Below, piece by piece: positions 1-64,000 of a DNA stretch of 64,000 nucleotides. How positions within the stretch are numbered: position 1 is the first letter of the stretch; each line of letters opens with the position of its first letter. The stretch comes from an uncultured Roseicyclus sp. (GTDB lineage: Bacteria; Pseudomonadota; Alphaproteobacteria; Rhodobacterales; Rhodobacteraceae), in assembly GCA_947494975.1 (NCBI GenBank), contig CANLXA010000003.1:434001-498000 (forward strand), in the 5' to 3' direction. The translations under genes were made by a program, and so were the position numbers. A model generated the notes under the pieces. The model was not told the origin of the DNA. It did not search any database and saw only the letters and a list, made by a program, of their open reading frames with translations.

Positions 1-1
1 G

Positions 2-1120
2 GGCTTCGAAGTCTTCGGCACCTCCCCCAACGCGCCATTCGCCATCACCGCCGATGTGGCGCGGCATTTCTATGCGGTGCAGTTCCACCCCGAAGTGCAC
101 CACACGCCCAAAGGCGCGAAGCTCTACGAGAATTTCGTGCGGTTGGCCGGGTTCACCGGCGATTGGACCATGGACGCCTACCGCGAGCAGGCGGTCGAGG
201 CGATCCGGGCGCAGGTGGGCGACAAGAAGGTTATCTGCGCGCTCTCGGGCGGTGTGGATTCCTCCGTGGCTGCCGCTTTGATCCATGAAGCGGTCGGCGA
301 TCAACTGACCTGCGTGTTTGTCGATCACGGTCTGCTGCGGCTCGATGAGGGCGAGGAAGTTGTGGGCATGTTCCGCGATCACATGAACCTGCATGTCATC
401 CATGCCGAGGAGCAGGATCTGTTTCTGGGCGAATTGGAGGGCGTTTCCGATCCGGAAACAAAGCGCAAGATCATCGGGCGGTTGTTCATCGACGTCTTCC
501 AGAAATACGCCAATGAGATCGACGGCGCGGATTTCCTGGCGCAGGGCACGCTCTACCCCGATGTCATTGAAAGCGTGAGCTTTTCTGGTGGCCCGTCGGT
601 GACGATCAAGTCCCATCACAATGTTGGCGGCCTGCCCGAGAAGATGGGGATGACGCTGGTGGAGCCCCTGCGCGAGCTCTTCAAGGATGAGGTGCGTGCG
701 CTGGGGCGTGAGCTTGGCCTGCCAGATCATTTCATCGCGCGCCACCCGTTCCCCGGCCCCGGCCTCGCGATCCGCTGCCCCGGTGAGATCACGCGCGCCA
801 AGCTCGATATTCTGCGGCAGGCCGATGCCGTTTATATCGACCAGATCCGCAAACATGGCCTGTACGACGAGATCTGGCAGGCTTTCGTGGCGATCCTGCC
901 GGTGCGAACAGTGGGCGTGATGGGTGACGGGCGGACCTACGATTATGCCTGCGCGCTCCGCGCGGTGACTTCGGTGGATGGCATGACGGCTGATTACTAT
1001 CCGTTCAGCCACGATTTCCTGGGTGAAACCGCGACCCGGATCATCAACGAGGTGCCGGGTATCAATCGCGTGACCTACGACATCACCTCCAAACCGCCCG
1101 GCACCATCGAGTGGGAGTGA
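2..1120 (+). CDS. guaA: GMP synthase (glutamine-hydrolysing), 3' part; 5' end outside window
   Basis: Converts XMP to GMP with glutamine and ATP, the last step of guanine nucleotide synthesis in the cytosol. The frame is open to the window edge, so the gene starts upstream and 372 codons are visible. The end of the class I glutamine amidotransferase domain is seen in the motif QFHPEV, which carries the catalytic His and Glu. It is followed by the ATP pyrophosphatase P-loop SGGVDSS near base 245 and the C-terminal dimerisation domain ending in the family signature GTIEWE. Domain order and ending are those of full-length bacterial GuaA. The next gene starts 7 bases downstream and may be co-transcribed. 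Confidence 0.97.
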
Positions 1121-1127
1121 CCCCGCG

Positions 1128-1853
1128 ATGACGATCCGCGGCGTTGGCCGCGCCATTGGATGGGGCGTGAAATCACTGGTTCTGATCTGGCTGCTGACCG
1201 TGGGTGCGGTGCTGGCGTTGTCATGGATGCTGTCCGACCGGGATGCCAGCGCCGTTCGGGCCGATGCGATCATCTGCTTGGGCGCTGGCCTGTCTCACAC
1301 GCATCCGTTGCGCCCCGGCCCGGCATCACTCAGACGTGCGCTTAACTGCACGACCCTCTATCATGCCGGGGTTGCCGATGTGGTTGTCTTCACCGGAGCG
1401 GGCAACAGCTATGTCTCGGCGGCGCGCTCAATGGCAACCGTGGCGATCCGCGAAGGCGTTCCGTCCGACGCCGTCATTGTGGACCGTTTTGCAGGCTCCA
1501 CGCTGCAAAACGCTGCGTTTGGGCTGGCCTTGCTGCCGGACGAGACAGACCACATCGTTGTCGTCTCGGACGCGTTTCACCTGCCGCGATCCTGGGTCAT
1601 TTTCCGCGCGTTCGGCGTGGACCGGGTCGATATCCACGCCGCGCGGCCCGACGTCGAACAGCGCTTCCCGCCCGATCCGGAGACGGGCCGGGTTCCCGTC
1701 CGGGACAACAGGGAGCCGAGTTATCCCAGCAACCTGGATTGGAAGCTTCGCGAGGCCTTTGCCATCTGGCTCAACGTGCTGCGCGGCGCGGCCTATCTGG
1801 GCGGCGGTCTGATCGGGATCGATCATGATACCCGCATTGGATGGTTCAACTAG
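1128..1853 (+). CDS. YdcF/ElyC/SanA-family DUF218 membrane-anchored protein
   Basis: A 241-residue protein with one N-terminal membrane segment (about residues 13-33) followed by a DUF218 domain. The domain is recognised from the opening DAIICLGAG, the central GSTLQNA and the late VSDAFHLPRS, which match the Asp/Gly-rich, Rossmann-like core of the family. Relatives such as SanA and ElyC act in the cell envelope and affect peptidoglycan or barrier function, but no reaction is established, so no substrate is proposed. It follows guaA by 7 bases on the same strand and converges on bamB with a 12-base gap. Confidence 0.8.
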   Translation: MTIRGVGRAIGWGVKSLVLIWLLTVGAVLALSWMLSDRDASAVRADAIICLGAGLSHTHPLRPGPASLRRALNCTTLYHAGVADVVVFTGAGNSYVSAARSMATVAIREGVPSDAVIVDRFAGSTLQNAAFGLALLPDETDHIVVVSDAFHLPRSWVIFRAFGVDRVDIHAARPDVEQRFPPDPETGRVPVRDNREPSYPSNLDWKLREAFAIWLNVLRGAAYLGGGLIGIDHDTRIGWFN

Positions 1854-1865
1854 GCCAAGGCCGCT

Positions 1866-3230
1866 TCAGCGGAACGCCTGCAAGCGGCCATCTTCATCCA
1901 CAACCAGAAGCGTGTCATTCACCACGATCGGGTGGGCGGCTGCACCGCTGCGCATCTCGACCGTTCCCACAAGTGCGCCGGATTCGGGGCTGAACATGCG
2001 AATACGGTTGTCACCGGATGCGATGATCAACCGCCCCCCGGCAAGGATCGGGCCGTAATGGGTGAAGACGGCGCGGCGGCGGCGCTCGCGGTCATTCACG
2101 TAGAGCGGCAGTTCCGTGCCCCAGATCCGCGCGCCGGAACTGGCATCCAGACGGATCAGCTCATTGCGGTCGGACACGAAGAAGAGATCACCCCCCGTTA
2201 CCAAAACCGGAGAATAGGCACCCTCCTCGGCGGTCCACATCCGCGTGCCGGTACCGGGATTGATCGCCACGACGCGGCCCGATTGATTGCCTGCATAGAT
2301 GCGGCCACCGGCCACGACCGGATCGGAGGTGACGTCGTTGATATTGGCGTAGGCAACGCCCGAGCGCCCGCCAGCAACCGAAGTGGTCCAGAGCGGCGCG
2401 CCCGACAGGCGCAACGTGCCCGATATCTCGCCCGAGCCGAAGGGGAAGACGACGATGCGGTCCGTGATCGCCGGGGCGGCCCCGCCGGTCAGCAGCGCCT
2501 CGCCGGTCGTGGACGGCACCTGCCAGTCGATCCGGCCCGTCTCCACATCCACGGCCCAAGCCTGATTGTTGCGGCTGACGATGTAAACTGTGCCGCCACT
2601 CACGGTCGGCGCGCCAATGCCGGCATCCAGGCGCTGGCGCCAGTATACCGCGCCCGAGGCGGGATCGAGAGCGATCAATTCACCGAAGCCGGTTGTGACG
2701 AACAAGCGCCCGCCGGATACGGCCAGGCCGCCGCCGGATACGGCCCCGCCCCGGTCAAAGCCGGGCTGCAGGTCGGCCGACCACAGCGTCGCCCCGGAGC
2801 TGAGCGACGTGGCCACAACGCCCGCGGTTGCATCCATGGTGAAGACGCGGTCGCCCGTGGCAACGGGATCGGCGGTGATCCGATTGCGCCGCGAATTGCC
2901 GCGCCCGATCTCTGCCGACCAAACCGGCGTCAGGCTGGCCGCAAGGTTGGCATGCGGCGTCCGGTTGGTGGCGTTATAGCCGCGCTGCTCCCACGCGCCG
3001 ATGCGGGTGACGGCAGGCAGGCTGATTGCACGCGGCGCATCGGCAGCGGCGGCGTCACCCGCCGAAGCCGCCGCACCGCCGAGGGTCTGCGACAGGGGCG
3101 TGTCGATGGAGAAGCGTTCACCGGCAAGGCGCACCTCCCGCTCGCAGCCCGCAAGAAACAGCGTTGTGGCCAACAGGAGCGCGCCCGTTCTGACCATATG
3201 TCGGGAGACCATCGGTTGTGCGTTGCTCAT
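1866..3230 (-). CDS. bamB: BamB-like outer membrane assembly lipoprotein, PQQ-type beta-propeller
   Basis: A 454-residue lipoprotein. The signal peptide ends in the lipobox LFLAGC, so the mature protein should be attached to a membrane through its cysteine. The rest is a series of beta-propeller blades with PQQ-like repeat motifs (for example the segments around GDRVFTMD, GGRLFVTTG and GGRIYAGNQSG), as in BamB, the Bam-complex scaffold for outer membrane beta-barrel insertion. I use the ATG at 3230. Starts at 3281 or the TTG at 3299 would give an overlong signal peptide, and internal ATGs a few codons on would also fit. It lies downstream of the YfgM-like gene, a pairing common in proteobacteria. 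Confidence 0.88.
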   Translation of the reverse strand: MSNAQPMVSRHMVRTGALLLATTLFLAGCEREVRLAGERFSIDTPLSQTLGGAAASAGDAAAADAPRAISLPAVTRIGAWEQRGYNATNRTPHANLAASLTPVWSAEIGRGNSRRNRITADPVATGDRVFTMDATAGVVATSLSSGATLWSADLQPGFDRGGAVSGGGLAVSGGRLFVTTGFGELIALDPASGAVYWRQRLDAGIGAPTVSGGTVYIVSRNNQAWAVDVETGRIDWQVPSTTGEALLTGGAAPAITDRIVVFPFGSGEISGTLRLSGAPLWTTSVAGGRSGVAYANINDVTSDPVVAGGRIYAGNQSGRVVAINPGTGTRMWTAEEGAYSPVLVTGGDLFFVSDRNELIRLDASSGARIWGTELPLYVNDRERRRRAVFTHYGPILAGGRLIIASGDNRIRMFSPESGALVGTVEMRSGAAAHPIVVNDTLLVVDEDGRLQAFR

Positions 3231-3308
3231 GCCGCGTCCATCACTTGTTGTCTCTCGCGGGGCCGGGGCACCCGCCTTCATAGTCCTGATCCCGCCCAAT
3301 CGGGCGGA

Positions 3309-4136
3309 TTATTCGTCGGTTGCCGCGTCAACCTCGGCCTCCGCCCCGGTTGCTGCGTCTTCATCGGCCTCGGCGTCAGCCGCCGCGCCATCGTCATCCC
3401 CGCCGGCCTCGGGCGCTGCCTCATCGGGGCTCGTTTCCGGACTCGTCGGCGCCTCTTGCTCTTCGAGCACCGGTTCGGGCGCGGTGTCGACCAGCATCGC
3501 GCCGCTTTCCAGCGCCACAATCAACTGCGCGGCACGTTGTTGCAAGCCCGCCGTGGCGGATGCGCTCCGCTCGATGGCGCGCAGGCGATCGATGCCTGCA
3601 TCCACATCCCCCACACGGATATCAAGAAGTGCCAATTGCTCCTCTGCCAGCCCGGCATAGGGCGCGCCGGGCGTGGCGAGGGATTCAAGCGTCTGACGCG
3701 CCTCGTCTTCTGGCGCGGGATCCAGCATCTCTGCCTTCAGCAGCGCCAGATCGGAATAGCGCCGGGCCAGGCCTGGCGCCACGGCCGCCTCACGCAACAT
3801 GGCGGCGGCATCGGCGGGATCCTCGGCATTGGCGGCCTCACCCGCGGCCAGCAGGGCCAGAATAATCCGCGCTTCGGCACTTGGGGTCTCAACGGCCTGC
3901 AACGCGGCGACCCGCGCCTCGGGGTCGTCCCCGTCGAGAGCTGCAAGCAGCGCATCGCCGAAAGCTTCGGATTGCGCGCGCGCTTGTGCCGACTGGTATT
4001 CGAAATACGCAGCCCCGCCCACGATGGCCACGACGATCAGGACGGCCAGCCAGCCCCAGCGCCGGAACAGGCTGAACAACCGGTCACGCCGCACCTCTTC
4101 GCTGACTTCCTCGATGAAACTGTCGGTATTGGCCAT
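3309..4136 (-). CDS. YfgM-like membrane-anchored tetratricopeptide protein
   Basis: A 275-residue protein with a short cytosolic N terminus, one membrane helix (about residues 28-50, starting WGWLAVLIVV) and a periplasmic helical-repeat region rich in Ala and Glu. This matches the YfgM/ancillary SecYEG family, which links the translocon with periplasmic chaperones. The last 60 or so residues are a low-complexity acidic Ala/Glu/Asp tail that is not a usual family feature and is probably disordered. It is the upstream gene of the bamB pair; the ATG at 4136 is the first available start. Confidence 0.8.
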   Translation of the reverse strand: MANTDSFIEEVSEEVRRDRLFSLFRRWGWLAVLIVVAIVGGAAYFEYQSAQARAQSEAFGDALLAALDGDDPEARVAALQAVETPSAEARIILALLAAGEAANAEDPADAAAMLREAAVAPGLARRYSDLALLKAEMLDPAPEDEARQTLESLATPGAPYAGLAEEQLALLDIRVGDVDAGIDRLRAIERSASATAGLQQRAAQLIVALESGAMLVDTAPEPVLEEQEAPTSPETSPDEAAPEAGGDDDGAAADAEADEDAATGAEAEVDAATDE

Positions 4137-4275
4137 AGACGCCGCCCCACCCGTGGTCTTTTTGATTTACCTGTGGGGGACTTACCCCGGCGCGGGCCAT
4201 GGGCGCAAGGCCTTGTGCCGCTGGGGGATGGGCAACACCACGGGCGGCGCGTTTGGCTACAAATCGCCCCCTAAT

Positions 4276-4288
4276 CTGAACCGTTCAG
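4276..4288. promoter_or_regulatory. TetR-type operator candidate 1 upstream of RND pump
   Basis: Perfect inverted repeat CTGAAC-C-GTTCAG (6-base arms, 1-base centre). It sits 124 bases before the adaptor gene. The size and spacing resemble operators of TetR-family repressors of RND pumps. No such repressor gene is adjacent, so the assignment is inferred. Confidence 0.45.
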
Positions 4289-4322
4289 TTCACTCTTGCA
4301 GTCCAATTCGCGAGAAAGTAAT

Positions 4323-4340
4323 CTGAACCAGTCGGTTTAG
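4323..4340. promoter_or_regulatory. TetR-type operator candidate 2 upstream of RND pump
   Basis: Imperfect inverted repeat CTGAACC-AGTC-GGTTTAG, with one mismatch between 7-base arms. It repeats the CTGAACC half-site of the palindrome about 47 bases upstream. Two copies of the same half-site in one short promoter region suggest a real operator pair. Confidence 0.4.
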
Positions 4341-4412
4341 CGTAATAGATGAACTGAATAAGGATGATGTCCCGGCACCAAGGGGGGTGTTTGGACTTGA
4401 AAGGTTGACGGT

Positions 4413-5711
4413 ATGAGGCTGTTTCCACTGCTTACCGCAGCGCTTGTTTGCGTTGCGCTTTATTTTGTAATTCTTGATCGTGCGACGCTTGTCGATTTCG
4501 CCAGCCGGTTTGTGCCGGAGCCGTCGAATGCCCCGACGGAGCCCGCAGCGGTCGAGGAAATGCCAGCCGACGTGGCCGCCGCCGCTGACCCCAATGATGA
4601 TCGGGTCCATGTCGTCGTGCGCCGGTCCGAGGCGCAATTGGCCGAAAACGCCGTGCAATTGCGCGGCCGGACCGAGGCCCTGCGCCTGGTGGACGTGGCG
4701 TCCGAGACATCCGGCCGGATCATCTCGACCCCCATTCGCGCGGGCGCCTTCGTTGAAGAAGGCCAGGTGATGTGCGAGATCGATGCCGGAACCAGCCAGA
4801 CCGCCTTGGAAGAGGCGCAGGCCCGCCTGGCCGAGGCCGAGGCCCGCGTGCCCGAAGCCGAAGCCAGGCTGCCCGAAGCCCGCGCGATGCTGGCGCAGGC
4901 CCGGGCGCAGCTCTCTTCGGCCGAGATCGACGGCAACGCCGCCGCCCGCCTGAACGAATCCGGGTTCGGTTCCGACACCCGCGCTGCCTCGGCCGCGGCC
5001 GGTGTGGCCGCAGCCCAGGCCGGTGTGGAAAGCGCCCAGGCCGGTGTGCAGGCCGCCGATGCAGGCGTACAATCGGCCCTGGCCGGGGTGCGCGCCGCCG
5101 AGGCCGCCGTGACCCGCGCCGAGGAGGACATCAACCGCCTTACCATCCACGCACCGTTTTCGGGCCTCCTGGAAACCGACACGGCCGAGCTTGGCTCCCT
5201 GATGCAACCGGGTGCGGTTTGCGCCACGATCATTCAGCTTGATCCGATCAAGCTGGTGGGTTTCGTGCCCGAAGCGCAGATCGACCGGGTGGAACTGGGC
5301 GCATTGGCCGGCGCGCAGCTGGCCAGCGGTCAGCAGGCGCAAGGCGAAGTGACGTTCCTCAGCCGGTCGGCCGATGAAAGCACCCGCACGTTCCGTGTGG
5401 AGATCACCGTCGACAATTCGGATCTGGCCATCCGCGACGGCCAGACCGCCGACATCCTGATCCAGACCGCCGGGACACCGGCGCATCTTCTGCCTTCCTC
5501 TGCCCTGACCCTGAATGATGAGGGCATCCTGGGTCTGCGGATTGTCGTCGATGGTGTGGTCGAATTCGTGCCCGTCCAACTGATCCGGGACACTGTGCGC
5601 GGCGTCTGGGTGACGGGCCTGCCCGAGCAGGCCGATGTGATCACCGTCGGGCAGGAATTCGTGACTGCCGGGGTGGAGGTGCGCACGACGCTTGAGGAGC
5701 TGACCCAATGA
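4413..5711 (+). CDS. RND efflux pump periplasmic adaptor (membrane fusion protein)
   Basis: A 432-residue periplasmic adaptor that should join the inner-membrane RND permease to an outer-membrane channel. It has an N-terminal hydrophobic anchor (about residues 3-22), a biotinyl-lipoyl half around VASETSGRI, a long alpha-hairpin made of Ala/Glu heptads (about residues 130-237), the returning lipoyl half with IHAPFSG, then the beta-barrel and membrane-proximal domains. The hairpin is highly repetitive, with tandem heptads of the AQAGV type. Its stop codon overlaps the permease ATG (ATGA), so the two are translationally coupled. No outer-membrane channel gene lies in the window. Confidence 0.93.
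   Translation: MRLFPLLTAALVCVALYFVILDRATLVDFASRFVPEPSNAPTEPAAVEEMPADVAAAADPNDDRVHVVVRRSEAQLAENAVQLRGRTEALRLVDVASETSGRIISTPIRAGAFVEEGQVMCEIDAGTSQTALEEAQARLAEAEARVPEAEARLPEARAMLAQARAQLSSAEIDGNAAARLNESGFGSDTRAASAAAGVAAAQAGVESAQAGVQAADAGVQSALAGVRAAEAAVTRAEEDINRLTIHAPFSGLLETDTAELGSLMQPGAVCATIIQLDPIKLVGFVPEAQIDRVELGALAGAQLASGQQAQGEVTFLSRSADESTRTFRVEITVDNSDLAIRDGQTADILIQTAGTPAHLLPSSALTLNDEGILGLRIVVDGVVEFVPVQLIRDTVRGVWVTGLPEQADVITVGQEFVTAGVEVRTTLEELTQ
5001..5120 (+). repeat. 21-base tandem repeat coding for coiled-coil heptads
   Basis: Degenerate tandem 21-base units inside the adaptor gene encode successive heptads such as AQAGVES, AQAGVQA, ADAGVQS and ALAGVRA. DNA units such as gcccaggccggtgtg recur. 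The repeat extends the alpha-hairpin of the adaptor and could vary in copy number between strains. Confidence 0.7.
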
Positions 5712-8700
5712 CCGGCTTGATCGATTGGGCCGCCTCACGCGCCCGGATGGTCGTCGCCTTCGTGATCCTGTCGCTGGTGGCAGGCACGGCGGCCTATGTC
5801 GGTCTGCCCAAGGAGGGTGAGCCGGATATCGACATTCCGGGCCTCTTCGTGTCGGTCCCCTTCCCCGGGATTTCCGCGGTGGACAGCGAACGCCTGCTGA
5901 TCCGGCCCATGGAAGCCGAGTTTCAGGACCTCGATGGATTGCTGTCGATCAACTCGACCGCCTCCGAAGGCTATGCCGGGATTTTCCTGGAATTCGAATT
6001 CGGCTGGGACAAGGGCGCGATCATCGCCGATGTCCGCGACGCGATGGGCCGGGCCGAGACCCAGTTCCCGTCGGGTGCCGAGAGCTTTTCGATCAACGAA
6101 ATCAACTTCTCGGAATTCCCGATCATCATCGTTGCGCTCAGCGGCGATGCGCCGGAACGCACGCTGATCCGCCTGGCCAATGAGATGCAGGCTGATCTGG
6201 AAGCGCTGTCTCCGGTGCTGGAGGCGGGTCTTGCGGGCACACGGGACGAGATGCTTGAGGTGATTCTCGATCCCCTTGCCCTGGAAGCCTATGACGTCAC
6301 CGCCGCCGACCTGATCAATGCCGTGGTCAACAACAACCAGTTGATTGCAGCCGGTGAAGTGGAAACCGAAAGCGGCTCCATCTCCATCACGATCCCGTCG
6401 AGCTTCGACAATGCGCAGGACGTCTACAACCTTGCCATCACCGTGAATGGCGACCGGGTGGTGACCCTTGGCGAACTGGCCGAGATCCGCCTGACCTATC
6501 AGGACCGCGCCGGGACCGCGCGTTTCAATGGCGAGACGACCGTGGCGTTGCAGGTGGTCAAACGGCAGGGCTTCAACATCATCGATACCGTGGCACTGAT
6601 CCGCGAAGAGGTTGAACGCGTGCAAGAGACGTGGCCGGAAGAGCTCCGGTCCTCGGTGCACGTCGAAACCACGCTCGATCAATCTGTGCAGGTGGACAGC
6701 ATGGTGCGGCAGCTGGAAGGCTCCGTGCTCACGGCCATTGCGCTTGTGATGATCGTGGTCCTGGCGGCCTTGGGCACCCGCTCCGCCCTGCTGGTCGGCT
6801 TCGCGATCCCCACCTCCTTCCTTCTGTGCTTCATCCTTCTGGGCGTGATGGGGATCACGATCTCGAACATCGTGATGTTCGGCCTGATCCTCGCAGTGGG
6901 GATGCTGGTGGATGGCGCGATCGTGGTTGTGGAATATGCCGACCGCCGCCTGAAAGAGGGCGCGCGCCCGATGCAGGCCTATGTGGACGCGGCCAAACGC
7001 ATGTTCTGGCCGATCGTCAGTTCCACTGCGACGACGCTTTGCGCCTTCCTGCCGATGCTGTTCTGGCCCGGCGTGCCCGGCGAATTCATGGGCATGTTGC
7101 CGGTGACACTGATCTTCGTTCTGTCGGCCTCGCTGATCGTGGCGCTGATCTACCTGCCGGTTCTGGGCGGCGTGGCCGCGCGGTTCAGCCGGATCATCGA
7201 CCGCCTCGCGGCCGGGCTGACGGCACTGGTGCCGTGGTTCGCGGCGCGGGCCGTTCTGGCCGTGGGCGTGGCCTACCTGATGTTCATGACTGCGCTGCAG
7301 GTTGTGCGCCCGGGCGTCCTTTTCTCGCTGCCCGAAACGATGTCGCCCCTGATGCAAACCGCAATCAGCGGCCTCTTGTTCGTGTTGGTCTGCGTCGCGA
7401 TGTCGGTCGTGATTTCGACGGTGCAGACGAAGCAGCGTGAAAAGGCCGTGCAGGCCGGGTATCGGCGCACCTGGTTTGGCTGGGTCATCCACGGCCTGAC
7501 GGGCAATCCGTTCATGCCGCTTGTGGCCATCGCGGTGGTATCCAGCTTCGTGATCTACACCTTTACCTATTTCGGCGAAAACTCGAACGGTGTGGAATTC
7601 TTCGTCGCGACGGAGCCGGAAAACGCCATCGTCTATGTGCGGGCCCGGGGCAACCTGTCGCTGGAGGAGCAGGACGCGCTGGTCCGGCAGGTGGAAGAGA
7701 TCGTGCTGGAGCATGAGGGCGTGCGCGACGTGTTCGCCTTTGCCGGCGATGGCGGTCTCAATAACAATACCGGCGGGGCCGCCGCGCCCTCCGATACGAT
7801 CGGGCAGGTTCAGATCGATCTTGAGCCATGGGGCGAACGGGCCGATGGCGACATCATCCTTGAGCGCCTGCAGACCCGCCTCGACCGGATCCCCGGCATC
7901 CAGACCGAGATCTTCTCGGCCTCTACCGGCCCTGCCGAGGGCAAACCAATCTCGCTCCGCCTGAGCGGGGACAATTGGGAGGAGTTGCAAGAGGCGACCG
8001 CCATCGTCCGCGCCCATTACGAGGATCTCGACGGGCTGATCCTGGTGGAAGATACCCTGCCCCTCCCGGGCATCGACTGGCAGATCAACGTGGATGTGGA
8101 GGCCGCGGGGCGCTTTGGCGCGGATGTGGCAACCGTGGGCGCGATGGTGCAACTGGTCACGCGTGGTATCCTTCTGGACACGATGCGGGTGCCCACGTCC
8201 GACGAGGAGATCGACATTCGCGTCCGCTTCCCCGAAGAGGCCCGCGTTCTGTCCACACTCGACAGCCTGCGGGTTCGCACGCGAGACGGCCTAGTGCCCC
8301 TGTCTAACTTCGTGAGCTATGAGCCGACGCCACAGCTGGCAACCATCGACCGCATCGACCAGAGCCGGTTCTTCATGGTGAAGGCCGATGTCCTGTCAGG
8401 ACTTGTGGGCGTTTCGGATGGCGATGGCGAAAGCGTTGCCATCCTGCGCGATATGGCGGAGGTCGCCGTCGGCGATCAGGCGGATCTGAGCTTCGAGGAT
8501 GTCGAGTATCAGCTCTTCGTGGCCTATGATGGCCAGACCGCCGACAGCGTGCTGGAGGGGTTGCAAGACGGGTCCTTCTCGACCAGCCCAGTCAATCCGA
8601 ACGAACGGATCGAGCGGATCACCGAATGGCTGGACGCCGAAGACCCTCTGCCCGCCTCGGTCAGTTGGGAATGGGCAGGCGATCAGGAGGATCAGGCTGA

Positions 8701-9541
8701 ATCCCAGGCCTTCCTGTCGTCGGCCTTTGCCGCCGCGTTGGGCCTGATGTTCATCATCCTGCTGGCGCAGTTCAACTCGGTCTACAACTCGGTGCTGGTG
8801 CTTCTGGCCGTGGTCCTGTCCACAACCGGGGTGCTCTGGGGCATGCTGATCATGGATCAAACCTTCTCGATCATCATGACAGGGACGGGTATCGTGGCCT
8901 TGGCCGGGATCGTGGTGAACAACAACATCGTGTTGATCGACACCTATCAGGAATACAGCCGCTATATGCCGCGGCTGGAGGCCATCGTGCGCACGGCAGA
9001 GGCCCGGATCCGTCCAGTCCTGCTGACGACCATCACCACGATGGCGGGCCTGGCGCCGATGATGTACGGCATCTCGCTGGATTTCGGCGGCGGCGGCTAT
9101 ACCGTCGATAGCCCCACCGCGCTTTGGTGGAAGCAATTGGCGACTGCGGTGGTCTTCGGCCTGGGCATCGCGACGGTTCTGACGCTGGTGTTCACGCCGT
9201 CGCTTCTGGCGCTCCGCATCTGGTTCTGGACGCTGGTCTTTGCCGGTGCCCGTGGTCTCGGCCGTCTGGGCGCCAGCGGGATGAGCCGCCGGGGCCAGGA
9301 TTGGGCCCTGCAACGGCAGGCCCGCCGGGTGCGCGACCCGATGATCTATTGGGACGAAGATCCGCGCCCGGATGAACCGGAGCCGGAGGAGGCCACCGAG
9401 ACCGAGCCCGATGCCGACGCAGCGGAGGCCGCCCCGGTGGCCCCGGCGCCCGAGGATGTCCCCCCGGGCCCGGATCCCTACGAGGATACCGAGCTTGAAA
9501 ACGACGTCCCGCCGCGCCCGCCCCTGCGCGCCGCGGAGTAA
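5708..9541 (+). CDS. RND-family efflux transporter permease, long form
   Basis: A 1277-residue proton-driven inner-membrane efflux permease. The N-terminal helix, the two large periplasmic domains and the TM4 motif LVDGAIVVVEY (about residues 398-410) identify the RND family. Only the first of the two aspartates found in AcrB TM4 is present; the second is Gly. The C-terminal half repeats the fold with GIVALAGIVVNNNIVLIDTY. The protein is about 200 residues longer than usual. Roughly residues 500-620 between the two halves hold extra hydrophobic segments, and about 95 residues form an acidic, Pro-rich cytosolic tail. A strong hairpin follows the stop. Substrate cannot be read from the sequence. 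Confidence 0.95.
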   Translation: MTGLIDWAASRARMVVAFVILSLVAGTAAYVGLPKEGEPDIDIPGLFVSVPFPGISAVDSERLLIRPMEAEFQDLDGLLSINSTASEGYAGIFLEFEFGWDKGAIIADVRDAMGRAETQFPSGAESFSINEINFSEFPIIIVALSGDAPERTLIRLANEMQADLEALSPVLEAGLAGTRDEMLEVILDPLALEAYDVTAADLINAVVNNNQLIAAGEVETESGSISITIPSSFDNAQDVYNLAITVNGDRVVTLGELAEIRLTYQDRAGTARFNGETTVALQVVKRQGFNIIDTVALIREEVERVQETWPEELRSSVHVETTLDQSVQVDSMVRQLEGSVLTAIALVMIVVLAALGTRSALLVGFAIPTSFLLCFILLGVMGITISNIVMFGLILAVGMLVDGAIVVVEYADRRLKEGARPMQAYVDAAKRMFWPIVSSTATTLCAFLPMLFWPGVPGEFMGMLPVTLIFVLSASLIVALIYLPVLGGVAARFSRIIDRLAAGLTALVPWFAARAVLAVGVAYLMFMTALQVVRPGVLFSLPETMSPLMQTAISGLLFVLVCVAMSVVISTVQTKQREKAVQAGYRRTWFGWVIHGLTGNPFMPLVAIAVVSSFVIYTFTYFGENSNGVEFFVATEPENAIVYVRARGNLSLEEQDALVRQVEEIVLEHEGVRDVFAFAGDGGLNNNTGGAAAPSDTIGQVQIDLEPWGERADGDIILERLQTRLDRIPGIQTEIFSASTGPAEGKPISLRLSGDNWEELQEATAIVRAHYEDLDGLILVEDTLPLPGIDWQINVDVEAAGRFGADVATVGAMVQLVTRGILLDTMRVPTSDEEIDIRVRFPEEARVLSTLDSLRVRTRDGLVPLSNFVSYEPTPQLATIDRIDQSRFFMVKADVLSGLVGVSDGDGESVAILRDMAEVAVGDQADLSFEDVEYQLFVAYDGQTADSVLEGLQDGSFSTSPVNPNERIERITEWLDAEDPLPASVSWEWAGDQEDQAESQAFLSSAFAAALGLMFIILLAQFNSVYNSVLVLLAVVLSTTGVLWGMLIMDQTFSIIMTGTGIVALAGIVVNNNIVLIDTYQEYSRYMPRLEAIVRTAEARIRPVLLTTITTMAGLAPMMYGISLDFGGGGYTVDSPTALWWKQLATAVVFGLGIATVLTLVFTPSLLALRIWFWTLVFAGARGLGRLGASGMSRRGQDWALQRQARRVRDPMIYWDEDPRPDEPEPEEATETEPDADAAEAAPVAPAPEDVPPGPDPYEDTELENDVPPRPPLRAAE

Positions 9542-9546
9542 ATCCA

Positions 9547-9577
9547 GATCGCGCGCCGGTCTCCCCGGCGCGCGATC
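9547..9577 (+). terminator. Hairpin terminator after RND operon
   Basis: A perfect 13-base stem (GATCGCGCGCCGG pairing with CCGGCGCGCGATC) with a TCTCC loop begins 5 bases after the permease stop. Only a weak T-rich stretch (ATCTT) follows, so it may act partly as an mRNA-stabilising or Rho-assisted end. Confidence 0.65.
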
Positions 9578-9615
9578 ATCTTGCGCAAGACCAATGCACC
9601 CTTAGGGTGGAGCCC

Positions 9616-10515
9616 ATGGACGCGCCTCTGACCCATCGCCAATTCCTCGCCACCCTGCCGCCAGATCAGCGCGCAGCGATGACACGCCGCTCCGATGCCA
9701 AGGGTCTGCGCCATCTGGCAGGGCACCTTGGGCTGATAGCTGCCATGGCGCTCTATGTGGCGCTTGGCCTGCCCCTCTGGGGCGTGGCGCTCCTGCCACT
9801 CGGCGTCACGCTGGCGTTTCTGTTCACGCTGCAACACGAATGCACCCATCGCACGCCATTTGCATCGATCTGGCTGAACGAGATCGTGGGCCACGCCGCG
9901 GGGCTGATCCTCGTCCAACCCTTCCTGTGGTTTCGCGCCTTCCACATGGCGCATCACAAGCACACCAATGATCCCGACAACGACCCCGAGTTGGAGGGCA
10001 TTCGCCCTCGCGGGATGCGTCACCTCGCGTGGCACCTCTCGACTCTCGGCTATTGGCGCGACAAGGGGCTGACGCTCTGGTCGAATGCCACGGGCCCGGC
10101 CCCCGCGCCCTACCTGTCCGACCGGCACCGCACCCCGATCCGGCGGGAAGCGCGGCTCTACCTGCTCCTCTACGCCATGGCGCTTCTTGTCATGCTGACG
10201 GTCGCGCCCGTCCTGTTCTGGATCTGGCTCGCGCCGCTGGCCCTGGGCTTTCCGATCCTGCGCCTCTACCTGCTGGCCGAGCATGATCGCTGCCCCAACG
10301 TGACGAATATGTTTGCCAACTCCCGGACGACGCTAACGACAAAGGCGGTGCGGTTCCTCGCTTGGAACATGCCGTTCCACGCGGAGCACCACGCCTGGCC
10401 CATGGTGCCATTCCACAAACTGCCGCAGCTTCACACCGCGACGCGGCCGCAGCTGGAAACGCTGACGGACGGCTACACGACCTTCACGCGGGAGACGCTG
10501 GCCGCTCGCAGCTGA
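9616..10515 (+). CDS. Membrane fatty acid desaturase
   Basis: A 299-residue integral-membrane di-iron desaturase. The three histidine boxes are present: HECTH (about residue 73), HMAHHKH (about residue 109) and HAEHH (about residue 254). Hydrophobic pairs between them form the membrane domain. I chose the ATG at 9616 because GGTGGAG lies 4-10 bases upstream; a GTG at 9607 is an in-frame alternative. The substrate could be an acyl lipid, but carotenoid or sterol-type members share the boxes, so the exact reaction is open. It stands between two terminator-bounded units and converges on the ABC exporter gene. Confidence 0.85.
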   Translation: MDAPLTHRQFLATLPPDQRAAMTRRSDAKGLRHLAGHLGLIAAMALYVALGLPLWGVALLPLGVTLAFLFTLQHECTHRTPFASIWLNEIVGHAAGLILVQPFLWFRAFHMAHHKHTNDPDNDPELEGIRPRGMRHLAWHLSTLGYWRDKGLTLWSNATGPAPAPYLSDRHRTPIRREARLYLLLYAMALLVMLTVAPVLFWIWLAPLALGFPILRLYLLAEHDRCPNVTNMFANSRTTLTTKAVRFLAWNMPFHAEHHAWPMVPFHKLPQLHTATRPQLETLTDGYTTFTRETLAARS

Positions 10516-10524
10516 CGCATCCGC

Positions 10525-12402
10525 TCAGGCATCCTCATCCTCCGATGCCTGCCGGTGCCAAAGCTGCGCATAGCGTCCGTCTTGCGCCAGGAGCGCATCA
10601 TGGGTGCCCTCTTCCACAACTTCGCCCTTCTCCAGCACCACGATCCGATCCGAATCCACGATCGTCGACAGGCGGTGCGCGATGGTCAGCACGGTGCGCC
10701 CCTCACCCATCGCGCGCAACTCGTTCTGGATTTCCATCTCGGTATCGGTATCGAGTGCCGAGGTCGCCTCATCCAGCACCAGGATCGGCGGGTCCTTCAG
10801 CAGCGTCCGGGCAATGCCAACCCGCTGCTTTTCGCCGCCCGACAGCTTCAGGCCGCGCTCACCTACCATCGTCTCGTACCCGTCGGGCAGCGACAGGATG
10901 AAATCGTGGATCGCCGCTGCCTTCGCGGCCTGCTCCACCTCGGCCCGGCTGGCGCCGTCGCGGCCATAGGCGATGTTGTAGTAGATCGTATCGTTGAAGA
11001 GCACCGTGTCCTGCGGGACCACGCCGATCTGGTCATGGAGGCTGTCTTGCGTCACCTCGCGCAGGTCCTGCCCGTCAATGGTGATCCGGCCGGCCCCGAC
11101 ATCGTAGAACCGGAACATCAACCGACCGATGGTCGATTTGCCCGAGCCGGAGGAACCGACAACCGCCACCGTCTCGCCTGCCGGGATGTCGATATCGACA
11201 CCTTTGAGGATCGGTCGCGCGGCCTCGTACCCGAATTTGACGCCTTCCAGCCGGACCCTTCCACCGGTCACGTCCAGCGGCCGGGCGTCGGGCGCATCGC
11301 GCACCTCCTGCGGCTGCTCCAGCAGATCGAACATCTCACCCATATCGACCAGCGATTGCCGGATCTCGCGATAGACGGTGCCGAGAAAATTGAGCGGCAT
11401 GGTGATCTGGATCATGTAGGCGTTGACCATGACGAAATCGCCCACGGTGAGCGTGCCATCCTGCACCCCGAGCGCGGCCATCACCATCACGATCACCAGA
11501 CCGGTTGTGATGATCAGGGACTGGCCGAAATTCAGGAAGGCCAGCGAATAGGAGGTTTTCAGGGCCGCCGTCTCATACCCCTCCATCGCCTTGTCATACC
11601 GGCTGGCCTCGCGCGCCTCGGCGCCGAAATACTTGACCGTCTCGAAGTTCAGCAGGCTGTCGATCGCCTTCTGGTTGGCGTCCGTGTCCTGGTCGTTCAT
11701 CTCCTTGCGGATCCGCACGCGCCATTCGGTGACCTTGAAGGTGAACCAGATGTAGATCGCGATCGTAACGGCCAGGACGATCAGGTAATTGATGTCGAAC
11801 ACCACGGCGAGGATGATCCCCGTCAGCGCCAATTCAAGGATCAGCGGCCCGACGGAGAAGAGCAGGAAGCGGAGCAGAAACTCGACGCCCTTCACGCCGC
11901 GTTCGATGATCCGGCTGAGGCCGCCGGTCTTGCGCGCGATGTGGTAGCGCATGCTGAGCGCGTGGATGTGCTGGAACGTCTCCAGCGCCAACTGCCGCAG
12001 GGCCCGCTGCGCCACCCGGGCAAAAACCGCATCGCGCAATTGCTGGAAGCCCACATTCAGGGCGCGGGCCATGCCGTAGGCGATGGTGATGCCGATCGCG
12101 CCGGCCCCCAGAAGCCAGGCTGGATTGGTGCCCTCACCGGCCAACATATCAACGGCTTCGCGGTAGAGGAACGGCGTGCCGACCGCGACGAACTTGGCCA
12201 CGGCAAGCATGATCAGTGCGATCACCACACGGCGCTTCACCCAGGGCTTGTCGGCGGGCCAGAGATAGGGTGCGACCTTGCGGATCGTGCGCCAACCCGA
12301 CCGGCGCTCCGCCTCTTCCAGCTCGACGGTGGCGGCGTCTTGAGTCGGATCGTCGGCAACTTGCGTCGGATCGGTCTGGGCGGCGGTGGTATCGGCTGGC
12401 AT
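10525..12402 (-). CDS. Atm1/HMT1-type ABC exporter (fused permease-ATPase)
   Basis: A 625-residue half-transporter. The N-terminal half has six membrane helices. The ATPase half shows Walker A GSSGSGKST (residues 414-422), the signature LSGGEKQRVG (about 518) and Walker B ILVLDEATSALD (about 538). The overall sequence, including the soluble N terminus and KPWVKRR before TM1, resembles the Atm1/HMT1 group. That group exports glutathione-linked sulfur or metal species and supports cytosolic Fe-S assembly and metal tolerance. It works as a homodimer in the inner membrane. The LysM-domain gene is upstream on the same strand with a gap of about 90 bases. Confidence 0.9.
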   Translation of the reverse strand: MPADTTAAQTDPTQVADDPTQDAATVELEEAERRSGWRTIRKVAPYLWPADKPWVKRRVVIALIMLAVAKFVAVGTPFLYREAVDMLAGEGTNPAWLLGAGAIGITIAYGMARALNVGFQQLRDAVFARVAQRALRQLALETFQHIHALSMRYHIARKTGGLSRIIERGVKGVEFLLRFLLFSVGPLILELALTGIILAVVFDINYLIVLAVTIAIYIWFTFKVTEWRVRIRKEMNDQDTDANQKAIDSLLNFETVKYFGAEAREASRYDKAMEGYETAALKTSYSLAFLNFGQSLIITTGLVIVMVMAALGVQDGTLTVGDFVMVNAYMIQITMPLNFLGTVYREIRQSLVDMGEMFDLLEQPQEVRDAPDARPLDVTGGRVRLEGVKFGYEAARPILKGVDIDIPAGETVAVVGSSGSGKSTIGRLMFRFYDVGAGRITIDGQDLREVTQDSLHDQIGVVPQDTVLFNDTIYYNIAYGRDGASRAEVEQAAKAAAIHDFILSLPDGYETMVGERGLKLSGGEKQRVGIARTLLKDPPILVLDEATSALDTDTEMEIQNELRAMGEGRTVLTIAHRLSTIVDSDRIVVLEKGEVVEEGTHDALLAQDGRYAQLWHRQASEDEDA

Positions 12403-12491
12403 ATCGGCTGGCGTCCCGTTGGCTTGCCTGCCTTACCTAAGCCGCGCCTCCGCTGCTGACCAGTGCAGGGCGCTCAGTTCTCGTTCAATAT

Positions 12492-14033
12492 TCATTCGAT
12501 CTCCGGCATCCGGAAGATCTGGCCGGGGAAAATCCAATTCGGATCGCGGATCTGATCGCGGTTTTCCTCGAAAATCTGCACGTAAAGGATGCCGTCGCCG
12601 AACGTGTCGCGCGCCATGCCCCAAAGGGTGAATCCGGGCTGCACGGTGATCACGTCGATCCCCTGCTCGGCGGCCTCGATGGGCGCGTCGGCGACGCGTT
12701 CAGGATCTTCGCGCAGGAACGGCGTTTCCACACGGCTGGCCTCGGTTCCGTCTTCGGCCAGTTCGGCCACGACGAGCGTGTAGGTTCCGGGGTCCACATC
12801 CGGCAATTGCAGGGACCAAGCGCCGCCGGGCCCGATCTCACCCAATTGAATCGGCTGGTTGTTCAGAGATACCTGAATGTCCGATGCTGCCGGTCCCCGT
12901 CCCGCCAGGATCACCGCACCCTCCGCATCATAGGAAATCGCATCGAGGCGAACCTCGGTCTGTACGTCCGGCGCGGCACCGGGGCCCTGGGTGATCCGAA
13001 TACCCTCGGGCCCGGCAATCAAAACAGCAGGGGCGCCACCTTCTGTCGGCGTGTCCTCGCCGGCCAGATCCGTTGGCCCGTCTGGTTCCGTGGGCGCCGC
13101 CGCGTCTTGCGGTGCCGCAAGAGTGACAGGCGGTTCGGTGACCGGATCAGCGACGTCCGGGGCGCTGGCCACGTCCTCGGCAGCGGGCGCGTCGGGTTGA
13201 ACAGGGTCCACCGCGCCGGTGGCGACAGACAGGGTACCCGCATCGGATGGAGTGGCGCTCTCCGAGGCGGTCTCCGCTACACCAAGAGTGGGTTCAATGA
13301 CGTCCGGTGCGCCTTCGCGCGTCGCGACAACTGCTTCCTCGATCACCGGATTTTCACCATCCAATTCGGCCTCGGTGATTGCCACCTCCGAATCCTCGGC
13401 CGGGTCAGCCTCCGGCGGCTCCGCCGATTCCGCGACCTCTGGCTGCGGTGTCGCCTCACCCGCTTCCGGAAGCGCTGCGAGCTCAATCGGGGCCGGGGCG
13501 TCGAACGGGGCCACGATGATGGTATCTTCACCAGCGACGAGCGTGCCGTCCTCAAACGATGCCTCAACGCTGATCCGGCGTGGTGTATCGGATGGCGCAA
13601 GTGTGAACAGGGCCACGAAACTGCCACTTGGTCCGGCTGACGTGGTGAGCAACTCCACCCCGTCCAGAAGCACTGACACCTGCGCGCCCGGAGCGGCCTG
13701 CCCTGCGATGATCGTTGTGCCGTCGGGCTCCACCCGCACGTGGTCCAGGACCGGCGCGGCCGGGCCGGCCGGGGCGCCCGCGTCGCCTTCGGGAATGTCC
13801 GGCGCGTCCACCGCGGCATCGGGCGTCTCCGGCCGCTCGGGTTCATCGGCACTCCCGGCTGCGTCAATGTCAGGCGATACGACTGGAACAGCCGCCCGGT
13901 CCGGCCCGATAGGCTCGCCTCCATCCCGGTTGTAGATCGATAACCCGATGGCACCGGCCACAAGCAAAACCGCGGCCCCGGCCGCTGTGGCCACTGCACC
14001 CGTGCTGGAGCCGAACATCGCGGCGAGTTTCAT
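12492..14033 (-). CDS. LysM-domain envelope protein with long low-complexity linker
   Basis: A 513-residue protein with an N-terminal membrane anchor (about residues 12-33). A long Ala/Pro/Glu/Asp-rich segment contains Ig-like stretches (around VRVEPDGTTIIAGQA and VILAGRGPA), and a C-terminal LysM domain (about residues 459-513, ending FPGQIFRMPEIE) should bind peptidoglycan glycan. The layout matches a family common in alphaproteobacteria annotated only as LysM peptidoglycan-binding protein. It may share a transcript with the Atm1-like exporter. A role in cell-wall organisation is inferred from the domain alone. Confidence 0.85.
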   Translation of the reverse strand: MKLAAMFGSSTGAVATAAGAAVLLVAGAIGLSIYNRDGGEPIGPDRAAVPVVSPDIDAAGSADEPERPETPDAAVDAPDIPEGDAGAPAGPAAPVLDHVRVEPDGTTIIAGQAAPGAQVSVLLDGVELLTTSAGPSGSFVALFTLAPSDTPRRISVEASFEDGTLVAGEDTIIVAPFDAPAPIELAALPEAGEATPQPEVAESAEPPEADPAEDSEVAITEAELDGENPVIEEAVVATREGAPDVIEPTLGVAETASESATPSDAGTLSVATGAVDPVQPDAPAAEDVASAPDVADPVTEPPVTLAAPQDAAAPTEPDGPTDLAGEDTPTEGGAPAVLIAGPEGIRITQGPGAAPDVQTEVRLDAISYDAEGAVILAGRGPAASDIQVSLNNQPIQLGEIGPGGAWSLQLPDVDPGTYTLVVAELAEDGTEASRVETPFLREDPERVADAPIEAAEQGIDVITVQPGFTLWGMARDTFGDGILYVQIFEENRDQIRDPNWIFPGQIFRMPEIE

Positions 14034-14174
14034 GGATCACCTATTCGCATGGTATCCCCCCGGACCCGTGCAGGACAGTCTTCAAGACGCTGTCCCTGCC
14101 GTCCCGGACGGGTTGAGCGCCTTGCAATTGCCCACTATCAGGGCGCAACTGGGATCAAAGCGCAAGGTGTTGTG

Positions 14175-14717
14175 ATGAAGCGGCTGTCATTGTGTGTCTA
14201 TTGTGGCTCTCGCGCCGGGATCGATCCGGCCTATGAAGCCGATGCAACGGCCTTGGGCCACGCAATCGCCAAGGCCGATATGCGGCTGGTCTATGGCGCG
14301 GGGGATGTGGGCCTGATGGGGGCGGTGGCGCGGGCCGCCCAAGCCGGGGGTGCGGAAACCTTCGGTGTGATCCCGACCCATCTGATGCGGCTGGAGGTCG
14401 GCAAGACCGACCTCAACACCTTCGTCATCACCGAGACAATGCATGAACGCAAGAAGGTGATGTTCATGAACGCAGACGCGGTCGTTGTCCTGCCCGGTGG
14501 CGCGGGGTCGCTCGACGAGTTTTTCGAGGCGCTCACATGGCGGCAGCTCGGGCTGCACGAGAAGCCGATTTTCCTTCTGAACACCAATGGTTATTGGGAC
14601 CCGCTGCGCGACCTGCTGGACCACGTGGTGGATCAGGGGTTTGCCGATCACAGCCTTCTGGGGTTCGTCGAAACCGTGCCCGACGTGCCATTGTTGATGG
14701 ATGCTTTGGCGCGCTAG
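14175..14717 (+). CDS. LOG-family protein (TIGR00730, cytokinin riboside 5'-monophosphate phosphoribohydrolase-like)
   Basis: A 180-residue Rossmann-like enzyme. The motif PGGAGSLDEFFE (about residue 106) is the PGGxGT-type nucleotide site of the LOG family, preceded by MHERKKVMF. Characterised members remove ribose phosphate from AMP or cytokinin nucleotides; the bacterial role is often purine nucleotide salvage. I chose the ATG at 14175, where the family homology (MKRLSLCVYCGS) begins, rather than in-frame starts further upstream. It is divergent from the LysM gene, and the 141-base spacer should hold both promoters. Confidence 0.88.
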   Translation: MKRLSLCVYCGSRAGIDPAYEADATALGHAIAKADMRLVYGAGDVGLMGAVARAAQAGGAETFGVIPTHLMRLEVGKTDLNTFVITETMHERKKVMFMNADAVVVLPGGAGSLDEFFEALTWRQLGLHEKPIFLLNTNGYWDPLRDLLDHVVDQGFADHSLLGFVETVPDVPLLMDALAR

Positions 14718-14762
14718 GGATACGCCGTTCCGGACGCTCAATTATCGGACCAATTGACGCCG

Positions 14763-14850
14763 TCAGGCAATAGATTGCGCAGGCAGCTTCATTACGATTT
14801 CCGTCCCTCCCCAATGATCGACCTGAATCGCACCTTCGAGGCCGGGTCGG
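14763..14850 (-). pseudogene. Possible remnant of a sensor-kinase C terminus
   Basis: Read on the minus strand, the short stretch ends with residues resembling the last strand of a histidine kinase ATPase domain (EGAIQVDHWGGTEIVMKLP followed by a stop). The match is only about 20 residues, and the rest of such a kinase is not found upstream, where the host-attachment gene lies in another frame. It may be chance similarity. Confidence 0.25.
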
Positions 14851-14851
14851 T

Positions 14852-15361
14852 TCAAGCCTTCGGCGTGGTCGCGTCGGCGACACGCTTCGCGATCTCGTCC
14901 ACCGGATGGTTGGTCAGGGTCAGGTCGGCCTCGGCCACCACCTTGTCGATCACCACCTTGTGCAATTCCTTGCGCAACTCGCCCAGGATCTTCGGAGCGG
15001 CACACAGGATCAACCGTTCGAACCGGCCCTTGTGGGCAAGTTTGTAAAGGATGTCTGCCAGATCCGCCGCAAAGCGTTCCTTTTCAAGCCAGTGCCAGTC
15101 CGTATCATCCACAGCCGACCGGTGCACCGACGGCCCGTCATTGAAGCGGCCCGGCCGATCCGTGCCCTGCTCGTGGGTCGGTGGATTATCCTGCTCCTCC
15201 TCGCGGAACACTTCGAGGTGGGGGTCCTCCGCGTCGGTCACGTTGCGCAGGAACAGCGCCTTTTCACCATCCGCCACCAGCACCCATGTCCCGTGGGTGA
15301 GGGGTGAGCGGTTGTGGGTGACTTGATTGATGTCGGTCGGCTTCATGGATCCGAGTGCCAT
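14852..15361 (-). CDS. Host attachment family protein
   Basis: A 169-residue soluble protein resembling the family named protein required for attachment to host cells, first described in Agrobacterium. Recognisable features are the N-terminal THGTWVLVADGEKALF strand, the central acidic linker, and the C-terminal block with LILCAAPKILGELR, HKVVIDKVVAEADLT and a final helix. The fold resembles eRF1/Pelota domain 3. I use the ATG at 15361, with AAGGA 9-13 bases upstream, rather than one six codons earlier. It begins just after the stop of the small gene 15363-15593 and is probably coupled to it. Confidence 0.8.
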   Translation of the reverse strand: MALGSMKPTDINQVTHNRSPLTHGTWVLVADGEKALFLRNVTDAEDPHLEVFREEEQDNPPTHEQGTDRPGRFNDGPSVHRSAVDDTDWHWLEKERFAADLADILYKLAHKGRFERLILCAAPKILGELRKELHKVVIDKVVAEADLTLTNHPVDEIAKRVADATTPKA

Positions 15362-15362
15362 C

Positions 15363-15593
15363 TCACTTGTTCCTTTCACCCAGATTGTCGGTGCCGGGAC
15401 GGTCCTCGTCAGACTTCGTTACACGCGTCCCACCGGCGGAGGCATTGGTCATATGGCGCAGCTCGTCCTTGGTGCCGGTCTTGCGCGCCAGATCGCCGCC
15501 GTCGCGCCCCGCATGGGTGGGGGCATCGGGCACATCGCCCAGAAGCTCCCTGGTTTCGCTGCGTCCGTCTTTCGATCTGTGTCGCTCGGCCAT
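15363..15593 (-). CDS. Small hydrophilic protein, unknown function
   Basis: A 76-residue, strongly charged protein (rich in Arg, Asp, Glu, Gly) with no membrane segment, cysteine or recognisable domain; it is probably disordered. The evidence that it is real is a good ribosome site, GGAGGA about 7-12 bases before the ATG at 15593, and its stop lying one base before the start of the host-attachment gene. Function is unknown; co-expression with the downstream gene is the only clue. Confidence 0.6.
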   Translation of the reverse strand: MAERHRSKDGRSETRELLGDVPDAPTHAGRDGGDLARKTGTKDELRHMTNASAGGTRVTKSDEDRPGTDNLGERNK

Positions 15594-15663
15594 GATGCTG
15601 TCCTCCGGGATTTGTCAATAAAAGGTCAACGCCGCACTCCTCGACCGGTTCCAGGAGTTCAAC

Positions 15664-15692
15664 GCAAAAGGCCCGCCGGGTGGGGCGGGCCT
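15664..15692 (-). terminator. Intrinsic terminator downstream of superoxide dismutase
   Basis: Read on the minus strand: stem AGGCCCGCC, loop CCACCC, stem GGCGGGCCT, then TTTTGCG. It begins 22 bases after the sodB stop and separates sodB from the small gene at 15593. Confidence 0.85.
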
Positions 15693-15713
15693 CTGCGGTG
15701 TCTGTGGTCGATG

Positions 15714-16313
15714 TCACATGCGCGACGCGACGTTTTCCCAATTCACCAGATTGTCGAGGAAATTCTTAAGGTAGTCGGGCCGCTTGTTGCGGAAGTCGAT
15801 ATAGTAGGAATGCTCCCACACATCGCAGCCCAGAAGCGCCGTCTGGTCGAAGCACAGCGGGTTCACGCCGTTTTCCGTCTTGGTCACGGCCAGCGAACCG
15901 TCCGCGTTCTTCACCAGCCAGCACCAGCCCGAGCCGAATTGGCCCGCGCCCGCAGCGGAAAATTGCGACTTGAACTCATCGACGGACCCGAAGCTGTCGT
16001 TAAGCGCGCTTTCCAGCTCGGACGGCATCGCGCTTTGGCCCGGCCCCATCATCTCCCAGAACTGGTTGTGGTTCCACAACTGGCTGATGTTGTTGAAGAT
16101 GCCGGACTGCGCCACGGCACCGGCATCATAGGTGCCGGTGATGATCTCTTCGAGGGATTTCCCCTCCCATTCCGTGCCTTCAATCGCCTTGTTGCCGTTG
16201 GTGACATAGGCGTTGTGGTGCAGGTCGTGGTGGTATTCCAGCGTCTCGGCGGACATGCCTTGGGCGGCAAGTGCGTCGTGGGCATAGGGAAGGTCGGGAA
16301 GTTCAAAGGCCAT
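15714..16313 (-). CDS. sodB: Superoxide dismutase, Fe/Mn type
   Basis: A 199-residue cytosolic enzyme that dismutates superoxide. Metal ligands are visible: His28 in the YHHDLHHNAYV segment, the His in WNHNQFWEMM, and the Asp and His of DVWEHSYY near the C terminus. The N terminus AFELPDLPY and the length are typical. I chose the ATG at 16313 over an upstream in-frame start because the family sequence begins there. Fe versus Mn cannot be settled by eye, but overall the sequence looks more like the iron form. It is monocistronic, ending in an intrinsic terminator. Confidence 0.95.
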   Translation of the reverse strand: MAFELPDLPYAHDALAAQGMSAETLEYHHDLHHNAYVTNGNKAIEGTEWEGKSLEEIITGTYDAGAVAQSGIFNNISQLWNHNQFWEMMGPGQSAMPSELESALNDSFGSVDEFKSQFSAAGAGQFGSGWCWLVKNADGSLAVTKTENGVNPLCFDQTALLGCDVWEHSYYIDFRNKRPDYLKNFLDNLVNWENVASRM

Positions 16314-16406
16314 GATCGGTCCCCCTGTCAGAAGTGATGTCATTGCGGCACAGATGGAGGTCGCGGGGGGACAACGTCAAGGCCCCCCGCAAGTTCCGGG
16401 CCGGAG

Positions 16407-16799
16407 TCAGGCCGGGTTGCACGACCCACTGGCGGTGAAGGTGTTGTTGTATTCCACCGGATTGACGGTCACGCGCAGCGCATTGTTGGACCGCGTGTGC
16501 CGGATGCTGAACCGCAATGTCGCCCGTGCCGATCCGAACCCCGTAACGTTGGGAACCGTATAGCTCATATTGGAGCGGTTTCCGCTGCCGCGCACCTGAA
16601 CCTGGCGCACCATCGGCCCTTCGATCCAGCCGTGGGTGATGGTTGCAACGGCACCGGAATACTGAATCAGGATTTCAGACGGAATAATCCAGGTATCGGA
16701 ACTCACCGAGCAAAAGTATTGTTGCGCCTGCGCCGCAGCGGAGATTGACGTAGCGCAGGTCATCAGCACCACGCCAAGCGGTTTCAAGAATTTTTTCAT
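16407..16799 (-). CDS. Secreted hypothetical protein, about 130 residues
   Basis: Not recognised. The 130-residue product starts at the ATG at 16799 with a clear signal peptide (MKKFLKPLG, hydrophobic core, cleavage likely after AQA). The mature part of about 105 residues looks beta-rich and has two cysteines, one near the mature N terminus (QQYFCS) and one four residues from the end (SGSCNPA), which could form a disulfide in the periplasm. Codon use is somewhat less GC-rich than in neighbours. It lies between soxG and sodB; nothing ties it to sarcosine metabolism except strand. Confidence 0.6.
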   Translation of the reverse strand: MKKFLKPLGVVLMTCATSISAAAQAQQYFCSVSSDTWIIPSEILIQYSGAVATITHGWIEGPMVRQVQVRGSGNRSNMSYTVPNVTGFGSARATLRFSIRHTRSNNALRVTVNPVEYNNTFTASGSCNPA

Positions 16800-16854
16800 G
16801 TTGTTACCCGTGTTCAAGTCGTGCCGGGCAAGTCTACGGGCCGCGCATGGGACG

Positions 16855-17406
16855 TCAATGATACCCGACGTCGCCCCCGGGGCGGGCCGCCAGGGCCAGC
16901 AGGTCGAACACGTACTGGGCCACGGACCGAAAACAGATGACGTGGGCCGTTTGAGCATCGCTAAACCAGATGGCGGCCGCCACCTGCGCCAGCCGCGTGC
17001 GGCGCATCTCGCCGGGCGGCAGCGCCGCCAGATCGGCGGGGGTGAGTTTGCCCAGAACGTCTTTGACCCCGGCGCCTGTCAGCGTGAACATGGCCCGCGC
17101 GTCCGAGACGTTGACGGCCAGATGATGCGTCGTGCCAAGCTGCTCCGCCAAGTCCCGCACAACGTGATCGGCGCGGCCGTGATCGCACAGGATCAACAGC
17201 TCATCGGGCGCCATCCACGCAACCGACATATCCCCGGCATCGATCCGCCGCGCTTTTGGAACCACCTGCCCCGTCACCGCTTTCACGGCTTTGGCAGACT
17301 GCGGCAGATCCGCCTTCAACGTGATCATGCCCCGCAGGCCGGTTTCTACAACGCGGACGACCCCCTCGTACTTCGCCCCGGGAAGGGCGCTGGCCAACTC
17401 AGACAT
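16855..17406 (-). CDS. soxG: Sarcosine oxidase gamma subunit
   Basis: A 183-residue subunit of the heterotetrameric sarcosine oxidase, which demethylates N-methylglycine and passes the methyl group to tetrahydrofolate. SoxG resembles part of the GcvT fold and packs against SoxA. The segments DELLILCDHG and FTLTGAGVKDVLGKL fit the family. Its start overlaps the end of soxA by 8 bases, so the order soxA-soxG is coupled. It is the last gene of the operon. Confidence 0.88.
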   Translation of the reverse strand: MSELASALPGAKYEGVVRVVETGLRGMITLKADLPQSAKAVKAVTGQVVPKARRIDAGDMSVAWMAPDELLILCDHGRADHVVRDLAEQLGTTHHLAVNVSDARAMFTLTGAGVKDVLGKLTPADLAALPPGEMRRTRLAQVAAAIWFSDAQTAHVICFRSVAQYVFDLLALAARPGGDVGYH

Positions 17407-20401
17407 TCTGCTTCTCCCCGTCCGGATCGTAGAACACCGGCGACACGATCCTCGCGTTCACGGTGGAACCGTCGACCTTGTTGAACGCCACAACCTCTCC
17501 CATCCGGTCCGGGCCGTTTTGAACCAGCCCCATCGCGATCCCCCGGCTCAGCGTCGGTGAGTAGTAGGTGGATGTTATGCGCCCCTGCACATTGGCCTGC
17601 CCGTTGGCGTTCTTGCCACTCGCGATGCAGTAGCAGCCGTCCGGCAGGACCGATCCATCGAGTGTTTCCAGCCCCACAAGTTTCCAGCGATCCGGATCGG
17701 TCATATGCACCCGCTCCTGCCCGCGCTTACCCAGGAAATCCTCCTTCTTCTTCGAGATCGCCCAGGTCAGCCCAAGGTCCTGCGGGATGATCGTGCCGTC
17801 GGTTTCATCCCCGATCATGATGAAGCCCTTTTCGGCCCGCATCACATGGAGCGCTTCGGTGCCATAGGCGGTCGCGTTCCATTCCGCGCCCGCCTCGTGC
17901 AGCGCGGCCCAGAAGGCGCGGCCCTGGCTTGCGGGAACGGCAATCTCGTAGCTCAATTCGCCCGAGAACGAGATCCGGAACACCCGCGTGTCGAACCCGC
18001 CGATCTTGCCCTCCGCCATCGCCATGAACGGCAGTGCCTCCGCCGACAGATCAAAATCGGCCCCCAGTTTCTCAAGCACCTTGCGCGTATTCGGCCCGAC
18101 GACGGCGATCTGCGCCCATTGCTCCGTCACGTTGACGGTGTGGACCTTCCAATCCCACCACTCGCATTGCAGCCAATCCTCCATATGCGCATGGACATGA
18201 TCCGCCCCGCCGGAGGTTGTGTGGGCCAGGAACGTGTCTTCATCGAGCCGCACCACAACGCCGTCATCCATCAGGAACCCGTTTTCGGAGCACATCAGCC
18301 CGTAACGGCATTTTCCCGGTTTCAGGTTACTCATCATGTTGGTGTAGAGCATGTCCATGAACCGCCCCGCATCGGGGCCTTTCACCAGGATCTTGCCCAG
18401 GGTCGAGGCATCCAGAAGCCCGAGGGACCGGCGCGTCGCGTCGATCTCGCGATTCACGGCATCCTCATGGCTCTCGCCATCGCGGGGGAAGCAGTAGGGC
18501 CGCCGCCAACCGCCCACGGGCTCCATGTAGGCGCCCTGTGCCTCGTGCCAGTCATGGATCGGCGTTCGGCGCAGAGGTTGAAAAACCTCACCCCGCGCCT
18601 CACCGGCAATCGCGCCCATGGAGATGGGCGTATAGGGCGGCCGGAAAGTGGTGGTGCCAACCTGCGGGATACCCTTATCGAGCGCCTCAGCAAGGACCGC
18701 AAGGCCATTGATATTGCTTAACTTCCCCTGATCCGTCGCCATGCCGAGCGTGGTGTAGCGCTTGGTGTGCTCCACGCTCTCATAGCCTTCCTGCGCGGCC
18801 AGCATCACGTCGGACACTTTCACGTCGTTCTGGAAATCCAGCCACATCTTGGCGCGTTTCTTGGCCCCCGCCGCCTCGGGCATGATCCAGATCGGCGCCA
18901 ACGGCGCTTCCCGCGCCAAATCAACGCGCGGCGCCGACACGTCATTCCCCAACATGTCCGCCATTGCGGTGGCCGTCGCCGCCATGGTGACATCACCGTG
19001 CAGGGCGCCATCGGCGGCCCCCACACAGGTCACGAAGCCCGCACCGTTCTGATCCGTGGGCGGGCGGTCATGGTCTGGCCGGAAACAGGCCTGATCCTCA
19101 TCCCAGGTCAGCTTGCCCCCACAATGGGACCACAGATGCACCACGGGCGACCAACCACCCGACATCGCAACCGCGTCGCAGGGGATCTCGTCATGCCCGC
19201 CATCATAGCCGCGATGTGCCTGCACCCGAACCGAAACCACCTTTTTCAGCCCCTTCACCTTTGAAATGGCCGACCCGGCCATCACGCGGATGCCAAGACT
19301 GCGCACCTCGTGTGGCAGGTCGCCATCGGCCTCGGCGCGGGGATCGACCACGCAGGCCACCTTCAACCCGGCGCGATGGGCGGCAAGCGCGGTGCGATAG
19401 CCGTCGTCGTTATTGGTCACGACCACCAAGGTATCGCCCGGCGCGACGCCGTAATTCACGATGTAGTCGCGCACGGCGGAGGCCAACATGACGCCCGGCT
19501 TGTCGTTGCCGGGAAAGCTCAGCGGGCGTTCGATGGCTCCGGTGGCCGAAATCACCTGCGCCGTCCGTATGCGCCACAACCGATGGCGCGGCGCGTCTTC
19601 TCCGGGCGTGTGATCGGCCACACGCTCGTAGGCCGTGACGTAGCCGTGGTCGTACACTCCGGCCAGCATCGTGCGCGTGCGGAGGGTGACATTCTCCATC
19701 TTTTCAAGTTCTTCTACGGTGTTCTTCACCCAGATTTCTGCGGGCGCGCCATCGATCAGATCACCATCGACTGGCGCGCGGCCACCCCAATGGGCATTCT
19801 GTTCCACCAGCAGCACACGCTTCCCCGCCCGGCCCGCTTCCAGCGCAGCGAGCAGGCCCGCCACGCCACCCCCGGCCACGACGAGATCCACATGGGCGTA
19901 GAAGTGTTCGTACCGGTCGGCATCCATCGTCTCGGGATCCGGTGCAGCGCCCAAGCCCGCGGATTTCCGGATGATCGGCTCGAACACATGTTTCCAGAAC
20001 GCGCGGGGATGGATGAAGGTCTTGTAGTAAAACCCTGCGGGCAGGAACCGCGCCACCATCGCATTGACGGCCCCCACATCGAATTCGAGCGTCGGCCAAT
20101 GGTTCTGGCTGCGTGCCTCAAGCCTGTCGAACAGCTCTGTCGTCGTCGCGCGCTGGTTCGGCTCGTGCCGTGCACCTCGCCCAAGGTTCACCAGCGCATT
20201 TGGCTCCTCCCCGCCGCTGGCGACGATCCCGCGAGGACGGTGATATTTGAACGACCGCCCCACCAGCATCTGACCATTGGCCAGCAGCGCGGAGGCCAGC
20301 GTATCGCCCGGATGCCCGCGCATCCATTTGCCGTTGAAGGTGAATTTCACCTGGCGGGAACGGTCGATCAGGCGACCGTGATCGGGCAGACGTGTGCTCA
20401 T
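17399..20401 (-). CDS. soxA: Sarcosine oxidase alpha subunit
   Basis: A 1000-residue subunit. The N-terminal domain resembles a ferredoxin fold (motif YHRPRGI). A dinucleotide-binding domain with GGGVAGLLAALEAG lies around residue 170, and the C-terminal 400 residues form a T-protein-like folate domain with RAEKGFIMIGDETDGT. It binds NAD and tetrahydrofolate and channels formaldehyde from the SoxB active site into methylene-folate. I chose the ATG at 20401 because it overlaps the soxD stop (ATGA) and starts the conserved sequence MSTRLP. Confidence 0.95.
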   Translation of the reverse strand: MSTRLPDHGRLIDRSRQVKFTFNGKWMRGHPGDTLASALLANGQMLVGRSFKYHRPRGIVASGGEEPNALVNLGRGARHEPNQRATTTELFDRLEARSQNHWPTLEFDVGAVNAMVARFLPAGFYYKTFIHPRAFWKHVFEPIIRKSAGLGAAPDPETMDADRYEHFYAHVDLVVAGGGVAGLLAALEAGRAGKRVLLVEQNAHWGGRAPVDGDLIDGAPAEIWVKNTVEELEKMENVTLRTRTMLAGVYDHGYVTAYERVADHTPGEDAPRHRLWRIRTAQVISATGAIERPLSFPGNDKPGVMLASAVRDYIVNYGVAPGDTLVVVTNNDDGYRTALAAHRAGLKVACVVDPRAEADGDLPHEVRSLGIRVMAGSAISKVKGLKKVVSVRVQAHRGYDGGHDEIPCDAVAMSGGWSPVVHLWSHCGGKLTWDEDQACFRPDHDRPPTDQNGAGFVTCVGAADGALHGDVTMAATATAMADMLGNDVSAPRVDLAREAPLAPIWIMPEAAGAKKRAKMWLDFQNDVKVSDVMLAAQEGYESVEHTKRYTTLGMATDQGKLSNINGLAVLAEALDKGIPQVGTTTFRPPYTPISMGAIAGEARGEVFQPLRRTPIHDWHEAQGAYMEPVGGWRRPYCFPRDGESHEDAVNREIDATRRSLGLLDASTLGKILVKGPDAGRFMDMLYTNMMSNLKPGKCRYGLMCSENGFLMDDGVVVRLDEDTFLAHTTSGGADHVHAHMEDWLQCEWWDWKVHTVNVTEQWAQIAVVGPNTRKVLEKLGADFDLSAEALPFMAMAEGKIGGFDTRVFRISFSGELSYEIAVPASQGRAFWAALHEAGAEWNATAYGTEALHVMRAEKGFIMIGDETDGTIIPQDLGLTWAISKKKEDFLGKRGQERVHMTDPDRWKLVGLETLDGSVLPDGCYCIASGKNANGQANVQGRITSTYYSPTLSRGIAMGLVQNGPDRMGEVVAFNKVDGSTVNARIVSPVFYDPDGEKQNV

Positions 20402-20721
20402 GTCTCGGGGCTCCAATCGGGGCGTTTGGCCCGGATCGCCTTGACGATATCGGCGGGCGGCGCGGTCGTCTGCGCGGAATAGGTGCCGAAGACTTCCAGC
20501 GTCGCGGTATCGCGCGCCGCCAGAAACCATTTGCCGCACCCCATCGCGTGGCGCCAGCGCTCGAAATGCACGCCTTTCGCATTGGGCCGCAGGAACAGGT
20601 ATTCCTCGAACTGATCGTCCGTGGAGCCGGGCCCGTACCGCTTCAGATGCGCTTCGCCACCGGCGGCAAGCTCCGTCTCGCAGGCATCCACGCCGCAGAC
20701 AGGACAGGTGAGGGTCAACAT
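20398..20721 (-). CDS. soxD: Sarcosine oxidase delta subunit
   Basis: A 107-residue zinc-binding subunit. Probable zinc ligands are Cys6 and Cys9 (TCPVCG), His58 and Cys62 (RHAMGCGKWF), the same set used in characterised heterotetrameric enzymes. The segment SQTTAPP-like SAQTTAPP and the ending are typical. GAGGAG lies about 8 bases before the ATG at 20721. It overlaps soxA by 4 bases. Unlike the usual arrangement it is not adjacent to soxB; about 1.4 kb with two other genes lies between them. Confidence 0.92.
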   Translation of the reverse strand: MLTLTCPVCGVDACETELAAGGEAHLKRYGPGSTDDQFEEYLFLRPNAKGVHFERWRHAMGCGKWFLAARDTATLEVFGTYSAQTTAPPADIVKAIRAKRPDWSPET

Positions 20722-21081
20722 GAAATGGGCTCCTCAAAGAGCAATGGCTTTGGCGCAATGATTACGGGCGCGCCGTTGCGCGCCGCGTGGTCTGAATGGA
20801 ATGGAGAGGGCATGGAGCGACGCTTCGGCGCCTGGCGTCCAAGATGGGCCCGCAAGGGCCCGTCAATCGCGTTGCGGTCGAAATGGCGACGTAGCGGGGG
20901 GGCAAGTCTGAGTGAGAGGATGGTCGGGCCGTGCTGCGCAGACATGCCGCGCCCGGGCTGCGCCCGCGCGGCAATCCGTGCCGGGTCAGCCACCCGAATC
21001 TCGGCTCCGGCGCTCATCCAGGCGCCGGATGTCGCGCGCCCGGACGGATCGTATCCCGCCCGGGCGGCTGTTACGTGAGTG
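20722..21081. other. 360-base intergenic region inside the sox operon
   Basis: No convincing gene in any frame. It holds several GC hairpins: GGGCCC-GCAA-GGGCCC at 20846-20861, an 8-base stem TCCGGCGC/GCGCCGGA at 21006-21029, and the 12-base palindrome CCGCCCGGGCGG near 21057. These may end transcription from the two inserted membrane genes or mark a separate start for soxDAG. No clear sigma70 promoter is visible. Confidence 0.5.
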
Positions 21082-21336
21082 TTATTCCGTGATGGCCGGC
21101 GCGGCGTCAGTGGCCGGTGCCGGGGCCTCCACGGCTGGCGCGCCGTCAGCCGGGGCGACAGCAGGCGCTGCGCCCTCTTCCGGAACGGTGCCGGGCCCGC
21201 CACTGCCAAGGAACAGCATGGCGAGGAAGAACAAGGCGATGATCCCACCCACCAGCAGAAGCGCGCCCGAGGCAGAGCCCGAACGTTCCGGCGGTGCGTA
21301 GTCGAAAGCCTTGTTGTGGTGGTCGTATTGGGACAT
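21082..21336 (-). CDS. Small single-pass membrane protein inside the sox operon
   Basis: An 84-residue protein: about 24 polar residues (MSQYDHHNKAFDYAPP), one strong membrane helix (about residues 24-44), then a Pro/Ala/Glu-rich tail on the other side. GGAGG stands 8 bases before the ATG at 21336, which supports translation. Not recognised as a named family. It is on the operon strand between soxB and soxD, next to another membrane protein gene. Whether it serves sarcosine metabolism is unknown. Confidence 0.65.
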   Translation of the reverse strand: MSQYDHHNKAFDYAPPERSGSASGALLLVGGIIALFFLAMLFLGSGGPGTVPEEGAAPAVAPADGAPAVEAPAPATDAAPAITE

Positions 21337-21502
21337 GAGGCATCCTCCATTTGGGTGGGGATCAGCCTGACGCCTGTGGAGTTGCGTTCAATTGCGGGCC
21401 CGGCAAGGGGCGCCAATGCGCCAAAAAGGGCCGGATCGGGCCCATGCCATGCGCCAAAACATGCCGCGTCCCGCCGGTTTTGGGAGATGGGCGGGAGCTT
21501 GC

Positions 21503-22042
21503 CTAGCGAACCGCAGAACCGGCACGCATGCGCCGGATCGCGTCCATGGCCTTGGGCCCGCTGATCGCACCGAAAATCGGCATGATGCCCAACATGACCG
21601 AATTTGCCATCCACACCATAGTCGTCGGGCTGGGGCCTTGCGATTGGCTGCCCGCATCGGTCGTGATCGGAAACTGGAACCGGTCCGAACTGCCCGTAAA
21701 GCGGTCGACGGCGGCCATCGGGTCGCGCCCGACGAGCGTCCAAAGCTCCGACCAGGAGAATTCCAGCCCGTAGCGCAGCCCCCACAAAGCCGCGAGGCCA
21801 AGCGCCGCACCGATCAGGCCGAGGATCACCCGAATGATCGCAAACCGGGATGTCGCACCATAAAGCGTAGGCAGCACGAAGGCCGCGATGATGATGAACA
21901 GGGCTGCGACCACAATGGAATCGAGCCACATCGTGGATGCGGCATACCCCGCCCCCAGGCCGAGCGACGCCAGCAGCGCCAGAAGCCAGACCGCCTTGGG
22001 CCCTTCGGCCATCGGGGCGTCGTCGGGGACGTGAGCAGGCAT
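21503..22042 (-). CDS. Multi-pass membrane protein inside the sox operon
   Basis: A 179-residue protein with three clear membrane helices in the first 110 residues (starting near AVWLLALLAS, SIVVAALFII and VILGLIGAAL). A polar loop follows, and a fourth weaker hydrophobic segment near MANSVMLGIMPIF. I use the ATG at 22042, preceded by GAGAGGGAT; a TTG five codons upstream is possible. No family recognised. It sits 79 bases downstream of soxB on the same strand and probably shares its transcript. Confidence 0.65.
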   Translation of the reverse strand: MPAHVPDDAPMAEGPKAVWLLALLASLGLGAGYAASTMWLDSIVVAALFIIIAAFVLPTLYGATSRFAIIRVILGLIGAALGLAALWGLRYGLEFSWSELWTLVGRDPMAAVDRFTGSSDRFQFPITTDAGSQSQGPSPTTMVWMANSVMLGIMPIFGAISGPKAMDAIRRMRAGSAVR

Positions 22043-22120
22043 GGCTATCCCTCTCAAATGCAGCTATCTGCACCTGCAATAGCAGGGGTCGCGCCATTTC
22101 GGTATGGAGGGTATCCCGCA

Positions 22121-23365
22121 TCAATGCGCCACCCCGGCGGCGACGGATTCGTCGATGAACCGACCCTCGCGGAAGCGCTCCAACCCGAATTCGGCCGTAA
22201 GCGGTGAGTGTCCCCTAGCCATCAGCTCCGCGAAGCCCCAGCCCGATCCCGGGATCGCCTTGAACCCGCCCGTGCCCCAGCCGCAATTGATGAACATGTT
22301 GTCCACCGGCGTTTTCGACAGGATCGGCGAGCGATCTCCCGTCACATCCACGATCCCGCCCCATTGGCGCAGCATCTTCAGGCGCGACAGCATCGGGAAG
22401 GTCTCGATCAGCGCGCGGACGGTCTCCTCGATATGATGGAACGAGCCCCGCTGGGTGTAATTGTTGTGGCTGTCCGTGCCGCCGCCGATCACCATCTCGC
22501 CCTTGTCGGATTGCGACATGTAGCCATGGACCGTGTTGGCCATCACGACCACATCCATGATCGGCTTGATCGGCTCGGACACCAGCGCCTGCAGCGCCAC
22601 GGATTCCAGCGGCAGACGGAAACCCGCCATCTCCGCCAGGACGCCGGAATGACCGGCCACGACGACGCCGAGCTTCTTGCAGCCGATGAAGCCCTTCGTC
22701 GTCTCCACCCCCGCAACGGCCCCGCCGTCCCGCGTGATCCCCGTCACCTCGGTCTGCTGGATGATGTCCATCCCCATATCCGAGCAGGCCCGCGCGTAGC
22801 CCCAGGCCACCGCATCGTGGCGCGCGGTGCCGCCACGCGGCTGCCACAGGCCGCCCAATACGGGATAGCGCGGGCCTTCTATATTCATGATCGGAACAAG
22901 CTTCTTGACCTCGTGCTTGTCGATGAACCGCGTCTCCACGCCTTGCAGCGCATTGGCATGGGCCGTGCGCAGGTAGCCGCGCACCTCGTGATGGGTCTGC
23001 GCCAGCATGATCACGCCGCGCGGGCTGAACATGATGTTGTAGTTCAGATCCTGGCTCAGCGTCTCATAGAGCGACCGGGATTTCTCGTAGATCGCGGCCG
23101 ACGGATCTTGCAGGTAATTGGAGCGGATGATCGTGGTGTTGCGTCCCGTATTGCCGCCGCCAAGCCAGCCCTTTTCGATCACGGCCACGTTGGTGATGCC
23201 GAAATTCTTGCCCAGATAATAGGCGCTTGCCAGGCCATGGCCCCCCGCCCCCACGATGATCACGTCATAGAACGGTTTGGGCGCCGGAGAGCGCCACGCG
23301 CGCTCCCATCCGCTGTGGTGGCGGGCCGCTTCGCGGGCGATGGCAAAGGCGGAATACTTGCGCAT
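22121..23365 (-). CDS. soxB: Sarcosine oxidase beta subunit
   Basis: A 414-residue flavoprotein carrying the catalytic FAD (and covalent FMN at the SoxA interface) of heterotetrameric sarcosine oxidase. The FAD-binding motif VIIVGAGGHG is at residues 35-44, followed by GNTGRNTTIIRS; the C-terminal segment INCGWGTGGFKA is typical of the D-amino-acid-oxidase-like fold. GGAG lies about 8 bases before the ATG at 23365. It is the first gene of the operon. The 214-base region upstream, shared with the divergent ccmI, should contain its promoter. Confidence 0.94.
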   Translation of the reverse strand: MRKYSAFAIAREAARHHSGWERAWRSPAPKPFYDVIIVGAGGHGLASAYYLGKNFGITNVAVIEKGWLGGGNTGRNTTIIRSNYLQDPSAAIYEKSRSLYETLSQDLNYNIMFSPRGVIMLAQTHHEVRGYLRTAHANALQGVETRFIDKHEVKKLVPIMNIEGPRYPVLGGLWQPRGGTARHDAVAWGYARACSDMGMDIIQQTEVTGITRDGGAVAGVETTKGFIGCKKLGVVVAGHSGVLAEMAGFRLPLESVALQALVSEPIKPIMDVVVMANTVHGYMSQSDKGEMVIGGGTDSHNNYTQRGSFHHIEETVRALIETFPMLSRLKMLRQWGGIVDVTGDRSPILSKTPVDNMFINCGWGTGGFKAIPGSGWGFAELMARGHSPLTAEFGLERFREGRFIDESVAAGVAH

Positions 23366-23579
23366 GAACGAGGCTCCGGACGTGTCCCATTCGCTTTGGG
23401 GCGGGACGGAAAAAAAGAGGATACTGCGGGCGACCCAAAATGGGCAATTTGCGACCCTTGGCCATGTTGTCGCGCCCGGCGCTGCGCCCGTGTCGCAGAT
23501 GTGACGCAGTGACGGGTTTTCCTGCGCTGTGGCGCAGCTTATGTGACACTCGACACCTAACGGGAAGGGGACACGCGCA

Positions 23580-24809
23580 ATGGCGTTCTGGATTGCCGTC
23601 GGCTTTATCTGCGTGGTCGTGGCGGCGCTTGTCCTCCTGGCGGCCCGCCGCCCGCCCGTGAACGAGGCGCCGTCGGCCGCCTATGATCTGCGTGTCTATC
23701 GCGACCAGTTGCGCGAGTTGGATCGCGACGTCGCCCGTGGCACCCTGAGCGAAGAGGAAGCCGTCCGCGCCCGCACCGAGGTAAGCCGCCGTATTCTTGA
23801 GGCCGACCGCGCCATGTCCGGGCAACAAGACGCGCCCAAGGCGGGTGCGGGCGGCATCGCTCTGGTCGGTCTCGGCCTTGTGGCAACCGTCGCTGGCGCC
23901 GTCTGGGTCTATTCCGTGATCGGCGCGCCGGGCTACCCGGATCTGCCCATTGGCGAGCGGATCTCCCTGATCGAAACCGCGCGGGAGAACCGGCCGTCGC
24001 AGGCTCTGGCCGAAGAGCAGGTGCCCGAGCGGCCCGGCCCCGAGGTCGATGCCGAGCGCCTTGCCCTCGTCGAGCAGTTGCGCACCGTGCTGGAACGGCG
24101 GCCCGATGATACCGAAGGCCTCACGCTTCTGGCCGCCAACGAAGCAATGCTGGGCAATTTCCGCGCCGCGCGCCATGCCCAGGCCCGCCTGATCGAGCTT
24201 CTGGGCGAAGACGTGACCGGGCGGCACCATATCGATCTGGCCGAGATGATGATCTTTGCCGCCGGTGGCTACGTCTCGCCCGAGGCCGAGGCTGCCCTGC
24301 GCGCCGGGCTTGAGATGATCCCCCGCGATGGCACCGGGCGCTACTATGCCGGCGAAATGTATGCCCAACAGGGCCGCCCGGATCTGGCGCTGCCGATCTG
24401 GGCCAACCTGCTCTCCGAAAGCCGCCCCGATGCGCCGTGGGTGCCCGCGATCCGTCAGCAGATCGGCGATGTCGCCTTCGCCGCCGGGGTTGAGCTTGAT
24501 CCCGCCCTCTTCGACCGTCCCCGTGGCCCGTCGGCGGCCGAGATGGAGGCAATGGATGGCCTCGACCCCGAGGCGCAGCAGGCGATGATCGAAAGCATGG
24601 TCGACGGTCTGGCCGACCGACTGGCCACCGAAGGCGGCACCCCGCAGGATTGGGCGCAGCTGATCACCGCCTATGGCGTTCTGGGCCGGACAAACGCGGC
24701 ACAGATCGTCCATGATGATGCCTTGAGTGTTTTTGCCGATTTCCCCGAAGCGCTCGAGGTGATCGACGATGCGTTCCGTGCGGCCATGGCGCGGGCGGGG
24801 CAGCCGTGA
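23580..24809 (+). CDS. ccmI: Cytochrome c biogenesis protein CcmI
   Basis: A 409-residue apocytochrome c chaperone that hands the C terminus of apocytochrome to the CcmF/H haem ligation complex. Two membrane helices frame a short cytosolic loop with a leucine-zipper-like segment (YRDQLRELDRDVARGTLSEEE), and a periplasmic TPR domain follows. GGAAGGGG lies upstream of the ATG at 23580. It heads an operon with ruvX (GTGA overlap). The partner genes ccmH and ccmF lie 33 kb away in this window. Confidence 0.93.
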   Translation: MAFWIAVGFICVVVAALVLLAARRPPVNEAPSAAYDLRVYRDQLRELDRDVARGTLSEEEAVRARTEVSRRILEADRAMSGQQDAPKAGAGGIALVGLGLVATVAGAVWVYSVIGAPGYPDLPIGERISLIETARENRPSQALAEEQVPERPGPEVDAERLALVEQLRTVLERRPDDTEGLTLLAANEAMLGNFRAARHAQARLIELLGEDVTGRHHIDLAEMMIFAAGGYVSPEAEAALRAGLEMIPRDGTGRYYAGEMYAQQGRPDLALPIWANLLSESRPDAPWVPAIRQQIGDVAFAAGVELDPALFDRPRGPSAAEMEAMDGLDPEAQQAMIESMVDGLADRLATEGGTPQDWAQLITAYGVLGRTNAAQIVHDDALSVFADFPEALEVIDDAFRAAMARAGQP

Positions 24810-25288
24810 TCTGCGCCGATCTGGAAGAGTTTGCCACGGCCCTGCCCCCGATGCGGGGCCTGATCGGCCTCGATCTGGGCACCAAGACCATCGGTGTGGC
24901 CCTGTCGGATCGGCTTTTGAACTCCGCCACGGCGCTGGAAACGATCAAGCGCAAAAAGTTCGGGCTCGATGCCGAGGCCTTGTGGGCCCTCGTGGCAAAG
25001 CACGAGGTTGGCGGCCTCATCCTTGGCTTGCCGCGCAACATGGATGGCTCCGAAGGCCCCCGCGCCCAGTCCACCCGCGGCTTTGCCCAAAACCTGTCGC
25101 GCCGCGCCGATTTCGCGGATCTTCCGCTGGCGTTCTGGGATGAACGGCTCAGCACGGTTGCGGCAGAAAAGGCACTGTTGGAGGCGGATACGACCCGAAA
25201 ACGTCGCGCGGAGGTGATCGATGCCGTCGCGGCGGGTTATATCTTGCAAGGCGCGCTGGACCGGTTGCGCCATGTGAGGGCTGGATGA
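24806..25288 (+). CDS. ruvX: Holliday junction resolvase-like nuclease RuvX/YqgF
   Basis: A 160-residue RNase H-fold protein. The first Asp of the site is in GLIGLDLGTKTIGVALSD, and the later acidic positions are in FWDERLSTVAAEK and the C-terminal DAVAAGYILQ. Homologues process the 5' end of pre-16S rRNA and were earlier proposed as alternative Holliday junction resolvases. Start is the GTG at 24806, overlapping the ccmI stop; the stop in turn overlaps the next gene (ATGA). Confidence 0.93.
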   Translation: MICADLEEFATALPPMRGLIGLDLGTKTIGVALSDRLLNSATALETIKRKKFGLDAEALWALVAKHEVGGLILGLPRNMDGSEGPRAQSTRGFAQNLSRRADFADLPLAFWDERLSTVAAEKALLEADTTRKRRAEVIDAVAAGYILQGALDRLRHVRAG

Positions 25289-25524
25289 TGGCGGACGACA
25301 TCTGGAAGCGGGACGAGATCCAATCCCCCTGCGTCAAGATCTGCGTGGTTCATCCCGAGGCGCGCATCTGCACCGGGTGTCTGCGCTCCATCGACGAGAT
25401 CACCCAATGGACCAAGATGGGCCACGAGGCCCGGGCCGAGGTGATGGCCGCCCTGCCCGAACGGCGCGCGCAACTGCAAAAGCGCCGGGGCGGCCGCGCC
25501 GCGCGCCTCAAACGCAACGTCTGA
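25285..25524 (+). CDS. DUF1289 small Cys-motif protein
   Basis: A 79-residue protein with the DUF1289 signature: SPCVKICVVHPE, then CTGCLRSIDEI, then W. The pattern of cysteines suggests an iron-sulfur or zinc site, but no function is established. The C terminus is Arg/Lys-rich. The ATG at 25285 overlaps the ruvX stop, so the three genes ccmI-ruvX-DUF1289 form one coupled unit. Confidence 0.88.
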   Translation: MMADDIWKRDEIQSPCVKICVVHPEARICTGCLRSIDEITQWTKMGHEARAEVMAALPERRAQLQKRRGGRAARLKRNV

Positions 25525-25590
25525 GCTTCGGAACCACATCCGCCCGCCCGCGTTTTGCTTCGGACACGGGCAAATCGAAGGAGCGAACAG

Positions 25591-25809
25591 ATGGCCAGCT
25601 ACAGCCAGGGCGACAAGGTGGAATGGGATTGGGGCAACGGCACCGCCACCGGCAAGGTTCAGAAAACCTACACTCAATCCGTCACACGGACATTGCAGGG
25701 CAGCGAGGTGACGCGCAACGGCTCCGACGACGATCCCGCGCTGTACATCGAACAAGACGACGGTGATGGCGTGCTGAAGCTCAGCTCCGAAGTGCGCAAG
25801 GCCAGCTGA
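25591..25809 (+). CDS. DUF2945-type small protein (hypervirulence-associated TUDOR-like domain)
   Basis: A 72-residue protein beginning MASYSQGDKVEWDWG, the typical opening of DUF2945, which folds as a small SH3/Tudor-like barrel. AAGGAG lies 8 bases before the ATG at 25591, which decides this start over an in-frame codon at 25555. Function is unknown. It is 66 bases after the DUF1289 gene and converges directly on the dioxygenase-like gene. Confidence 0.8.
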   Translation: MASYSQGDKVEWDWGNGTATGKVQKTYTQSVTRTLQGSEVTRNGSDDDPALYIEQDDGDGVLKLSSEVRKAS

Positions 25810-26589
25810 TCAGGGGCAGGCCAGCCACGCCGCCGGATCGTCAACACACGGCCTGAAATAGGCGATGGCGCGCCCCTCCGGGTCGGCCTCTGCGCTATCC
25901 GCCCAGGGCGCCACGCCATGGATGACCATCCGGTGCAGCAGCACGGTTTCCCCCACCTGCAACGGCACTTCACGCCGGGGGCAGATATCGAAGACCTGCG
26001 CCCGCGCCGCCTGATAGATCTCGGTCACATCCACATCGCCCCAAACCTCCGGCGCGATCCCGGCAAACGCCCGCTCGAAGGCCGCCCGGATCACGTGATG
26101 GCTCCCCTCCCAGACCACCAGCGGGGCGGCTCCCGCATCCGCCTCGGTCAGCGCGATCCCGAGGATCCAGGCATGGGGCTCTCGCAGTTGGCGCCGTTTC
26201 TCAGGCCCCTCGGGCAGCAGCCCGTCCAGATGCGCAGCATCCCGCCGCCGCCGAAACCGATGCGCGGCCTCACTTTCGTCGGCATCCCGCAACGGATAGC
26301 CGGGATAGGTGATCGAAATCTGAGCGGGGTGAAGCTGCGTCACCCTGGTGATCTGGGTGGCCGCCCGATACGCCGCGCCGCCAAAGGCTGGCCCCGTGCC
26401 CACACGTCCGGCCTCATCATTGCCCAACGCATCGACGCCGACAAACCACGTCCCGCCATGGCGGAGCCACGCCGCCCGCCGCGCCGGGTCACGCGAGGCC
26501 GCCAGGGCGGGCGCGCGCACGGCTTTGACCCACGCATTCACATCGGGCGCGGCCCCGAATACCTGCCAGCCGTTTTCAAGCCAGCTCAA
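25810..26589 (-). CDS. Phytanoyl-CoA dioxygenase-like protein
   Basis: A 259-residue protein resembling the Fe(II)/2-oxoglutarate oxygenase fold. A possible metal triad is the H-x-D of AAHLDGL (about residue 120) and the His of HRMVIHGVAPW, with a 2-oxoglutarate-binding Arg in EGRAIAYFRP. The substrate is unknown. There is no early ATG: the frame starts with TTG at 26589, overlapping the stop of the TauE gene, so translation is probably coupled. I am moderately sure of the family and less sure it is catalytically active. Confidence 0.7.
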   Translation of the reverse strand: MSWLENGWQVFGAAPDVNAWVKAVRAPALAASRDPARRAAWLRHGGTWFVGVDALGNDEAGRVGTGPAFGGAAYRAATQITRVTQLHPAQISITYPGYPLRDADESEAAHRFRRRRDAAHLDGLLPEGPEKRRQLREPHAWILGIALTEADAGAAPLVVWEGSHHVIRAAFERAFAGIAPEVWGDVDVTEIYQAARAQVFDICPRREVPLQVGETVLLHRMVIHGVAPWADSAEADPEGRAIAYFRPCVDDPAAWLACP

Positions 26590-27410
26590 AATCCCAGGGC
26601 GCGGCGCAACATGTTCGCCGCCATCACCATGATGAACACCGCAAAGACGCGTTTCAGGGGCTTGGGATCCATCGCGTGGGCCAGCTTCACGCCCCAGGGC
26701 GTGGTGATCAGCGTCATCGCCACCACCACCGAAAAGGCCACCAGATTGACCTGCCCAATGGTGAAGGGCGGCCGGTTCGCGCCCTCACCGCTGATCAACA
26801 GGAACCCGATCACCGATGGCACCGCGATGATCACGCCGAACCCCGCCGCCGTCGCCACCGCCCGGTGAATCGGCTGGTTGTAGAGCGTCATCATCGGCAC
26901 ACCGAAGGAGCCGCCGCCAATGCCCATAAGGACCGACAGGAACCCCAGCGACGGCGAGGCCACGGCCCGCCCGACCCCGCCCGGCATCTTGTCACCCAGG
27001 CGCCAATCGGACCGGCCAAACGCCATGTAGATCCCGACCGCTAGGCCGAGAATACCAAAGATCCCCATCAGAATCTCGTTGCGCAGGCCCGATGCCGCCA
27101 CCACGCCCAACGCGGCACCGATGGCAATCCCGGGCCCCCAGGCGCGCAGGATTTCCCAATCCACCGCGCCCTTCTTGTTGTGCCCCAGAACCGACCGTAC
27201 CGACGTCACGACAATTGTGGCCAGAGACGTGGCCAGACAGATCTGCATCAGGCCCTCAGTGCCATAGCCAAGCCCCTCGAATGCAAAGAAAAACGCGGGC
27301 ACCAGAACGATACCGCCACCCACGCCCAACAGCCCCGCAATCACGCCCGCCAAGGCACCGATCACCAGGATCAGCACCAGCATCGGCACCAATTCAGACA
27401 GTTCCGGCAT
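26586..27410 (-). CDS. TauE/SafE family membrane permease
   Basis: A 274-residue protein with about eight membrane helices. The first half motif GVIAGLLGVGGGIVLVP and its counterpart GIGGGSFGVPMMTLY in the second half are the family signature. Relatives export sulfite, sulfoacetate or other organosulfur anions; the substrate here cannot be assigned. GGAGGGGACA precedes the ATG at 27410. It is the upstream partner of the dioxygenase-like gene. Confidence 0.9.
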   Translation of the reverse strand: MPELSELVPMLVLILVIGALAGVIAGLLGVGGGIVLVPAFFFAFEGLGYGTEGLMQICLATSLATIVVTSVRSVLGHNKKGAVDWEILRAWGPGIAIGAALGVVAASGLRNEILMGIFGILGLAVGIYMAFGRSDWRLGDKMPGGVGRAVASPSLGFLSVLMGIGGGSFGVPMMTLYNQPIHRAVATAAGFGVIIAVPSVIGFLLISGEGANRPPFTIGQVNLVAFSVVVAMTLITTPWGVKLAHAMDPKPLKRVFAVFIMVMAANMLRRALGF

Positions 27411-27591
27411 TGTCCCCTCCGTGAAACCCTGCCCGCGCCTACCCCAGCAGGCGGCAGGGCAAAAGCCCCTGCCCGGTCATCGTCTCAAAAATCCGCAAAA
27501 TCAACGCCCGCAAAACGCACCCGCCCCTCAGGGGCACGCTGCCGCGCCCTATGTCACGGGGGCATCGCTCGGAAATGGGAGGTCCGGTGAG

Positions 27592-30500
27592 CTATTCGGC
27601 CGCCTGCCGAACCGGTGTGCCGCCCGCCTTGAGCAATGCGATCAGGTCGGCGCGCTGCTTGGCCGCCTTGGCCGCATTCTTCTCCTTCACCGGCCCGAAG
27701 CCGCGGATCTGCAAAGGCAATTCGGCCAGAGCTACGAGCGCATCCATTTGCCCGTCACCGGCCTCCGGCAACCAGCGTTTCATATCCGCCTGATAGGTCT
27801 TGATCAGCGCGCGTTCCATCCGGCGCTCGGCCGAATAGCCGAACACATCCAATGGCGTGCCGCGCAGCCGCTTCATCCCAGCCAACACCTTGTAGACACC
27901 ACCCACCCACGGGCCGAACTCCCGCTTCCTGGGGCGGCCTAGGGCATCCTTGCCCGGCAGCATCGGGGGGGCCAGATGGTAGGTCATCTTGAAGTCCCCA
28001 CCAAAGGTTTCGCGGGCCTTGGCCTCGGTATCGAGATGCAGGCGTGCTACCTCATATTCGTCTTTATAGGTGAGCAACTTGTGGTAGCCCTTCGCCACCG
28101 CCTCCTTCAGGCGCGGGTCGTTCACGCTATCCACCAGCTTGCGGTAGCGATTGGCCAGACGCTTGCCCTGATAGGCCACCAGATGCGCCTCACGGAACGC
28201 GATTTTCTCGTCGAGGGATTTGGGTTTGGCCACCACGTTCGAGACTGTCAGCCGCTCCACTTCCGCCGGATTCACAATCGCCCACCGACCCATCTCGAAC
28301 GCCTGTTTGTTGGCCTCGATCGCCGCGCCGTTCATCTCGATTGCGCGGCTGATCGCATCATGGCTCAGCGGCACAAGGCCCATCTGCCAGGCGGCCCCGA
28401 ACGTAATCATGTTGGAATAGATCGAGTCGCCCAACAGGATCCGGGCCAGCTCCGTTGCATCGAACAGCGTCAGCCTGTCGCGCAGCCGTGCTTGAAGAGC
28501 GACCTCCAAGTCCTTGCCGGGAATGGTAAATTCCGTATCAAGTGTGAAGTCGCCCGTGGTGATTTCATGGGAGTTCACCGCCGCCCCGGTGCGGCCCGTT
28601 TTCATCTGCCCCAGCGTCTTCGCGCCGCCGGTCACAACCAGATCACCGCCGATGACGGTATCCGCCTCACCCGCACCCACACGGATCGCGGCGATGTCTT
28701 CGGGCCGATTGGCCAGCCGCAGGTGGATCGCCACCGCGCCGCCCTTCTGCGCCAGCCCCGCCATCTCGATCATGCCCGCGCCCTTACCGTCCAACTGCGC
28801 GGCCTGCGCCATCACGGCGCCGATGGTCACCACGCCGGTGCCGCCCACGCCGGTGACCAGCACGTTGTGCGTGCCGTTGATGACGGGCAGAACCGGCTCC
28901 GGCAGCCCGCCCAGATCAACGGAGGCCGAGGCCTCCTTCTTGATCACCGCGCCCTCCAGCGTCACGAAACTCGGGCAGAACCCTTTGACGCAGGAAAAAT
29001 CCTTGTTGCAGGTCGATTGATCAATCGCCCGCTTCCGCCCCAACTCGGTCTCCACCGGCACGATCGAGACGCAATTGGACTGCACCCCGCAATCGCCGCA
29101 GCCCTCACAGACATCGGTGTTGATGAACACACGCTTGTCGATATCGGGGAAGGTGCCGCGCTTGCGCCGCCGCCGTTTCTCTGCCGCGCAGGTCTGCACG
29201 TAGATGATCGCCGACACGCCTTTGTGGTGCCGGAACGCCTCCTGCACCTTCATCAGGTCATCACGTTCATGGCGCTCCAGGCCCTTGGGAAAGGCTGAGA
29301 AATCCACCTCCTCCTTCGGGTCGTAGACCAGCGCGATATTCTCCACGCCCATGGCCTTGATCTCATGGGCGATGCGCGCGGGATCAAGCTCACCTTCGTT
29401 CTGCTGCCCGCCCGTCATGGCGACCGCATCGTTGAACAGGATCTTGTAGGTGATGTTGGTTTTTGCCGCCAGAGCCGCACGAATGGCGAGGATGCCGGAA
29501 TGGTTGTAGGTGCCCTCGCCCAGGTTCTGGAACATGTGATCGCGGGTCGAAAACGGCGCCTCACCCACCCAGTTCACGCCCTCGCCGCCCATATGGGTAT
29601 AGGCCTCGGTCTCGCGATCCATCCACTTCGCCATGAAGTGACACCCGATACCCGCCCCCGCGCGGGAGCCTTCGGGCACCTTTGTGGAGGAATTGTGCGG
29701 ACAGCCGGAGCAGAACCATGGGGTGCGCTTGGCCAGATCGGGCGCATTGGTGGCGCGGCGCGCCTCTTCCACCGTGGAGATACCGGCGCGGATACGCTCG
29801 GTGCCGCAGCCCTCTTCGATCAGGATATTGCCGAGCTTGACCGCGATATCCGCCGGATCCAGCGCGAAATGCTGCGGGAACAGCGTTTGGCCTTTGCCAT
29901 CCTTGTACCCATAAACGCGGCGGCCCCGGCGGTCGTCAAAAATCGCCTCCTTGACCTGCACCTCGATCAGCTTGCGCTTCTCCTCCACCACCACGATCAG
30001 GTCGAGGCCCTCGGCCCAATCATGGAATCCGCGCATATCAAGCGGCCAGGTCTGACCCACCTTGTAAGTGGTGATGCCAAGCGTTTCGGCTTCCGCGTCG
30101 TCAATGCCAAGCGCCTCCAGCGCCGACAGCAGGTCGAGCCAGTTCTTGCCCGCCGCCACGAACCCGATTTTCGCACCCGCGCGCCCGTGCACGCGCTTGT
30201 CCATCTTGTTGGCGTGGGAAAACGCCTCCGCAGCCCACCGTTTGTGTTCCAGCAGGCGCTCTTCCTGGGCGATCCAATGGTCATTCAAGCGGATGTTCAG
30301 CCCACCTTCGGGCATGTCGAATTCCGGCTCCACAAAGCTCATCCGGTCGGGGCGGCCATCGACAACGGCCGTGGCCTCCACATTGTCTTTCACCGCCTTC
30401 AGGCCCACCCAAACGCCGGCATAGCGGCTCAACGCATAGGCATAGATGCCGTAATCAAGGATTTCCTGCACGCCCGCGGGGCTCAGCACCGGCATATGCA

Positions 30501-30996
30501 CATCGACCATCGCCCAGTCGGATTGGTGGCACACGGTGGAGCTTTCGCCGGTATGGTCATCCCCCATCACCATGATGACGCCGCCATGTCTGGACGTGCC
30601 CGCCATGTTGACGTGGCGCATCACGTCGCCCGAGCGGTCGACACCGGGGCCCTTGCCATACCAGAGCCCGAAGACCCCGTCATACTTGCCCTCGCCGCGC
30701 AGTTCCGCCTGTTGCGCGCCCCAATGGGTCGTGGCGGCCAGATCCTCGTTCAGGCCGGGCTGAAACACCACATCCGCCGCATCGAGATGCTTGCGCGCGC
30801 GCGCCATCTGCAGGTCCACCCCGCCCACCGGCGAGCCGCGATACCCGGAAACGAGGCCCGCGGTGTTCAGGCCCGCCGCACGGTCGCGTTCCTTCTGCAT
30901 CAGCATCAGACGCACCAGCGCCTGGGTGCCGTTCAGAAGCACCGGTGATTTGGAAAGGTCGAATTTATCGTCAAGCGAGACCTGCTGCACACCCAT
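27592..30996 (-). CDS. Indolepyruvate ferredoxin oxidoreductase, fused alpha-gamma type
   Basis: An 1134-residue thiamine-dependent 2-oxoacid oxidoreductase, which should oxidatively decarboxylate aryl- or branched-chain 2-oxoacids (from amino acid transamination) to acyl-CoA and reduce ferredoxin. Domain order: N-terminal pyrimidine-binding domain, TPP domain with CSGCPHNSSTKVP and GCHFMAKWM, an iron-sulfur segment (CEGCGDCGVQSNC and further cysteines near residue 650-690), then the gamma domain starting near VLVTGVGGTGVVTIGA. GGGAGGAAC lies 6 bases before the ATG at 30996. It is monocistronic, with a promoter-region palindrome upstream. Confidence 0.94.
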   Translation of the reverse strand: MGVQQVSLDDKFDLSKSPVLLNGTQALVRLMLMQKERDRAAGLNTAGLVSGYRGSPVGGVDLQMARARKHLDAADVVFQPGLNEDLAATTHWGAQQAELRGEGKYDGVFGLWYGKGPGVDRSGDVMRHVNMAGTSRHGGVIMVMGDDHTGESSTVCHQSDWAMVDVHMPVLSPAGVQEILDYGIYAYALSRYAGVWVGLKAVKDNVEATAVVDGRPDRMSFVEPEFDMPEGGLNIRLNDHWIAQEERLLEHKRWAAEAFSHANKMDKRVHGRAGAKIGFVAAGKNWLDLLSALEALGIDDAEAETLGITTYKVGQTWPLDMRGFHDWAEGLDLIVVVEEKRKLIEVQVKEAIFDDRRGRRVYGYKDGKGQTLFPQHFALDPADIAVKLGNILIEEGCGTERIRAGISTVEEARRATNAPDLAKRTPWFCSGCPHNSSTKVPEGSRAGAGIGCHFMAKWMDRETEAYTHMGGEGVNWVGEAPFSTRDHMFQNLGEGTYNHSGILAIRAALAAKTNITYKILFNDAVAMTGGQQNEGELDPARIAHEIKAMGVENIALVYDPKEEVDFSAFPKGLERHERDDLMKVQEAFRHHKGVSAIIYVQTCAAEKRRRRKRGTFPDIDKRVFINTDVCEGCGDCGVQSNCVSIVPVETELGRKRAIDQSTCNKDFSCVKGFCPSFVTLEGAVIKKEASASVDLGGLPEPVLPVINGTHNVLVTGVGGTGVVTIGAVMAQAAQLDGKGAGMIEMAGLAQKGGAVAIHLRLANRPEDIAAIRVGAGEADTVIGGDLVVTGGAKTLGQMKTGRTGAAVNSHEITTGDFTLDTEFTIPGKDLEVALQARLRDRLTLFDATELARILLGDSIYSNMITFGAAWQMGLVPLSHDAISRAIEMNGAAIEANKQAFEMGRWAIVNPAEVERLTVSNVVAKPKSLDEKIAFREAHLVAYQGKRLANRYRKLVDSVNDPRLKEAVAKGYHKLLTYKDEYEVARLHLDTEAKARETFGGDFKMTYHLAPPMLPGKDALGRPRKREFGPWVGGVYKVLAGMKRLRGTPLDVFGYSAERRMERALIKTYQADMKRWLPEAGDGQMDALVALAELPLQIRGFGPVKEKNAAKAAKQRADLIALLKAGGTPVRQAAE

Positions 30997-31039
30997 GAAG
31001 GTTCCTCCCGTGCGACGGCGCTGTGGATGAGAGTGGTAT

Positions 31040-31058
31040 AGGTCAATCTTTCTGACCT
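31040..31058. promoter_or_regulatory. Palindrome upstream of indolepyruvate oxidoreductase
   Basis: Inverted repeat AGGTCA-N7-TGACCT, centred about 53 bases before the oxidoreductase start. Perfect 6-base arms separated by 7 bases are consistent with a dimeric repressor or Lrp/GntR-type operator. No regulator is adjacent on that side. The site is inferred from symmetry only. Confidence 0.4.
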
Positions 31059-31190
31059 GTCTACAATAAATGCGTTACCGATCCCAACCGGGCGCGCGGG
31101 CGTCGTAACTCTTTTGCCCCCGCGAAACCGGACTGGCGCGGCTTGCCAATCCGTTAGTTCCCCGACTAAGCTTAACGTCACCCATCCATG

Positions 31191-31333
31191 TGTGGCTAGG
31201 GTTCCGCCGGGGGTTTCCCCGGGCCCGGACCGAGCGCCACGGAACGCCATGCCCAAAGACCGACAGGGCCCAAGGCAGACACCTTAAGGGATAGAAGACC
31301 AGGGGGGATGGACGGGCATGGCTGTGCCATGCC
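31191..31333 (+). ncRNA. ykkC-class riboswitch candidate (guanidine-I or related) with expression platform
   Basis: The leader of the EamA transporter contains blocks that match the ykkC motif in order: CTAGGGTTCCG (31196-31206), a hairpin CCGGGG-GTTT-CCCCGG (31207-31222), GGACCGAGCG (31227-31236), a variable helical region, ACACC, then GGGATAGAAGACC with a purine-rich GGGGGGAT (31288-31309). Straight after is a strong 8-base stem GGCATGGC-TGT-GCCATGCC (31315-31333), a likely expression platform. ykkC aptamers sense guanidine, and subtypes sense ppGpp, PRPP or nucleotides. The P3 stem here is weaker than consensus, so the ligand is open. Confidence 0.65.
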
Positions 31334-31365
31334 TGCAACCCCGACCCCGAAGGTGCGCTCCGCCC

Positions 31366-32217
31366 ATGACCCCCCTTGGCTTTTCCCTCGTTCTTCTTGC
31401 CGCGATCGCCCATGCGACGTGGAATTTCCTCGTCAAACGCCTCAATGGCGGCCCGGAGCTGCTTTGGCTGTTCGCCGCGCTGTCGCTGCCCGTCTACGGG
31501 CCCTTCGCGATCTACCTCGCGGTCACGTGGGAGGAGGCCAGCCCGATGGGGATCGTGTTTCTCGTGGGCTCCGCCCTCCTGCATCTGGCCTATTTCCTGC
31601 TGCTGCAGCAGGGATACCGCCAGGGCGATCTGTCGGTTGTCTATCCCACCGCGCGGGCAACCGGGCCGGTCCTGTCCTCGCTGATGGCCTTCGTATTACT
31701 GGGCCAGGCGCTCCCGGTGCAGGCCGCGTTCGGCGGGGCCATCATCGTCTTCGGCGTCGCGATGCTGACCGGCGGCCCGAAGGGCGGCGCGCGGCCCCTT
31801 CGCAGCCTGCTCTACGGTCTCAGCGTCGGGTTCCTGATCGGGGCCTATACCGTCTGGGATGCCCACGGCGTCGCGAATCTGCTGATCCCGCCCATCCTCA
31901 TGGATTACGCATCGGCCGTTGGCCGGTCGGTTCTGCTGCTCCCCTCCGCCCTGAAACGATGGGACAAGGTGCAGGCGCTGTGGCGCGATCACCGGTGGGA
32001 AGTGCTGGTGATCGCCGTGCTCAATTCCGGCGCCTATATCCTGGTGCTCTACGCGCTTACCTTCACCCCGGTGATCTATGTGGCCCCCCTGCGGGAAGTA
32101 TCGGTCCTGATCGCCGTCCTGCTTGGCTCGGTCCTTCTGGGGGAAGGCCAGCTGGCCCGTCGTCTGGCCTGGGCGGCCGTCATCCTGTGCGGTGTCACCG
32201 TGCTGGCAACCAGTTGA
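31366..32217 (+). CDS. EamA/DMT-superfamily transporter
   Basis: A 283-residue protein with ten predicted membrane helices arranged as two EamA repeats, the second opening near residue 150. The N terminus LVLLAAIAHATWNFLVKR and the motif VYPTARATGPVLSSL are typical of DMT permeases, which export amino acids, nucleosides, quaternary amines or drugs. The ATG at 31366 is used; a start at 31318 lies inside the platform hairpin of the leader RNA. If the leader is a guanidine aptamer, guanidinium or a related cation would be the natural cargo. Confidence 0.88.
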   Translation: MTPLGFSLVLLAAIAHATWNFLVKRLNGGPELLWLFAALSLPVYGPFAIYLAVTWEEASPMGIVFLVGSALLHLAYFLLLQQGYRQGDLSVVYPTARATGPVLSSLMAFVLLGQALPVQAAFGGAIIVFGVAMLTGGPKGGARPLRSLLYGLSVGFLIGAYTVWDAHGVANLLIPPILMDYASAVGRSVLLLPSALKRWDKVQALWRDHRWEVLVIAVLNSGAYILVLYALTFTPVIYVAPLREVSVLIAVLLGSVLLGEGQLARRLAWAAVILCGVTVLATS

Positions 32218-32298
32218 GGCCTCCCCGCCCAGAAACCTTTTGCATGCGCAGCATCGGCTCCTTAGGTTGCGGCACAGAGTGAACACGGGAATGGGTCG

Positions 32299-33213
32299 AT
32301 GGATTGGGACAAGTTGCGCATATTTCATGCGGTGGCCTCGGCTGGCTCACTCACCCATGCCGGTGACACCCTGCACCTGAGCCAATCCGCCGTCTCCCGC
32401 CAGATCCGGGCGCTGGAAGATGCGCTGAATTCGACGCTGTTCCACCGCCATGCGCGCGGCCTGATCCTGACGGAACAGGGCGAATTGCTGTTCGATGCGA
32501 CCCGCGCGATGACCAAACGGCTCGACGCCGCCTCCGCGCGCATCCGCGACAGCGAGGAAGAGGTGTTCGGCGAGTTGCGCGTGACCACCACGATCGGCTT
32601 CGGATCGCTTTGGCTCGCGCCCCGCCTGCCCGCGCTATACGAGAAATATCCCGATCTGAAGATCGACCTGATGCTGGAAGAGCGCCTGCTCGACCTGCCG
32701 ATGCGCGAGGCCGATGTGGCCATCCGCATGAAGGAGCCAAGCCAGGCGGATTTGATTCGTCGCCGCCTGATGACCATCAACATGCGGCTCTACGCAACGC
32801 CTTCCTACCTTGAACGGAACGGCACCCCCGCAAGCATCGAGGACCTGGGAAGCCACCGGTTGATCTCCCAGAACGCCGCCGCGGCGCAGGTCAGCGCCGG
32901 CGCGATCCTGGTGCGGGAATTGATGAGCTACGATGTCGGCTCCACCTTGTCGGTCAACAATTACTTCGGTGTGCTGCAGGCGGTGATCCACGATCTGGGG
33001 ATCGGCGTTCTGCCCGATTACCTCACGCAGGACTTCCCTGATATCGTTAGGGTTCTGCCCGAGATCGAATCCGCCGAAGTGCCCGTCTTTCTGGCCTATC
33101 CCGAAGAACTCCGCCAATCGCGCCGCATCGAAGTGTTCCGGGATTTCGTGACCGAAGAAGTCATTGCCTACCGCCGGCGGCAACGCGAAGTGGAGGCCGC
33201 GCCGACGTCCTGA
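32299..33213 (+). CDS. LysR-family transcriptional regulator
   Basis: A 304-residue regulator. The N-terminal winged helix-turn-helix (residues about 3-60) carries the family pattern in FHAVASAGSLTHAGDTLHLSQSAVSRQIRALE. A linker helix and a periplasmic-binding-like effector domain follow. The effector and target are unknown; the EamA gene 81 bases upstream is on the same strand and so is not the classical divergent target. Hairpins follow the stop: ACCTG/CAGGT (33214-33231) and a perfect GTCTGTG/CACAGAC (33238-33261). Confidence 0.92.
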   Translation: MDWDKLRIFHAVASAGSLTHAGDTLHLSQSAVSRQIRALEDALNSTLFHRHARGLILTEQGELLFDATRAMTKRLDAASARIRDSEEEVFGELRVTTTIGFGSLWLAPRLPALYEKYPDLKIDLMLEERLLDLPMREADVAIRMKEPSQADLIRRRLMTINMRLYATPSYLERNGTPASIEDLGSHRLISQNAAAAQVSAGAILVRELMSYDVGSTLSVNNYFGVLQAVIHDLGIGVLPDYLTQDFPDIVRVLPEIESAEVPVFLAYPEELRQSRRIEVFRDFVTEEVIAYRRRQREVEAAPTS

Positions 33214-33324
33214 ACCTGCCTTAGGACAGGTCCCGAAGTCTGTGTGCTATGCGCCACAGACATACCGGCTTTGCGATGATTCAACGCGATTTGCCTTGAT
33301 CGGGAGCATGGTGCCACTTACTTC

Positions 33325-33398
33325 ATCAAGTGTCGGAACCGAGTGTTCCGGCACCTCCCTGTTGGACTTCGGCCGAGATTCGTCTCGGCCTTTTTTTT
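33325..33398 (+). ncRNA. Candidate trans-acting small RNA with CCUCCC motif
   Basis: A compact unit with its own terminator between LysR and GNAT genes. A first hairpin GTGTCGGAAC-CGAGT-GTTCCGGCAC (33330-33354, one G-U pair) is followed by a short open segment CTCCCTGTTGGACTTC (33355-33370) and then the terminator. A possible promoter is TTGATC (33296-33301), 17 bases, TACTTC (33319-33324); the -10 box is poor. The exposed CCUCCC could pair with Shine-Dalgarno sequences, as in CcsR RNAs of Rhodobacter. Alternatively it is only the LysR 3' UTR. Confidence 0.5.
33371..33398 (+). terminator. Intrinsic terminator
   Basis: Stem GGCCGAGA, tetraloop TTCG, stem TCTCGGCC, then eight T residues. A textbook Rho-independent terminator, 158 bases after the LysR stop, closing the candidate small RNA. 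Confidence 0.95.
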
Positions 33399-33423
33399 GG
33401 GTTAATGGGCAGTTGAGCGGCCA

Positions 33424-33897
33424 ATGGTTTCCAAAGTCGAAACAAATCCGGCAGGCGAAATTGATATACCTGCGCTCCATGCCCTGCTGAATGCCGCCTT
33501 CGCGCCCATGGCCGGCCGGATCGACCCCCCCTCCTCGCTCACCACCATGTCCGCGGAAGATGTCGCGTGCAAAACCCGCGATGAGGATTTCTTTGCCATC
33601 CGCGAAAACGGCGCCATTGTCGCCTGCCTTTTCGGTCATCCCGAGGCGGACGCCTATAAGGTCGGCAAGCTGGCCGTCGCGCCCGCGTATCAGGGCAAGG
33701 GGCTTGCCCGCCGCCTGATCGATGCCGCCGCCGCCCACGCGCGCACCCTCGGCCATCGCACGTTACAACTCTACGCCCGTGTCGAGCTCACCGAAAACCA
33801 TGCGATCTACGGGCGTCTGGGCTTCACCCCATCCGCCTATTTCACGCATCCCGGATTTGACCGCCCCACAGCCGTGATCTTCCGCCGCCCCCTCTGA
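33424..33897 (+). CDS. GNAT-family N-acetyltransferase
   Basis: A 157-residue acyltransferase. The acetyl-CoA motif is in [20 protein letters not shown] (about residues 80-99, Q-x-x-G-x-G pattern). The ending [19 protein letters not shown] fits GNAT proteins of this subgroup. The substrate is unknown. The ATG at 33424 has only a weak upstream GAGCGG. It begins 26 bases after the small-RNA terminator, so its promoter must overlap that region or transcription reads through. Confidence 0.85.
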
Positions 33898-33956
33898 GGG
33901 TTCCATGCGCCCGCGACCCGCCGTATAGACCTGCGCAACTGGGGGACATACGACGC

Positions 33957-36101
<2,145 letters not shown>

Positions 36102-36116
<15 letters not shown>

Positions 36117-36869
36117 GGCGGCATAAGCCTCCATCACATCGGGCAGCCAGACGCTGAACCCCTCGGCCAGGGCCTCGTAACGACCCACGAAATCCGGGTG
36201 GCTGCGATAGAGCTGCGCCAACCCGGCATAGGCCTCGGGCGGGCAATCCCGGCCCCACATCTCGGCCACCCAGGCTCGGTGCCGTTCCAGAAGATCGCCC
36301 GGATCCGCAAGGCCGGATCGATAGGCCTCGACCAGCGCACCCTCGATCTCACGCAAAGCCTGCAGATGCGCATCCATGCCCTCGGGCGCGGCGTCCAGCC
36401 GGGCCTTGGCCCGCGCAATCTCCGCGGCCATGCCGGGGCCGTAGGTGTCAATCAACCACGCCTCGTGGTCGGCCTGGGTCTCGGCCGGAAAGGGGGTGTA
36501 GAGGTCTTCAAGTGCCATGGCGCTTGCTCCTTTGATATCCGCGATTGTCCGATCGAGGGTGGCGATCATCTGATCCAGGGCGTCGGCCTCCGCCGCCAAC
36601 CGGGCGCGATGGGCGGTCAGGCGGGCGATACGATCCCCCTCCCCGTCCAGAAGCGCACCGATCTGGGACAGATCCATACCGGTGGCGCGGTAAAACAGGA
36701 TCTCCTGCAACCGCTCCGCCTCGGCCCGGGCGTAGAGCCTGTAGCCGTTGGCGCCGATATGGGCCGGTTTCAACAGGCCGATCGCATCGTAATGATGCAA
36801 GGTCCGCACCGAGATGCGGGCCGCCCTGGCCAATTGTCCGACTGTATATTCCTCGATTCGGGGTCCCAT
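36102..36869 (-). CDS. MerR-family regulator, TipA-like
   Basis: A 255-residue regulator. The N-terminal MerR winged helix reads [21 protein letters not shown] with GLLKPA and YRLY. A long coiled-coil dimerisation helix follows (about residues 75-115). The C-terminal 130 residues resemble the TipAS antibiotic-recognition domain (segments around [14 protein letters not shown] and [13 protein letters not shown]). TipA-type regulators sense thiopeptide-like or other drugs; the cysteine used for covalent thiostrepton capture is not evident. I use the ATG at 36869. The target may be its own promoter. Confidence 0.88.
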
Positions 36870-36975
36870 GACGCCTCTATCGGGCCTCACGCCGCGTGAG
36901 GGTCAAGAGGCCGTCTTGCGGGCCACCCAAGGGGCGCTTACATTCCCTAGCGAAACAGTCGAGGATGCCGCCCCC

Positions 36976-37212
36976 ATGCCCATCACCGCCCGCCAGATCG
37001 AAGAGTTGATCCGCCAGGACTTCCCCGATGCCCAGATCACGGTGGAAGGCGATGACGGCGCGCATTTTGCGGCGCAGGTTGTGGATGAAAGTTTCCGCGG
37101 CAAGAACCGGGTGCAGCAGCAGCGCGCGGTCTATGCGGCCCTGAAGGGCAAGATGGACGGCTCCGCAGGCGAGTTGCACGCGCTGGCGCTGACCACGAAG
37201 GCCCCGGAATGA
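36976..37212 (+). CDS. BolA-family protein
   Basis: A 78-residue BolA/YrbA-like protein. The segments ITVEGDDGAHFAAQVVDESFRGKNRVQQQRAVYAAL contain the conserved H and the F-x-G-x-x-x-v-x-r-h-r/q motif of the family. The ATG at 36976 is preceded by GAGGA 10 bases upstream. BolA proteins pair with CGFS monothiol glutaredoxins to hold a shared [2Fe-2S] cluster and control iron or Fe-S status. A Grx4 gene lies two genes downstream in the same operon. Confidence 0.92.
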   Translation: MPITARQIEELIRQDFPDAQITVEGDDGAHFAAQVVDESFRGKNRVQQQRAVYAALKGKMDGSAGELHALALTTKAPE

Positions 37213-37472
37213 GCCTCACCGGATGGATCGCGCTGGCGATGGCGGGTCTCACCGCATTGGGCGTCTTTGCGATCATCCGCCACCACCTCAGCCCGCGCAA
37301 GGAGCGGGAGCCGCGCGGCACCGCCCCCGGCGACGGTGACACGTTGGTCTATGCCCGGGAGCGCGTGGCGTTTCTGGGCGCGGGCAATGCAGATGCCGCC
37401 GGTCGCATGACGCGCGTCACGAAGGATCCGCAGCAATATGCAAAGGGCATGATGCCCGGACGCAGAAAATAA
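37209..37472 (+). CDS. Small single-pass membrane protein between bolA and grxD
   Basis: An 87-residue protein with an N-terminal membrane helix (about residues 5-23, WIALAMAGLTALGVFAII) and a basic soluble tail ending YAKGMMPGRRK. Not recognised. The ATG overlaps the bolA stop (ATGA), and the stop lies 12 bases before the grxD start, so it is a coupled member of the operon. A link with Fe-S or iron sensing at the membrane is a guess from context. Confidence 0.7.
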   Translation: MSLTGWIALAMAGLTALGVFAIIRHHLSPRKEREPRGTAPGDGDTLVYARERVAFLGAGNADAAGRMTRVTKDPQQYAKGMMPGRRK

Positions 37473-37484
37473 GGACGAATGGCT

Positions 37485-37844
37485 ATGAGCGCCGAAGATC
37501 AGATCAAGGAAACCATCACCGCCAATGATGTCGTGCTGTTCATGAAGGGCACCAAGAGCATGCCGCAATGCGGATTCTCGTCCCGCGTGGCCGGCGTGTT
37601 GAACTATATGGGCGTCGACTTTGCCGATGTGAACGTGCTGGAGGATGAGGGCATCCGCCAGGGCATCAAGGAGTTCTCCGACTGGCCGACGATCCCGCAG
37701 CTCTACGTGAAGGGCGAGTTTGTCGGCGGCTGCGACATCATCACCGAGATGACGCTCTCGGGCGAACTCGATGCGATGTTTGCCGAAAACGGCGTGACCT
37801 TCGACAAGGACGCGGCAGAGAAGATCCGCGAAGCCAACGCGTAA
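37485..37844 (+). CDS. grxD: Monothiol glutaredoxin, Grx4 family
   Basis: A 119-residue glutaredoxin. The active site is CGFS in [10 protein letters not shown] (about residue 30); glutathione-binding residues are in WPTIPQLYV and GGCDI. It binds a [2Fe-2S] cluster as a homodimer or with BolA and delivers it to target proteins. AAGGA is 9 bases before the ATG at 37485 but only 3 before the ATG at 37479, so the second ATG is preferred. It is the last gene of the bolA operon, followed by a strong terminator. Confidence 0.95.
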
Positions 37845-37868
37845 CCCGACTGCGGCGCGGCAAGGACG

Positions 37869-37894
37869 AACGCGCCGGAACCCCGGCGCGTTTT
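37869..37894 (+). terminator. Intrinsic terminator after grxD
   Basis: Stem AACGCGCCGG, loop AACC, stem CCGGCGCGTT, continuing into TTTTGTGTT. It lies 25 bases after the grxD stop. Confidence 0.9.
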
Positions 37895-38027
37895 GTGTTC
37901 GAGTCTGTCGCGATATGGCGCGTCGCGACCCGTCCGGCGTCCCGCGTCTATCATCAAACTCCGAATACGGGATGAATTGTTTCCCGGCGTGGGACAGTCC
38001 CGGACATTTCCGGGCGTACCCCCTCAC

Positions 38028-38771
38028 CTAAGCCGCGACCGGGTGTTCCGCATCCACAACCGCCTGCAGAACGTCCAGCGCCACCAGCCCGATGATGCGC
38101 GTGCGCCCGACCACAAGGGCCGGTGTTCCGGGCAGCTGGAAGATCCCGGCAAGCGCCCGATCCTCGGCCAACCGTGCCGCCACCTGCGGGCCCGCAAGGT
38201 CCGCCGCGAAGCGCTCCAGATCAAGCGACAGGCTCCGCGCCGCGCCCTCCACGATTGCATCGGTCGCCGCCATCGGGGCCCGTTGCAGCCGGTGGCGCAT
38301 CGCCTCGGCGGCCCCCTGGCGACCGGCGGCCAGTATGGCTCGCGCCGCCTGTTCCGACGTCTCGCCGAAGATCGGGTATTCGCGGGTGGTCAAAACGATC
38401 CCGTCGAGCACCGCAAGGCGGCGCTCCATCACCGGGCAGATCGGACAGTTGATGTCGGTGAAATAGGTCACCGGCACCGGGCCGGCATCGTCCCAATCGC
38501 CCCACATGACCTCCGTCAAGATGTCGCGCAGCGCCTCCTCCAGGGCCGGATCGGCCGCCGCGCGGTCATTCAGGCCCGCGAAGATCGCCGCCGACGGATC
38601 GCCGCCGCCCGACACCTCGCCGCCCGTTGCAAGGCTGCGAAACGGGGCCAGCCCCTCGATCTCCCGATAGATCAGATCGGGTGCCATCACCCAAGTCCAC
38701 GGACGCGCCACAATCGCCCAGGCCGCGCCGAGAAACAGACCGCCTGTCAGAATCCTCCGGCGCGACGCCAC
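38028..38771 (-). CDS. DsbA-like thiol-disulfide protein with twin-arginine signal
   Basis: A 247-residue exported thioredoxin-fold protein. The N terminus ASRRRILTGGLFLG looks like a Tat signal. The redox motif is CPIC (in TDINCPICPVMER, about residue 110), with the cis-Pro loop in QLPGTPALVVG near the C terminus. This matches DsbA/DsbG-like oxidoreductases, which introduce or isomerise periplasmic disulfides. Its ATG is 4 bases after the der stop, so it is probably co-transcribed. Client proteins are unknown. Confidence 0.8.
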   Translation of the reverse strand: MASRRRILTGGLFLGAAWAIVARPWTWVMAPDLIYREIEGLAPFRSLATGGEVSGGGDPSAAIFAGLNDRAAADPALEEALRDILTEVMWGDWDDAGPVPVTYFTDINCPICPVMERRLAVLDGIVLTTREYPIFGETSEQAARAILAAGRQGAAEAMRHRLQRAPMAATDAIVEGAARSLSLDLERFAADLAGPQVAARLAEDRALAGIFQLPGTPALVVGRTRIIGLVALDVLQAVVDAEHPVAA

Positions 38772-38775
38772 CGCG

Positions 38776-40215
38776 TCAGCCCTTCTTGGTCTCGCCCTTT
38801 TTCACATGCTTGGTCAGCCGTGAGGGCGTAGATTTCTTGCGGTTCTTGTAGGGGTTATCCTCGGCCTGGCTGCGCATCCACAGGCGGATCGGCGTGCCCG
38901 GCAGGTTGAAATCCTCGCGCAGCCCGTTGACCAGATAGCGGCTATACGCCTCCGGCAGCTTTTCGGGGAACGAACACATGACAACGAAACCCGGCGGGCG
39001 GGTCTTGGCCTGCGTCATGTAGCGCAGCTTGATCCGGCGCCCGCCCGGCGCGGGGGGCGGATGCGCCTCCACCATCGCGCCGAGCCATTGGTTGAGCCGC
39101 GCTGTGGAGATGCGGATATTCCACACCTCATGGGCTTTCAGGATCGCGTCATGCAGCTTGTCGAGCCCCTTGCCGGTCTTGGCCGACACCGCGATCAGCG
39201 GGGCCCCCCGAAGCTGCGGCAGCAATTTCTCGAACCCCTGCCGCAGATCCTTCAGCTTTTGCTGCTTTTCCGGCTCTAGATCCCACTTGTTGACCGCCAC
39301 GACAACCGCGCGCCCCTCGCGCTCGGCCAGATCGGCAATGCGCAGGTCCTGCGTCTCGAACGGAATCGCGGCATCGAGCAGAACCACCACCACTTCCGCG
39401 AATTTCACCGCCCGCAACCCGTCGGAGACGCTGAGCTTCTCCAGCTTCTCCTGCACCTTGGCGCGTTTGCGCATCCCCGCCGTGTCGAACATGCGCACGG
39501 GCGTGCCGTGCCAGTCGAACGACAGGCCGATGGCATCCCGCGTGATCCCGGCCTCGGGGCCGGTCAGCAGGCGATCGTCGCCGATGATCTGGTTGATCAG
39601 CGTGGATTTGCCCGCATTCGGCCGCCCGACCACGGCGATTTGCAAAGGTTTTGCTCGGGTTATGAGGCGTTCTTCATCTTCGACATCCACATCCGCTTCG
39701 GCCTCTTCGTCCGGGCCCTTGGCATCGACAAGCGGTTGCAGCGCCACCAGAAGGTCAGACATCCCCTCACCATGTTCAGCGCTTAAACCAATCGGATCCC
39801 CAAGGCCCAAGCCATAGGCCTCGATCATGCCCGCCTGCCCGGCATTGCCCTCGGCCTTGTTGGCGGCGAGCAAAACGGGGCGGCCCGACCGGCGCAGGAT
39901 CTCGGCGAAGTATTCGTCATTGGCCGTCACACCGGCGCGCGCATCGATGATGAAAAGCGCCGCATCGGCCATATCCACGGCGCGTTCGGTCAGGCGGCGC
40001 ATACGGCCCTGCAGGCTGTCATCCGTGGCATCCTCAAGGCCGGCCGTGTCCACCACCGTGAAGCGCAGATCCCCCAACCGCGCAGCCCCTTCACGCAGGT
40101 CGCGGGTCACGCCGGGCTGATTGTCGACCAGCGCGATCTTGCGCCCGACCAATCGGTTGAACAGCGTCGATTTGCCGACATTGGGGCGGCCAACGATGGC
40201 GAGGGTGAAGGACAT
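38776..40215 (-). CDS. der: Ribosome biogenesis GTPase Der (EngA)
   Basis: A 479-residue tandem-GTPase needed for 50S subunit maturation. Both G domains are visible: GRPNVGKST (residues 8-16) with DTAGLED, and GRPNAGKST (about residue 200) with [10 protein letters not shown] and NKWDLE. The C-terminal KH-like domain ends in a basic tail ([18 protein letters not shown]). It is followed by the DsbA-like gene. In many relatives der is next to bamB; here they are 35 kb apart. Confidence 0.97.
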
Positions 40216-40260
40216 GGATGCACCTTTGGGTAAGAGCGCGGCTCTACGCCCCTTCGCCGC

Positions 40261-40731
40261 CTATTTCAAGCGTCTCAATGCGGTCTCCAGCGCGTTGGAG
40301 AAGGCGGAGCGGTCGGCCTTGGAGAACGGTTTCTGCCCGCCGATCCCCTGCCCGTCGAGGCCCGCGCGCAGATCGGCCATGATGGCGCGGGTCGCCACCT
40401 GGCTGCCGATGGAATTCGCGGTGAAGGGCTGCCCCTTGTGGTTGAGCACCGCGGCCCCCGCGTCCAGGCACCGTTCGGCCAGCAGGATATCGGCGGTGAC
40501 CACCAGTGCGCCGGGCCGCGCCGCCGCGGCGATCACGTCATCGGCGGCGTCGAACGCGTCGCCCGCCATTTCCATCGTTATCAGCGGATGATCCGGGTGG
40601 CGCAGGTAGCTGGCCGCCACCAGCCGCACGGGGATCTTGTGGCGATAGGCGGCGGTGTAGATCTCTTCCTTGACCGGGCAGGCATCGCCGTCGATCAGGA
40701 TCACCGGGCCCTCTGCGGCGGGATCAGTCAA
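40261..40731 (-). CDS. YaiI/YqxD family protein (DUF188)
   Basis: A 156-residue protein of the DUF188 (YaiI/YqxD) family, a PIN-like fold. The conserved opening is ILIDGDACPVK, followed by ADDVIAA, VVTADILLAERC and the basic end segment with GGQKPFSKADRSAFSNALE. Function is not established; the fold suggests a nuclease. Its start overlaps the end of the mutarotase-like gene by 8 bases. Confidence 0.9.
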   Translation of the reverse strand: MTDPAAEGPVILIDGDACPVKEEIYTAAYRHKIPVRLVAASYLRHPDHPLITMEMAGDAFDAADDVIAAAARPGALVVTADILLAERCLDAGAAVLNHKGQPFTANSIGSQVATRAIMADLRAGLDGQGIGGQKPFSKADRSAFSNALETALRRLK

Positions 40732-41761
40732 AATGCCCCTCTGGAAACGGCACGATCAGCGTCCCGCCGCCCATTTCACGCAGTTGCAATTCTCCGCCAT
40801 GCAGTGTGATTTCCGCCAATTCCGACCATCCCGGCGGGCGCGGCAGGGACACCATGGCGTGGCGGATCACGTGGCGTCGGCCCAATGCGATCACCGTCGG
40901 CAGGCCCATCGCGGTCAGCCGGTTGTCCTCCATCGCGCGCGCCAGCCCCTCGCCGCCCGCCGCGCATCCGTCCTCGATCCCCAGAACCCCCACATGGCGG
41001 CTGTTCCACGGCGGGAAATCGCGGGCCCCGTTGGAGACCCAGAGCATCGTGACCGGCATCATCGCGGCGTCTTTCAGCACGACCAGCATGTCATCCTCGG
41101 CATTGCGCATCACGCAGGTCCAGCCAAGCCGTGAACCATGGGCCTCGGCCAGGGTACAGAAATCCTCCACCCGATGCCCGGCCGGATAGGTCCGCAGATC
41201 CCATTGCCCGCCATCGTCACAATCAAGTTTAAGATCGCCGCGCAACTGGTTGAGAGACCACAGATTATACCCCTCATGCTGCGGCATCGGATCGGTCATT
41301 GCGGCCCGTTTTCGGGAAAAGGACAACCGCCCGCCTTCCGCCATCCGGGTCATCGGATGATGGGCAAACGTCACCTCCCCCACACCGCCATCGATCACAT
41401 GGGTCTGGAGCAGGCACGGCCCCACAAGGCGCACCTCCTTGGTCACATGGGCACCCAGAACATCGGTTGTGAGAGCGAACCGGGCGACGGCCACGTCCTG
41501 ATCCACCACCTCCCAGGGCGCATTCGCCGTGGGCCCGTGGATCGGCAGGCCATGCACATCATCCCGCCCGAACGGCATGCAGAGGAAATCGCCGGCCAGC
41601 CGCTTGTCGACCATGGCCACATCGGGATCGTCCTGGATCTCCGCCTCGTCCCGCCACGGCGCATTGTGAAGCGGCGTGCGGCCGGACACCTGCCAATGGG
41701 GGATGTTGCCCGCACTCGGATCGATCAGCGCCTCCGCCTCCCCATGGGCCAGTCGGATCAT
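40724..41761 (-). CDS. Aldose-epimerase-like (galactose mutarotase fold) protein
   Basis: A 345-residue beta-rich protein. The motif GLPIHGPTANAPWEV and the later VTFAHHPMTRM recall the substrate-binding histidines of aldose 1-epimerase-like proteins, but overall similarity is modest, so the call is tentative. The ATG at 41761 overlaps the stop of the aldolase (ATGA). Together with the aldolase it may act on a sugar acid or its product. An activity on sugars is inferred from fold and neighbour. Confidence 0.55.
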   Translation of the reverse strand: MIRLAHGEAEALIDPSAGNIPHWQVSGRTPLHNAPWRDEAEIQDDPDVAMVDKRLAGDFLCMPFGRDDVHGLPIHGPTANAPWEVVDQDVAVARFALTTDVLGAHVTKEVRLVGPCLLQTHVIDGGVGEVTFAHHPMTRMAEGGRLSFSRKRAAMTDPMPQHEGYNLWSLNQLRGDLKLDCDDGGQWDLRTYPAGHRVEDFCTLAEAHGSRLGWTCVMRNAEDDMLVVLKDAAMMPVTMLWVSNGARDFPPWNSRHVGVLGIEDGCAAGGEGLARAMEDNRLTAMGLPTVIALGRRHVIRHAMVSLPRPPGWSELAEITLHGGELQLREMGGGTLIVPFPEGHFD

Positions 41762-42510
41762 GGCGCGGCATCCGCCATCGCTCGGGTGACGATCGCGGCG
41801 TCCGAGCCCACGGACAGCACCGTTGCCCCCGCCTCGATCATCGCCTCCTGCCGGTGTGGCGGCACGAAGACGCCCGCGGCACAGCCCGCGGCGCGGATCC
41901 GGCCCATCGCGTCGGTGATCTGATCCCACAGGGCCTGATCGTCCAGCGCATCACGGAACCCCAGATCGGCGCCCAGATCGGCGGGGCCGATGAAAACGCA
42001 ATCGATCCCGTCCGTGCCCGCAATCTCGTCGATCGCCGCCAGCCCGGCGGCGCTTTCCACCTGCAAAATCGGGCTGATCTGGGCGTTGGCCTCGGCCGGA
42101 TAGATCGGATTGGCGCCATAGCCACCGGCGCGCATCGTGGCACCGCCCACGCCGCGATGGCCGTCGGGCGGGTAGCGGCAGGCCGCGACAATGGCGTCGG
42201 CCTGCGCACCGCTTTCCACCATCGGCACCATGATCGTCTGCGCGCCGATATCGAGCACCTGTTTCAGCACCCAATCCTCCCCCACCGGCACCCGCACGGC
42301 AGATGGCGTGCCGCACGCATCAAGCACGCTCAGCTGCCGCCGCATCTGAACCGGATCATAGGGCGCATGCTCGCCGTCGATCAGGCAGAAATCAAAGCCC
42401 GCATGGCCCGCGATCTCGGTGACTGTGTCGGAGCCGAGCGTCAGGAACATGCCCTTCTGTACCCGCCCCGCCAGAATTGCCTCTTTCAACCGATTGATCT
42501 TCGTTTTCAT
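41758..42510 (-). CDS. HpcH/HpaI-family aldolase
   Basis: A 250-residue class II-type, metal-dependent pyruvate aldolase. Conserved blocks: FDFCLIDGEHAPYD, AVRVPVG, GAQTIMVPMVESG, RGVGGATMRA, PILQVESAAGL and CVFIGPADLGADLG, which carry the metal-binding Glu and Asp. Family members split 4-hydroxy-2-oxo acids to pyruvate and an aldehyde. The ATG at 42510 has GGGAGGAG upstream and begins the family homology. It sits between puuD and the mutarotase-like gene. Confidence 0.92.
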   Translation of the reverse strand: MKTKINRLKEAILAGRVQKGMFLTLGSDTVTEIAGHAGFDFCLIDGEHAPYDPVQMRRQLSVLDACGTPSAVRVPVGEDWVLKQVLDIGAQTIMVPMVESGAQADAIVAACRYPPDGHRGVGGATMRAGGYGANPIYPAEANAQISPILQVESAAGLAAIDEIAGTDGIDCVFIGPADLGADLGFRDALDDQALWDQITDAMGRIRAAGCAAGVFVPPHRQEAMIEAGATVLSVGSDAAIVTRAMADAAP

Positions 42511-42563
42511 GCGGGCTCCTCCCTCAGGCGCCATAGGGTGTCGTGCCAAGGCGGGGCCCTGTG

Positions 42564-43775
42564 TCATTGCCCCCGATACCACCGCCGGATCAGGGCGCGG
42601 TCTTCATCGAGCAAGAAGGCCTGTGACGGCGGTGGCATGGCATGGCTGAGCCCCGCCTGAACATAGATCTGCGGGGCATGGCGGGCGATCTGCGCCTCCG
42701 TCTCCAGGATCACCCCACCCGGCGCGGCGGCCAGGCCCGGATAGCTGACCTCCGCCGCATGGCAATAGCTGCAATTGCCCTGCACCAGCCAATAGACATC
42801 CTCGAAATCCCCATGTGCCATCAACGCCACCTGCCCGGCGCTCAACGCAGCCTCCTCTGCAGACTCCTCCCGCATCAGGGGCAGGACGGAGAGCCAGACG
42901 ATCACCGCGAAGATCAGGGCCGTCGCCCCCCAGGTCCACCATTTGTAGCCGCCGCGCGCATGCATCGTGTTGAAGAAATGCCGGATCGTGACGCCCATCA
43001 GGAACACCAGCGAAGCGATGATCCAGTTGAACTCCGACGCGAAGGCCAGCGGGTAGTGGTTTGACAACATGAGGAAAATCACGGGCAGCGTCAGGTAATT
43101 GTTGTGGGTGGAGCGCAGCTTGGCGATCTTGCCGTATTTCGCATCCGGCACCCGGCCCGCCTTGAGGTCCGCCACCACGATGCGCTGGTTCGGGATGATG
43201 ATATGGGCCACGTTGGCCGTCATGATCGTGGCGGTGAACGCCCCCAGATGCAGGAGCGCCGCACGCCCCGTGAACACTTGCGCATAGCCCCAGGCGAAGG
43301 CCACGATGATCCCGAACAGCACCAGCATCATCACCTGCGGGCGGTCGCCCAGGGGCGATTTGCACAGTTGATCGTAGAGCACCCATCCCAGCAGCAGAGA
43401 TGCGAACGAGATCGCAATGGCCGCCCAGATCGGCAGATCGGCGACATTGGGATCGATCAGGTACAGCTCGGCGCTCACCCAATAGAGCAGTGCCAGCAGC
43501 GCCACACCAGACAGCCAGGTCGCGTAGCTCTCCCATTTGAACCAGGTCAGATGCTCCGGCATCTCCGCCGGGGCCACGAGGTACTTCTGGATGTGGTAAA
43601 AGCCACCGCCATGGACCTGCCATTCCTCGCCATCGGCCGGGCCGTCGATATTGCGGTTGAGGCCCAGATCCAGCGCAATGAAATAGAAACTCGATCCGAT
43701 CCAGGCGATCGCCGTGATCACATGGAGCCACCGCGCGGCAAATTCGGCCCAATGCAGCAATATGGTGGCGTCCAT
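42564..43775 (-). CDS. puuD: Urate hydroxylase PuuD (membrane urate oxidase with cytochrome c tail)
   Basis: A 403-residue membrane protein. The first 300 residues hold about eight helices with the family pattern (HWAEFAARWLHVITAIAWIGSSFYFI, then NVAHIIIPNQ and RHFFNTMHARG). The last 100 residues are a periplasmic cytochrome c domain with haem motif CSYCH and a later Met in SHAMPPP. PuuD oxidises urate to 5-hydroxyisourate and should pass electrons to the respiratory chain rather than making peroxide. Start ATG at 43775. No other purine-degradation gene is adjacent. Confidence 0.9.
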   Translation of the reverse strand: MDATILLHWAEFAARWLHVITAIAWIGSSFYFIALDLGLNRNIDGPADGEEWQVHGGGFYHIQKYLVAPAEMPEHLTWFKWESYATWLSGVALLALLYWVSAELYLIDPNVADLPIWAAIAISFASLLLGWVLYDQLCKSPLGDRPQVMMLVLFGIIVAFAWGYAQVFTGRAALLHLGAFTATIMTANVAHIIIPNQRIVVADLKAGRVPDAKYGKIAKLRSTHNNYLTLPVIFLMLSNHYPLAFASEFNWIIASLVFLMGVTIRHFFNTMHARGGYKWWTWGATALIFAVIVWLSVLPLMREESAEEAALSAGQVALMAHGDFEDVYWLVQGNCSYCHAAEVSYPGLAAAPGGVILETEAQIARHAPQIYVQAGLSHAMPPPSQAFLLDEDRALIRRWYRGQ

Positions 43776-44048
43776 GGGCCCTGTCCCGTCCAAACCTCGT
43801 CCGGTCATTTCGACCGAAACGCCCCCGCTCCGCAAGCCACGCTGCCCGATTTCCGGCCGACGACGCGCGCAATGCACATGCAGAAACCGGGTCAGAACCC
43901 ACCCAAGCGCGCGAAATTTCGGGCAAGTGTTGCGCAAAGCCGCCTGTGCGGGCACTTTCGGTTTGCGGTACGGTGTGACACTCCATACCAAAAGCCCACA
44001 AGAAGCCGCCAAAGCTCAAGAGGCGGCCCATAAGTCTGGGAGGACATC

Positions 44049-45059
44049 ATGAAACATTTGACCACCACCGCCATCGGCGCGGTGCTGTCCCTGTCGTTTG
44101 TCGGCGAAGCTCTGGCCACCGAATGGAACGTCTCGCTCTGGGGGCAGCGGCGCGCCTTCACCGAGCATGTGGAGTTCCTGGCCGAAGCGCTGGCCGAACG
44201 CACGGATGGCGAGTTTACCCTGAACATTTCTTATGGCGGCCTGTCCAACAACCGCGAGAATCTCGACGGGATCTCTATCGGCGCGTTCGAGATGGCGCAG
44301 TTCTGCGCCGGCTATCACCGCGACAAGAACCGCGCGATCACCGTGCTGGAGCTGCCGTTTCTGGGCGTGAGCACCCTCGAAGAGGAAGTCGCCGTCTCCC
44401 ACGCGATCTACGATCACCCCGCCGTGGCCGAAGAGATGGCCCAGTGGAACGCACGGATGCTGATGACGTCGCCGATGCCGCAATACAACCTGGTCGGCAC
44501 CGGCGATCCGCGCGACACGATTGAGGAGATGGAAGGCATGCGGGTTCGCGCCACGGGCGGCTTGGGTGAGCTCTTCGCCTCCGTCGGCGGTGTGCCGACC
44601 TCGGTGACCTCGTCGGAGGCCTATCAGGCGCTCGAAGGCGGCACCGTCGACACCGTGGCGTTTGCGCAGCATGCCCATCTCAGCTTCCGCACCATCGACA
44701 TTGCCGATTGGTGGACCGAGAACCTCAACCCCGGCACCGTGAACTGCCCGGTGGTGGTGAACATCGATGCCTATGAGGCGCTGAGCGATGAGGAGCGCGC
44801 GGCGCTGGACGGCGCCGTCGAGGATTCCATTGCGCATTATCTGGCCAATTACGCCGAGTTGATCGAGCGCTGGGATGCGGTGCTGGAAGAACGCGGGGTG
44901 GAGCGCGTGACGGTGCCCGAGGAAACCCTCGCGGCACTCGCCGAAAACGCCGCCCCGATCCACCAGGCGTGGATCGACGACATGGCCTCCCAGGGCCTGC
45001 CGGCACAGGAGCTCTACGATCTGGTCCAGTCGACCCTGGCCGAGCATCGCGGCGAATGA
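44049..45059 (+). CDS. dctP: TRAP transporter solute-binding protein
   Basis: A 336-residue periplasmic receptor. A signal peptide (cleavage near ALA-TEW, about residue 23) precedes the DctP fold with EGMRVRATGGLGELFASVGG, including the conserved Arg that salt-bridges a substrate carboxylate, and the later NPGTVNCPVVVN. The ligand is probably an organic acid but cannot be named. GGAGGACATC precedes the ATG. It is the first gene of the dctPQM operon; the 273-base spacer to the divergent puuD contains TTTCG-AC-CGAAA (43808-43819). Confidence 0.92.
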   Translation: MKHLTTTAIGAVLSLSFVGEALATEWNVSLWGQRRAFTEHVEFLAEALAERTDGEFTLNISYGGLSNNRENLDGISIGAFEMAQFCAGYHRDKNRAITVLELPFLGVSTLEEEVAVSHAIYDHPAVAEEMAQWNARMLMTSPMPQYNLVGTGDPRDTIEEMEGMRVRATGGLGELFASVGGVPTSVTSSEAYQALEGGTVDTVAFAQHAHLSFRTIDIADWWTENLNPGTVNCPVVVNIDAYEALSDEERAALDGAVEDSIAHYLANYAELIERWDAVLEERGVERVTVPEETLAALAENAAPIHQAWIDDMASQGLPAQELYDLVQSTLAEHRGE

Positions 45060-45068
45060 TCTGAAACA

Positions 45069-45099
45069 CGAGGCCTCCGCGCTCCGGGCGGAGGCCTCG
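45069..45099 (+). promoter_or_regulatory. Intercistronic hairpin covering the dctQ ribosome site
   Basis: A perfect 12-base stem (CGAGGCCTCCGC with GCGGAGGCCTCG, loop GCTCCGG) between dctP and dctQ, not followed by a T-run. Its 3' arm contains GGAGG (45090-45094), the only Shine-Dalgarno-like sequence before dctQ. It should both protect dctP mRNA and limit dctQM translation, giving an excess of binding protein. Confidence 0.65.
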
Positions 45100-45107
45100 A
45101 CCTTATC

Positions 45108-45746
45108 ATGGCCATATCCTCAAACGTCCTGACCGATGACAGCGCCGTCTCCCGCACGGATCGCTTTCTGCTCTGGTTCGAAGCCCGCCTGAACCTTCTG
45201 GGCGGTATCACCATCATCGCGCTTGTGCTGATGGCGGTCTGGCACGTCGTGGGCCGCAAACTCTTCAACGCGCCGGTCTATGGCTACGTGGACTGGATCG
45301 AACAATTCATGGTGGTCTTCGCGTTTTTCGGGCTCAGCTATTGCCAGCGCGAAGGCGGACATATCCGCATGGATATCATCGTGATGCGCCTCAAGGGCCG
45401 CGCGCTGTGGTTCGCGGAATGGTTGTCGACGATCTTCATGTTGATCCTGACCATCGCGCTGATCTACGGCGCCTGGCAGCATTTCGACCGCAGCTTCGAC
45501 CTGACCCGCCCGTTCTTCTCCCGCGACAGCTCCATCGATATCGCCCTGCCGCTCTGGCCTGCGAAACTGATCGTGCCGGTGGCCTTCGCCATCCTCGCGG
45601 CGCGCCTGATGATCCAATTGGTGATCTATACCCGCGCGCTGATTTCCGGCGAGGACCGCCCCGTCGGCGTGCCGCTGCCCGAGGATCCCATGGATGTCGC
45701 CGCGCGCGAGGCGCAAACCGTCTCCGGGCGCGCCGAGGATCAATGA
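45108..45746 (+). CDS. dctQ: TRAP transporter small membrane subunit
   Basis: A 212-residue DctQ subunit with four membrane helices. The second is preceded by the family-typical WIEQFMVVFAFFGLSYCQREGGHIRMD, and the last helix lies near residues 148-172. It couples the binding protein to the DctM transporter. The N terminus is about 20 residues longer than in short homologues. The stop overlaps the start of an uncertain 58-codon frame, and dctM follows after 165 bases, a wider gap than usual. Confidence 0.92.
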   Translation: MAISSNVLTDDSAVSRTDRFLLWFEARLNLLGGITIIALVLMAVWHVVGRKLFNAPVYGYVDWIEQFMVVFAFFGLSYCQREGGHIRMDIIVMRLKGRALWFAEWLSTIFMLILTIALIYGAWQHFDRSFDLTRPFFSRDSSIDIALPLWPAKLIVPVAFAILAARLMIQLVIYTRALISGEDRPVGVPLPEDPMDVAAREAQTVSGRAEDQ

Positions 45747-45919
45747 TGCGCTTTGAGTTTTTTTACCAAGATGAAACAGGAAGGGCCGCGCCGGATCAGG
45801 CCAAGAGGGCCGAAGCGCGCGCAATTTTAATCAAATTGTCCCATCTTTGTTCCCCAAATATGCATTCCGACGCCGCCATCCGCGCGAACGGTCACAGATT
45901 GGGGCGGCCCCGTGGATAA
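45743..45919 (+). CDS. Uncertain small ORF between dctQ and dctM
   Basis: A 58-codon frame starts with ATGATG overlapping the dctQ stop and ends in TAA overlapping the GTG of dctM. The product (MMRFEFFYQDETGR at its start) matches nothing I know and is mostly hydrophilic. Codon use is AT-richer than its neighbours. It could be a leader whose translation couples dctM, or simply spacer. Confidence 0.25.
   Translation: MMRFEFFYQDETGRAAPDQAKRAEARAILIKLSHLCSPNMHSDAAIRANGHRLGRPRG
45836..45864 (+). promoter_or_regulatory. Possible internal promoter before dctM
   Basis: TTGTCC (45836-45841), a 17-base spacer and TATGCA (45859-45864) in the AT-richer gap ahead of dctM. Agreement with sigma70 boxes is partial, so this is only a candidate for separate transcription of dctM. 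Confidence 0.25.
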
Positions 45920-47348
45920 TGTCATCGACATGCGCGCCCTGTTGGAGGGGGTGGATATCTTCAACGTCTCGCTGTGGCTGTGCGGGCTGTTGCTGGTTCT
46001 GGTGCTGATCGGCGTGCGCGTGGCCTTTGCGGCGGCCTTTGTGGGGATCCTGGGCCTCTGCATCTTTTTCATGGCGCGGCAGGGCTTTGATCGGGGTCTC
46101 GCAACAGCGCTTCTGACCGCCGGTCAGGTGCCGCATTCCAAAAGTTCCGGCTATGCGCTCAGCCTGATCCCGACCTTCATCCTGATCGGCTATCTCGCCT
46201 ATTACGCGGGCCTGACGAAGGCGCTCTTCGAGGCGGCGAAGCGCTGGGTCGGCTGGTTGCCCGGTGGGCTGGCCGTCTCCACGGTCTTTGCGACGGCGGG
46301 CTTTGCGGCGGTCTCCGGTGCCTCCGTGGCGACCTCCGCCGTCTTCGCGCGGATCGCCATCCCCGAAATGCTGAAGGTGGGCTACGACAAGGCCTTCGCC
46401 GCCGGTGTGGTGGCGGCAGGCGGCACGCTCGCTTCCCTGATCCCGCCCTCGGCCATCCTGGTGATCTACGCGATCATCGTCGAGGAATCGGTGGGCAAGC
46501 TGCTTCTCGCGGGTTTCCTGCCGGGTTTCGTCTCCGCCCTGATCTATGCGGGCCTTGTCACCGGCATGGCCGCGGCCAAACCGTCCCTCGGGCCGCCGGT
46601 GCGCGGCTTCACCTGGGGGGAGCGGTTCTCTTCCCTGCCCGGCACCTTCCCGATCCTCTTTGTGATCTTCATCATCATCTTCTCGATCTATTATCGCGGC
46701 GATGACGGCGCCTGGGCCACGCCCACCGAAGCCGGGGCGCTTGGGGCCTTTGTCGTCTTCGCCATGGCGATCTTCCGGGGCATGAAGTGGGATCAGCTCA
46801 AGACCGCCCTGATGGAAGCCGCAAAGCTGACCGCGATGATCTTCGCGATGATCTGGGGTGTGCTGATCTTCGTGCGGTTCCTGGGTTATGCGGACCTGCC
46901 GGACACCTTCGCCACCTTCATCGGCGGCCTCGACTACTCGCCTTACGTGATCTTGCTCTGCATCTTGCTGGTCTATGTGGTTCTGGGCATGTTCATGGAT
47001 GCGATCGGGATGCTGATCCTGACGCTGCCAGTGGCCTTTCCGGCGGTGATCGCGCTCAATGGCGGGCCCGACGTCACGCGGGAGGCCAGTGCCTTTGGCA
47101 TGAATGCCGAGGAATGCGCGATCTGGTTCGGGATCATCGTGGTGAAGATGGCGGAGCTGTGCCTGATCACGCCACCCATCGGCCTCAACTGCTTTGTCGT
47201 GGCCGGCGTCGCCAAGGATACCGGTCTGCCCATCGGCGTGCAGGATGTCTTCAAAGGGGCCACGCCTTTCTTTGCCGCGGATGTCGCCACCATCGCGGTG
47301 CTCATCGCCTTCCCGGGTATCGTCCTGTGGCTGCCCTCCCTGGTCTGA
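45912..47348 (+). CDS. dctM: TRAP transporter large membrane subunit
   Basis: A 478-residue sodium-coupled transporter subunit with twelve or more membrane helices. The family pattern GFAAVSGASVATSAVFARIAIPEM and GGTLASLIPPSAILVIY is present, as is the second scaffold repeat with TPPIGLNCFVVAGV. The first start is GTG at 45912; an ATG at 45930 is equally possible and would remove six residues. It completes the operon that imports an unidentified, probably acidic, substrate. Confidence 0.94.
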   Translation: MDNVIDMRALLEGVDIFNVSLWLCGLLLVLVLIGVRVAFAAAFVGILGLCIFFMARQGFDRGLATALLTAGQVPHSKSSGYALSLIPTFILIGYLAYYAGLTKALFEAAKRWVGWLPGGLAVSTVFATAGFAAVSGASVATSAVFARIAIPEMLKVGYDKAFAAGVVAAGGTLASLIPPSAILVIYAIIVEESVGKLLLAGFLPGFVSALIYAGLVTGMAAAKPSLGPPVRGFTWGERFSSLPGTFPILFVIFIIIFSIYYRGDDGAWATPTEAGALGAFVVFAMAIFRGMKWDQLKTALMEAAKLTAMIFAMIWGVLIFVRFLGYADLPDTFATFIGGLDYSPYVILLCILLVYVVLGMFMDAIGMLILTLPVAFPAVIALNGGPDVTREASAFGMNAEECAIWFGIIVVKMAELCLITPPIGLNCFVVAGVAKDTGLPIGVQDVFKGATPFFAADVATIAVLIAFPGIVLWLPSLV

Positions 47349-47464
47349 CCCCCGCATCTGACCCCGCATCTGACGTTGCGTCATCGGCCTCTTCCCCTTT
47401 GCAATTGCCGCGGCTAATCTCCGCGCCACCAAGGACACACATGTCCAAACCAGGGAGATAAAGA

Positions 47465-48661
47465 ATGAAAAAGTTTTTGCTGGCTTCGGCCGCAACTCTT
47501 GCCTTGACCGGTGTTGCCGCAGCTGACGGCCACCAGGGCGACGTCACGCTTGGCGTGATTCTCGGCTTCACGGGCCCCATTGAATCGATCACACCCGCCA
47601 TGGGTGACGGCGCGGAACTGGCGATGGCCGAAGTCACCGAGAGTGGTTTGCTCTTCGGCGGCGCCTCCGTCACCTCCGTCCGCGCGGACTCCACCTGCGT
47701 TGACTCGTCCGCCGCCCAGGCCGCGGCCGAGCGTCTGATCACGTCGGATGGTGTGCACGGCATCGTGGGCGCGGATTGCTCCGGCGTGACCGGCTCCATC
47801 CTCGCCAACGTCGCCGTGCCCAACGGCATGGTCATGATCTCGCCCTCGGCCACCTCGCCCGGCCTGTCGACCGCTGAAGACAACGGGTTGTTCTTCCGCA
47901 CCGCACCGTCCGACGCCCGTCAGGGTGTGGTGATGGCCGAGATCATCATGGAACGCGGCATCGACACCGTCGCGCTGACCTACACCAACAACGATTATGG
48001 CCAAGGTCTCGCCGATGCGTTCACGGCGGCCTTCGAAGAAGCCGGTGGTACCGTCACGCTCTCCGCCGCCCACGAAGATGGTCGCGCGGATTACTCCGCT
48101 GAAGTCGGCGCACTGGCATCCGCCGGTGGTGACGCACTGGTTGTGGCGGGTTACGTGGACCAGGGCGGCTCCGGCGTGATCCAGGCCTCGCTCGATACCG
48201 GCGCGTTCGACACGTTCGTCTTCCCCGACGGCATGGTCTCGCAGGCGTTGGTCGACAATTTCGGGTCCGACATCGACGGCTCGTTCGGCCAGAACCCCGG
48301 CACCGACAGCGAAGGCGCGGGCATCTATCAGGCGATGGCGGAAGAAGCAGGCTTCGACGGCACCTCGCCGTTCTCGGCGGAAAGCTATGACGCCGCGGCA
48401 CTGATCATGCTGTCCATGGCGGCCGCGGGCTCTCGCAATCCCGCCGATTACATGGGCGAGGTCATGAACGTGGCCAATGCACCGGGCACCGAGATCCTGC
48501 CGGGTCAGCTTGGCATGGCGCTTGAGATGATCGCCAATGGCGAAGACATCGACTATGTCGGCGCCTCCGCGGTGGAACTCATCGGTGGCGGCGAAAGCGC
48601 CGGCAATTACCGGGAGATCCAGATCGAAGGCGGTGAACTGGTTGTGGCCGGCTACCGCTAA
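47465..48661 (+). CDS. Liv-type ABC transporter substrate-binding protein
   Basis: A 398-residue periplasmic receptor of the LivK/amide-binding group. The signal peptide ends near VAAADG (about residue 21). The mature protein opens VTLGVILGFTGPIESI, with GIVGADCSGVTGSI and TYTNNDYGQGLADAF in the two lobes. Such receptors bind branched-chain amino acids, amides, urea or aromatic acids; the ligand is not readable here. GGGAGATAAAGA precedes the ATG. A strong hairpin terminator lies between it and the ATPase gene, so it should be made in excess. Confidence 0.92.
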   Translation: MKKFLLASAATLALTGVAAADGHQGDVTLGVILGFTGPIESITPAMGDGAELAMAEVTESGLLFGGASVTSVRADSTCVDSSAAQAAAERLITSDGVHGIVGADCSGVTGSILANVAVPNGMVMISPSATSPGLSTAEDNGLFFRTAPSDARQGVVMAEIIMERGIDTVALTYTNNDYGQGLADAFTAAFEEAGGTVTLSAAHEDGRADYSAEVGALASAGGDALVVAGYVDQGGSGVIQASLDTGAFDTFVFPDGMVSQALVDNFGSDIDGSFGQNPGTDSEGAGIYQAMAEEAGFDGTSPFSAESYDAAALIMLSMAAAGSRNPADYMGEVMNVANAPGTEILPGQLGMALEMIANGEDIDYVGASAVELIGGGESAGNYREIQIEGGELVVAGYR

Positions 48662-48682
48662 GCCCTGAGCGAGTGCAGCAAC

Positions 48683-48715
48683 AGGCAGCCCGGGACGGTC
48701 CCGGGCTGCCTTTTT
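48683..48715 (+). terminator. Attenuating terminator between binding protein and ATPase genes
   Basis: A stem of about 13 bases (AGGCAGCCCGGGA pairing with TCCCGGGCTGCCT) with a 3-base loop, followed by TTTTT. It lies 22 bases after the binding-protein stop and 18 bases before the ATPase start, so only part of the transcripts should continue into the rest of the operon. Confidence 0.9.
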
Positions 48716-48732
48716 CAAAGGGGATACCGCCC

Positions 48733-49521
48733 ATGATCGCCGTCCATGACATCCACAAGCATTTCGGTGGCTTTCACGCCGTGGATGGTGCGACCCTGAC
48801 GATCGAGACCGGTTCGATCACCGGGCTGATCGGCCCCAACGGCGCGGGCAAGACGACGCTGTTCAATGTCGTGGCCGGTGTCCTGCCGCCGACCAGCGGC
48901 ACGGTGGTGATGGATGGTGAGGACATCACCGGCCTCAAGCCGCACCAGCTGTTCGACAAGGGCCTGCTGCGCACCTTCCAGATCGCCCATGAGTTTTCCT
49001 CCATGACATGCCGCGAGAACCTGATGATGGTGCCCGGCGAACAGACCGGGGAGACGCTCTGGAACACCTGGTTCGGGCGCAAACGCATCGCGGACGAGGA
49101 ACGCGCGCTGCGCGCCAAGGCCGACGAGGTGCTGGAATTCCTGACCGTCGAGCATCTGGCCGACCATCCGGCGGGCGCGATTTCCGGCGGGCAGAAGAAG
49201 CTGCTGGAACTGGGCCGCACCATGATGGTCGACGCCAAGATCGTGTTTCTCGATGAGGTCGGCGCGGGCGTGAACCGCACGCTTCTCAACACGATCGGCG
49301 ACGCGATCCTGCGCCTGAATACCGAGCGCGGCTACACGTTTTGCGTGATTGAACACGACATGGATTTCATCGGGCGTCTGTGTGATCCGGTGATCTGCAT
49401 GGCCGAAGGCAAGGTTCTGGCCCAGGGCACGCTGGCGGAGATCAAGGCCAATGACGCCGTCATCGAGGCCTATCTGGGCACCGGCCTGAAGAACAAGGAC
49501 AAGCTGGAGGAGCCCGCGTGA
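48733..49521 (+). CDS. livG: Liv-type ABC ATPase, LivG-like
   Basis: A 262-residue ATPase. Walker A is GPNGAGKTTL (about residues 35-44); the signature is ISGGQKK, and Walker B reads KIVFLDEVGAGVN, where the usual DEP is DEV. The N terminus IAVHDIHKHFGGFHAVDGA and the closing EAYLGTG are typical of LivG. I use the ATG at 48733 with AAGGGGAT upstream. Its stop overlaps the GTG of the next gene. It powers the importer together with the LivF-like ATPase. Confidence 0.92.
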   Translation: MIAVHDIHKHFGGFHAVDGATLTIETGSITGLIGPNGAGKTTLFNVVAGVLPPTSGTVVMDGEDITGLKPHQLFDKGLLRTFQIAHEFSSMTCRENLMMVPGEQTGETLWNTWFGRKRIADEERALRAKADEVLEFLTVEHLADHPAGAISGGQKKLLELGRTMMVDAKIVFLDEVGAGVNRTLLNTIGDAILRLNTERGYTFCVIEHDMDFIGRLCDPVICMAEGKVLAQGTLAEIKANDAVIEAYLGTGLKNKDKLEEPA

Positions 49522-50096
49522 TCCGCGCCGCGCTGCTGGCCCTGACGCTTGCCGCGCCCGCCATCGCTCAGACCGCGCCCGACCAACCGAAACCCGAGGA
49601 CATCACCGCCGCCACGCCCGCCCCCGCCGGGCCGCGCGATTGCGCCCTTGTGGAGGGTCCGTTCCGGTTCTGCGGCACCTCCCCCCAATTCACCCTGGCC
49701 CCGCAGGCCGACAACGCCGACGTGACGGCCTACTACGTCACCCCCGAGGCCATTCAAGCCGTCGCGATCATCGAAACCGCAGGCCGGGCCGACGGGCTCA
49801 CCATCGACGCGCTACAGGCCGAAGCCCTTGAAATCCTGTCGGTTTCCGCAGGCATCCCGGCCGGTGATATCCCGATTCTGGGCCGCGCCTCCGTCACCAT
49901 CGACGGGCAGGATCATCCGAATTTCGTCTATTTCGGCAATGTCGACGGGGTCGGCATCGTCTATTCCAACTCCATCGTGCTGCTCGACGGGGCCGTGGCG
50001 CAATTCGTCACCCTCGATATCGGGGCCACAACCTATACCTCGCGCCACCGCGCGCTGCACGACCGCTTCGTGTCCAATGTTCAGGTGAGCTTATGA
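49518..50096 (+). CDS. Secreted protein of unknown function between livG and livF
   Basis: A 192-residue exported protein: signal peptide (MIRAALLALTLAAPAIA, cleavage near AIAQ), a Pro-rich spacer, then a globular domain with two cysteines close together (DCALVEGPFRFCG). Later segments such as ILGRASVTIDGQDHPNFVYFG and GVGIVYSNSIVLLDG suggest a beta-rich fold. No family recognised. It starts with GTG overlapping the livG stop and ends in ATGA overlap with livF, so it is tightly built into the transporter operon. Its cysteine spacing differs from the six-gene family downstream. Confidence 0.8.
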   Translation: MIRAALLALTLAAPAIAQTAPDQPKPEDITAATPAPAGPRDCALVEGPFRFCGTSPQFTLAPQADNADVTAYYVTPEAIQAVAIIETAGRADGLTIDALQAEALEILSVSAGIPAGDIPILGRASVTIDGQDHPNFVYFGNVDGVGIVYSNSIVLLDGAVAQFVTLDIGATTYTSRHRALHDRFVSNVQVSL

Positions 50097-50926
50097 CCGA
50101 CACAAACCCCTACCAGAACGACCGCGGCAACAAGGACATGTCGATCACCAATCCCCGCCCCGGCAGCACGGCCGACCCGGTCCGCCCGGGCGGCAAGGCC
50201 AAGGTGGCCGAGGCCGCTGACGCCTTCCTGATCGGCGAGGCGATGACGGGCGGCTACGGCTCGGGCGCGGATATCCTGCACAGCTGCACGATTGCCGTGA
50301 ACCCCGGCGAGATCGCGGTGATCGTGGGGCCCAACGGCGCGGGCAAATCCACCGCGATGAAGGCCGTCTTCGGGATGCTGAACCTGCGCGAAGGCCGCGT
50401 GGTGCTGGATGGCGAGGATATCTCGGCGCTCACGCCCCAGGCCCGCGTCGGCAAGGGCATGGGGTTTGTGCCGCAGACCTCGAACATCTTCACCTCCATG
50501 ACCGTGGAAGAAAACCTCGAAATGGGCGCGTTCATCCGCCGCGACGATATCCGCGCCACGATGGAGCAGATCTATGACCTGTTCCCGATCCTGCGCGACA
50601 AGCGCAAACAGGCGGCAGGTGAGCTGTCGGGCGGCCAGCGCCAGCAGGTCGCCGTGGGCCGCGCGCTGATGACCCAGCCCAAGGTCCTGATGCTCGATGA
50701 GCCCACGGCGGGCGTCTCCCCCATCGTGATGGACGAGCTGTTTGACAGGATCATCGAAGTGTCACGAACCGGTATTCCGATTTTGATGGTTGAACAAAAC
50801 GCGCGGCAGGCCCTTGAGATCGCCGATAAGGGCTATGTCCTCGTGCAGGGGCGCAACGCCTATTCCGGCACCGGCAAGGAGCTTCTGGCCGATCCGGAGG
50901 TGCGCAAATCCTTCCTCGGCGGGTGA
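50093..50926 (+). CDS. livF: Liv-type ABC ATPase, LivF-like
   Basis: A 277-residue ATPase with Walker A GPNGAGKSTAM (about residue 78), signature ELSGGQRQQVAVG and Walker B VLMLDEPTAGVSP. The conserved core starts around residue 45. The first 45 residues form an extra polar leader (MTDTNPYQNDRGNKDMSITN at its start) not usual in LivF. Internal ATG codons could shorten it, but the first ATG overlaps the previous stop. Next in the operon is the six-gene secreted family. Confidence 0.92.
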   Translation: MTDTNPYQNDRGNKDMSITNPRPGSTADPVRPGGKAKVAEAADAFLIGEAMTGGYGSGADILHSCTIAVNPGEIAVIVGPNGAGKSTAMKAVFGMLNLREGRVVLDGEDISALTPQARVGKGMGFVPQTSNIFTSMTVEENLEMGAFIRRDDIRATMEQIYDLFPILRDKRKQAAGELSGGQRQQVAVGRALMTQPKVLMLDEPTAGVSPIVMDELFDRIIEVSRTGIPILMVEQNARQALEIADKGYVLVQGRNAYSGTGKELLADPEVRKSFLGG

Positions 50927-50930
50927 CGGG

Positions 50931-51371
50931 ATGATGCGGGCCGTCCTCTCCATATCCCCGCCCATGGCGCTGTGCGCGATCTTGGGAAGCGCGGCCTTCG
51001 CCGCCATCGGAGATGAGGGTGACGGCCCAAGGCCCTTCGAGGCAGAATGCACCATCGTCGATACCTGCCGCATCGAGGGCGGCTGCGCCGATCTGCCCGC
51101 ACCGGGTGAGTTGCTTCTGCGCTTCGACGGTACGGACACCTCTCTCGGGCAAAGCGAAGCCGATCTGGAGCCGATCGACCGTTACGCCGATATCGAAGCC
51201 GTCCATCCCCTCGCCCCCATCGACACGCGCCGCTCGCTTCTCGTGGATCTGCCGCCCGAAGGGCCCGCGCGCCGATTTGCCCTTTTCGTGCAGCCCGCCA
51301 CCCCCAATGGCGCGGATCCGATCTTGCAGCGCCGCTATTTCGTGATGAGCTGTTGGGACATCCCGCAATGA
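50931..51371 (+). CDS. Four-Cys secreted family, copy 1
   Basis: A 146-residue secreted protein of unknown function, first of six paralogues. After a signal peptide (core about residues 8-24, cleavage near AFA) the mature protein carries ECTIVDTCRIEGGC, the C-X5-C-X5-C pattern, and a fourth cysteine six residues from the end (MSCWDIPQ). The rest looks beta-rich with many acidic residues. It starts 4 bases after livF and overlaps the next copy (ATGA). Two disulfides are plausible in the periplasm. Confidence 0.8.
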   Translation: MMRAVLSISPPMALCAILGSAAFAAIGDEGDGPRPFEAECTIVDTCRIEGGCADLPAPGELLLRFDGTDTSLGQSEADLEPIDRYADIEAVHPLAPIDTRRSLLVDLPPEGPARRFALFVQPATPNGADPILQRRYFVMSCWDIPQ

Positions 51372-51733
51372 GGAAGGCGGCACTTCTGGTGATGATGCTG
51401 CCCGGTGCGGCACAGGCCACGGGGCTGAATTGCACCTTCACCACGATTTGTGCGCCCCAGACCGATTGCCAGACCAACGCTGGCGTGCCGTTCACCTTCG
51501 ACGTCATCAGCGGCACGCTCAGCCTCATGGGCGCTGACGGCCCGATCATGGGCACGCCCTTGTCGAACACGACACCCCCGGCTCTCTCGGTCCTCTTCGA
51601 CACGGTGGAAAACAGCACGATCCTTCTGAGCGTCTCGCCATCCGGTGAGGCCGCGATGACGCAACACGACGTCGCGCCCGGGGACAGGATCCAGGCGATC
51701 TCCTATTTCGGCACCTGTGAGCCGGGCACATGA
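51368..51733 (+). CDS. Four-Cys secreted family, copy 2
   Basis: A 121-residue secreted protein. A signal peptide of about 17 residues ends near AQA, then NCTFTTICAPQTDC gives C-X5-C-X5-C, and the C terminus is FGTCEPGT. It is the most compact intact copy together with copy 6. The middle is rich in Ser/Thr and small residues. Start and stop overlap the neighbouring copies by ATGA. No enzyme motif is visible. Confidence 0.8.
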   Translation: MRKAALLVMMLPGAAQATGLNCTFTTICAPQTDCQTNAGVPFTFDVISGTLSLMGADGPIMGTPLSNTTPPALSVLFDTVENSTILLSVSPSGEAAMTQHDVAPGDRIQAISYFGTCEPGT

Positions 51734-52088
51734 AGATCCTGCTGGCCGCCGTCCTGCTCCTCCCCGCCACTGCGCGCGCCCATGTGCCGATCTGCGTCTT
51801 CACGCCCGAAGCCACGCCGCGGGCACTTCCTGCGCACCGGTCGAGATCACCATCGACACCCATCACGGCCCCGACACGCCCCATTTCGCCGATGGCGGCA
51901 CCACCGCCCCGATCACCGCGATCCCCGATGAAACCGTGCCTGCCCCGAGTTCCGTCACCCTGGGCCACGGCGACCGCGACATCATCACCCTGTCCAACGG
52001 CCTTGATGCCATCCACCCGCGCCATTTCACGCTGGAGGGCCACTCCGCCGCGATCAGTGCCCCCGGGCGCCGTACCAGCCTGTCCTGA
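51730..52088 (+). pseudogene. Four-Cys secreted family, copy 3, frameshifted
   Basis: Starts with a good signal peptide (MKILLAAVLLLPATARA) and the first family cysteine (PICVFTPE). After codon 27 the family-like sequence continues only in the -1 frame (AGTSCAPVEITID and on to the stop at 52088). Adding one base before the GC at 51811 would make a cysteine codon and restore C-X5-C-X6-C. The position expected for the fourth cysteine reads Arg (PGRRTSLS). A frameshift plus a lost cysteine suggests decay, although a sequencing error at 51811 cannot be excluded. Confidence 0.65.
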
Positions 52089-52103
52089 CCCAAGGAGGTT
52101 CCC

Positions 52104-52508
52104 ATGCGCGTGCCGCTTCTCGCTGCCCTCGCCATCGCAACGCCGCTTCTCGCTTCGGCCCAGGACGCGCCGGTGAACTGGACGTGCCAGCTCAACATCC
52201 TCTGCCCCGATGTCGGCGCCTGCCGCGATTGGGATCAGCGGATCACGATTGTCGAGGGCGATGACGGCTGGCGCGTGACGTGGAACGCGGATCTGCCATC
52301 GGACTATGAGTTGATCGCCGATTACCGGCCTCCCGCCGACGCCGTCGAACAGGTCCGCGTACGCAGCCTCCTGTTCCGCAACGCGCAAACGCAGGCAAGC
52401 CAGATGATCACCTTCGACAGCACCGGCGATGTCGTGGTGACGGGCCATCAGCCGCAGGCGGGCACGCGCGTGGTCTCGGGCCTCGGCAGGTGCGAGGTGG
52501 CGGAATGA
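52104..52508 (+). CDS. Four-Cys secreted family, copy 4
   Basis: A 134-residue secreted protein. The signal peptide ends near ASA-QDA (about residue 19); the motif is WTCQLNILCPDVGAC and the closing cysteine is in GLGRCEVAE. It has the best ribosome site of the cluster, AAGGAGGT 6 bases before the ATG, and is the only copy not overlapping its upstream neighbour. It may therefore restart translation after the broken copy 3. Function unknown. Confidence 0.82.
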   Translation: MRVPLLAALAIATPLLASAQDAPVNWTCQLNILCPDVGACRDWDQRITIVEGDDGWRVTWNADLPSDYELIADYRPPADAVEQVRVRSLLFRNAQTQASQMITFDSTGDVVVTGHQPQAGTRVVSGLGRCEVAE

Positions 52509-52918
52509 GGGCGCTTCTTGCCATCGCCCTGATGGCCGGGCCCGCCATGGCCGCATCGGCACAGGACGCGCTGGCCACGCGGATGACCTGCACCCTGGTG
52601 GAGATCTGCGTCGCCGATGACACCTGCCGCCCGTTTCCCTCCGGCCCCGACTTTACCCTGATGTTCGACGGGCAGGATTGGCTGTGGGACCCGGCGGCGA
52701 ACTGGGGCGGTTTCCCGGTCCTTCTGGCCCGGGATGAGGACGCGGCCCTGGCCCGTCATCTGGCCGACCCGTCTCTCGGCCTGGCTCTCATCCCCGCCGC
52801 GGCGGAGGCCGCGGACGGTGCCGTCACGCTGGATGCCATCCGCCTTGGTCGGCCGCCCGAACCCGCCCTGTCGAACCAGTGGATGCGCAATCATTGCCGG
52901 GCGGCGGCTGCGTCATGA
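52505..52918 (+). CDS. Four-Cys secreted family, copy 5
   Basis: A 137-residue secreted protein. After the signal peptide (cleavage near ASA) the motif is MTCTLVEICVADDTC, with the fourth cysteine near the end in RNHCRAAA. The segment FTLMFDGQDWLWD after the motif parallels LLLRFDGTD in copy 1, which supports common descent. ATGA overlaps on both sides. Function unknown. Confidence 0.8.
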   Translation: MRALLAIALMAGPAMAASAQDALATRMTCTLVEICVADDTCRPFPSGPDFTLMFDGQDWLWDPAANWGGFPVLLARDEDAALARHLADPSLGLALIPAAAEAADGAVTLDAIRLGRPPEPALSNQWMRNHCRAAAAS

Positions 52919-53271
52919 TCCGCATCGCCCTTGCCCTTGCCGTCATCGGCCCGCCCGCCGCCGCCGAGCCCTGGACCTGCCAGATGACCGTGCGCTGCCA
53001 GAATGTCGATTGTGACGCCATCGACGATACCTATGGTATCATCGCCGCCGACCATGAGGGGCAATTGTTCCTCACCACCCCCGCAGGCGACCGCCCCGTG
53101 CAAAGGCTGAGCCCCCAGGGCCACCTGCCCGCCGCCTATGCCGGGGCCAGTGAAGCCGCCATCGGGGAGCTTCTGACGATCCTCGACGATGGCCGCGCGC
53201 TGCTGTCGGTCCACGGCCATGACGGCCCGGCGCGCACCACCACCCTTTTCGGCACATGTGCACCGCTATGA
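52915..53271 (+). CDS. Four-Cys secreted family, copy 6
   Basis: A 118-residue secreted protein. The signal peptide ends near AAA-EPW; the motif is WTCQMTVRCQNVDC, with one residue fewer between the second and third cysteine. The C terminus LFGTCAPL is nearly that of copy 2 (YFGTCEPGT). WTCQ also opens the motif of copy 4. It is the last copy; 100 bases without a gene separate it from livH. Confidence 0.8.
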   Translation: MIRIALALAVIGPPAAAEPWTCQMTVRCQNVDCDAIDDTYGIIAADHEGQLFLTTPAGDRPVQRLSPQGHLPAAYAGASEAAIGELLTILDDGRALLSVHGHDGPARTTTLFGTCAPL

Positions 53272-53371
53272 GGCGCCAAATCCAATCCGCATCTGGTCAT
53301 TACACCGATGTATCATTAGACAAATCCGGCAAGCGCCACCAAAAGGCGCAGCACCACAGGGGAGAGATTGC

Positions 53372-54382
53372 GTGGACGTCCTGAACGCCTTCGTTACGCT
53401 GGCGAATTTCGTCATCATTCCGGCCACCGCCTATGGGGCGCAACTGGCGCTCGGCGCGCTGGGGGTCACGCTGATCTACGGCATCTTGCGGTTTTCCAAC
53501 TTCGCCCATGGCGACACGATGGCGTTTGGCACCATGGTCACCATCTTCGCCACCTGGGGCCTGCAGGCGGCGGGCATCACCTTCGGGATCCTGCCCACGG
53601 CGCTTCTGGCCCTGCCGCTGGGGATCGCCGCCACCGCCCTTCTGGTGATCGGCACGGACCGCACGATCTACCGCTTCTACCGCCAGCAAAAGGCCAAGCC
53701 GGTGATCTTCGTGATCGCGTCGCTCGGCGTGATGTTCATCATGAACGGCATCGTGCGGTTCTTCATCGGCGTCGATGACCAGCGCTTTGCCGATGGCGAA
53801 CGGTTCATCATCAGCGCGCGCACCTTCCGCGACATGACGGGCCTCGACGAGGGGCTCGCCTTCCGCACCACCCAGGGCATCACCATCGTGGTGGCGATGA
53901 TCGCCGTCATCCTGCTCTTCTGGTTCCTCAACCGCACCCGCACCGGCAAATCGATGCGCGCCTTTTCCGATAACGAGGATCTGGCGCTGCTCTCGGGCAT
54001 CAACCCCGAACGGGTCGTCCTGATCACCTGGATCATCGTGGCGGCCCTGGCCACCACCGCAGGCGTGCTCTACGGCCTCGACAAGAGCTTCAAGCCCTTC
54101 ACCTATTTCCAGCTCCTCCTGCCGATCTTCGCCTCGGCCATCGTGGGCGGCCTCGGCAACCCGCTCGGCGCCATCCTGGGCGGCTTCCTCATCGCGTTTT
54201 CCGAGGTCGGCGTCACCTACGCCTTCCGCAAGGTCGTGGGCTATCTGGGGCCGGAGGAGTGGCAGCCCGACGGCCTCCTGCAACTGCTCAGCACCGATTA
54301 CAAATTCGCCGTCTCCTTCGGCATCCTGCTGATCGTGCTTCTCTTCAAACCCACCGGCATCATGAAGGGGAAATCGGTATGA
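53372..54382 (+). CDS. livH: Liv-type ABC permease, LivH-like
   Basis: A 336-residue inner-membrane permease with about eight helices. The pattern GVTLIYGILRFSNFAHGDTMAFG in the N-terminal third and the late IVGGLGNPLGAILGGFLIAFSE are typical of LivH. GTG at 53372 is the start, with GGGGAGAG 7 bases upstream; no ATG lies near the homology start. Its stop overlaps the LivM start (ATGA). With LivM it forms the channel of the importer. Confidence 0.9.
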   Translation: MDVLNAFVTLANFVIIPATAYGAQLALGALGVTLIYGILRFSNFAHGDTMAFGTMVTIFATWGLQAAGITFGILPTALLALPLGIAATALLVIGTDRTIYRFYRQQKAKPVIFVIASLGVMFIMNGIVRFFIGVDDQRFADGERFIISARTFRDMTGLDEGLAFRTTQGITIVVAMIAVILLFWFLNRTRTGKSMRAFSDNEDLALLSGINPERVVLITWIIVAALATTAGVLYGLDKSFKPFTYFQLLLPIFASAIVGGLGNPLGAILGGFLIAFSEVGVTYAFRKVVGYLGPEEWQPDGLLQLLSTDYKFAVSFGILLIVLLFKPTGIMKGKSV

Positions 54383-55689
54383 CCCGCGGCTTCGATCCCA
54401 AGATCCTGATGCTCTTCGGCCTCGTCGCCATCCTCTTCGTGGGCACCGGCTTCGTGCAATCGTGGAACACCGCACTCACCATCTTCAACATGGGCCTGGT
54501 CAGCGCGATCATGGCGCTTGGCGTGAACATGCAGTGGGGCTATGCGGGCCTCTTCAACGTGGGCGTGATGGGCTTCGTGGCTCTGGGTGGCCTCGCCACC
54601 GTCCTGGTCTCGGTCGAACCGGTGCCCGAAGCGTGGAGCGCGGGCGGCCTGCAGGTGATCCTCGGCCTCGTCCTCGGCGCGCTCACCATTGTCGGCGCCA
54701 TCCTGCTCTGGAATGCCATGCCCAAAGGCCGCCTCAGGGGCCTTGTGATGCTCGTCGTGCTGCTGGCGGGCTTCACCCTCTTCCGCCGTGTCTTCGATGT
54801 CGGGGTCGATGCCGTCGAATCCATTGATCCCGCCTCCACCGGGTTCCTCGGTGGCCTCGGCCTGCCGATCCTTCTGGCCTGGCCCGTGGGCGGCTTGCTG
54901 GCCGCAGGCGCCGCCTGGATCATCGGTAAGACGGCCCTGGGCCTGCGCTCCGATTACCTCGCCATCGCCACCCTCGGCATCGCCGAGATCATCATCGCAG
55001 TCCTGAAGAACGAGGACTGGCTCGCCCGCGGCGTCAAGAACGTCACCGGCATCGACCGCCCCGTCCCCTACGAGGTCGACCTGCAGGAAAGCGAACGTTT
55101 TCTGGGCCTCGTCAGCAATATCGGCGCCGATCCCGTCACCGCCTCCACGATCACGGTAAAACTCCTCTACGCCGCGCTGTTCATCCTCGTGCTCGGCCTC
55201 CTGATCTGGCTCAGCGAAAAGGCGTGGAACTCTCCCTGGGGCCGCATGATGCGCGCGATCCGCGATAATGAGGTCTCCGCCGCCGCCATGGGCAAGGACG
55301 TCAAATCGCGCCACTTGCAGATCTTCATCCTCGGCTCCGCCGTCTGCGGCGTGGCGGGCGCGATGATGACAACCCTCGACAGCCAGCTGGTGCCCGGCAC
55401 CTACCAGCCGCTGCGCTTCACCTTCCTGATCTGGGTGATGGTGATCGTCGGCGGGTCGGGCAACAATTGGGGCGCGGTTCTGGGCGGCTTCCTGATCTGG
55501 TGGCTCTGGGTGCAGGTCGAACCCCTTGGCCTCCTGCTGATGCAGGGCCTCACCGCGGGTATGGCCGACGGCAACTGGCTCCGCGAACACCTGCTCGATT
55601 CAGCGGCCCATATGCGCCTGCTGACCATGGGGATGATCCTGCTCCTGGTCCTGCGCTTCAGCCCGCGTGGTTTGATCCCGGAACGGTAG
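54379..55689 (+). CDS. livM: Liv-type ABC permease, LivM-like, long form
   Basis: A 436-residue permease, about 100 residues longer than usual LivM. The family pattern ALGVNMQWGYAGLFNVGVMGF is near residue 50, and the second half has IATLGIAEII and VVGGSGNNWGA-like VIVGGSGNNWGAVLGGFLIWW. The extra length is mainly between residues 104 and 184, with additional hydrophobic segments and a loop around VGVDAVESIDP. Last gene of the operon; a GC hairpin TGCCCCC/GGGGGCA (55698-55719) without a T-run follows the stop. Confidence 0.9.
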   Translation: MTRGFDPKILMLFGLVAILFVGTGFVQSWNTALTIFNMGLVSAIMALGVNMQWGYAGLFNVGVMGFVALGGLATVLVSVEPVPEAWSAGGLQVILGLVLGALTIVGAILLWNAMPKGRLRGLVMLVVLLAGFTLFRRVFDVGVDAVESIDPASTGFLGGLGLPILLAWPVGGLLAAGAAWIIGKTALGLRSDYLAIATLGIAEIIIAVLKNEDWLARGVKNVTGIDRPVPYEVDLQESERFLGLVSNIGADPVTASTITVKLLYAALFILVLGLLIWLSEKAWNSPWGRMMRAIRDNEVSAAAMGKDVKSRHLQIFILGSAVCGVAGAMMTTLDSQLVPGTYQPLRFTFLIWVMVIVGGSGNNWGAVLGGFLIWWLWVQVEPLGLLLMQGLTAGMADGNWLREHLLDSAAHMRLLTMGMILLLVLRFSPRGLIPER

Positions 55690-55761
55690 GTGCGCGCTGC
55701 CCCCAACGCAACGGGGGCACCGCATCGAATGCAGCGCCCCCATAATGGTCTCGGGATAATC

Positions 55762-56409
55762 TCAGGCGTGCTTGTAGCGTCGTGCGACGCCAAAGACGCC
55801 AAGCGCCCCCAGAAGCAGCGGCAAACCGGCAGGCAGCGGCACTGGGGCGACGTCGTCGCTTGTTGCCGAGATGGTGATGTCACTGGAGTTGTATCCGGCG
55901 TCCACATTGCGCCAATTGGTTCTGAAAGACGGGAACGTGCCCAAGAAATCGCTTGCGTTTATGCTGTCCCCGACGGCACGGTCATCAAAGCTACCCCCCG
56001 ACAGTCCAGAAGAACTCGTCTGAATACCGGGCAAAAAGATACCTCTGCCATTTCCGTTGAAAAACCCGTCGAAATTGCCATTGTTCGGGAAAAAGGATAT
56101 GCCGTTCGCCTCCTGATACGTCCCGTTGGTGGCCGCGACGCTGGCACCGGAGACGGTAAACAGGTGCGACGTCGCGGCGACGGCTGGCTGCCCGAAGCGG
56201 TCGATATAGGTGTCGTCGCCGTCGAAGATGGCGATGAAGTTGATCAACGCCCCGTCCAGCCCGGCCGCATCCGGGCCGAAGGTGGTATCATGGGTCAGCG
56301 TGAAGTTCATCTCGACCGTGATCGTCGTCGCGTGTGCGCCCGTCGCCAGCCCCATCGTCAATAGGCAAACGGCCATCGCCGCGCCAAACGTTCTTTTGAT
56401 AAATGTCAT
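55762..56409 (-). CDS. VPLPA-CTERM exported protein
   Basis: A 215-residue exported protein. The signal peptide is cleaved near AHA (about residue 27). The C terminus is a sorting tail: VPLPAGLPLLLGALG, a membrane helix, then basic ARRYKHA, the VPLPA variant of PEP-CTERM. Such proteins are processed by an exosortase-type enzyme in the inner membrane and often end in extracellular matrix. The mature part is rich in Asn, Gly, Ser and Thr, with no catalytic motif. No exosortase gene is in the window. Confidence 0.85.
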   Translation of the reverse strand: MTFIKRTFGAAMAVCLLTMGLATGAHATTITVEMNFTLTHDTTFGPDAAGLDGALINFIAIFDGDDTYIDRFGQPAVAATSHLFTVSGASVAATNGTYQEANGISFFPNNGNFDGFFNGNGRGIFLPGIQTSSSGLSGGSFDDRAVGDSINASDFLGTFPSFRTNWRNVDAGYNSSDITISATSDDVAPVPLPAGLPLLLGALGVFGVARRYKHA

Positions 56410-56423
56410 CCCCTTAGTCCCCT

Positions 56424-56452
56424 AAAAAAAAAGTCGGCGAAAATGCCGACTT
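56424..56452 (-). terminator. Intrinsic terminator between two minus-strand genes
   Basis: On the minus strand: stem AAGTCGGC, loop ATTTTC, stem GCCGACTT, followed by a run of T residues. It ends the transcript of the gene at 56588-56962, so the VPLPA-CTERM gene must have its own promoter immediately downstream. Confidence 0.9.
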
Positions 56453-56587
56453 ACGGGAACCTTATCTTTCCCTGGGGGAAATCAGAAGCCTTTTCGCATG
56501 ATCCGCCTTCTCCGCTTTCATTTTGGGCATTTCGGTCATCGGTTTTGCCGTTGGTGAACGGCGGCCCGGGATCGCCATGGTCCCCCT

Positions 56588-56962
56588 TCACCCGCCCGGC
56601 GGTGGCGCCGTTATGGCGATCATCACGAATCCAATCGCAATAATGACAACGGCCACCAGCAGGATGATATTCAGCGCGCCGCCCCCGCTTCGCCGCGTGA
56701 AGGTCACTTCGCAATCCTGATCGGGCGTGACATGGATGATGAAATCCGCATCGCCAAAGCCCTTCTCGACACTGTTCCTGGCCTGCAGGGGAAGGGTCTC
56801 TTTCTTCCAAGTGAACCAATACCAACGGTCCACCTCGACCGTGCCCGAGATGTCGCCGTCCTTGGCAGTCGCGTTGAAATTTATTGTGCTGGGGATGGAG
56901 CTTGAGAACAGCCGGAATACCTTCGTCCGCATGCCCGCTTCAATGTTGAACGTCTTACTCAT
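56588..56962 (-). CDS. Hypothetical protein with C-terminal membrane helix
   Basis: A 124-residue protein, not recognised. The first 95 residues are soluble, with aromatic-rich DRWYWFTWKKE, and one membrane helix lies near the C terminus (about residues 98-119, LNIILLVAVVIIAIGF), ending PPPGG. That is a tail-anchored layout. Base composition is AT-richer than its neighbours. I prefer the ATG at 56962; another at 56980 is possible, and neither has a strong ribosome site. A terminator follows 136 bases downstream. Confidence 0.55.
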   Translation of the reverse strand: MSKTFNIEAGMRTKVFRLFSSSIPSTINFNATAKDGDISGTVEVDRWYWFTWKKETLPLQARNSVEKGFGDADFIIHVTPDQDCEVTFTRRSGGGALNIILLVAVVIIAIGFVMIAITAPPPGG

Positions 56963-57059
56963 GCGCCGAAGCATAAGCATTCGGGACGGTGAAACACACC
57001 ATCTCGGTGCAAACCCTTAAGATTTCGTTTCCAAGATCGTTTTTATTGATGGATTACAA

Positions 57060-57094
57060 GGGTTTAACCGCCTTGTGCACGCTTGCACAAACCC
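57060..57094 (-). terminator. Hairpin downstream of enoyl-CoA hydratase
   Basis: Perfect stem TTGTGCA-CGCT-TGCACAA (57073-57090), framed by a second pair GGGTTT/AAACCC. It begins right after the hydratase stop on the minus strand. There is no clean T-run, so terminator strength is uncertain. Confidence 0.5.
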
Positions 57095-57096
57095 GC

Positions 57097-57873
57097 TCAC
57101 CGCCCCTCGAACACGGCCGGGCGCTTCTCCATGAAGGCCATCACGCCTTCCTTGAAATCCCGCGTCTTGCCACACTGGCCCTGCAACTGCCCCTCAAGGT
57201 GCAACTGCTCCTCCAGGCCGTGGCCGGAACTGGCGCGCATGATCTGCTTGATGCGTTTGAACGCCTCGGTCGGGCCGGTCGCCAGATGCCGCGCACGCTC
57301 CATCCAGACCTCCTCAAAGGCGTCATCCTCGGCCACTTCCCAGATCATGCCCCAGTCCGCCGCCTGCCGCGCCGGGATCTTGTCGGCAAACAAGGCCGCC
57401 CCCATGGCCCGCTGCAACCCGATCGTGCGCGGCAGCACCCAGGTGCCGCCCGCGTCGGGGATCAGGCCGATCCGGCTGAAGGCCTGGATGAACGAGGCGC
57501 TTTCCGTCGCGATCACCACGTCGCAGACCAGCGCAAGGTTCGCGCCCGCCCCCGCCGCCGTGCCATTGACCGCCGCGATCACCGGCACCGGGCAGTCCAC
57601 GACGGCCATCAGCATCGGGATATATTCGTCGCGCAGGGTGCGCTCCAGGTTCACGTTGGAGGCCGTCGCCCGGTCCCCCAGATCCTGGCCCGAGCAAAAC
57701 GCCCGGCCCGTCCCCGTCAACACAACCACCCGCGCCTCACGGCCCGCCGCGCCGATGGCGTGGGTGATCTCGGCCCGCATCTGCGTGTTGAGGGCGTTCA
57801 TCACCTCCGCACGGTTCAACGTGACAATCGCGATGCCATCGCGATCTTCGCGGGTGATGGTCTGATAATCCAT
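57097..57873 (-). CDS. Enoyl-CoA hydratase/isomerase, PaaG-like
   Basis: A 258-residue crotonase-fold enzyme. The oxyanion-hole segments are GRAFCSGQDLGD and NGTAAGAGANLALVCD; the acidic position in the SRIGLIPDAGGTW loop is Asp, as in the PaaG isomerases of phenylacetyl-CoA catabolism. It could also serve in fatty acid beta-oxidation, so the substrate stays open. GGGAGG lies 10 bases before the ATG at 57873. Other paa genes are absent; it lies 90 bases downstream of ccmH, probably in the same transcript. Confidence 0.88.
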   Translation of the reverse strand: MDYQTITREDRDGIAIVTLNRAEVMNALNTQMRAEITHAIGAAGREARVVVLTGTGRAFCSGQDLGDRATASNVNLERTLRDEYIPMLMAVVDCPVPVIAAVNGTAAGAGANLALVCDVVIATESASFIQAFSRIGLIPDAGGTWVLPRTIGLQRAMGAALFADKIPARQAADWGMIWEVAEDDAFEEVWMERARHLATGPTEAFKRIKQIMRASSGHGLEEQLHLEGQLQGQCGKTRDFKEGVMAFMEKRPAVFEGR

Positions 57874-57963
57874 GGCGTCCGGGCCTCCCTTGGGTCGGGG
57901 TGACCATAGGCAAACCGTTCGGTTCAGAAAAGCACAAACGCAGCGTCACATGCCGCCATCAGA

Positions 57964-58434
57964 TCACGGCTTGCGCTGATCCTCGGACAGGATTTCATCG
58001 AGCCGCGCCTGCTCCTCCGCATCCAACCCCGCCTCCGTCGGTGCGGGCGCCTGGCCGCGGCCACGGATGTAATAGGCGCTCAGCCCCAGGCCGCTGATCA
58101 ACAGCACAAGGGGCAGAATCCAGAGCACCCGGTTGGCCCCGTCGAAATTCGGCTGTAGCAGCACGAATTCCCCATAGCGCGCCACGATATAGCCGACGAC
58201 TTCTTCATCATTGTCGCCCTCCACCAGCCGCTCGCGGACCAAAAGGCGCAAGTCGCGCGCGATCTCGGCGCTGGATTCGTCGATGCTCTCATTCTGACAG
58301 ACCGGGCATCGCAGACCCGCGGAAATCTCGCGCGCACGGTCTTCCAGCGCCGGATCATCGAGAACTTCGTCGGGCTGCACGGCGACGGCCGGTCCCACCA
58401 GGATCAGACACAGGATGAGCGCCAGGCGCTTCAT
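57964..58434 (-). CDS. ccmH: Cytochrome c maturation protein CcmH
   Basis: A 156-residue periplasmic thiol protein anchored in the inner membrane. A signal segment at the N terminus is followed by the redox motif LRCPVCQNESI (about residue 42) and a C-terminal membrane helix (about residues 106-125). It keeps the CXXCH cysteines of apocytochrome reduced for haem attachment. Its ATG overlaps the ccmF stop. In this organism CcmI is encoded separately, so CcmH lacks the fused TPR domain. Confidence 0.95.
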   Translation of the reverse strand: MKRLALILCLILVGPAVAVQPDEVLDDPALEDRAREISAGLRCPVCQNESIDESSAEIARDLRLLVRERLVEGDNDEEVVGYIVARYGEFVLLQPNFDGANRVLWILPLVLLISGLGLSAYYIRGRGQAPAPTEAGLDAEEQARLDEILSEDQRKP

Positions 58435-60419
58435 TCTGCCGGCACCCCCCCGGCAACAGGCCGGGCCTTGGAGGCGCCCGCCGCAACCCGGTAGCGCCGG
58501 TCACTCAGGCTCAGGAACCCGCCCAGGGCCATCACGATCGTGCCGCCCCAGACCCAGTTGGCAAAGGGTTTGATCCAGACGCGCAGCGCCCAACCGCCGC
58601 CCTCCTGCGGGTCGCCGAGCGTCACATAGACATCCCGCGTGACGCCGTTGTTGATGCCCGCCTCGGTCGTCGGCATACCCGCGACCGGATAGATCCGCCG
58701 CTCGGGATGCAGGAGCGCAATCTGCGCGCCGCTCTCGGGATCACGCACCAGCACATGGGCGCGGGTCGCGATGTAATTGGGTCCCTGAACGTTTTCCTCC
58801 ACGTTCACCAGTTCGATCTCGTAGGCGCCGACCTGATAAGGCTCGCCGTCCCGGGCCACGCGGATATCCTCGATCTGGTAACCGGTCAGGGTGACCACCC
58901 CGAACATGGTGAGGCCGAAGCCCGCATGGGCCACGCATTTCCCCCAATCGGCGCGCGGCAATCGGGTCAGGCGCCGCAGACGCCCGCCGATACTGCCACG
59001 TCCGGTGCGAGACCAAAGATCAGTGACGGCGCCCCCCACCAGCCAAACCGCAAGGCCCACACCGATGGGCGCGATGGCCGAGCGTTCCGTGTAGATCGCC
59101 CAGGTCAGCAGGCCAACGGCCACCGCAAGGGTCGCGGCGGGGATCAAGGCCTTCAGCGGGCGGTCCAGCTTGGCGCGTTTCCACGGCATCATGGCCGCGA
59201 TGGGGAGAACAACCGCCAGCGCGAAGACAAAGGGCGTGAAGGCCGCGTCGAAGAATGGCGGGCCCACCGATAGCGTTCGGTCGAAGAACAAGTCGGCGAT
59301 CAGGGGCCAGATCGTACCGATGAAGACCACGAAGGTCGAGACGGCGAGGATCAGGTTGTTGAAGATCAGCCCGCTTTCCCGGCTGACGACGCCGAAGACG
59401 CCCTTGGCCTCCATCGCGCCCGCGCGGAGCGCGAAGAGAAGCAGCGCGCCACCCATAAAAATCCCGAGGATTATCAGGATGAACACCCCGCGCTCGGGGT
59501 CGTTGGCGAAGGCGTGAACGGAGGTCAGCACGCCGGAGCGCACAATGAAGGTGCCGATCAGCGAGAAACCGAAGGCGAGGATGGCGAGTAGGATGGTCCA
59601 GCTTTTCAGGCTCTCGCGCTTTTCCACCACGATGGCCGAATGCAGAAGTGCGGCGGAGATCAGCCACGGCATGAAAGAGGCATTCTCTACCGGGTCCCAG
59701 AACCAGAAGCCGCCCCAGCCAAGCTCGTAATACGCCCACCACGAGCCAAGGCCGATGCCGATGGTCAGGAAGATCCACGCGGCCAGCGTCCACGGCCGGA
59801 CCCAGCGGCCCCAGGCGGCATCCACGCGGCCCTCGATCAGGGCGGCAACCGCGAAGGAAAAAGCCATGGAGAGGCCCACATAGCCGAGATAGAGGAAGGG
59901 CGGATGGAAGGCGAGGCCTGGGTCCTGCAGGAGGGGGTTCAGGTCCTGCCCGTTGAACGGCGGCGAGGCGAGGCGCAGGAACGGGTTCGACGTGAAGAGG
60001 ATGAAGGCGAAGAACGCCACGGCGACGGAGGATTGCACCGCCAGGACGCGGGCGCGCAACGTTGGCGGCAGGCCGTTGCCGAACCACGCCGCACAGGCGC
60101 CAAAGAGCGTCAGGATCAGCACCCAGAGCAATAGCGAGCCTTCATGATTCCCCCAAACGCCGGTGATCTTGTAGAGCAGCGGCTTGTCGGTGTGGGAATT
60201 GGCCACCACGAGGTTCAGCGAGAAATCCGACGTCACGAAGGCGTAGGTCAGCGCCGCGAAGCTGAATGCCGTCAGGATGAACTGAGCCGAGGCCGCGGGG
60301 TCCGCGGTGGCCATCCAGGCCGCATTGCCCCGCGCTGCGCCCAACATGGGCACAACCATCTGGAAGATCGCCACGGCGAAGGCGAGGATGAGGGCGAAAT
60401 GTCCGAGCTCTACGATCAT
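58431..60419 (-). CDS. ccmF: Cytochrome c haem lyase subunit CcmF
   Basis: A 662-residue membrane protein with about 15 helices. The periplasmic WWD domain is in GWGGFWFWDPVENASFMPWL, and the earlier VWGNHEGSLLLWVLIL segment is also conserved. CcmF accepts haem from CcmE and ligates it to apocytochrome with CcmH and CcmI; it also carries its own haem b. It is directly upstream of ccmH (ATGA overlap). ccmE, which often precedes it, is not found here. Confidence 0.96.
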   Translation of the reverse strand: MIVELGHFALILAFAVAIFQMVVPMLGAARGNAAWMATADPAASAQFILTAFSFAALTYAFVTSDFSLNLVVANSHTDKPLLYKITGVWGNHEGSLLLWVLILTLFGACAAWFGNGLPPTLRARVLAVQSSVAVAFFAFILFTSNPFLRLASPPFNGQDLNPLLQDPGLAFHPPFLYLGYVGLSMAFSFAVAALIEGRVDAAWGRWVRPWTLAAWIFLTIGIGLGSWWAYYELGWGGFWFWDPVENASFMPWLISAALLHSAIVVEKRESLKSWTILLAILAFGFSLIGTFIVRSGVLTSVHAFANDPERGVFILIILGIFMGGALLLFALRAGAMEAKGVFGVVSRESGLIFNNLILAVSTFVVFIGTIWPLIADLFFDRTLSVGPPFFDAAFTPFVFALAVVLPIAAMMPWKRAKLDRPLKALIPAATLAVAVGLLTWAIYTERSAIAPIGVGLAVWLVGGAVTDLWSRTGRGSIGGRLRRLTRLPRADWGKCVAHAGFGLTMFGVVTLTGYQIEDIRVARDGEPYQVGAYEIELVNVEENVQGPNYIATRAHVLVRDPESGAQIALLHPERRIYPVAGMPTTEAGINNGVTRDVYVTLGDPQEGGGWALRVWIKPFANWVWGGTIVMALGGFLSLSDRRYRVAAGASKARPVAGGVPAE

Positions 60420-60557
60420 GGGTGAGACTGTAGGCCGCCCGACCGCGGGTTTCCATAGATCGCACGATAGGATGCGACGCTATGGCTGCCCGATGACGAA
60501 CTTGTCAACGAGCGGGCCGGAGGGCGGGTTTGAATGCGGCCGGGTCGGTCGGGGCGC

Positions 60558-62129
60558 TTACCGGCCCCGGAACAGCCCGCCCAGAACGCCGCGCACCACG
60601 GCGCGGCCAGTGCGGGTGCCGAGTTGGCGGGCGAAACTCTTGGCGAAGGTGGTGCCGATGCTGTCGGAGCGTGACGAGCGGGATCGGGTGCTTGCGGGCC
60701 GCGATGAAGACCGGCTCACGGATTTGCCGCTGTATCGCCGCCCGGCGCGGTATTCGCGTTCGGCGGCCTCGGCGTCTTCCTCGCGAGTCTCGGCCTCTTC
60801 GGCCTCCTTCGCGGCCTCGGCGGCGCGCTTTTGCAAGATCTCGAAGGCGCTTTCGCGGTCTTGGAGCTGCTCGTACTTCCCTGCGACCGGAGACATACCC
60901 ATCAGCGCGGCGCGGGTCGCGGGCTCAATCGGCCCAAGTTGCGACGAGGGCGGGCGAATGAGCGTTCGTTGAGCGACGCCGGGGATGCCCTTGCGTTCCA
61001 GAAGGGATGTGACGGCTTCGCCCACACCCACTTCGCGGATCGCGTCTTCGATGTCGAAATCGGGATTTTCGCGATAGTTTTCCGCTGCCTGGCGCAAATC
61101 CCGACGGTCTTTCGCGGTGAAGGCGCGGAGCGCGTGCTGGATACGATTGCCGAGCTGCCCAAGGATATCCTCGGGCACGTCCGCCGGGTTCTGGGTAATG
61201 AAATAGACGCCGACGCCCTTGGAGCGGATCAGGCGGGCCACCTGTTCGACTTTGTCGACCAGCGCCTTGGGGGCGTCATCGAACAGCAGATGCGCTTCAT
61301 CGAAGAAGAAGACGAGCTTGGGTTTGTCGGGATCGCCGACCTCGGGCAGGGTCTCGAACAGCTCGGACAGAAGCCACAGCAGGAAGGTGGCGTAGAGCCG
61401 GGGCGATTGCATCAGCTTGTCGGCGGCGAGGATATTGATGCGACCAAGCCCGTTCTCATCTTTGAGGAACAGATCGTCGAGGTCCATCGCCGGTTCGCCG
61501 AAAAACGCGGTGGCGCCCTGCCCGTCCAGGACCAGAAGACGACGCTGGATCGCACCGATCGACGCGGTGGACACGTTGCCGTAGCGCAGGCTCAGCGTCT
61601 TGCGGTTCTCGCCCACCCAAACCAGAAGCGCCTGCAGATCCTTGAGATCGAGAAGCGCCCATCCTTCCTCGTCGGCGACCCGGAAGGCGATATTCATCAC
61701 GCCCTCCTGCGCCTCGCTCAGTTCCAGCAGACGCGACAGAAGAAGCGGGCCCATCTCGGCCACGGTGGTGCGCACCGGATGGCCTTGCTCGCCGAACAGG
61801 TCCCAGAACGTGACCGGAAAGGCGCGGTAGGCATAATCCGTGAACCCGATCTTGGTGGCCCGCTCGGTAAAGGGCCCGTGCAGCTTGAATGTGTCGCTGC
61901 CCGATTGCGCGAGGCCCGACAGGTCCCCCTTCACATCCGACAACACCACCGGCACGCCCATGGAGGAGAAGTTTTCCGCCAGGATCTGCAACGTCACGGT
62001 CTTGCCGGTTCCTGTGGCACCGGCAATCAGGCCATGACGGTTGGCGTAACCCGGCAAAAGCCATTGTTTTTCGTCGTAATCCGGGCCGCCGCCGCCAACG
62101 AAAATGCCCTGCTGATCCCGATCTGCCAT
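60558..62129 (-). CDS. HerA-like ATPase (DUF853 helicase family)
   Basis: A 523-residue ATPase. Walker A GATGTGKTVTLQ is near residue 30; Walker B is in PKLVFFFDEAHLLFDD, and the arginine-finger region is around RSKGVGVYFITQNP. This matches the DUF853/HerA-like group (YjgR) of FtsK-HerA ATPases, which probably move along DNA but have no defined role. The C-terminal 100 residues contain a coiled Ala/Glu stretch and a Ser/Arg-rich segment. I chose the ATG at 62129 with GCAGGGAC upstream; a longer frame upstream is not homologous. Confidence 0.88.
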   Translation of the reverse strand: MADRDQQGIFVGGGGPDYDEKQWLLPGYANRHGLIAGATGTGKTVTLQILAENFSSMGVPVVLSDVKGDLSGLAQSGSDTFKLHGPFTERATKIGFTDYAYRAFPVTFWDLFGEQGHPVRTTVAEMGPLLLSRLLELSEAQEGVMNIAFRVADEEGWALLDLKDLQALLVWVGENRKTLSLRYGNVSTASIGAIQRRLLVLDGQGATAFFGEPAMDLDDLFLKDENGLGRINILAADKLMQSPRLYATFLLWLLSELFETLPEVGDPDKPKLVFFFDEAHLLFDDAPKALVDKVEQVARLIRSKGVGVYFITQNPADVPEDILGQLGNRIQHALRAFTAKDRRDLRQAAENYRENPDFDIEDAIREVGVGEAVTSLLERKGIPGVAQRTLIRPPSSQLGPIEPATRAALMGMSPVAGKYEQLQDRESAFEILQKRAAEAAKEAEEAETREEDAEAAEREYRAGRRYSGKSVSRSSSRPASTRSRSSRSDSIGTTFAKSFARQLGTRTGRAVVRGVLGGLFRGR

Positions 62130-62218
62130 GTCCCTGCCCCCGACCTGCGCCTTTTCTCGCGCATACAAATACATTTTTAACCTTTTGATGCCAGTCTTGT
62201 CCGTGCACCAGCCCTTGT

Positions 62219-62277
62219 GGCCGGTGTTGACTTCCTCCCTGTCAACTGGCCGCGTCCTTCTTGGGCGCGGTTTTTTT
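62219..62277 (+). ncRNA. Second candidate small RNA with CCUCCC loop
   Basis: Divergent from the HerA-like gene. A hairpin with GTTGAC (62226-62231) and GTCAAC (62241-62246) shows TTCCTCCCT in its loop, flanked by a second pairing GGCC/GGCC. A Rho-independent terminator follows 3 bases later. No plus-strand gene precedes it for more than 2 kb, so the terminator should belong to a short transcript started between 62130 and 62219. A clear promoter was not found. The core CCTCCCTGT is shared with the candidate at 33325-33398. Confidence 0.5.
62250..62277 (+). terminator. Intrinsic terminator of the second small-RNA candidate
   Basis: Stem CCGCGTCC, loop TTCTT, stem GGGCGCGG (one G-U pair), then seven T residues on the plus strand. 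Confidence 0.85.
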
Positions 62278-62632
62278 GGCCATTTGGTCAAGAAACGCTG
62301 GGGTACGATCACATTTGGAAAACCCGGCAAATGCCCTGTTGACGCCTCGTTCGCCTTGGCATAGCGTCCGCCTCACAAAGTCGGCCAGTCCGACAGGGAG
62401 AGAAAAAAGAACGCAAAGGGTCCGTTTCGCGGACCCTTTCGCAATTGGGGCACCGGCCAGCGCGATGGCGCATCCGCCTGCCCCGAATGCCGCGTTGGGC
62501 AAAGCGAGGCCGATCCGGCCCCCAGCCGCATTTTTGGCCCTGACAGACCCCGCCCCGCCGTGATAGCCAGCGCCGACGCGGGGCGCGCGACAGCCCCCGA
62601 ACACCTACGATCCCGAAAAGGACGCGCTTCGA
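62278..62632. other. 355-base spacer upstream of the IalB-family gene
   Basis: No credible gene. It contains a small stem GTCGG-CCAGT-CCGAC (62380-62394) and a strong 10-base hairpin AAAGGGTCCG-TTTCG-CGGACCCTTT (62415-62439). The A-rich stretch before the hairpin would give a T-run on the minus strand, so it could end leftward transcription. The IalB-family promoter probably lies in this spacer, but I cannot place it. Confidence 0.45.
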
Positions 62633-63328
62633 ATGAGATTGACCAAATCGCTTGCAGCCCTGAGTTTTCTTGCCGCCCTGGCCCTTCCGGGCCTCGCCAT
62701 CGGCCAGACCGAGCCCGCAAATCTGCCCGACCGTTCCGAAGTTGAGGCGGGTGAGCCCTATGTTGCGGAGACGCACCGCGACTGGCAGGTCCGCTGCATC
62801 CGCAGCGAGAGCGATGACATCCCCGACCGCTGCGAGATGTTCCAGTTGCTCGAAGAGGAAAACGGCAACCCCGTCGCGGAATTCCGCATCTCGGTCGCGC
62901 TGTTCGAGCAAGACGACACCGTGGCCAGCGCCACCATCCTGACGCCGCTCGACACGTTGCTGAGCCCGGGCCTGCAATTGCAGATAGACGATAACCCGCC
63001 CGCCACCGTGCCCTACGCCTTCTGCCGCCCGATCGGTTGCTTCGTGCAATTGGCGCTGAGCGAATCCGACATCGCCGAATTCCAGAACGGGGCCGACACC
63101 GCCGTGCGGCTGTTCGCGCTCTTGCGCGACGAGAACGGTCAGATGGGCGGCGCGCCGGTTCCGACCTCCGCGTCATTGCGCGGCTTCACGGCCGCCTACG
63201 AGGCGCTTGAGGCCCGGATGGTCGAGATCCGCGACTTCATCGCCGCCCAGGAGGCCGAGGGTGCCGCCGAAGGCGACGAAGGGGCTGCTGAGGACGGGGA
63301 CGGCGCCGCCGAAGAGGCAACCGAATAA
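62633..63328 (+). CDS. Invasion-associated locus B (IalB) family protein
   Basis: A 231-residue periplasmic protein. The signal peptide is cleaved near AIG-QTE (about residue 24). The IalB-like domain shows DWQVRCIRSESDD, CEMFQLLE and the paired cysteines of YAFCRPIGCFVQL. IalB was named in Bartonella, but the family is general in alphaproteobacteria. The last 25 residues are a Gly/Ala/Glu/Asp repeat with units such as EGAAEGD and DGAAEE. AAAAGGA is about 10 bases before the ATG. A terminator follows. Confidence 0.88.
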   Translation: MRLTKSLAALSFLAALALPGLAIGQTEPANLPDRSEVEAGEPYVAETHRDWQVRCIRSESDDIPDRCEMFQLLEEENGNPVAEFRISVALFEQDDTVASATILTPLDTLLSPGLQLQIDDNPPATVPYAFCRPIGCFVQLALSESDIAEFQNGADTAVRLFALLRDENGQMGGAPVPTSASLRGFTAAYEALEARMVEIRDFIAAQEAEGAAEGDEGAAEDGDGAAEEATE

Positions 63329-63350
63329 ACCATGTTACAGGTTATGTGAG

Positions 63351-63377
63351 AAGGCCCGCCCAGATGCGGGCCTTTTT
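63351..63377 (+). terminator. Intrinsic terminator after the IalB-family gene
   Basis: Stem AAGGCCCGC, loop CCAGAT, stem GCGGGCCTT, then TTT. It is 22 bases after the stop and 12 bases before the stop of the convergent ketosynthase gene. Confidence 0.88.
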
Positions 63378-63388
63378 CGTTCGGACCA

Positions 63389-64000
63389 TCATGGCGCGGC
63401 GCGCAGGGCCAGCACCGCGTTCATGCCGCCAAACGCAAAGGCGTTGGACAGAACCACGCTGACCTCTGCGTCGCGCGCCTCGTTCGGCACCACATCCAGC
63501 GCGCATTCGGGGTCGGGTTCCTCGTAGCCGATGGTCGGCGCGATCACGCCGTCCCGCAGCGCCATGATACAGGCCAGAAGCTCCACCGCGCCGGTGCCGC
63601 CGATCAGGTGGCCATGCATCGATTTGGTGGACGAGATCATCAGGTCATCGGCATGGGCACCAAAGGCATGGGCCACGGCGGCGCATTCGACCTTGTCATT
63701 GGCCGCCGTCCCGGTGCCGTGGGCGTTGATATAGCCCACCTCGTCGGGGTTCAGCTTGGCATCCTTGAGCGCCCCGATGATCGCACGGGCGGCGCCCTGC
63801 TGGGACGGCATCACGATATCGGCGGCGTCGGACGTCATGGCAAAGCCCACAACCTCCGCCAGAATATCGGCCCCTCGGCTCCGGGCATGTTCATATTCCT
63901 CGAACAGGAACACGGCAGCGCCTTCGCCCTGCACCATGCCATTGCGATTGGCGGAGAACGGGCGGCAGGCATCCTTGGACATCACGCGCAGCCCTTCCCA
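63389..64000 (-). CDS. fabF: 3-oxoacyl-ACP synthase II-type ketosynthase, C-terminal part
   Basis: The last 203 codons of a beta-ketoacyl-ACP synthase; the gene continues beyond the right edge, with an open frame up to the last base. The catalytic histidines are in NAHGTGT and STKSMHGHLIGG, and the glycine-rich end is SNAFAFGGMNAVLAL. This is FabF-type, elongating acyl-ACP with malonyl-ACP in fatty acid synthesis. The fragment is also compatible with a second, NodE-like or FabB-like paralogue, since the N terminus is missing. Confidence 0.9.
   Translation of the reverse strand, partial: WEGLRVMSKDACRPFSANRNGMVQGEGAAVFLFEEYEHARSRGADILAEVVGFAMTSDAADIVMPSQQGAARAIIGALKDAKLNPDEVGYINAHGTGTAANDKVECAAVAHAFGAHADDLMISSTKSMHGHLIGGTGAVELLACIMALRDGVIAPTIGYEEPDPECALDVVPNEARDAEVSVVLSNAFAFGGMNAVLALRAAP

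Follow-up and report, generated by a model that had tools for sequence, protein, structure and literature searches.

The window analysed here, a whole stretch of 64,000 nucleotides from an uncultured Roseicyclus sp., contains a Liv-type ABC importer, with the genes for a binding protein, two ATPases (livG and livF) and two permeases (livH and livM) in one operon. Liv importers are widespread amino acid uptake systems, and the best solved relatives of the window binding protein are leucine-, isoleucine- and valine-binding proteins (4n0q, E 1.2e-24). The names livG, livF, livH and livM are those that we presume for these window genes. All genes lie on the forward strand, in the order binding protein, livG, a small exported gene, livF, six small genes, livH, and livM. 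The features are listed below, with E values for the small genes from an outside profile that was built from proteins of other loci.

47465..48661, forward strand: gene for the Liv-type periplasmic substrate-binding protein, by its solved relatives (4n0q and others)
48733..49521, forward strand: livG, ABC ATPase, by ORF, position and synteny (the listed ORF opens further upstream)
49518..50096, forward strand: small, predicted exported C-x9-C protein at the livG/livF junction, an ORF with a signal-like start
50093..50926, forward strand: livF, ABC ATPase, by ORF and synteny
50931 (or 50934)..51371, forward strand: copy 1 of the predicted exported four-cysteine family (outside profile E 9e-4)
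51368..51733, forward strand: copy 2 of the same four-cysteine family (outside profile E 3e-13)
51730..52088, forward strand: copy 3, broken by a frameshift (outside profile E 0.0018 for the ORF of the C-terminal piece)
52104..52508, forward strand: copy 4, the best conserved across the genus (outside profile E 2e-13)
52505..52918, forward strand: copy 5, found in some members of the genus (outside profile E 0.002)
52915..53271, forward strand: copy 6, adjoining livH (outside profile E 1e-20)
53372..54382, forward strand: livH, permease, by ortholog search (start picked by homology)
54379..55689, forward strand: livM, permease, by ORF and synteny

The first-pass annotation placed six consecutive small genes at 50931 to 53271, and this run was found there between livF and livH, with five intact genes and one broken gene. 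Each of the six genes has a signal-peptide-like start, judged by eye and by a hydrophobicity score. The five intact copies have in common the C-x5-C-x4/5-C pattern after the signal and a fourth cysteine near the C terminus, again as first annotated. The spacing is C-x5-C-x5-C in copies 1, 2, 4, and 5 and C-x5-C-x4-C in copy 6, and in the five intact copies the fourth cysteine is followed by 3–6 residues. Copy 1 has an extra cysteine within its signal peptide. ATGA overlaps occur at four of the five junctions inside the array, the exception being that between copies 3 and 4, so the earlier count of all junctions but one is right for the array; the junctions from livF to copy 1 (4 or 7 nt) and from copy 6 to livH (100 nt) have no overlap. 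Intact counterparts of copy 3 were found in L024 and L025, two loci of the same genus. The nearest relative, L015, also has no intact copy 3, showing instead a 72-residue ORF free of cysteines, and for this reason a sequencing error is not favoured as the cause of the broken copy in the window.

The six genes were identified as one homologous family in tandem, as had been proposed, by means of the outside profile. This profile consists of 49 four-cysteine proteins from the livF–livH gaps of related loci (the named loci, described below), with L136, judged to be of the same genus, and L138 omitted. The test is non-circular, and none of the training proteins is more than 50% identical to any window copy. 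Among the 571 ORFs of the window, the profile places the six genes at ranks 1–6 (E 1e-20 to 0.002), and the seventh-ranked ORF has an E value of 0.096. With the seven nearest loci omitted (41 proteins), the same six genes rank first, with E values from 9e-15 to 0.017 and 0.41 for the next ORF. When the mature sequences were shuffled, the cysteine pattern arose in 0–6 of 40,000 shuffles per copy. Chance was rejected as the source of the pattern, since shuffles rarely give it and the outside profile ranks the six genes first.

Pairwise alignment gave z values of 4.4–5.7 for copies 2, 4, and 6 among themselves and was weak for pairs involving copy 1 or 5 (z 0.7–3.0). The closest relatives of copy 6 are the livH-adjacent genes of the nearest other loci, with 44–49% identity. 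The A8 profile, whose members include the window copies, was searched against the whole own genome (4.55 Mb); all 82 candidates were scored, and only the five intact copies matched at E≤1. The four cysteines are the sole invariant columns of the A8 alignment, and no other column is nearly invariant. Among 57 gap ORFs with three early cysteines, retrieved with a search pattern that admitted wider spacings as well, the spacing was x5,x5 in 45 and x5,x4 in 6.

The first-pass annotation knew of no family with this pattern, and no Pfam or NCBIfam family covers the window copies or the relatives scanned. Matches of the window proteins to both libraries were far below the curated cut-off, and 61 family members gave isolated weak matches, each matched family being hit by a single member. 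In these scans of relatives, the best E values were 0.038 for Pfam and 0.0086 for NCBIfam (CobG), and 13 Pfam families were matched at E≤1 by the 61 members. Thirteen two-cysteine relatives likewise gave isolated weak Pfam matches only, and a PDB sequence search with the family profile gave nothing better than E 0.3. Assignment to a known family was dropped, the Pfam, NCBIfam and PDB sequence matches being isolated or weak. A literature search of partial coverage found no paper describing such genes.

The structure of copy 6 was predicted with AlphaFold2 from the mature protein aligned with 60 other family members. The model is of high confidence, with a mean pLDDT of 92.9, a pTM of 0.85, and eight strands by DSSP, running from residues 5–14 and 17–29 to 92–102. 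Strand 1 carries C7 and C13, strand 2 carries C18, and strand 8 carries C100. From this model, we infer that copy 6 is a closed eight-stranded barrel. The first and fourth cysteines would join the first and last strands, because these strands meet when such a barrel closes, and the second and third cysteines would cross-link the first hairpin, whose tight turn lies between them in the strand map. About a dozen relatives in the named loci have the first and last cysteines only, which agrees with such pairing in part, since the two-cysteine class was picked by those two cysteines. No clear case of loss of the second or the third cysteine alone was seen among the named-locus relatives. A cysteine lies 20 residues or fewer from the end in all 78 gap ORFs kept by our classification script, three unclassified ones included. 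The model of copy 1 has a pLDDT of 71.2 and a pTM of 0.64. It shows a partial beta structure of low confidence, in which the two ends form strands and the middle is uncertain, and its fold search gave no usable match.

A Foldseek search of the copy 6 model against solved structures gave no matches at E≤0.001. The best matches, all of them weak, are for the most part lipocalins, and also include Cap15 and neisserial surface barrels. Like copy 6, the lipocalin/calycin fold (1epa, 2xst, and others) has eight antiparallel strands in a barrel, which for copy 6 is predicted, and export and disulfides are common to both, again as predictions for the four-cysteine family. However, copy 6 has 103 residues only, and the best matches have TM-scores mostly of 0.3–0.5 and a best E value of 0.0097. 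Lipocalins carry a G-x-W motif before strand A; neither this motif nor any other in common with lipocalins was seen in the A8 alignment, where only the four cysteines are invariant.

Within the genus, copy 4 was found in 13 of 13 genomes searched, the own genome included, and a search with its single sequence gave no match in 88 other genomes. The order of livF, small genes and livH is retained in all 12 same-genus relatives. Four recognised intact copies occur in six relatives, five in L015, L026, and the window, six in L019, L023, and L024, and nine in L025, where the start of the variant c0 is approximate, affecting two junctions only. This c0 has no obvious signal peptide. In the aligned groups of copies 1, 2, 4, 5, and 6 across the genus, all four cysteines are invariant.

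For the closest pair, the window and L015, Nei–Gojobori dN/dS is 0.14, 0.24, 0.19, and 0.06 for copies 1, 2, 4, and 6, respectively. The binding protein and the liv genes have values of 0.02–0.07, and copy 5 has a value of 0.90 on a dS of 0.019 only, too small to judge. In three close pairs, gene-wide values for copies 1, 2, 4, and 6 range from 0.06 to 0.27. Over all pairs with dS below 1.2, where saturation is likely, copies 1, 2, 4, and 6 have medians of 0.23–0.55, copy 5 has a median of 0.83 from 4 pairs, and the binding protein and the liv genes have medians of 0.05–0.13. By these gene-wide values, the small genes diverge faster than their neighbours yet are under purifying selection on average. 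The first-pass annotation had expected diversifying or relaxed selection: selection is indeed relaxed relative to the liv genes, and no diversifying selection is seen at the level of gene-wide dN/dS.

Rapid divergence and changes in copy number would also fit an arms race, in which the small proteins, secreted or periplasmic, would act as inhibitors or protective factors, with lysozyme-like enzymes or proteases as possible targets, and would owe their place in the operon to expression only. Bacterial lysozyme inhibitors do include small disulfide-bonded barrels, and those of the MliC type are periplasmic. However, none of the 13 Pfam families that the 61 members matched at E≤1 is that of MliC, and close-pair gene-wide dN/dS stays below 0.3 for copies 1, 2, 4, and 6. 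The four-cysteine family further differs from MliC in its importer-operon context, and such a role would leave its recurrent linkage to one importer without explanation. We consider it unlikely.

The A7 profile, a genus profile of 57 sequences, was searched against 248 genomes of the bacterial family, one per genus, and matched at least 53 of them at E≤0.05. An order-wide sample gave at least 57 matching genomes of 195, all of the same bacterial family, and in a class-wide sample of 289 the own genome was the sole match; all three tallies are lower bounds, as part of the candidates was scored in most genomes. An ortholog of livH at E≤1e-120 occurs in 221 of the 248 family genomes, with one match each among the matches listed. 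We examined 44 stretches from 43 of the 52 other A7-matched genomes, omitting G055 (a short fragment) and eight weaker matches. The A7 match lies between livF and livH in 37 of the 44 stretches. In L093 it is found at the livG–livF junction rather than between livF and livH, and in L091 it follows livF directly, with no livH found on that short contig. The match has no adjoining liv operon in the other five (L034, L096, L104, L102, and L105), and those in L102 and L105 look like chance. L096 and L104 hold apparent relatives away from any liv gene. The profile search in related genomes thus bears out the proposed co-location with livG, livF, livH and livM. The homologues in other genera are mostly single genes, but they are not scattered, since 37 of the 44 matches lie between livF and livH. 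The scattered single genes that the first-pass annotation had named as a refuting outcome were therefore not what the search showed, and this check favours its reading.

The livF–livH gap was then classified in 79 named loci of Rhodobacterales (Roseicyclus, Roseibacterium, Boseongicola, Nioella, Ruegeria, Leisingera, Shimia, Jannaschia, Rhodovulum, and others), these being the 80 best matches to the window's livH with L141, which has no livF, set aside. Four- and two-cysteine classes were assigned by a custom script from a signal-like start and the cysteine pattern, ties between overlapping frames being decided in favour of pattern-bearing ORFs; the two-cysteine class is defined by an early cysteine and one near the C terminus, and its homology to the four-cysteine set is presumed. 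A small exported gene occurs at this junction in 49 of the 79 loci (40 four-cysteine, nine two-cysteine only, with doubtful two-cysteine calls in L159 and L164 counted as present here and as absent in the livH tree), in a set that favours close relatives because it was drawn from the best matches to the window livH. L159 has a four-cysteine variant with wide spacing. One two-cysteine ORF in L194, which also has a four-cysteine gene, looks like chance. The gap is shorter than 150 nt in 27 of the 79 loci and longer with neither class in three. The 49 positive loci hold one gene in 33 cases, two in 12, and three to six in four.

A sample of 40 genera, comprising every third of rows 31–148 among the livH matches listed, with the least similar livH genes lying outside it, gave 25 genera positive at livF–livH (18 four-cysteine, seven two-cysteine only), 13 with a gap below 150 nt, and two with a longer gap and neither class. 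On a quick livH tree, in which 28 of 78 inner branches are open, the presence of the small genes needs 20 changes, seven of them forced by well-supported branches. The shuffled mean is 25.4, and 7 of 500 shuffles were as low, indicating that presence is weakly clustered by livH ancestry. The family thus appears to have been often lost, gained or moved. It is dispensable, because 27 of the 79 gaps are too short for a gene and 20 changes are needed on the livH tree.

This pattern, with many gains or losses and many gaps too short for a gene, could also be produced if additional small genes are simply tolerated between livF and livH, the four-cysteine family being a lineage-specific passenger of weak function. 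The C-x9-C protein (49518..50096), which belongs to a different family from the four-cysteine copies and has relatives at livG–livF in 5 of 12 same-genus relatives, shows that a second small family sits at another junction. But purifying selection on average, the retention of copy 4 in every same-genus genome searched, and the recurrence of this one family between livF and livH in different genera make this the least probable of the explanations considered.

In 31 of the 49 positive loci, the stop of the last small gene lies at −8 to +3 nt from the start of the livH match, and this closeness suggests joint production with the permease. It would suit protein-binding modulators that act without binding a ligand: each barrel would attach to the binding protein, or to LivHM from the periplasmic side, and adjust affinity, gating or stability. 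Fast divergence together with conserved cysteines would fit a co-evolving interface, but the A8 alignment has no invariant or nearly invariant column beyond the cysteines, so no common interface is seen. AcrZ, MgtS, and LucB are small accessory proteins that act on a transporter, and the small transporter modulators with a stated length have 55 residues or fewer (PMC10710835). None of the modulators considered here from that review is an exported, disulfide-bonded barrel encoded in a multi-copy array. We regard modulation of this kind as possible, though less likely than not.

An exception to the co-location was found in G136 (stretch L034), where copies 4 and 6, both intact, lie at 7150–7569 and 7566–7934, with the dctM gene of a TRAP transporter on one side and a gene for enoyl-CoA hydratase on the other (both names presumed). 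These neighbours are the same as those flanking the liv operon in the window. G136 has a complete liv operon on another contig, with livF and livH only a few bases apart. Either the liv genes moved, stranding two copies, or the assembly hides something. Since the stranded copies are intact, they can apparently function with no liv genes in cis, and the link between family and importer is not absolute, as G136 keeps two copies away from the liv operon. This decoupling speaks against modulators of the importer and would favour inhibitors or protective factors.

A functional tie to the TRAP transporter upstream in the window (44049–47348) was also considered and looks incidental, since the transporter is a neighbour in few same-genus stretches and otherwise only in L034. 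Among the 12 same-genus stretches, it is near the liv operon in L015 and L022 only. Seven others show 2.4–3.3 kb upstream of the binding-protein gene without a TRAP transporter, and the remaining three show less upstream DNA or none. In the stretches from other genera, it was seen only in L034, with its stranded copies.

Collectively, the first-pass interpretation holds for the homologous tandem family, the liv co-location and the lack of a known family in the libraries searched, and gene-wide dN/dS gives no sign of diversifying selection. On sequence grounds, the four-cysteine family is real and conserved, predicted to be exported, undescribed in the libraries searched, and tied to one importer operon. 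The six genes would belong to a protein family that has so far no name and occurs in the bacterial family of the window, encoding exported mini beta-barrels of ~100 residues that would be made together with a Liv-type ABC importer. In each barrel, the C1–C4 pair would staple the barrel shut and the C2–C3 pair would cross-link the first hairpin. The window operon has a binding protein, two ATPases and two permeases in common with the Liv importer livKGFHM, and we know of no exported barrel genes between livF and livH in the classical livKGFHM operon.

An accessory family of the importer is likely, because related genes occur at the same spot in many related bacteria. We infer export, disulfides, a periplasmic location, and partnership with the importer; the recurrence at one position, the short distance to livH, and export as predicted all point to a periplasmic partner. 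Our preferred reading, to which we give a probability of about 0.35, is that these proteins stay in the periplasm as accessory proteins of this importer and serve it by ligand capture for the binding protein. As a conjecture, each barrel might capture a small ligand and hand it to the single binding protein, and the tandem copies would widen or sharpen what the importer system collects. Ligand capture is placed first because of the barrel class and the diversification of the tandem copies, followed by protein–protein modulation, then by an inhibitory or protective role, and last by a passenger. Counted against an accessory role are the decoupling in G136, the dispensability of the family, the relatives away from liv genes in L096 and L104, and the variant c0 without an obvious signal peptide. 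Neither a lumen nor a binding residue was seen for the barrel, and no solved structure matched it at E 0.001, which likewise counts against ligand capture.

An exported family absent from Pfam and NCBIfam thus occurs at one Liv-operon junction in about half the loci and half the genera sampled, a share that rises to about three fifths with the two-cysteine forms counted. Tentatively, stapled mini-barrels encoded near livH may be a previously undescribed soluble component of ABC importers, each of them either binding a separate ligand or acting as a gate on the binding protein. Should the barrels work together with the importer, a further soluble component would be added to ABC importers; if they do not, a fast-evolving exported family would have stayed linked to one operon for unexplained reasons. 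If such a component exists, one Liv importer would gain a changeable receptor set at its front end, with up to nine copies in one genome.

The largest array seen holds nine copies of the four-Cys family (5080-8642 of L025, a stretch from the same genus as the window). In another genus, g292, the order-wide profile search likewise returned 3-5 family matches per genome, tallies that are lower bounds. The window's own copy 3 (51730-52088) is broken, and the nearest relative, L015, has a reduced form of it; intact counterparts are present in the same-genus stretches L024 and L025. An extra paralogue, c0, which has the Cys pattern and no obvious signal peptide, lies behind livF in the following same-genus stretches:

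L019 6455-6844, minus strand, paralogue c0
L023 5777-6169, paralogue c0
L024 5479-5868, paralogue c0
L025 about 5519-5908, paralogue c0

The livG|livF junction of the window (49518-50096) encodes a small, predicted exported C-x9-C protein distinct from the four-Cys family. Such a protein also occurs there in L015, L022-L025 and, from another genus, L073, with two proteins of this general look in L024 and three in L025. Four-Cys proteins resembling the window family in look are also encoded between livG and livF in stretches from other genera:

L032 6361-6822, four-Cys protein
L078 5994-6383, four-Cys protein
L093 7956-8372, four-Cys protein

On the minus strand, window 55762-56409 encodes a predicted exported protein with the C terminus VPLPAGLPLLLGALGVFGVARR, which we take to be PEP-CTERM-like. 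Immediately upstream of the liv operon is a TRAP transporter (window 44049-47348; genes presumably dctP, dctQ and dctM-like), common to the window, L015 and L022 among same-genus stretches. In genome G136 (stretches L034 and L221), the complete liv operon is located elsewhere, without four-Cys copies, and two such copies (L034 7150-7934) still adjoin a TRAP transporter.
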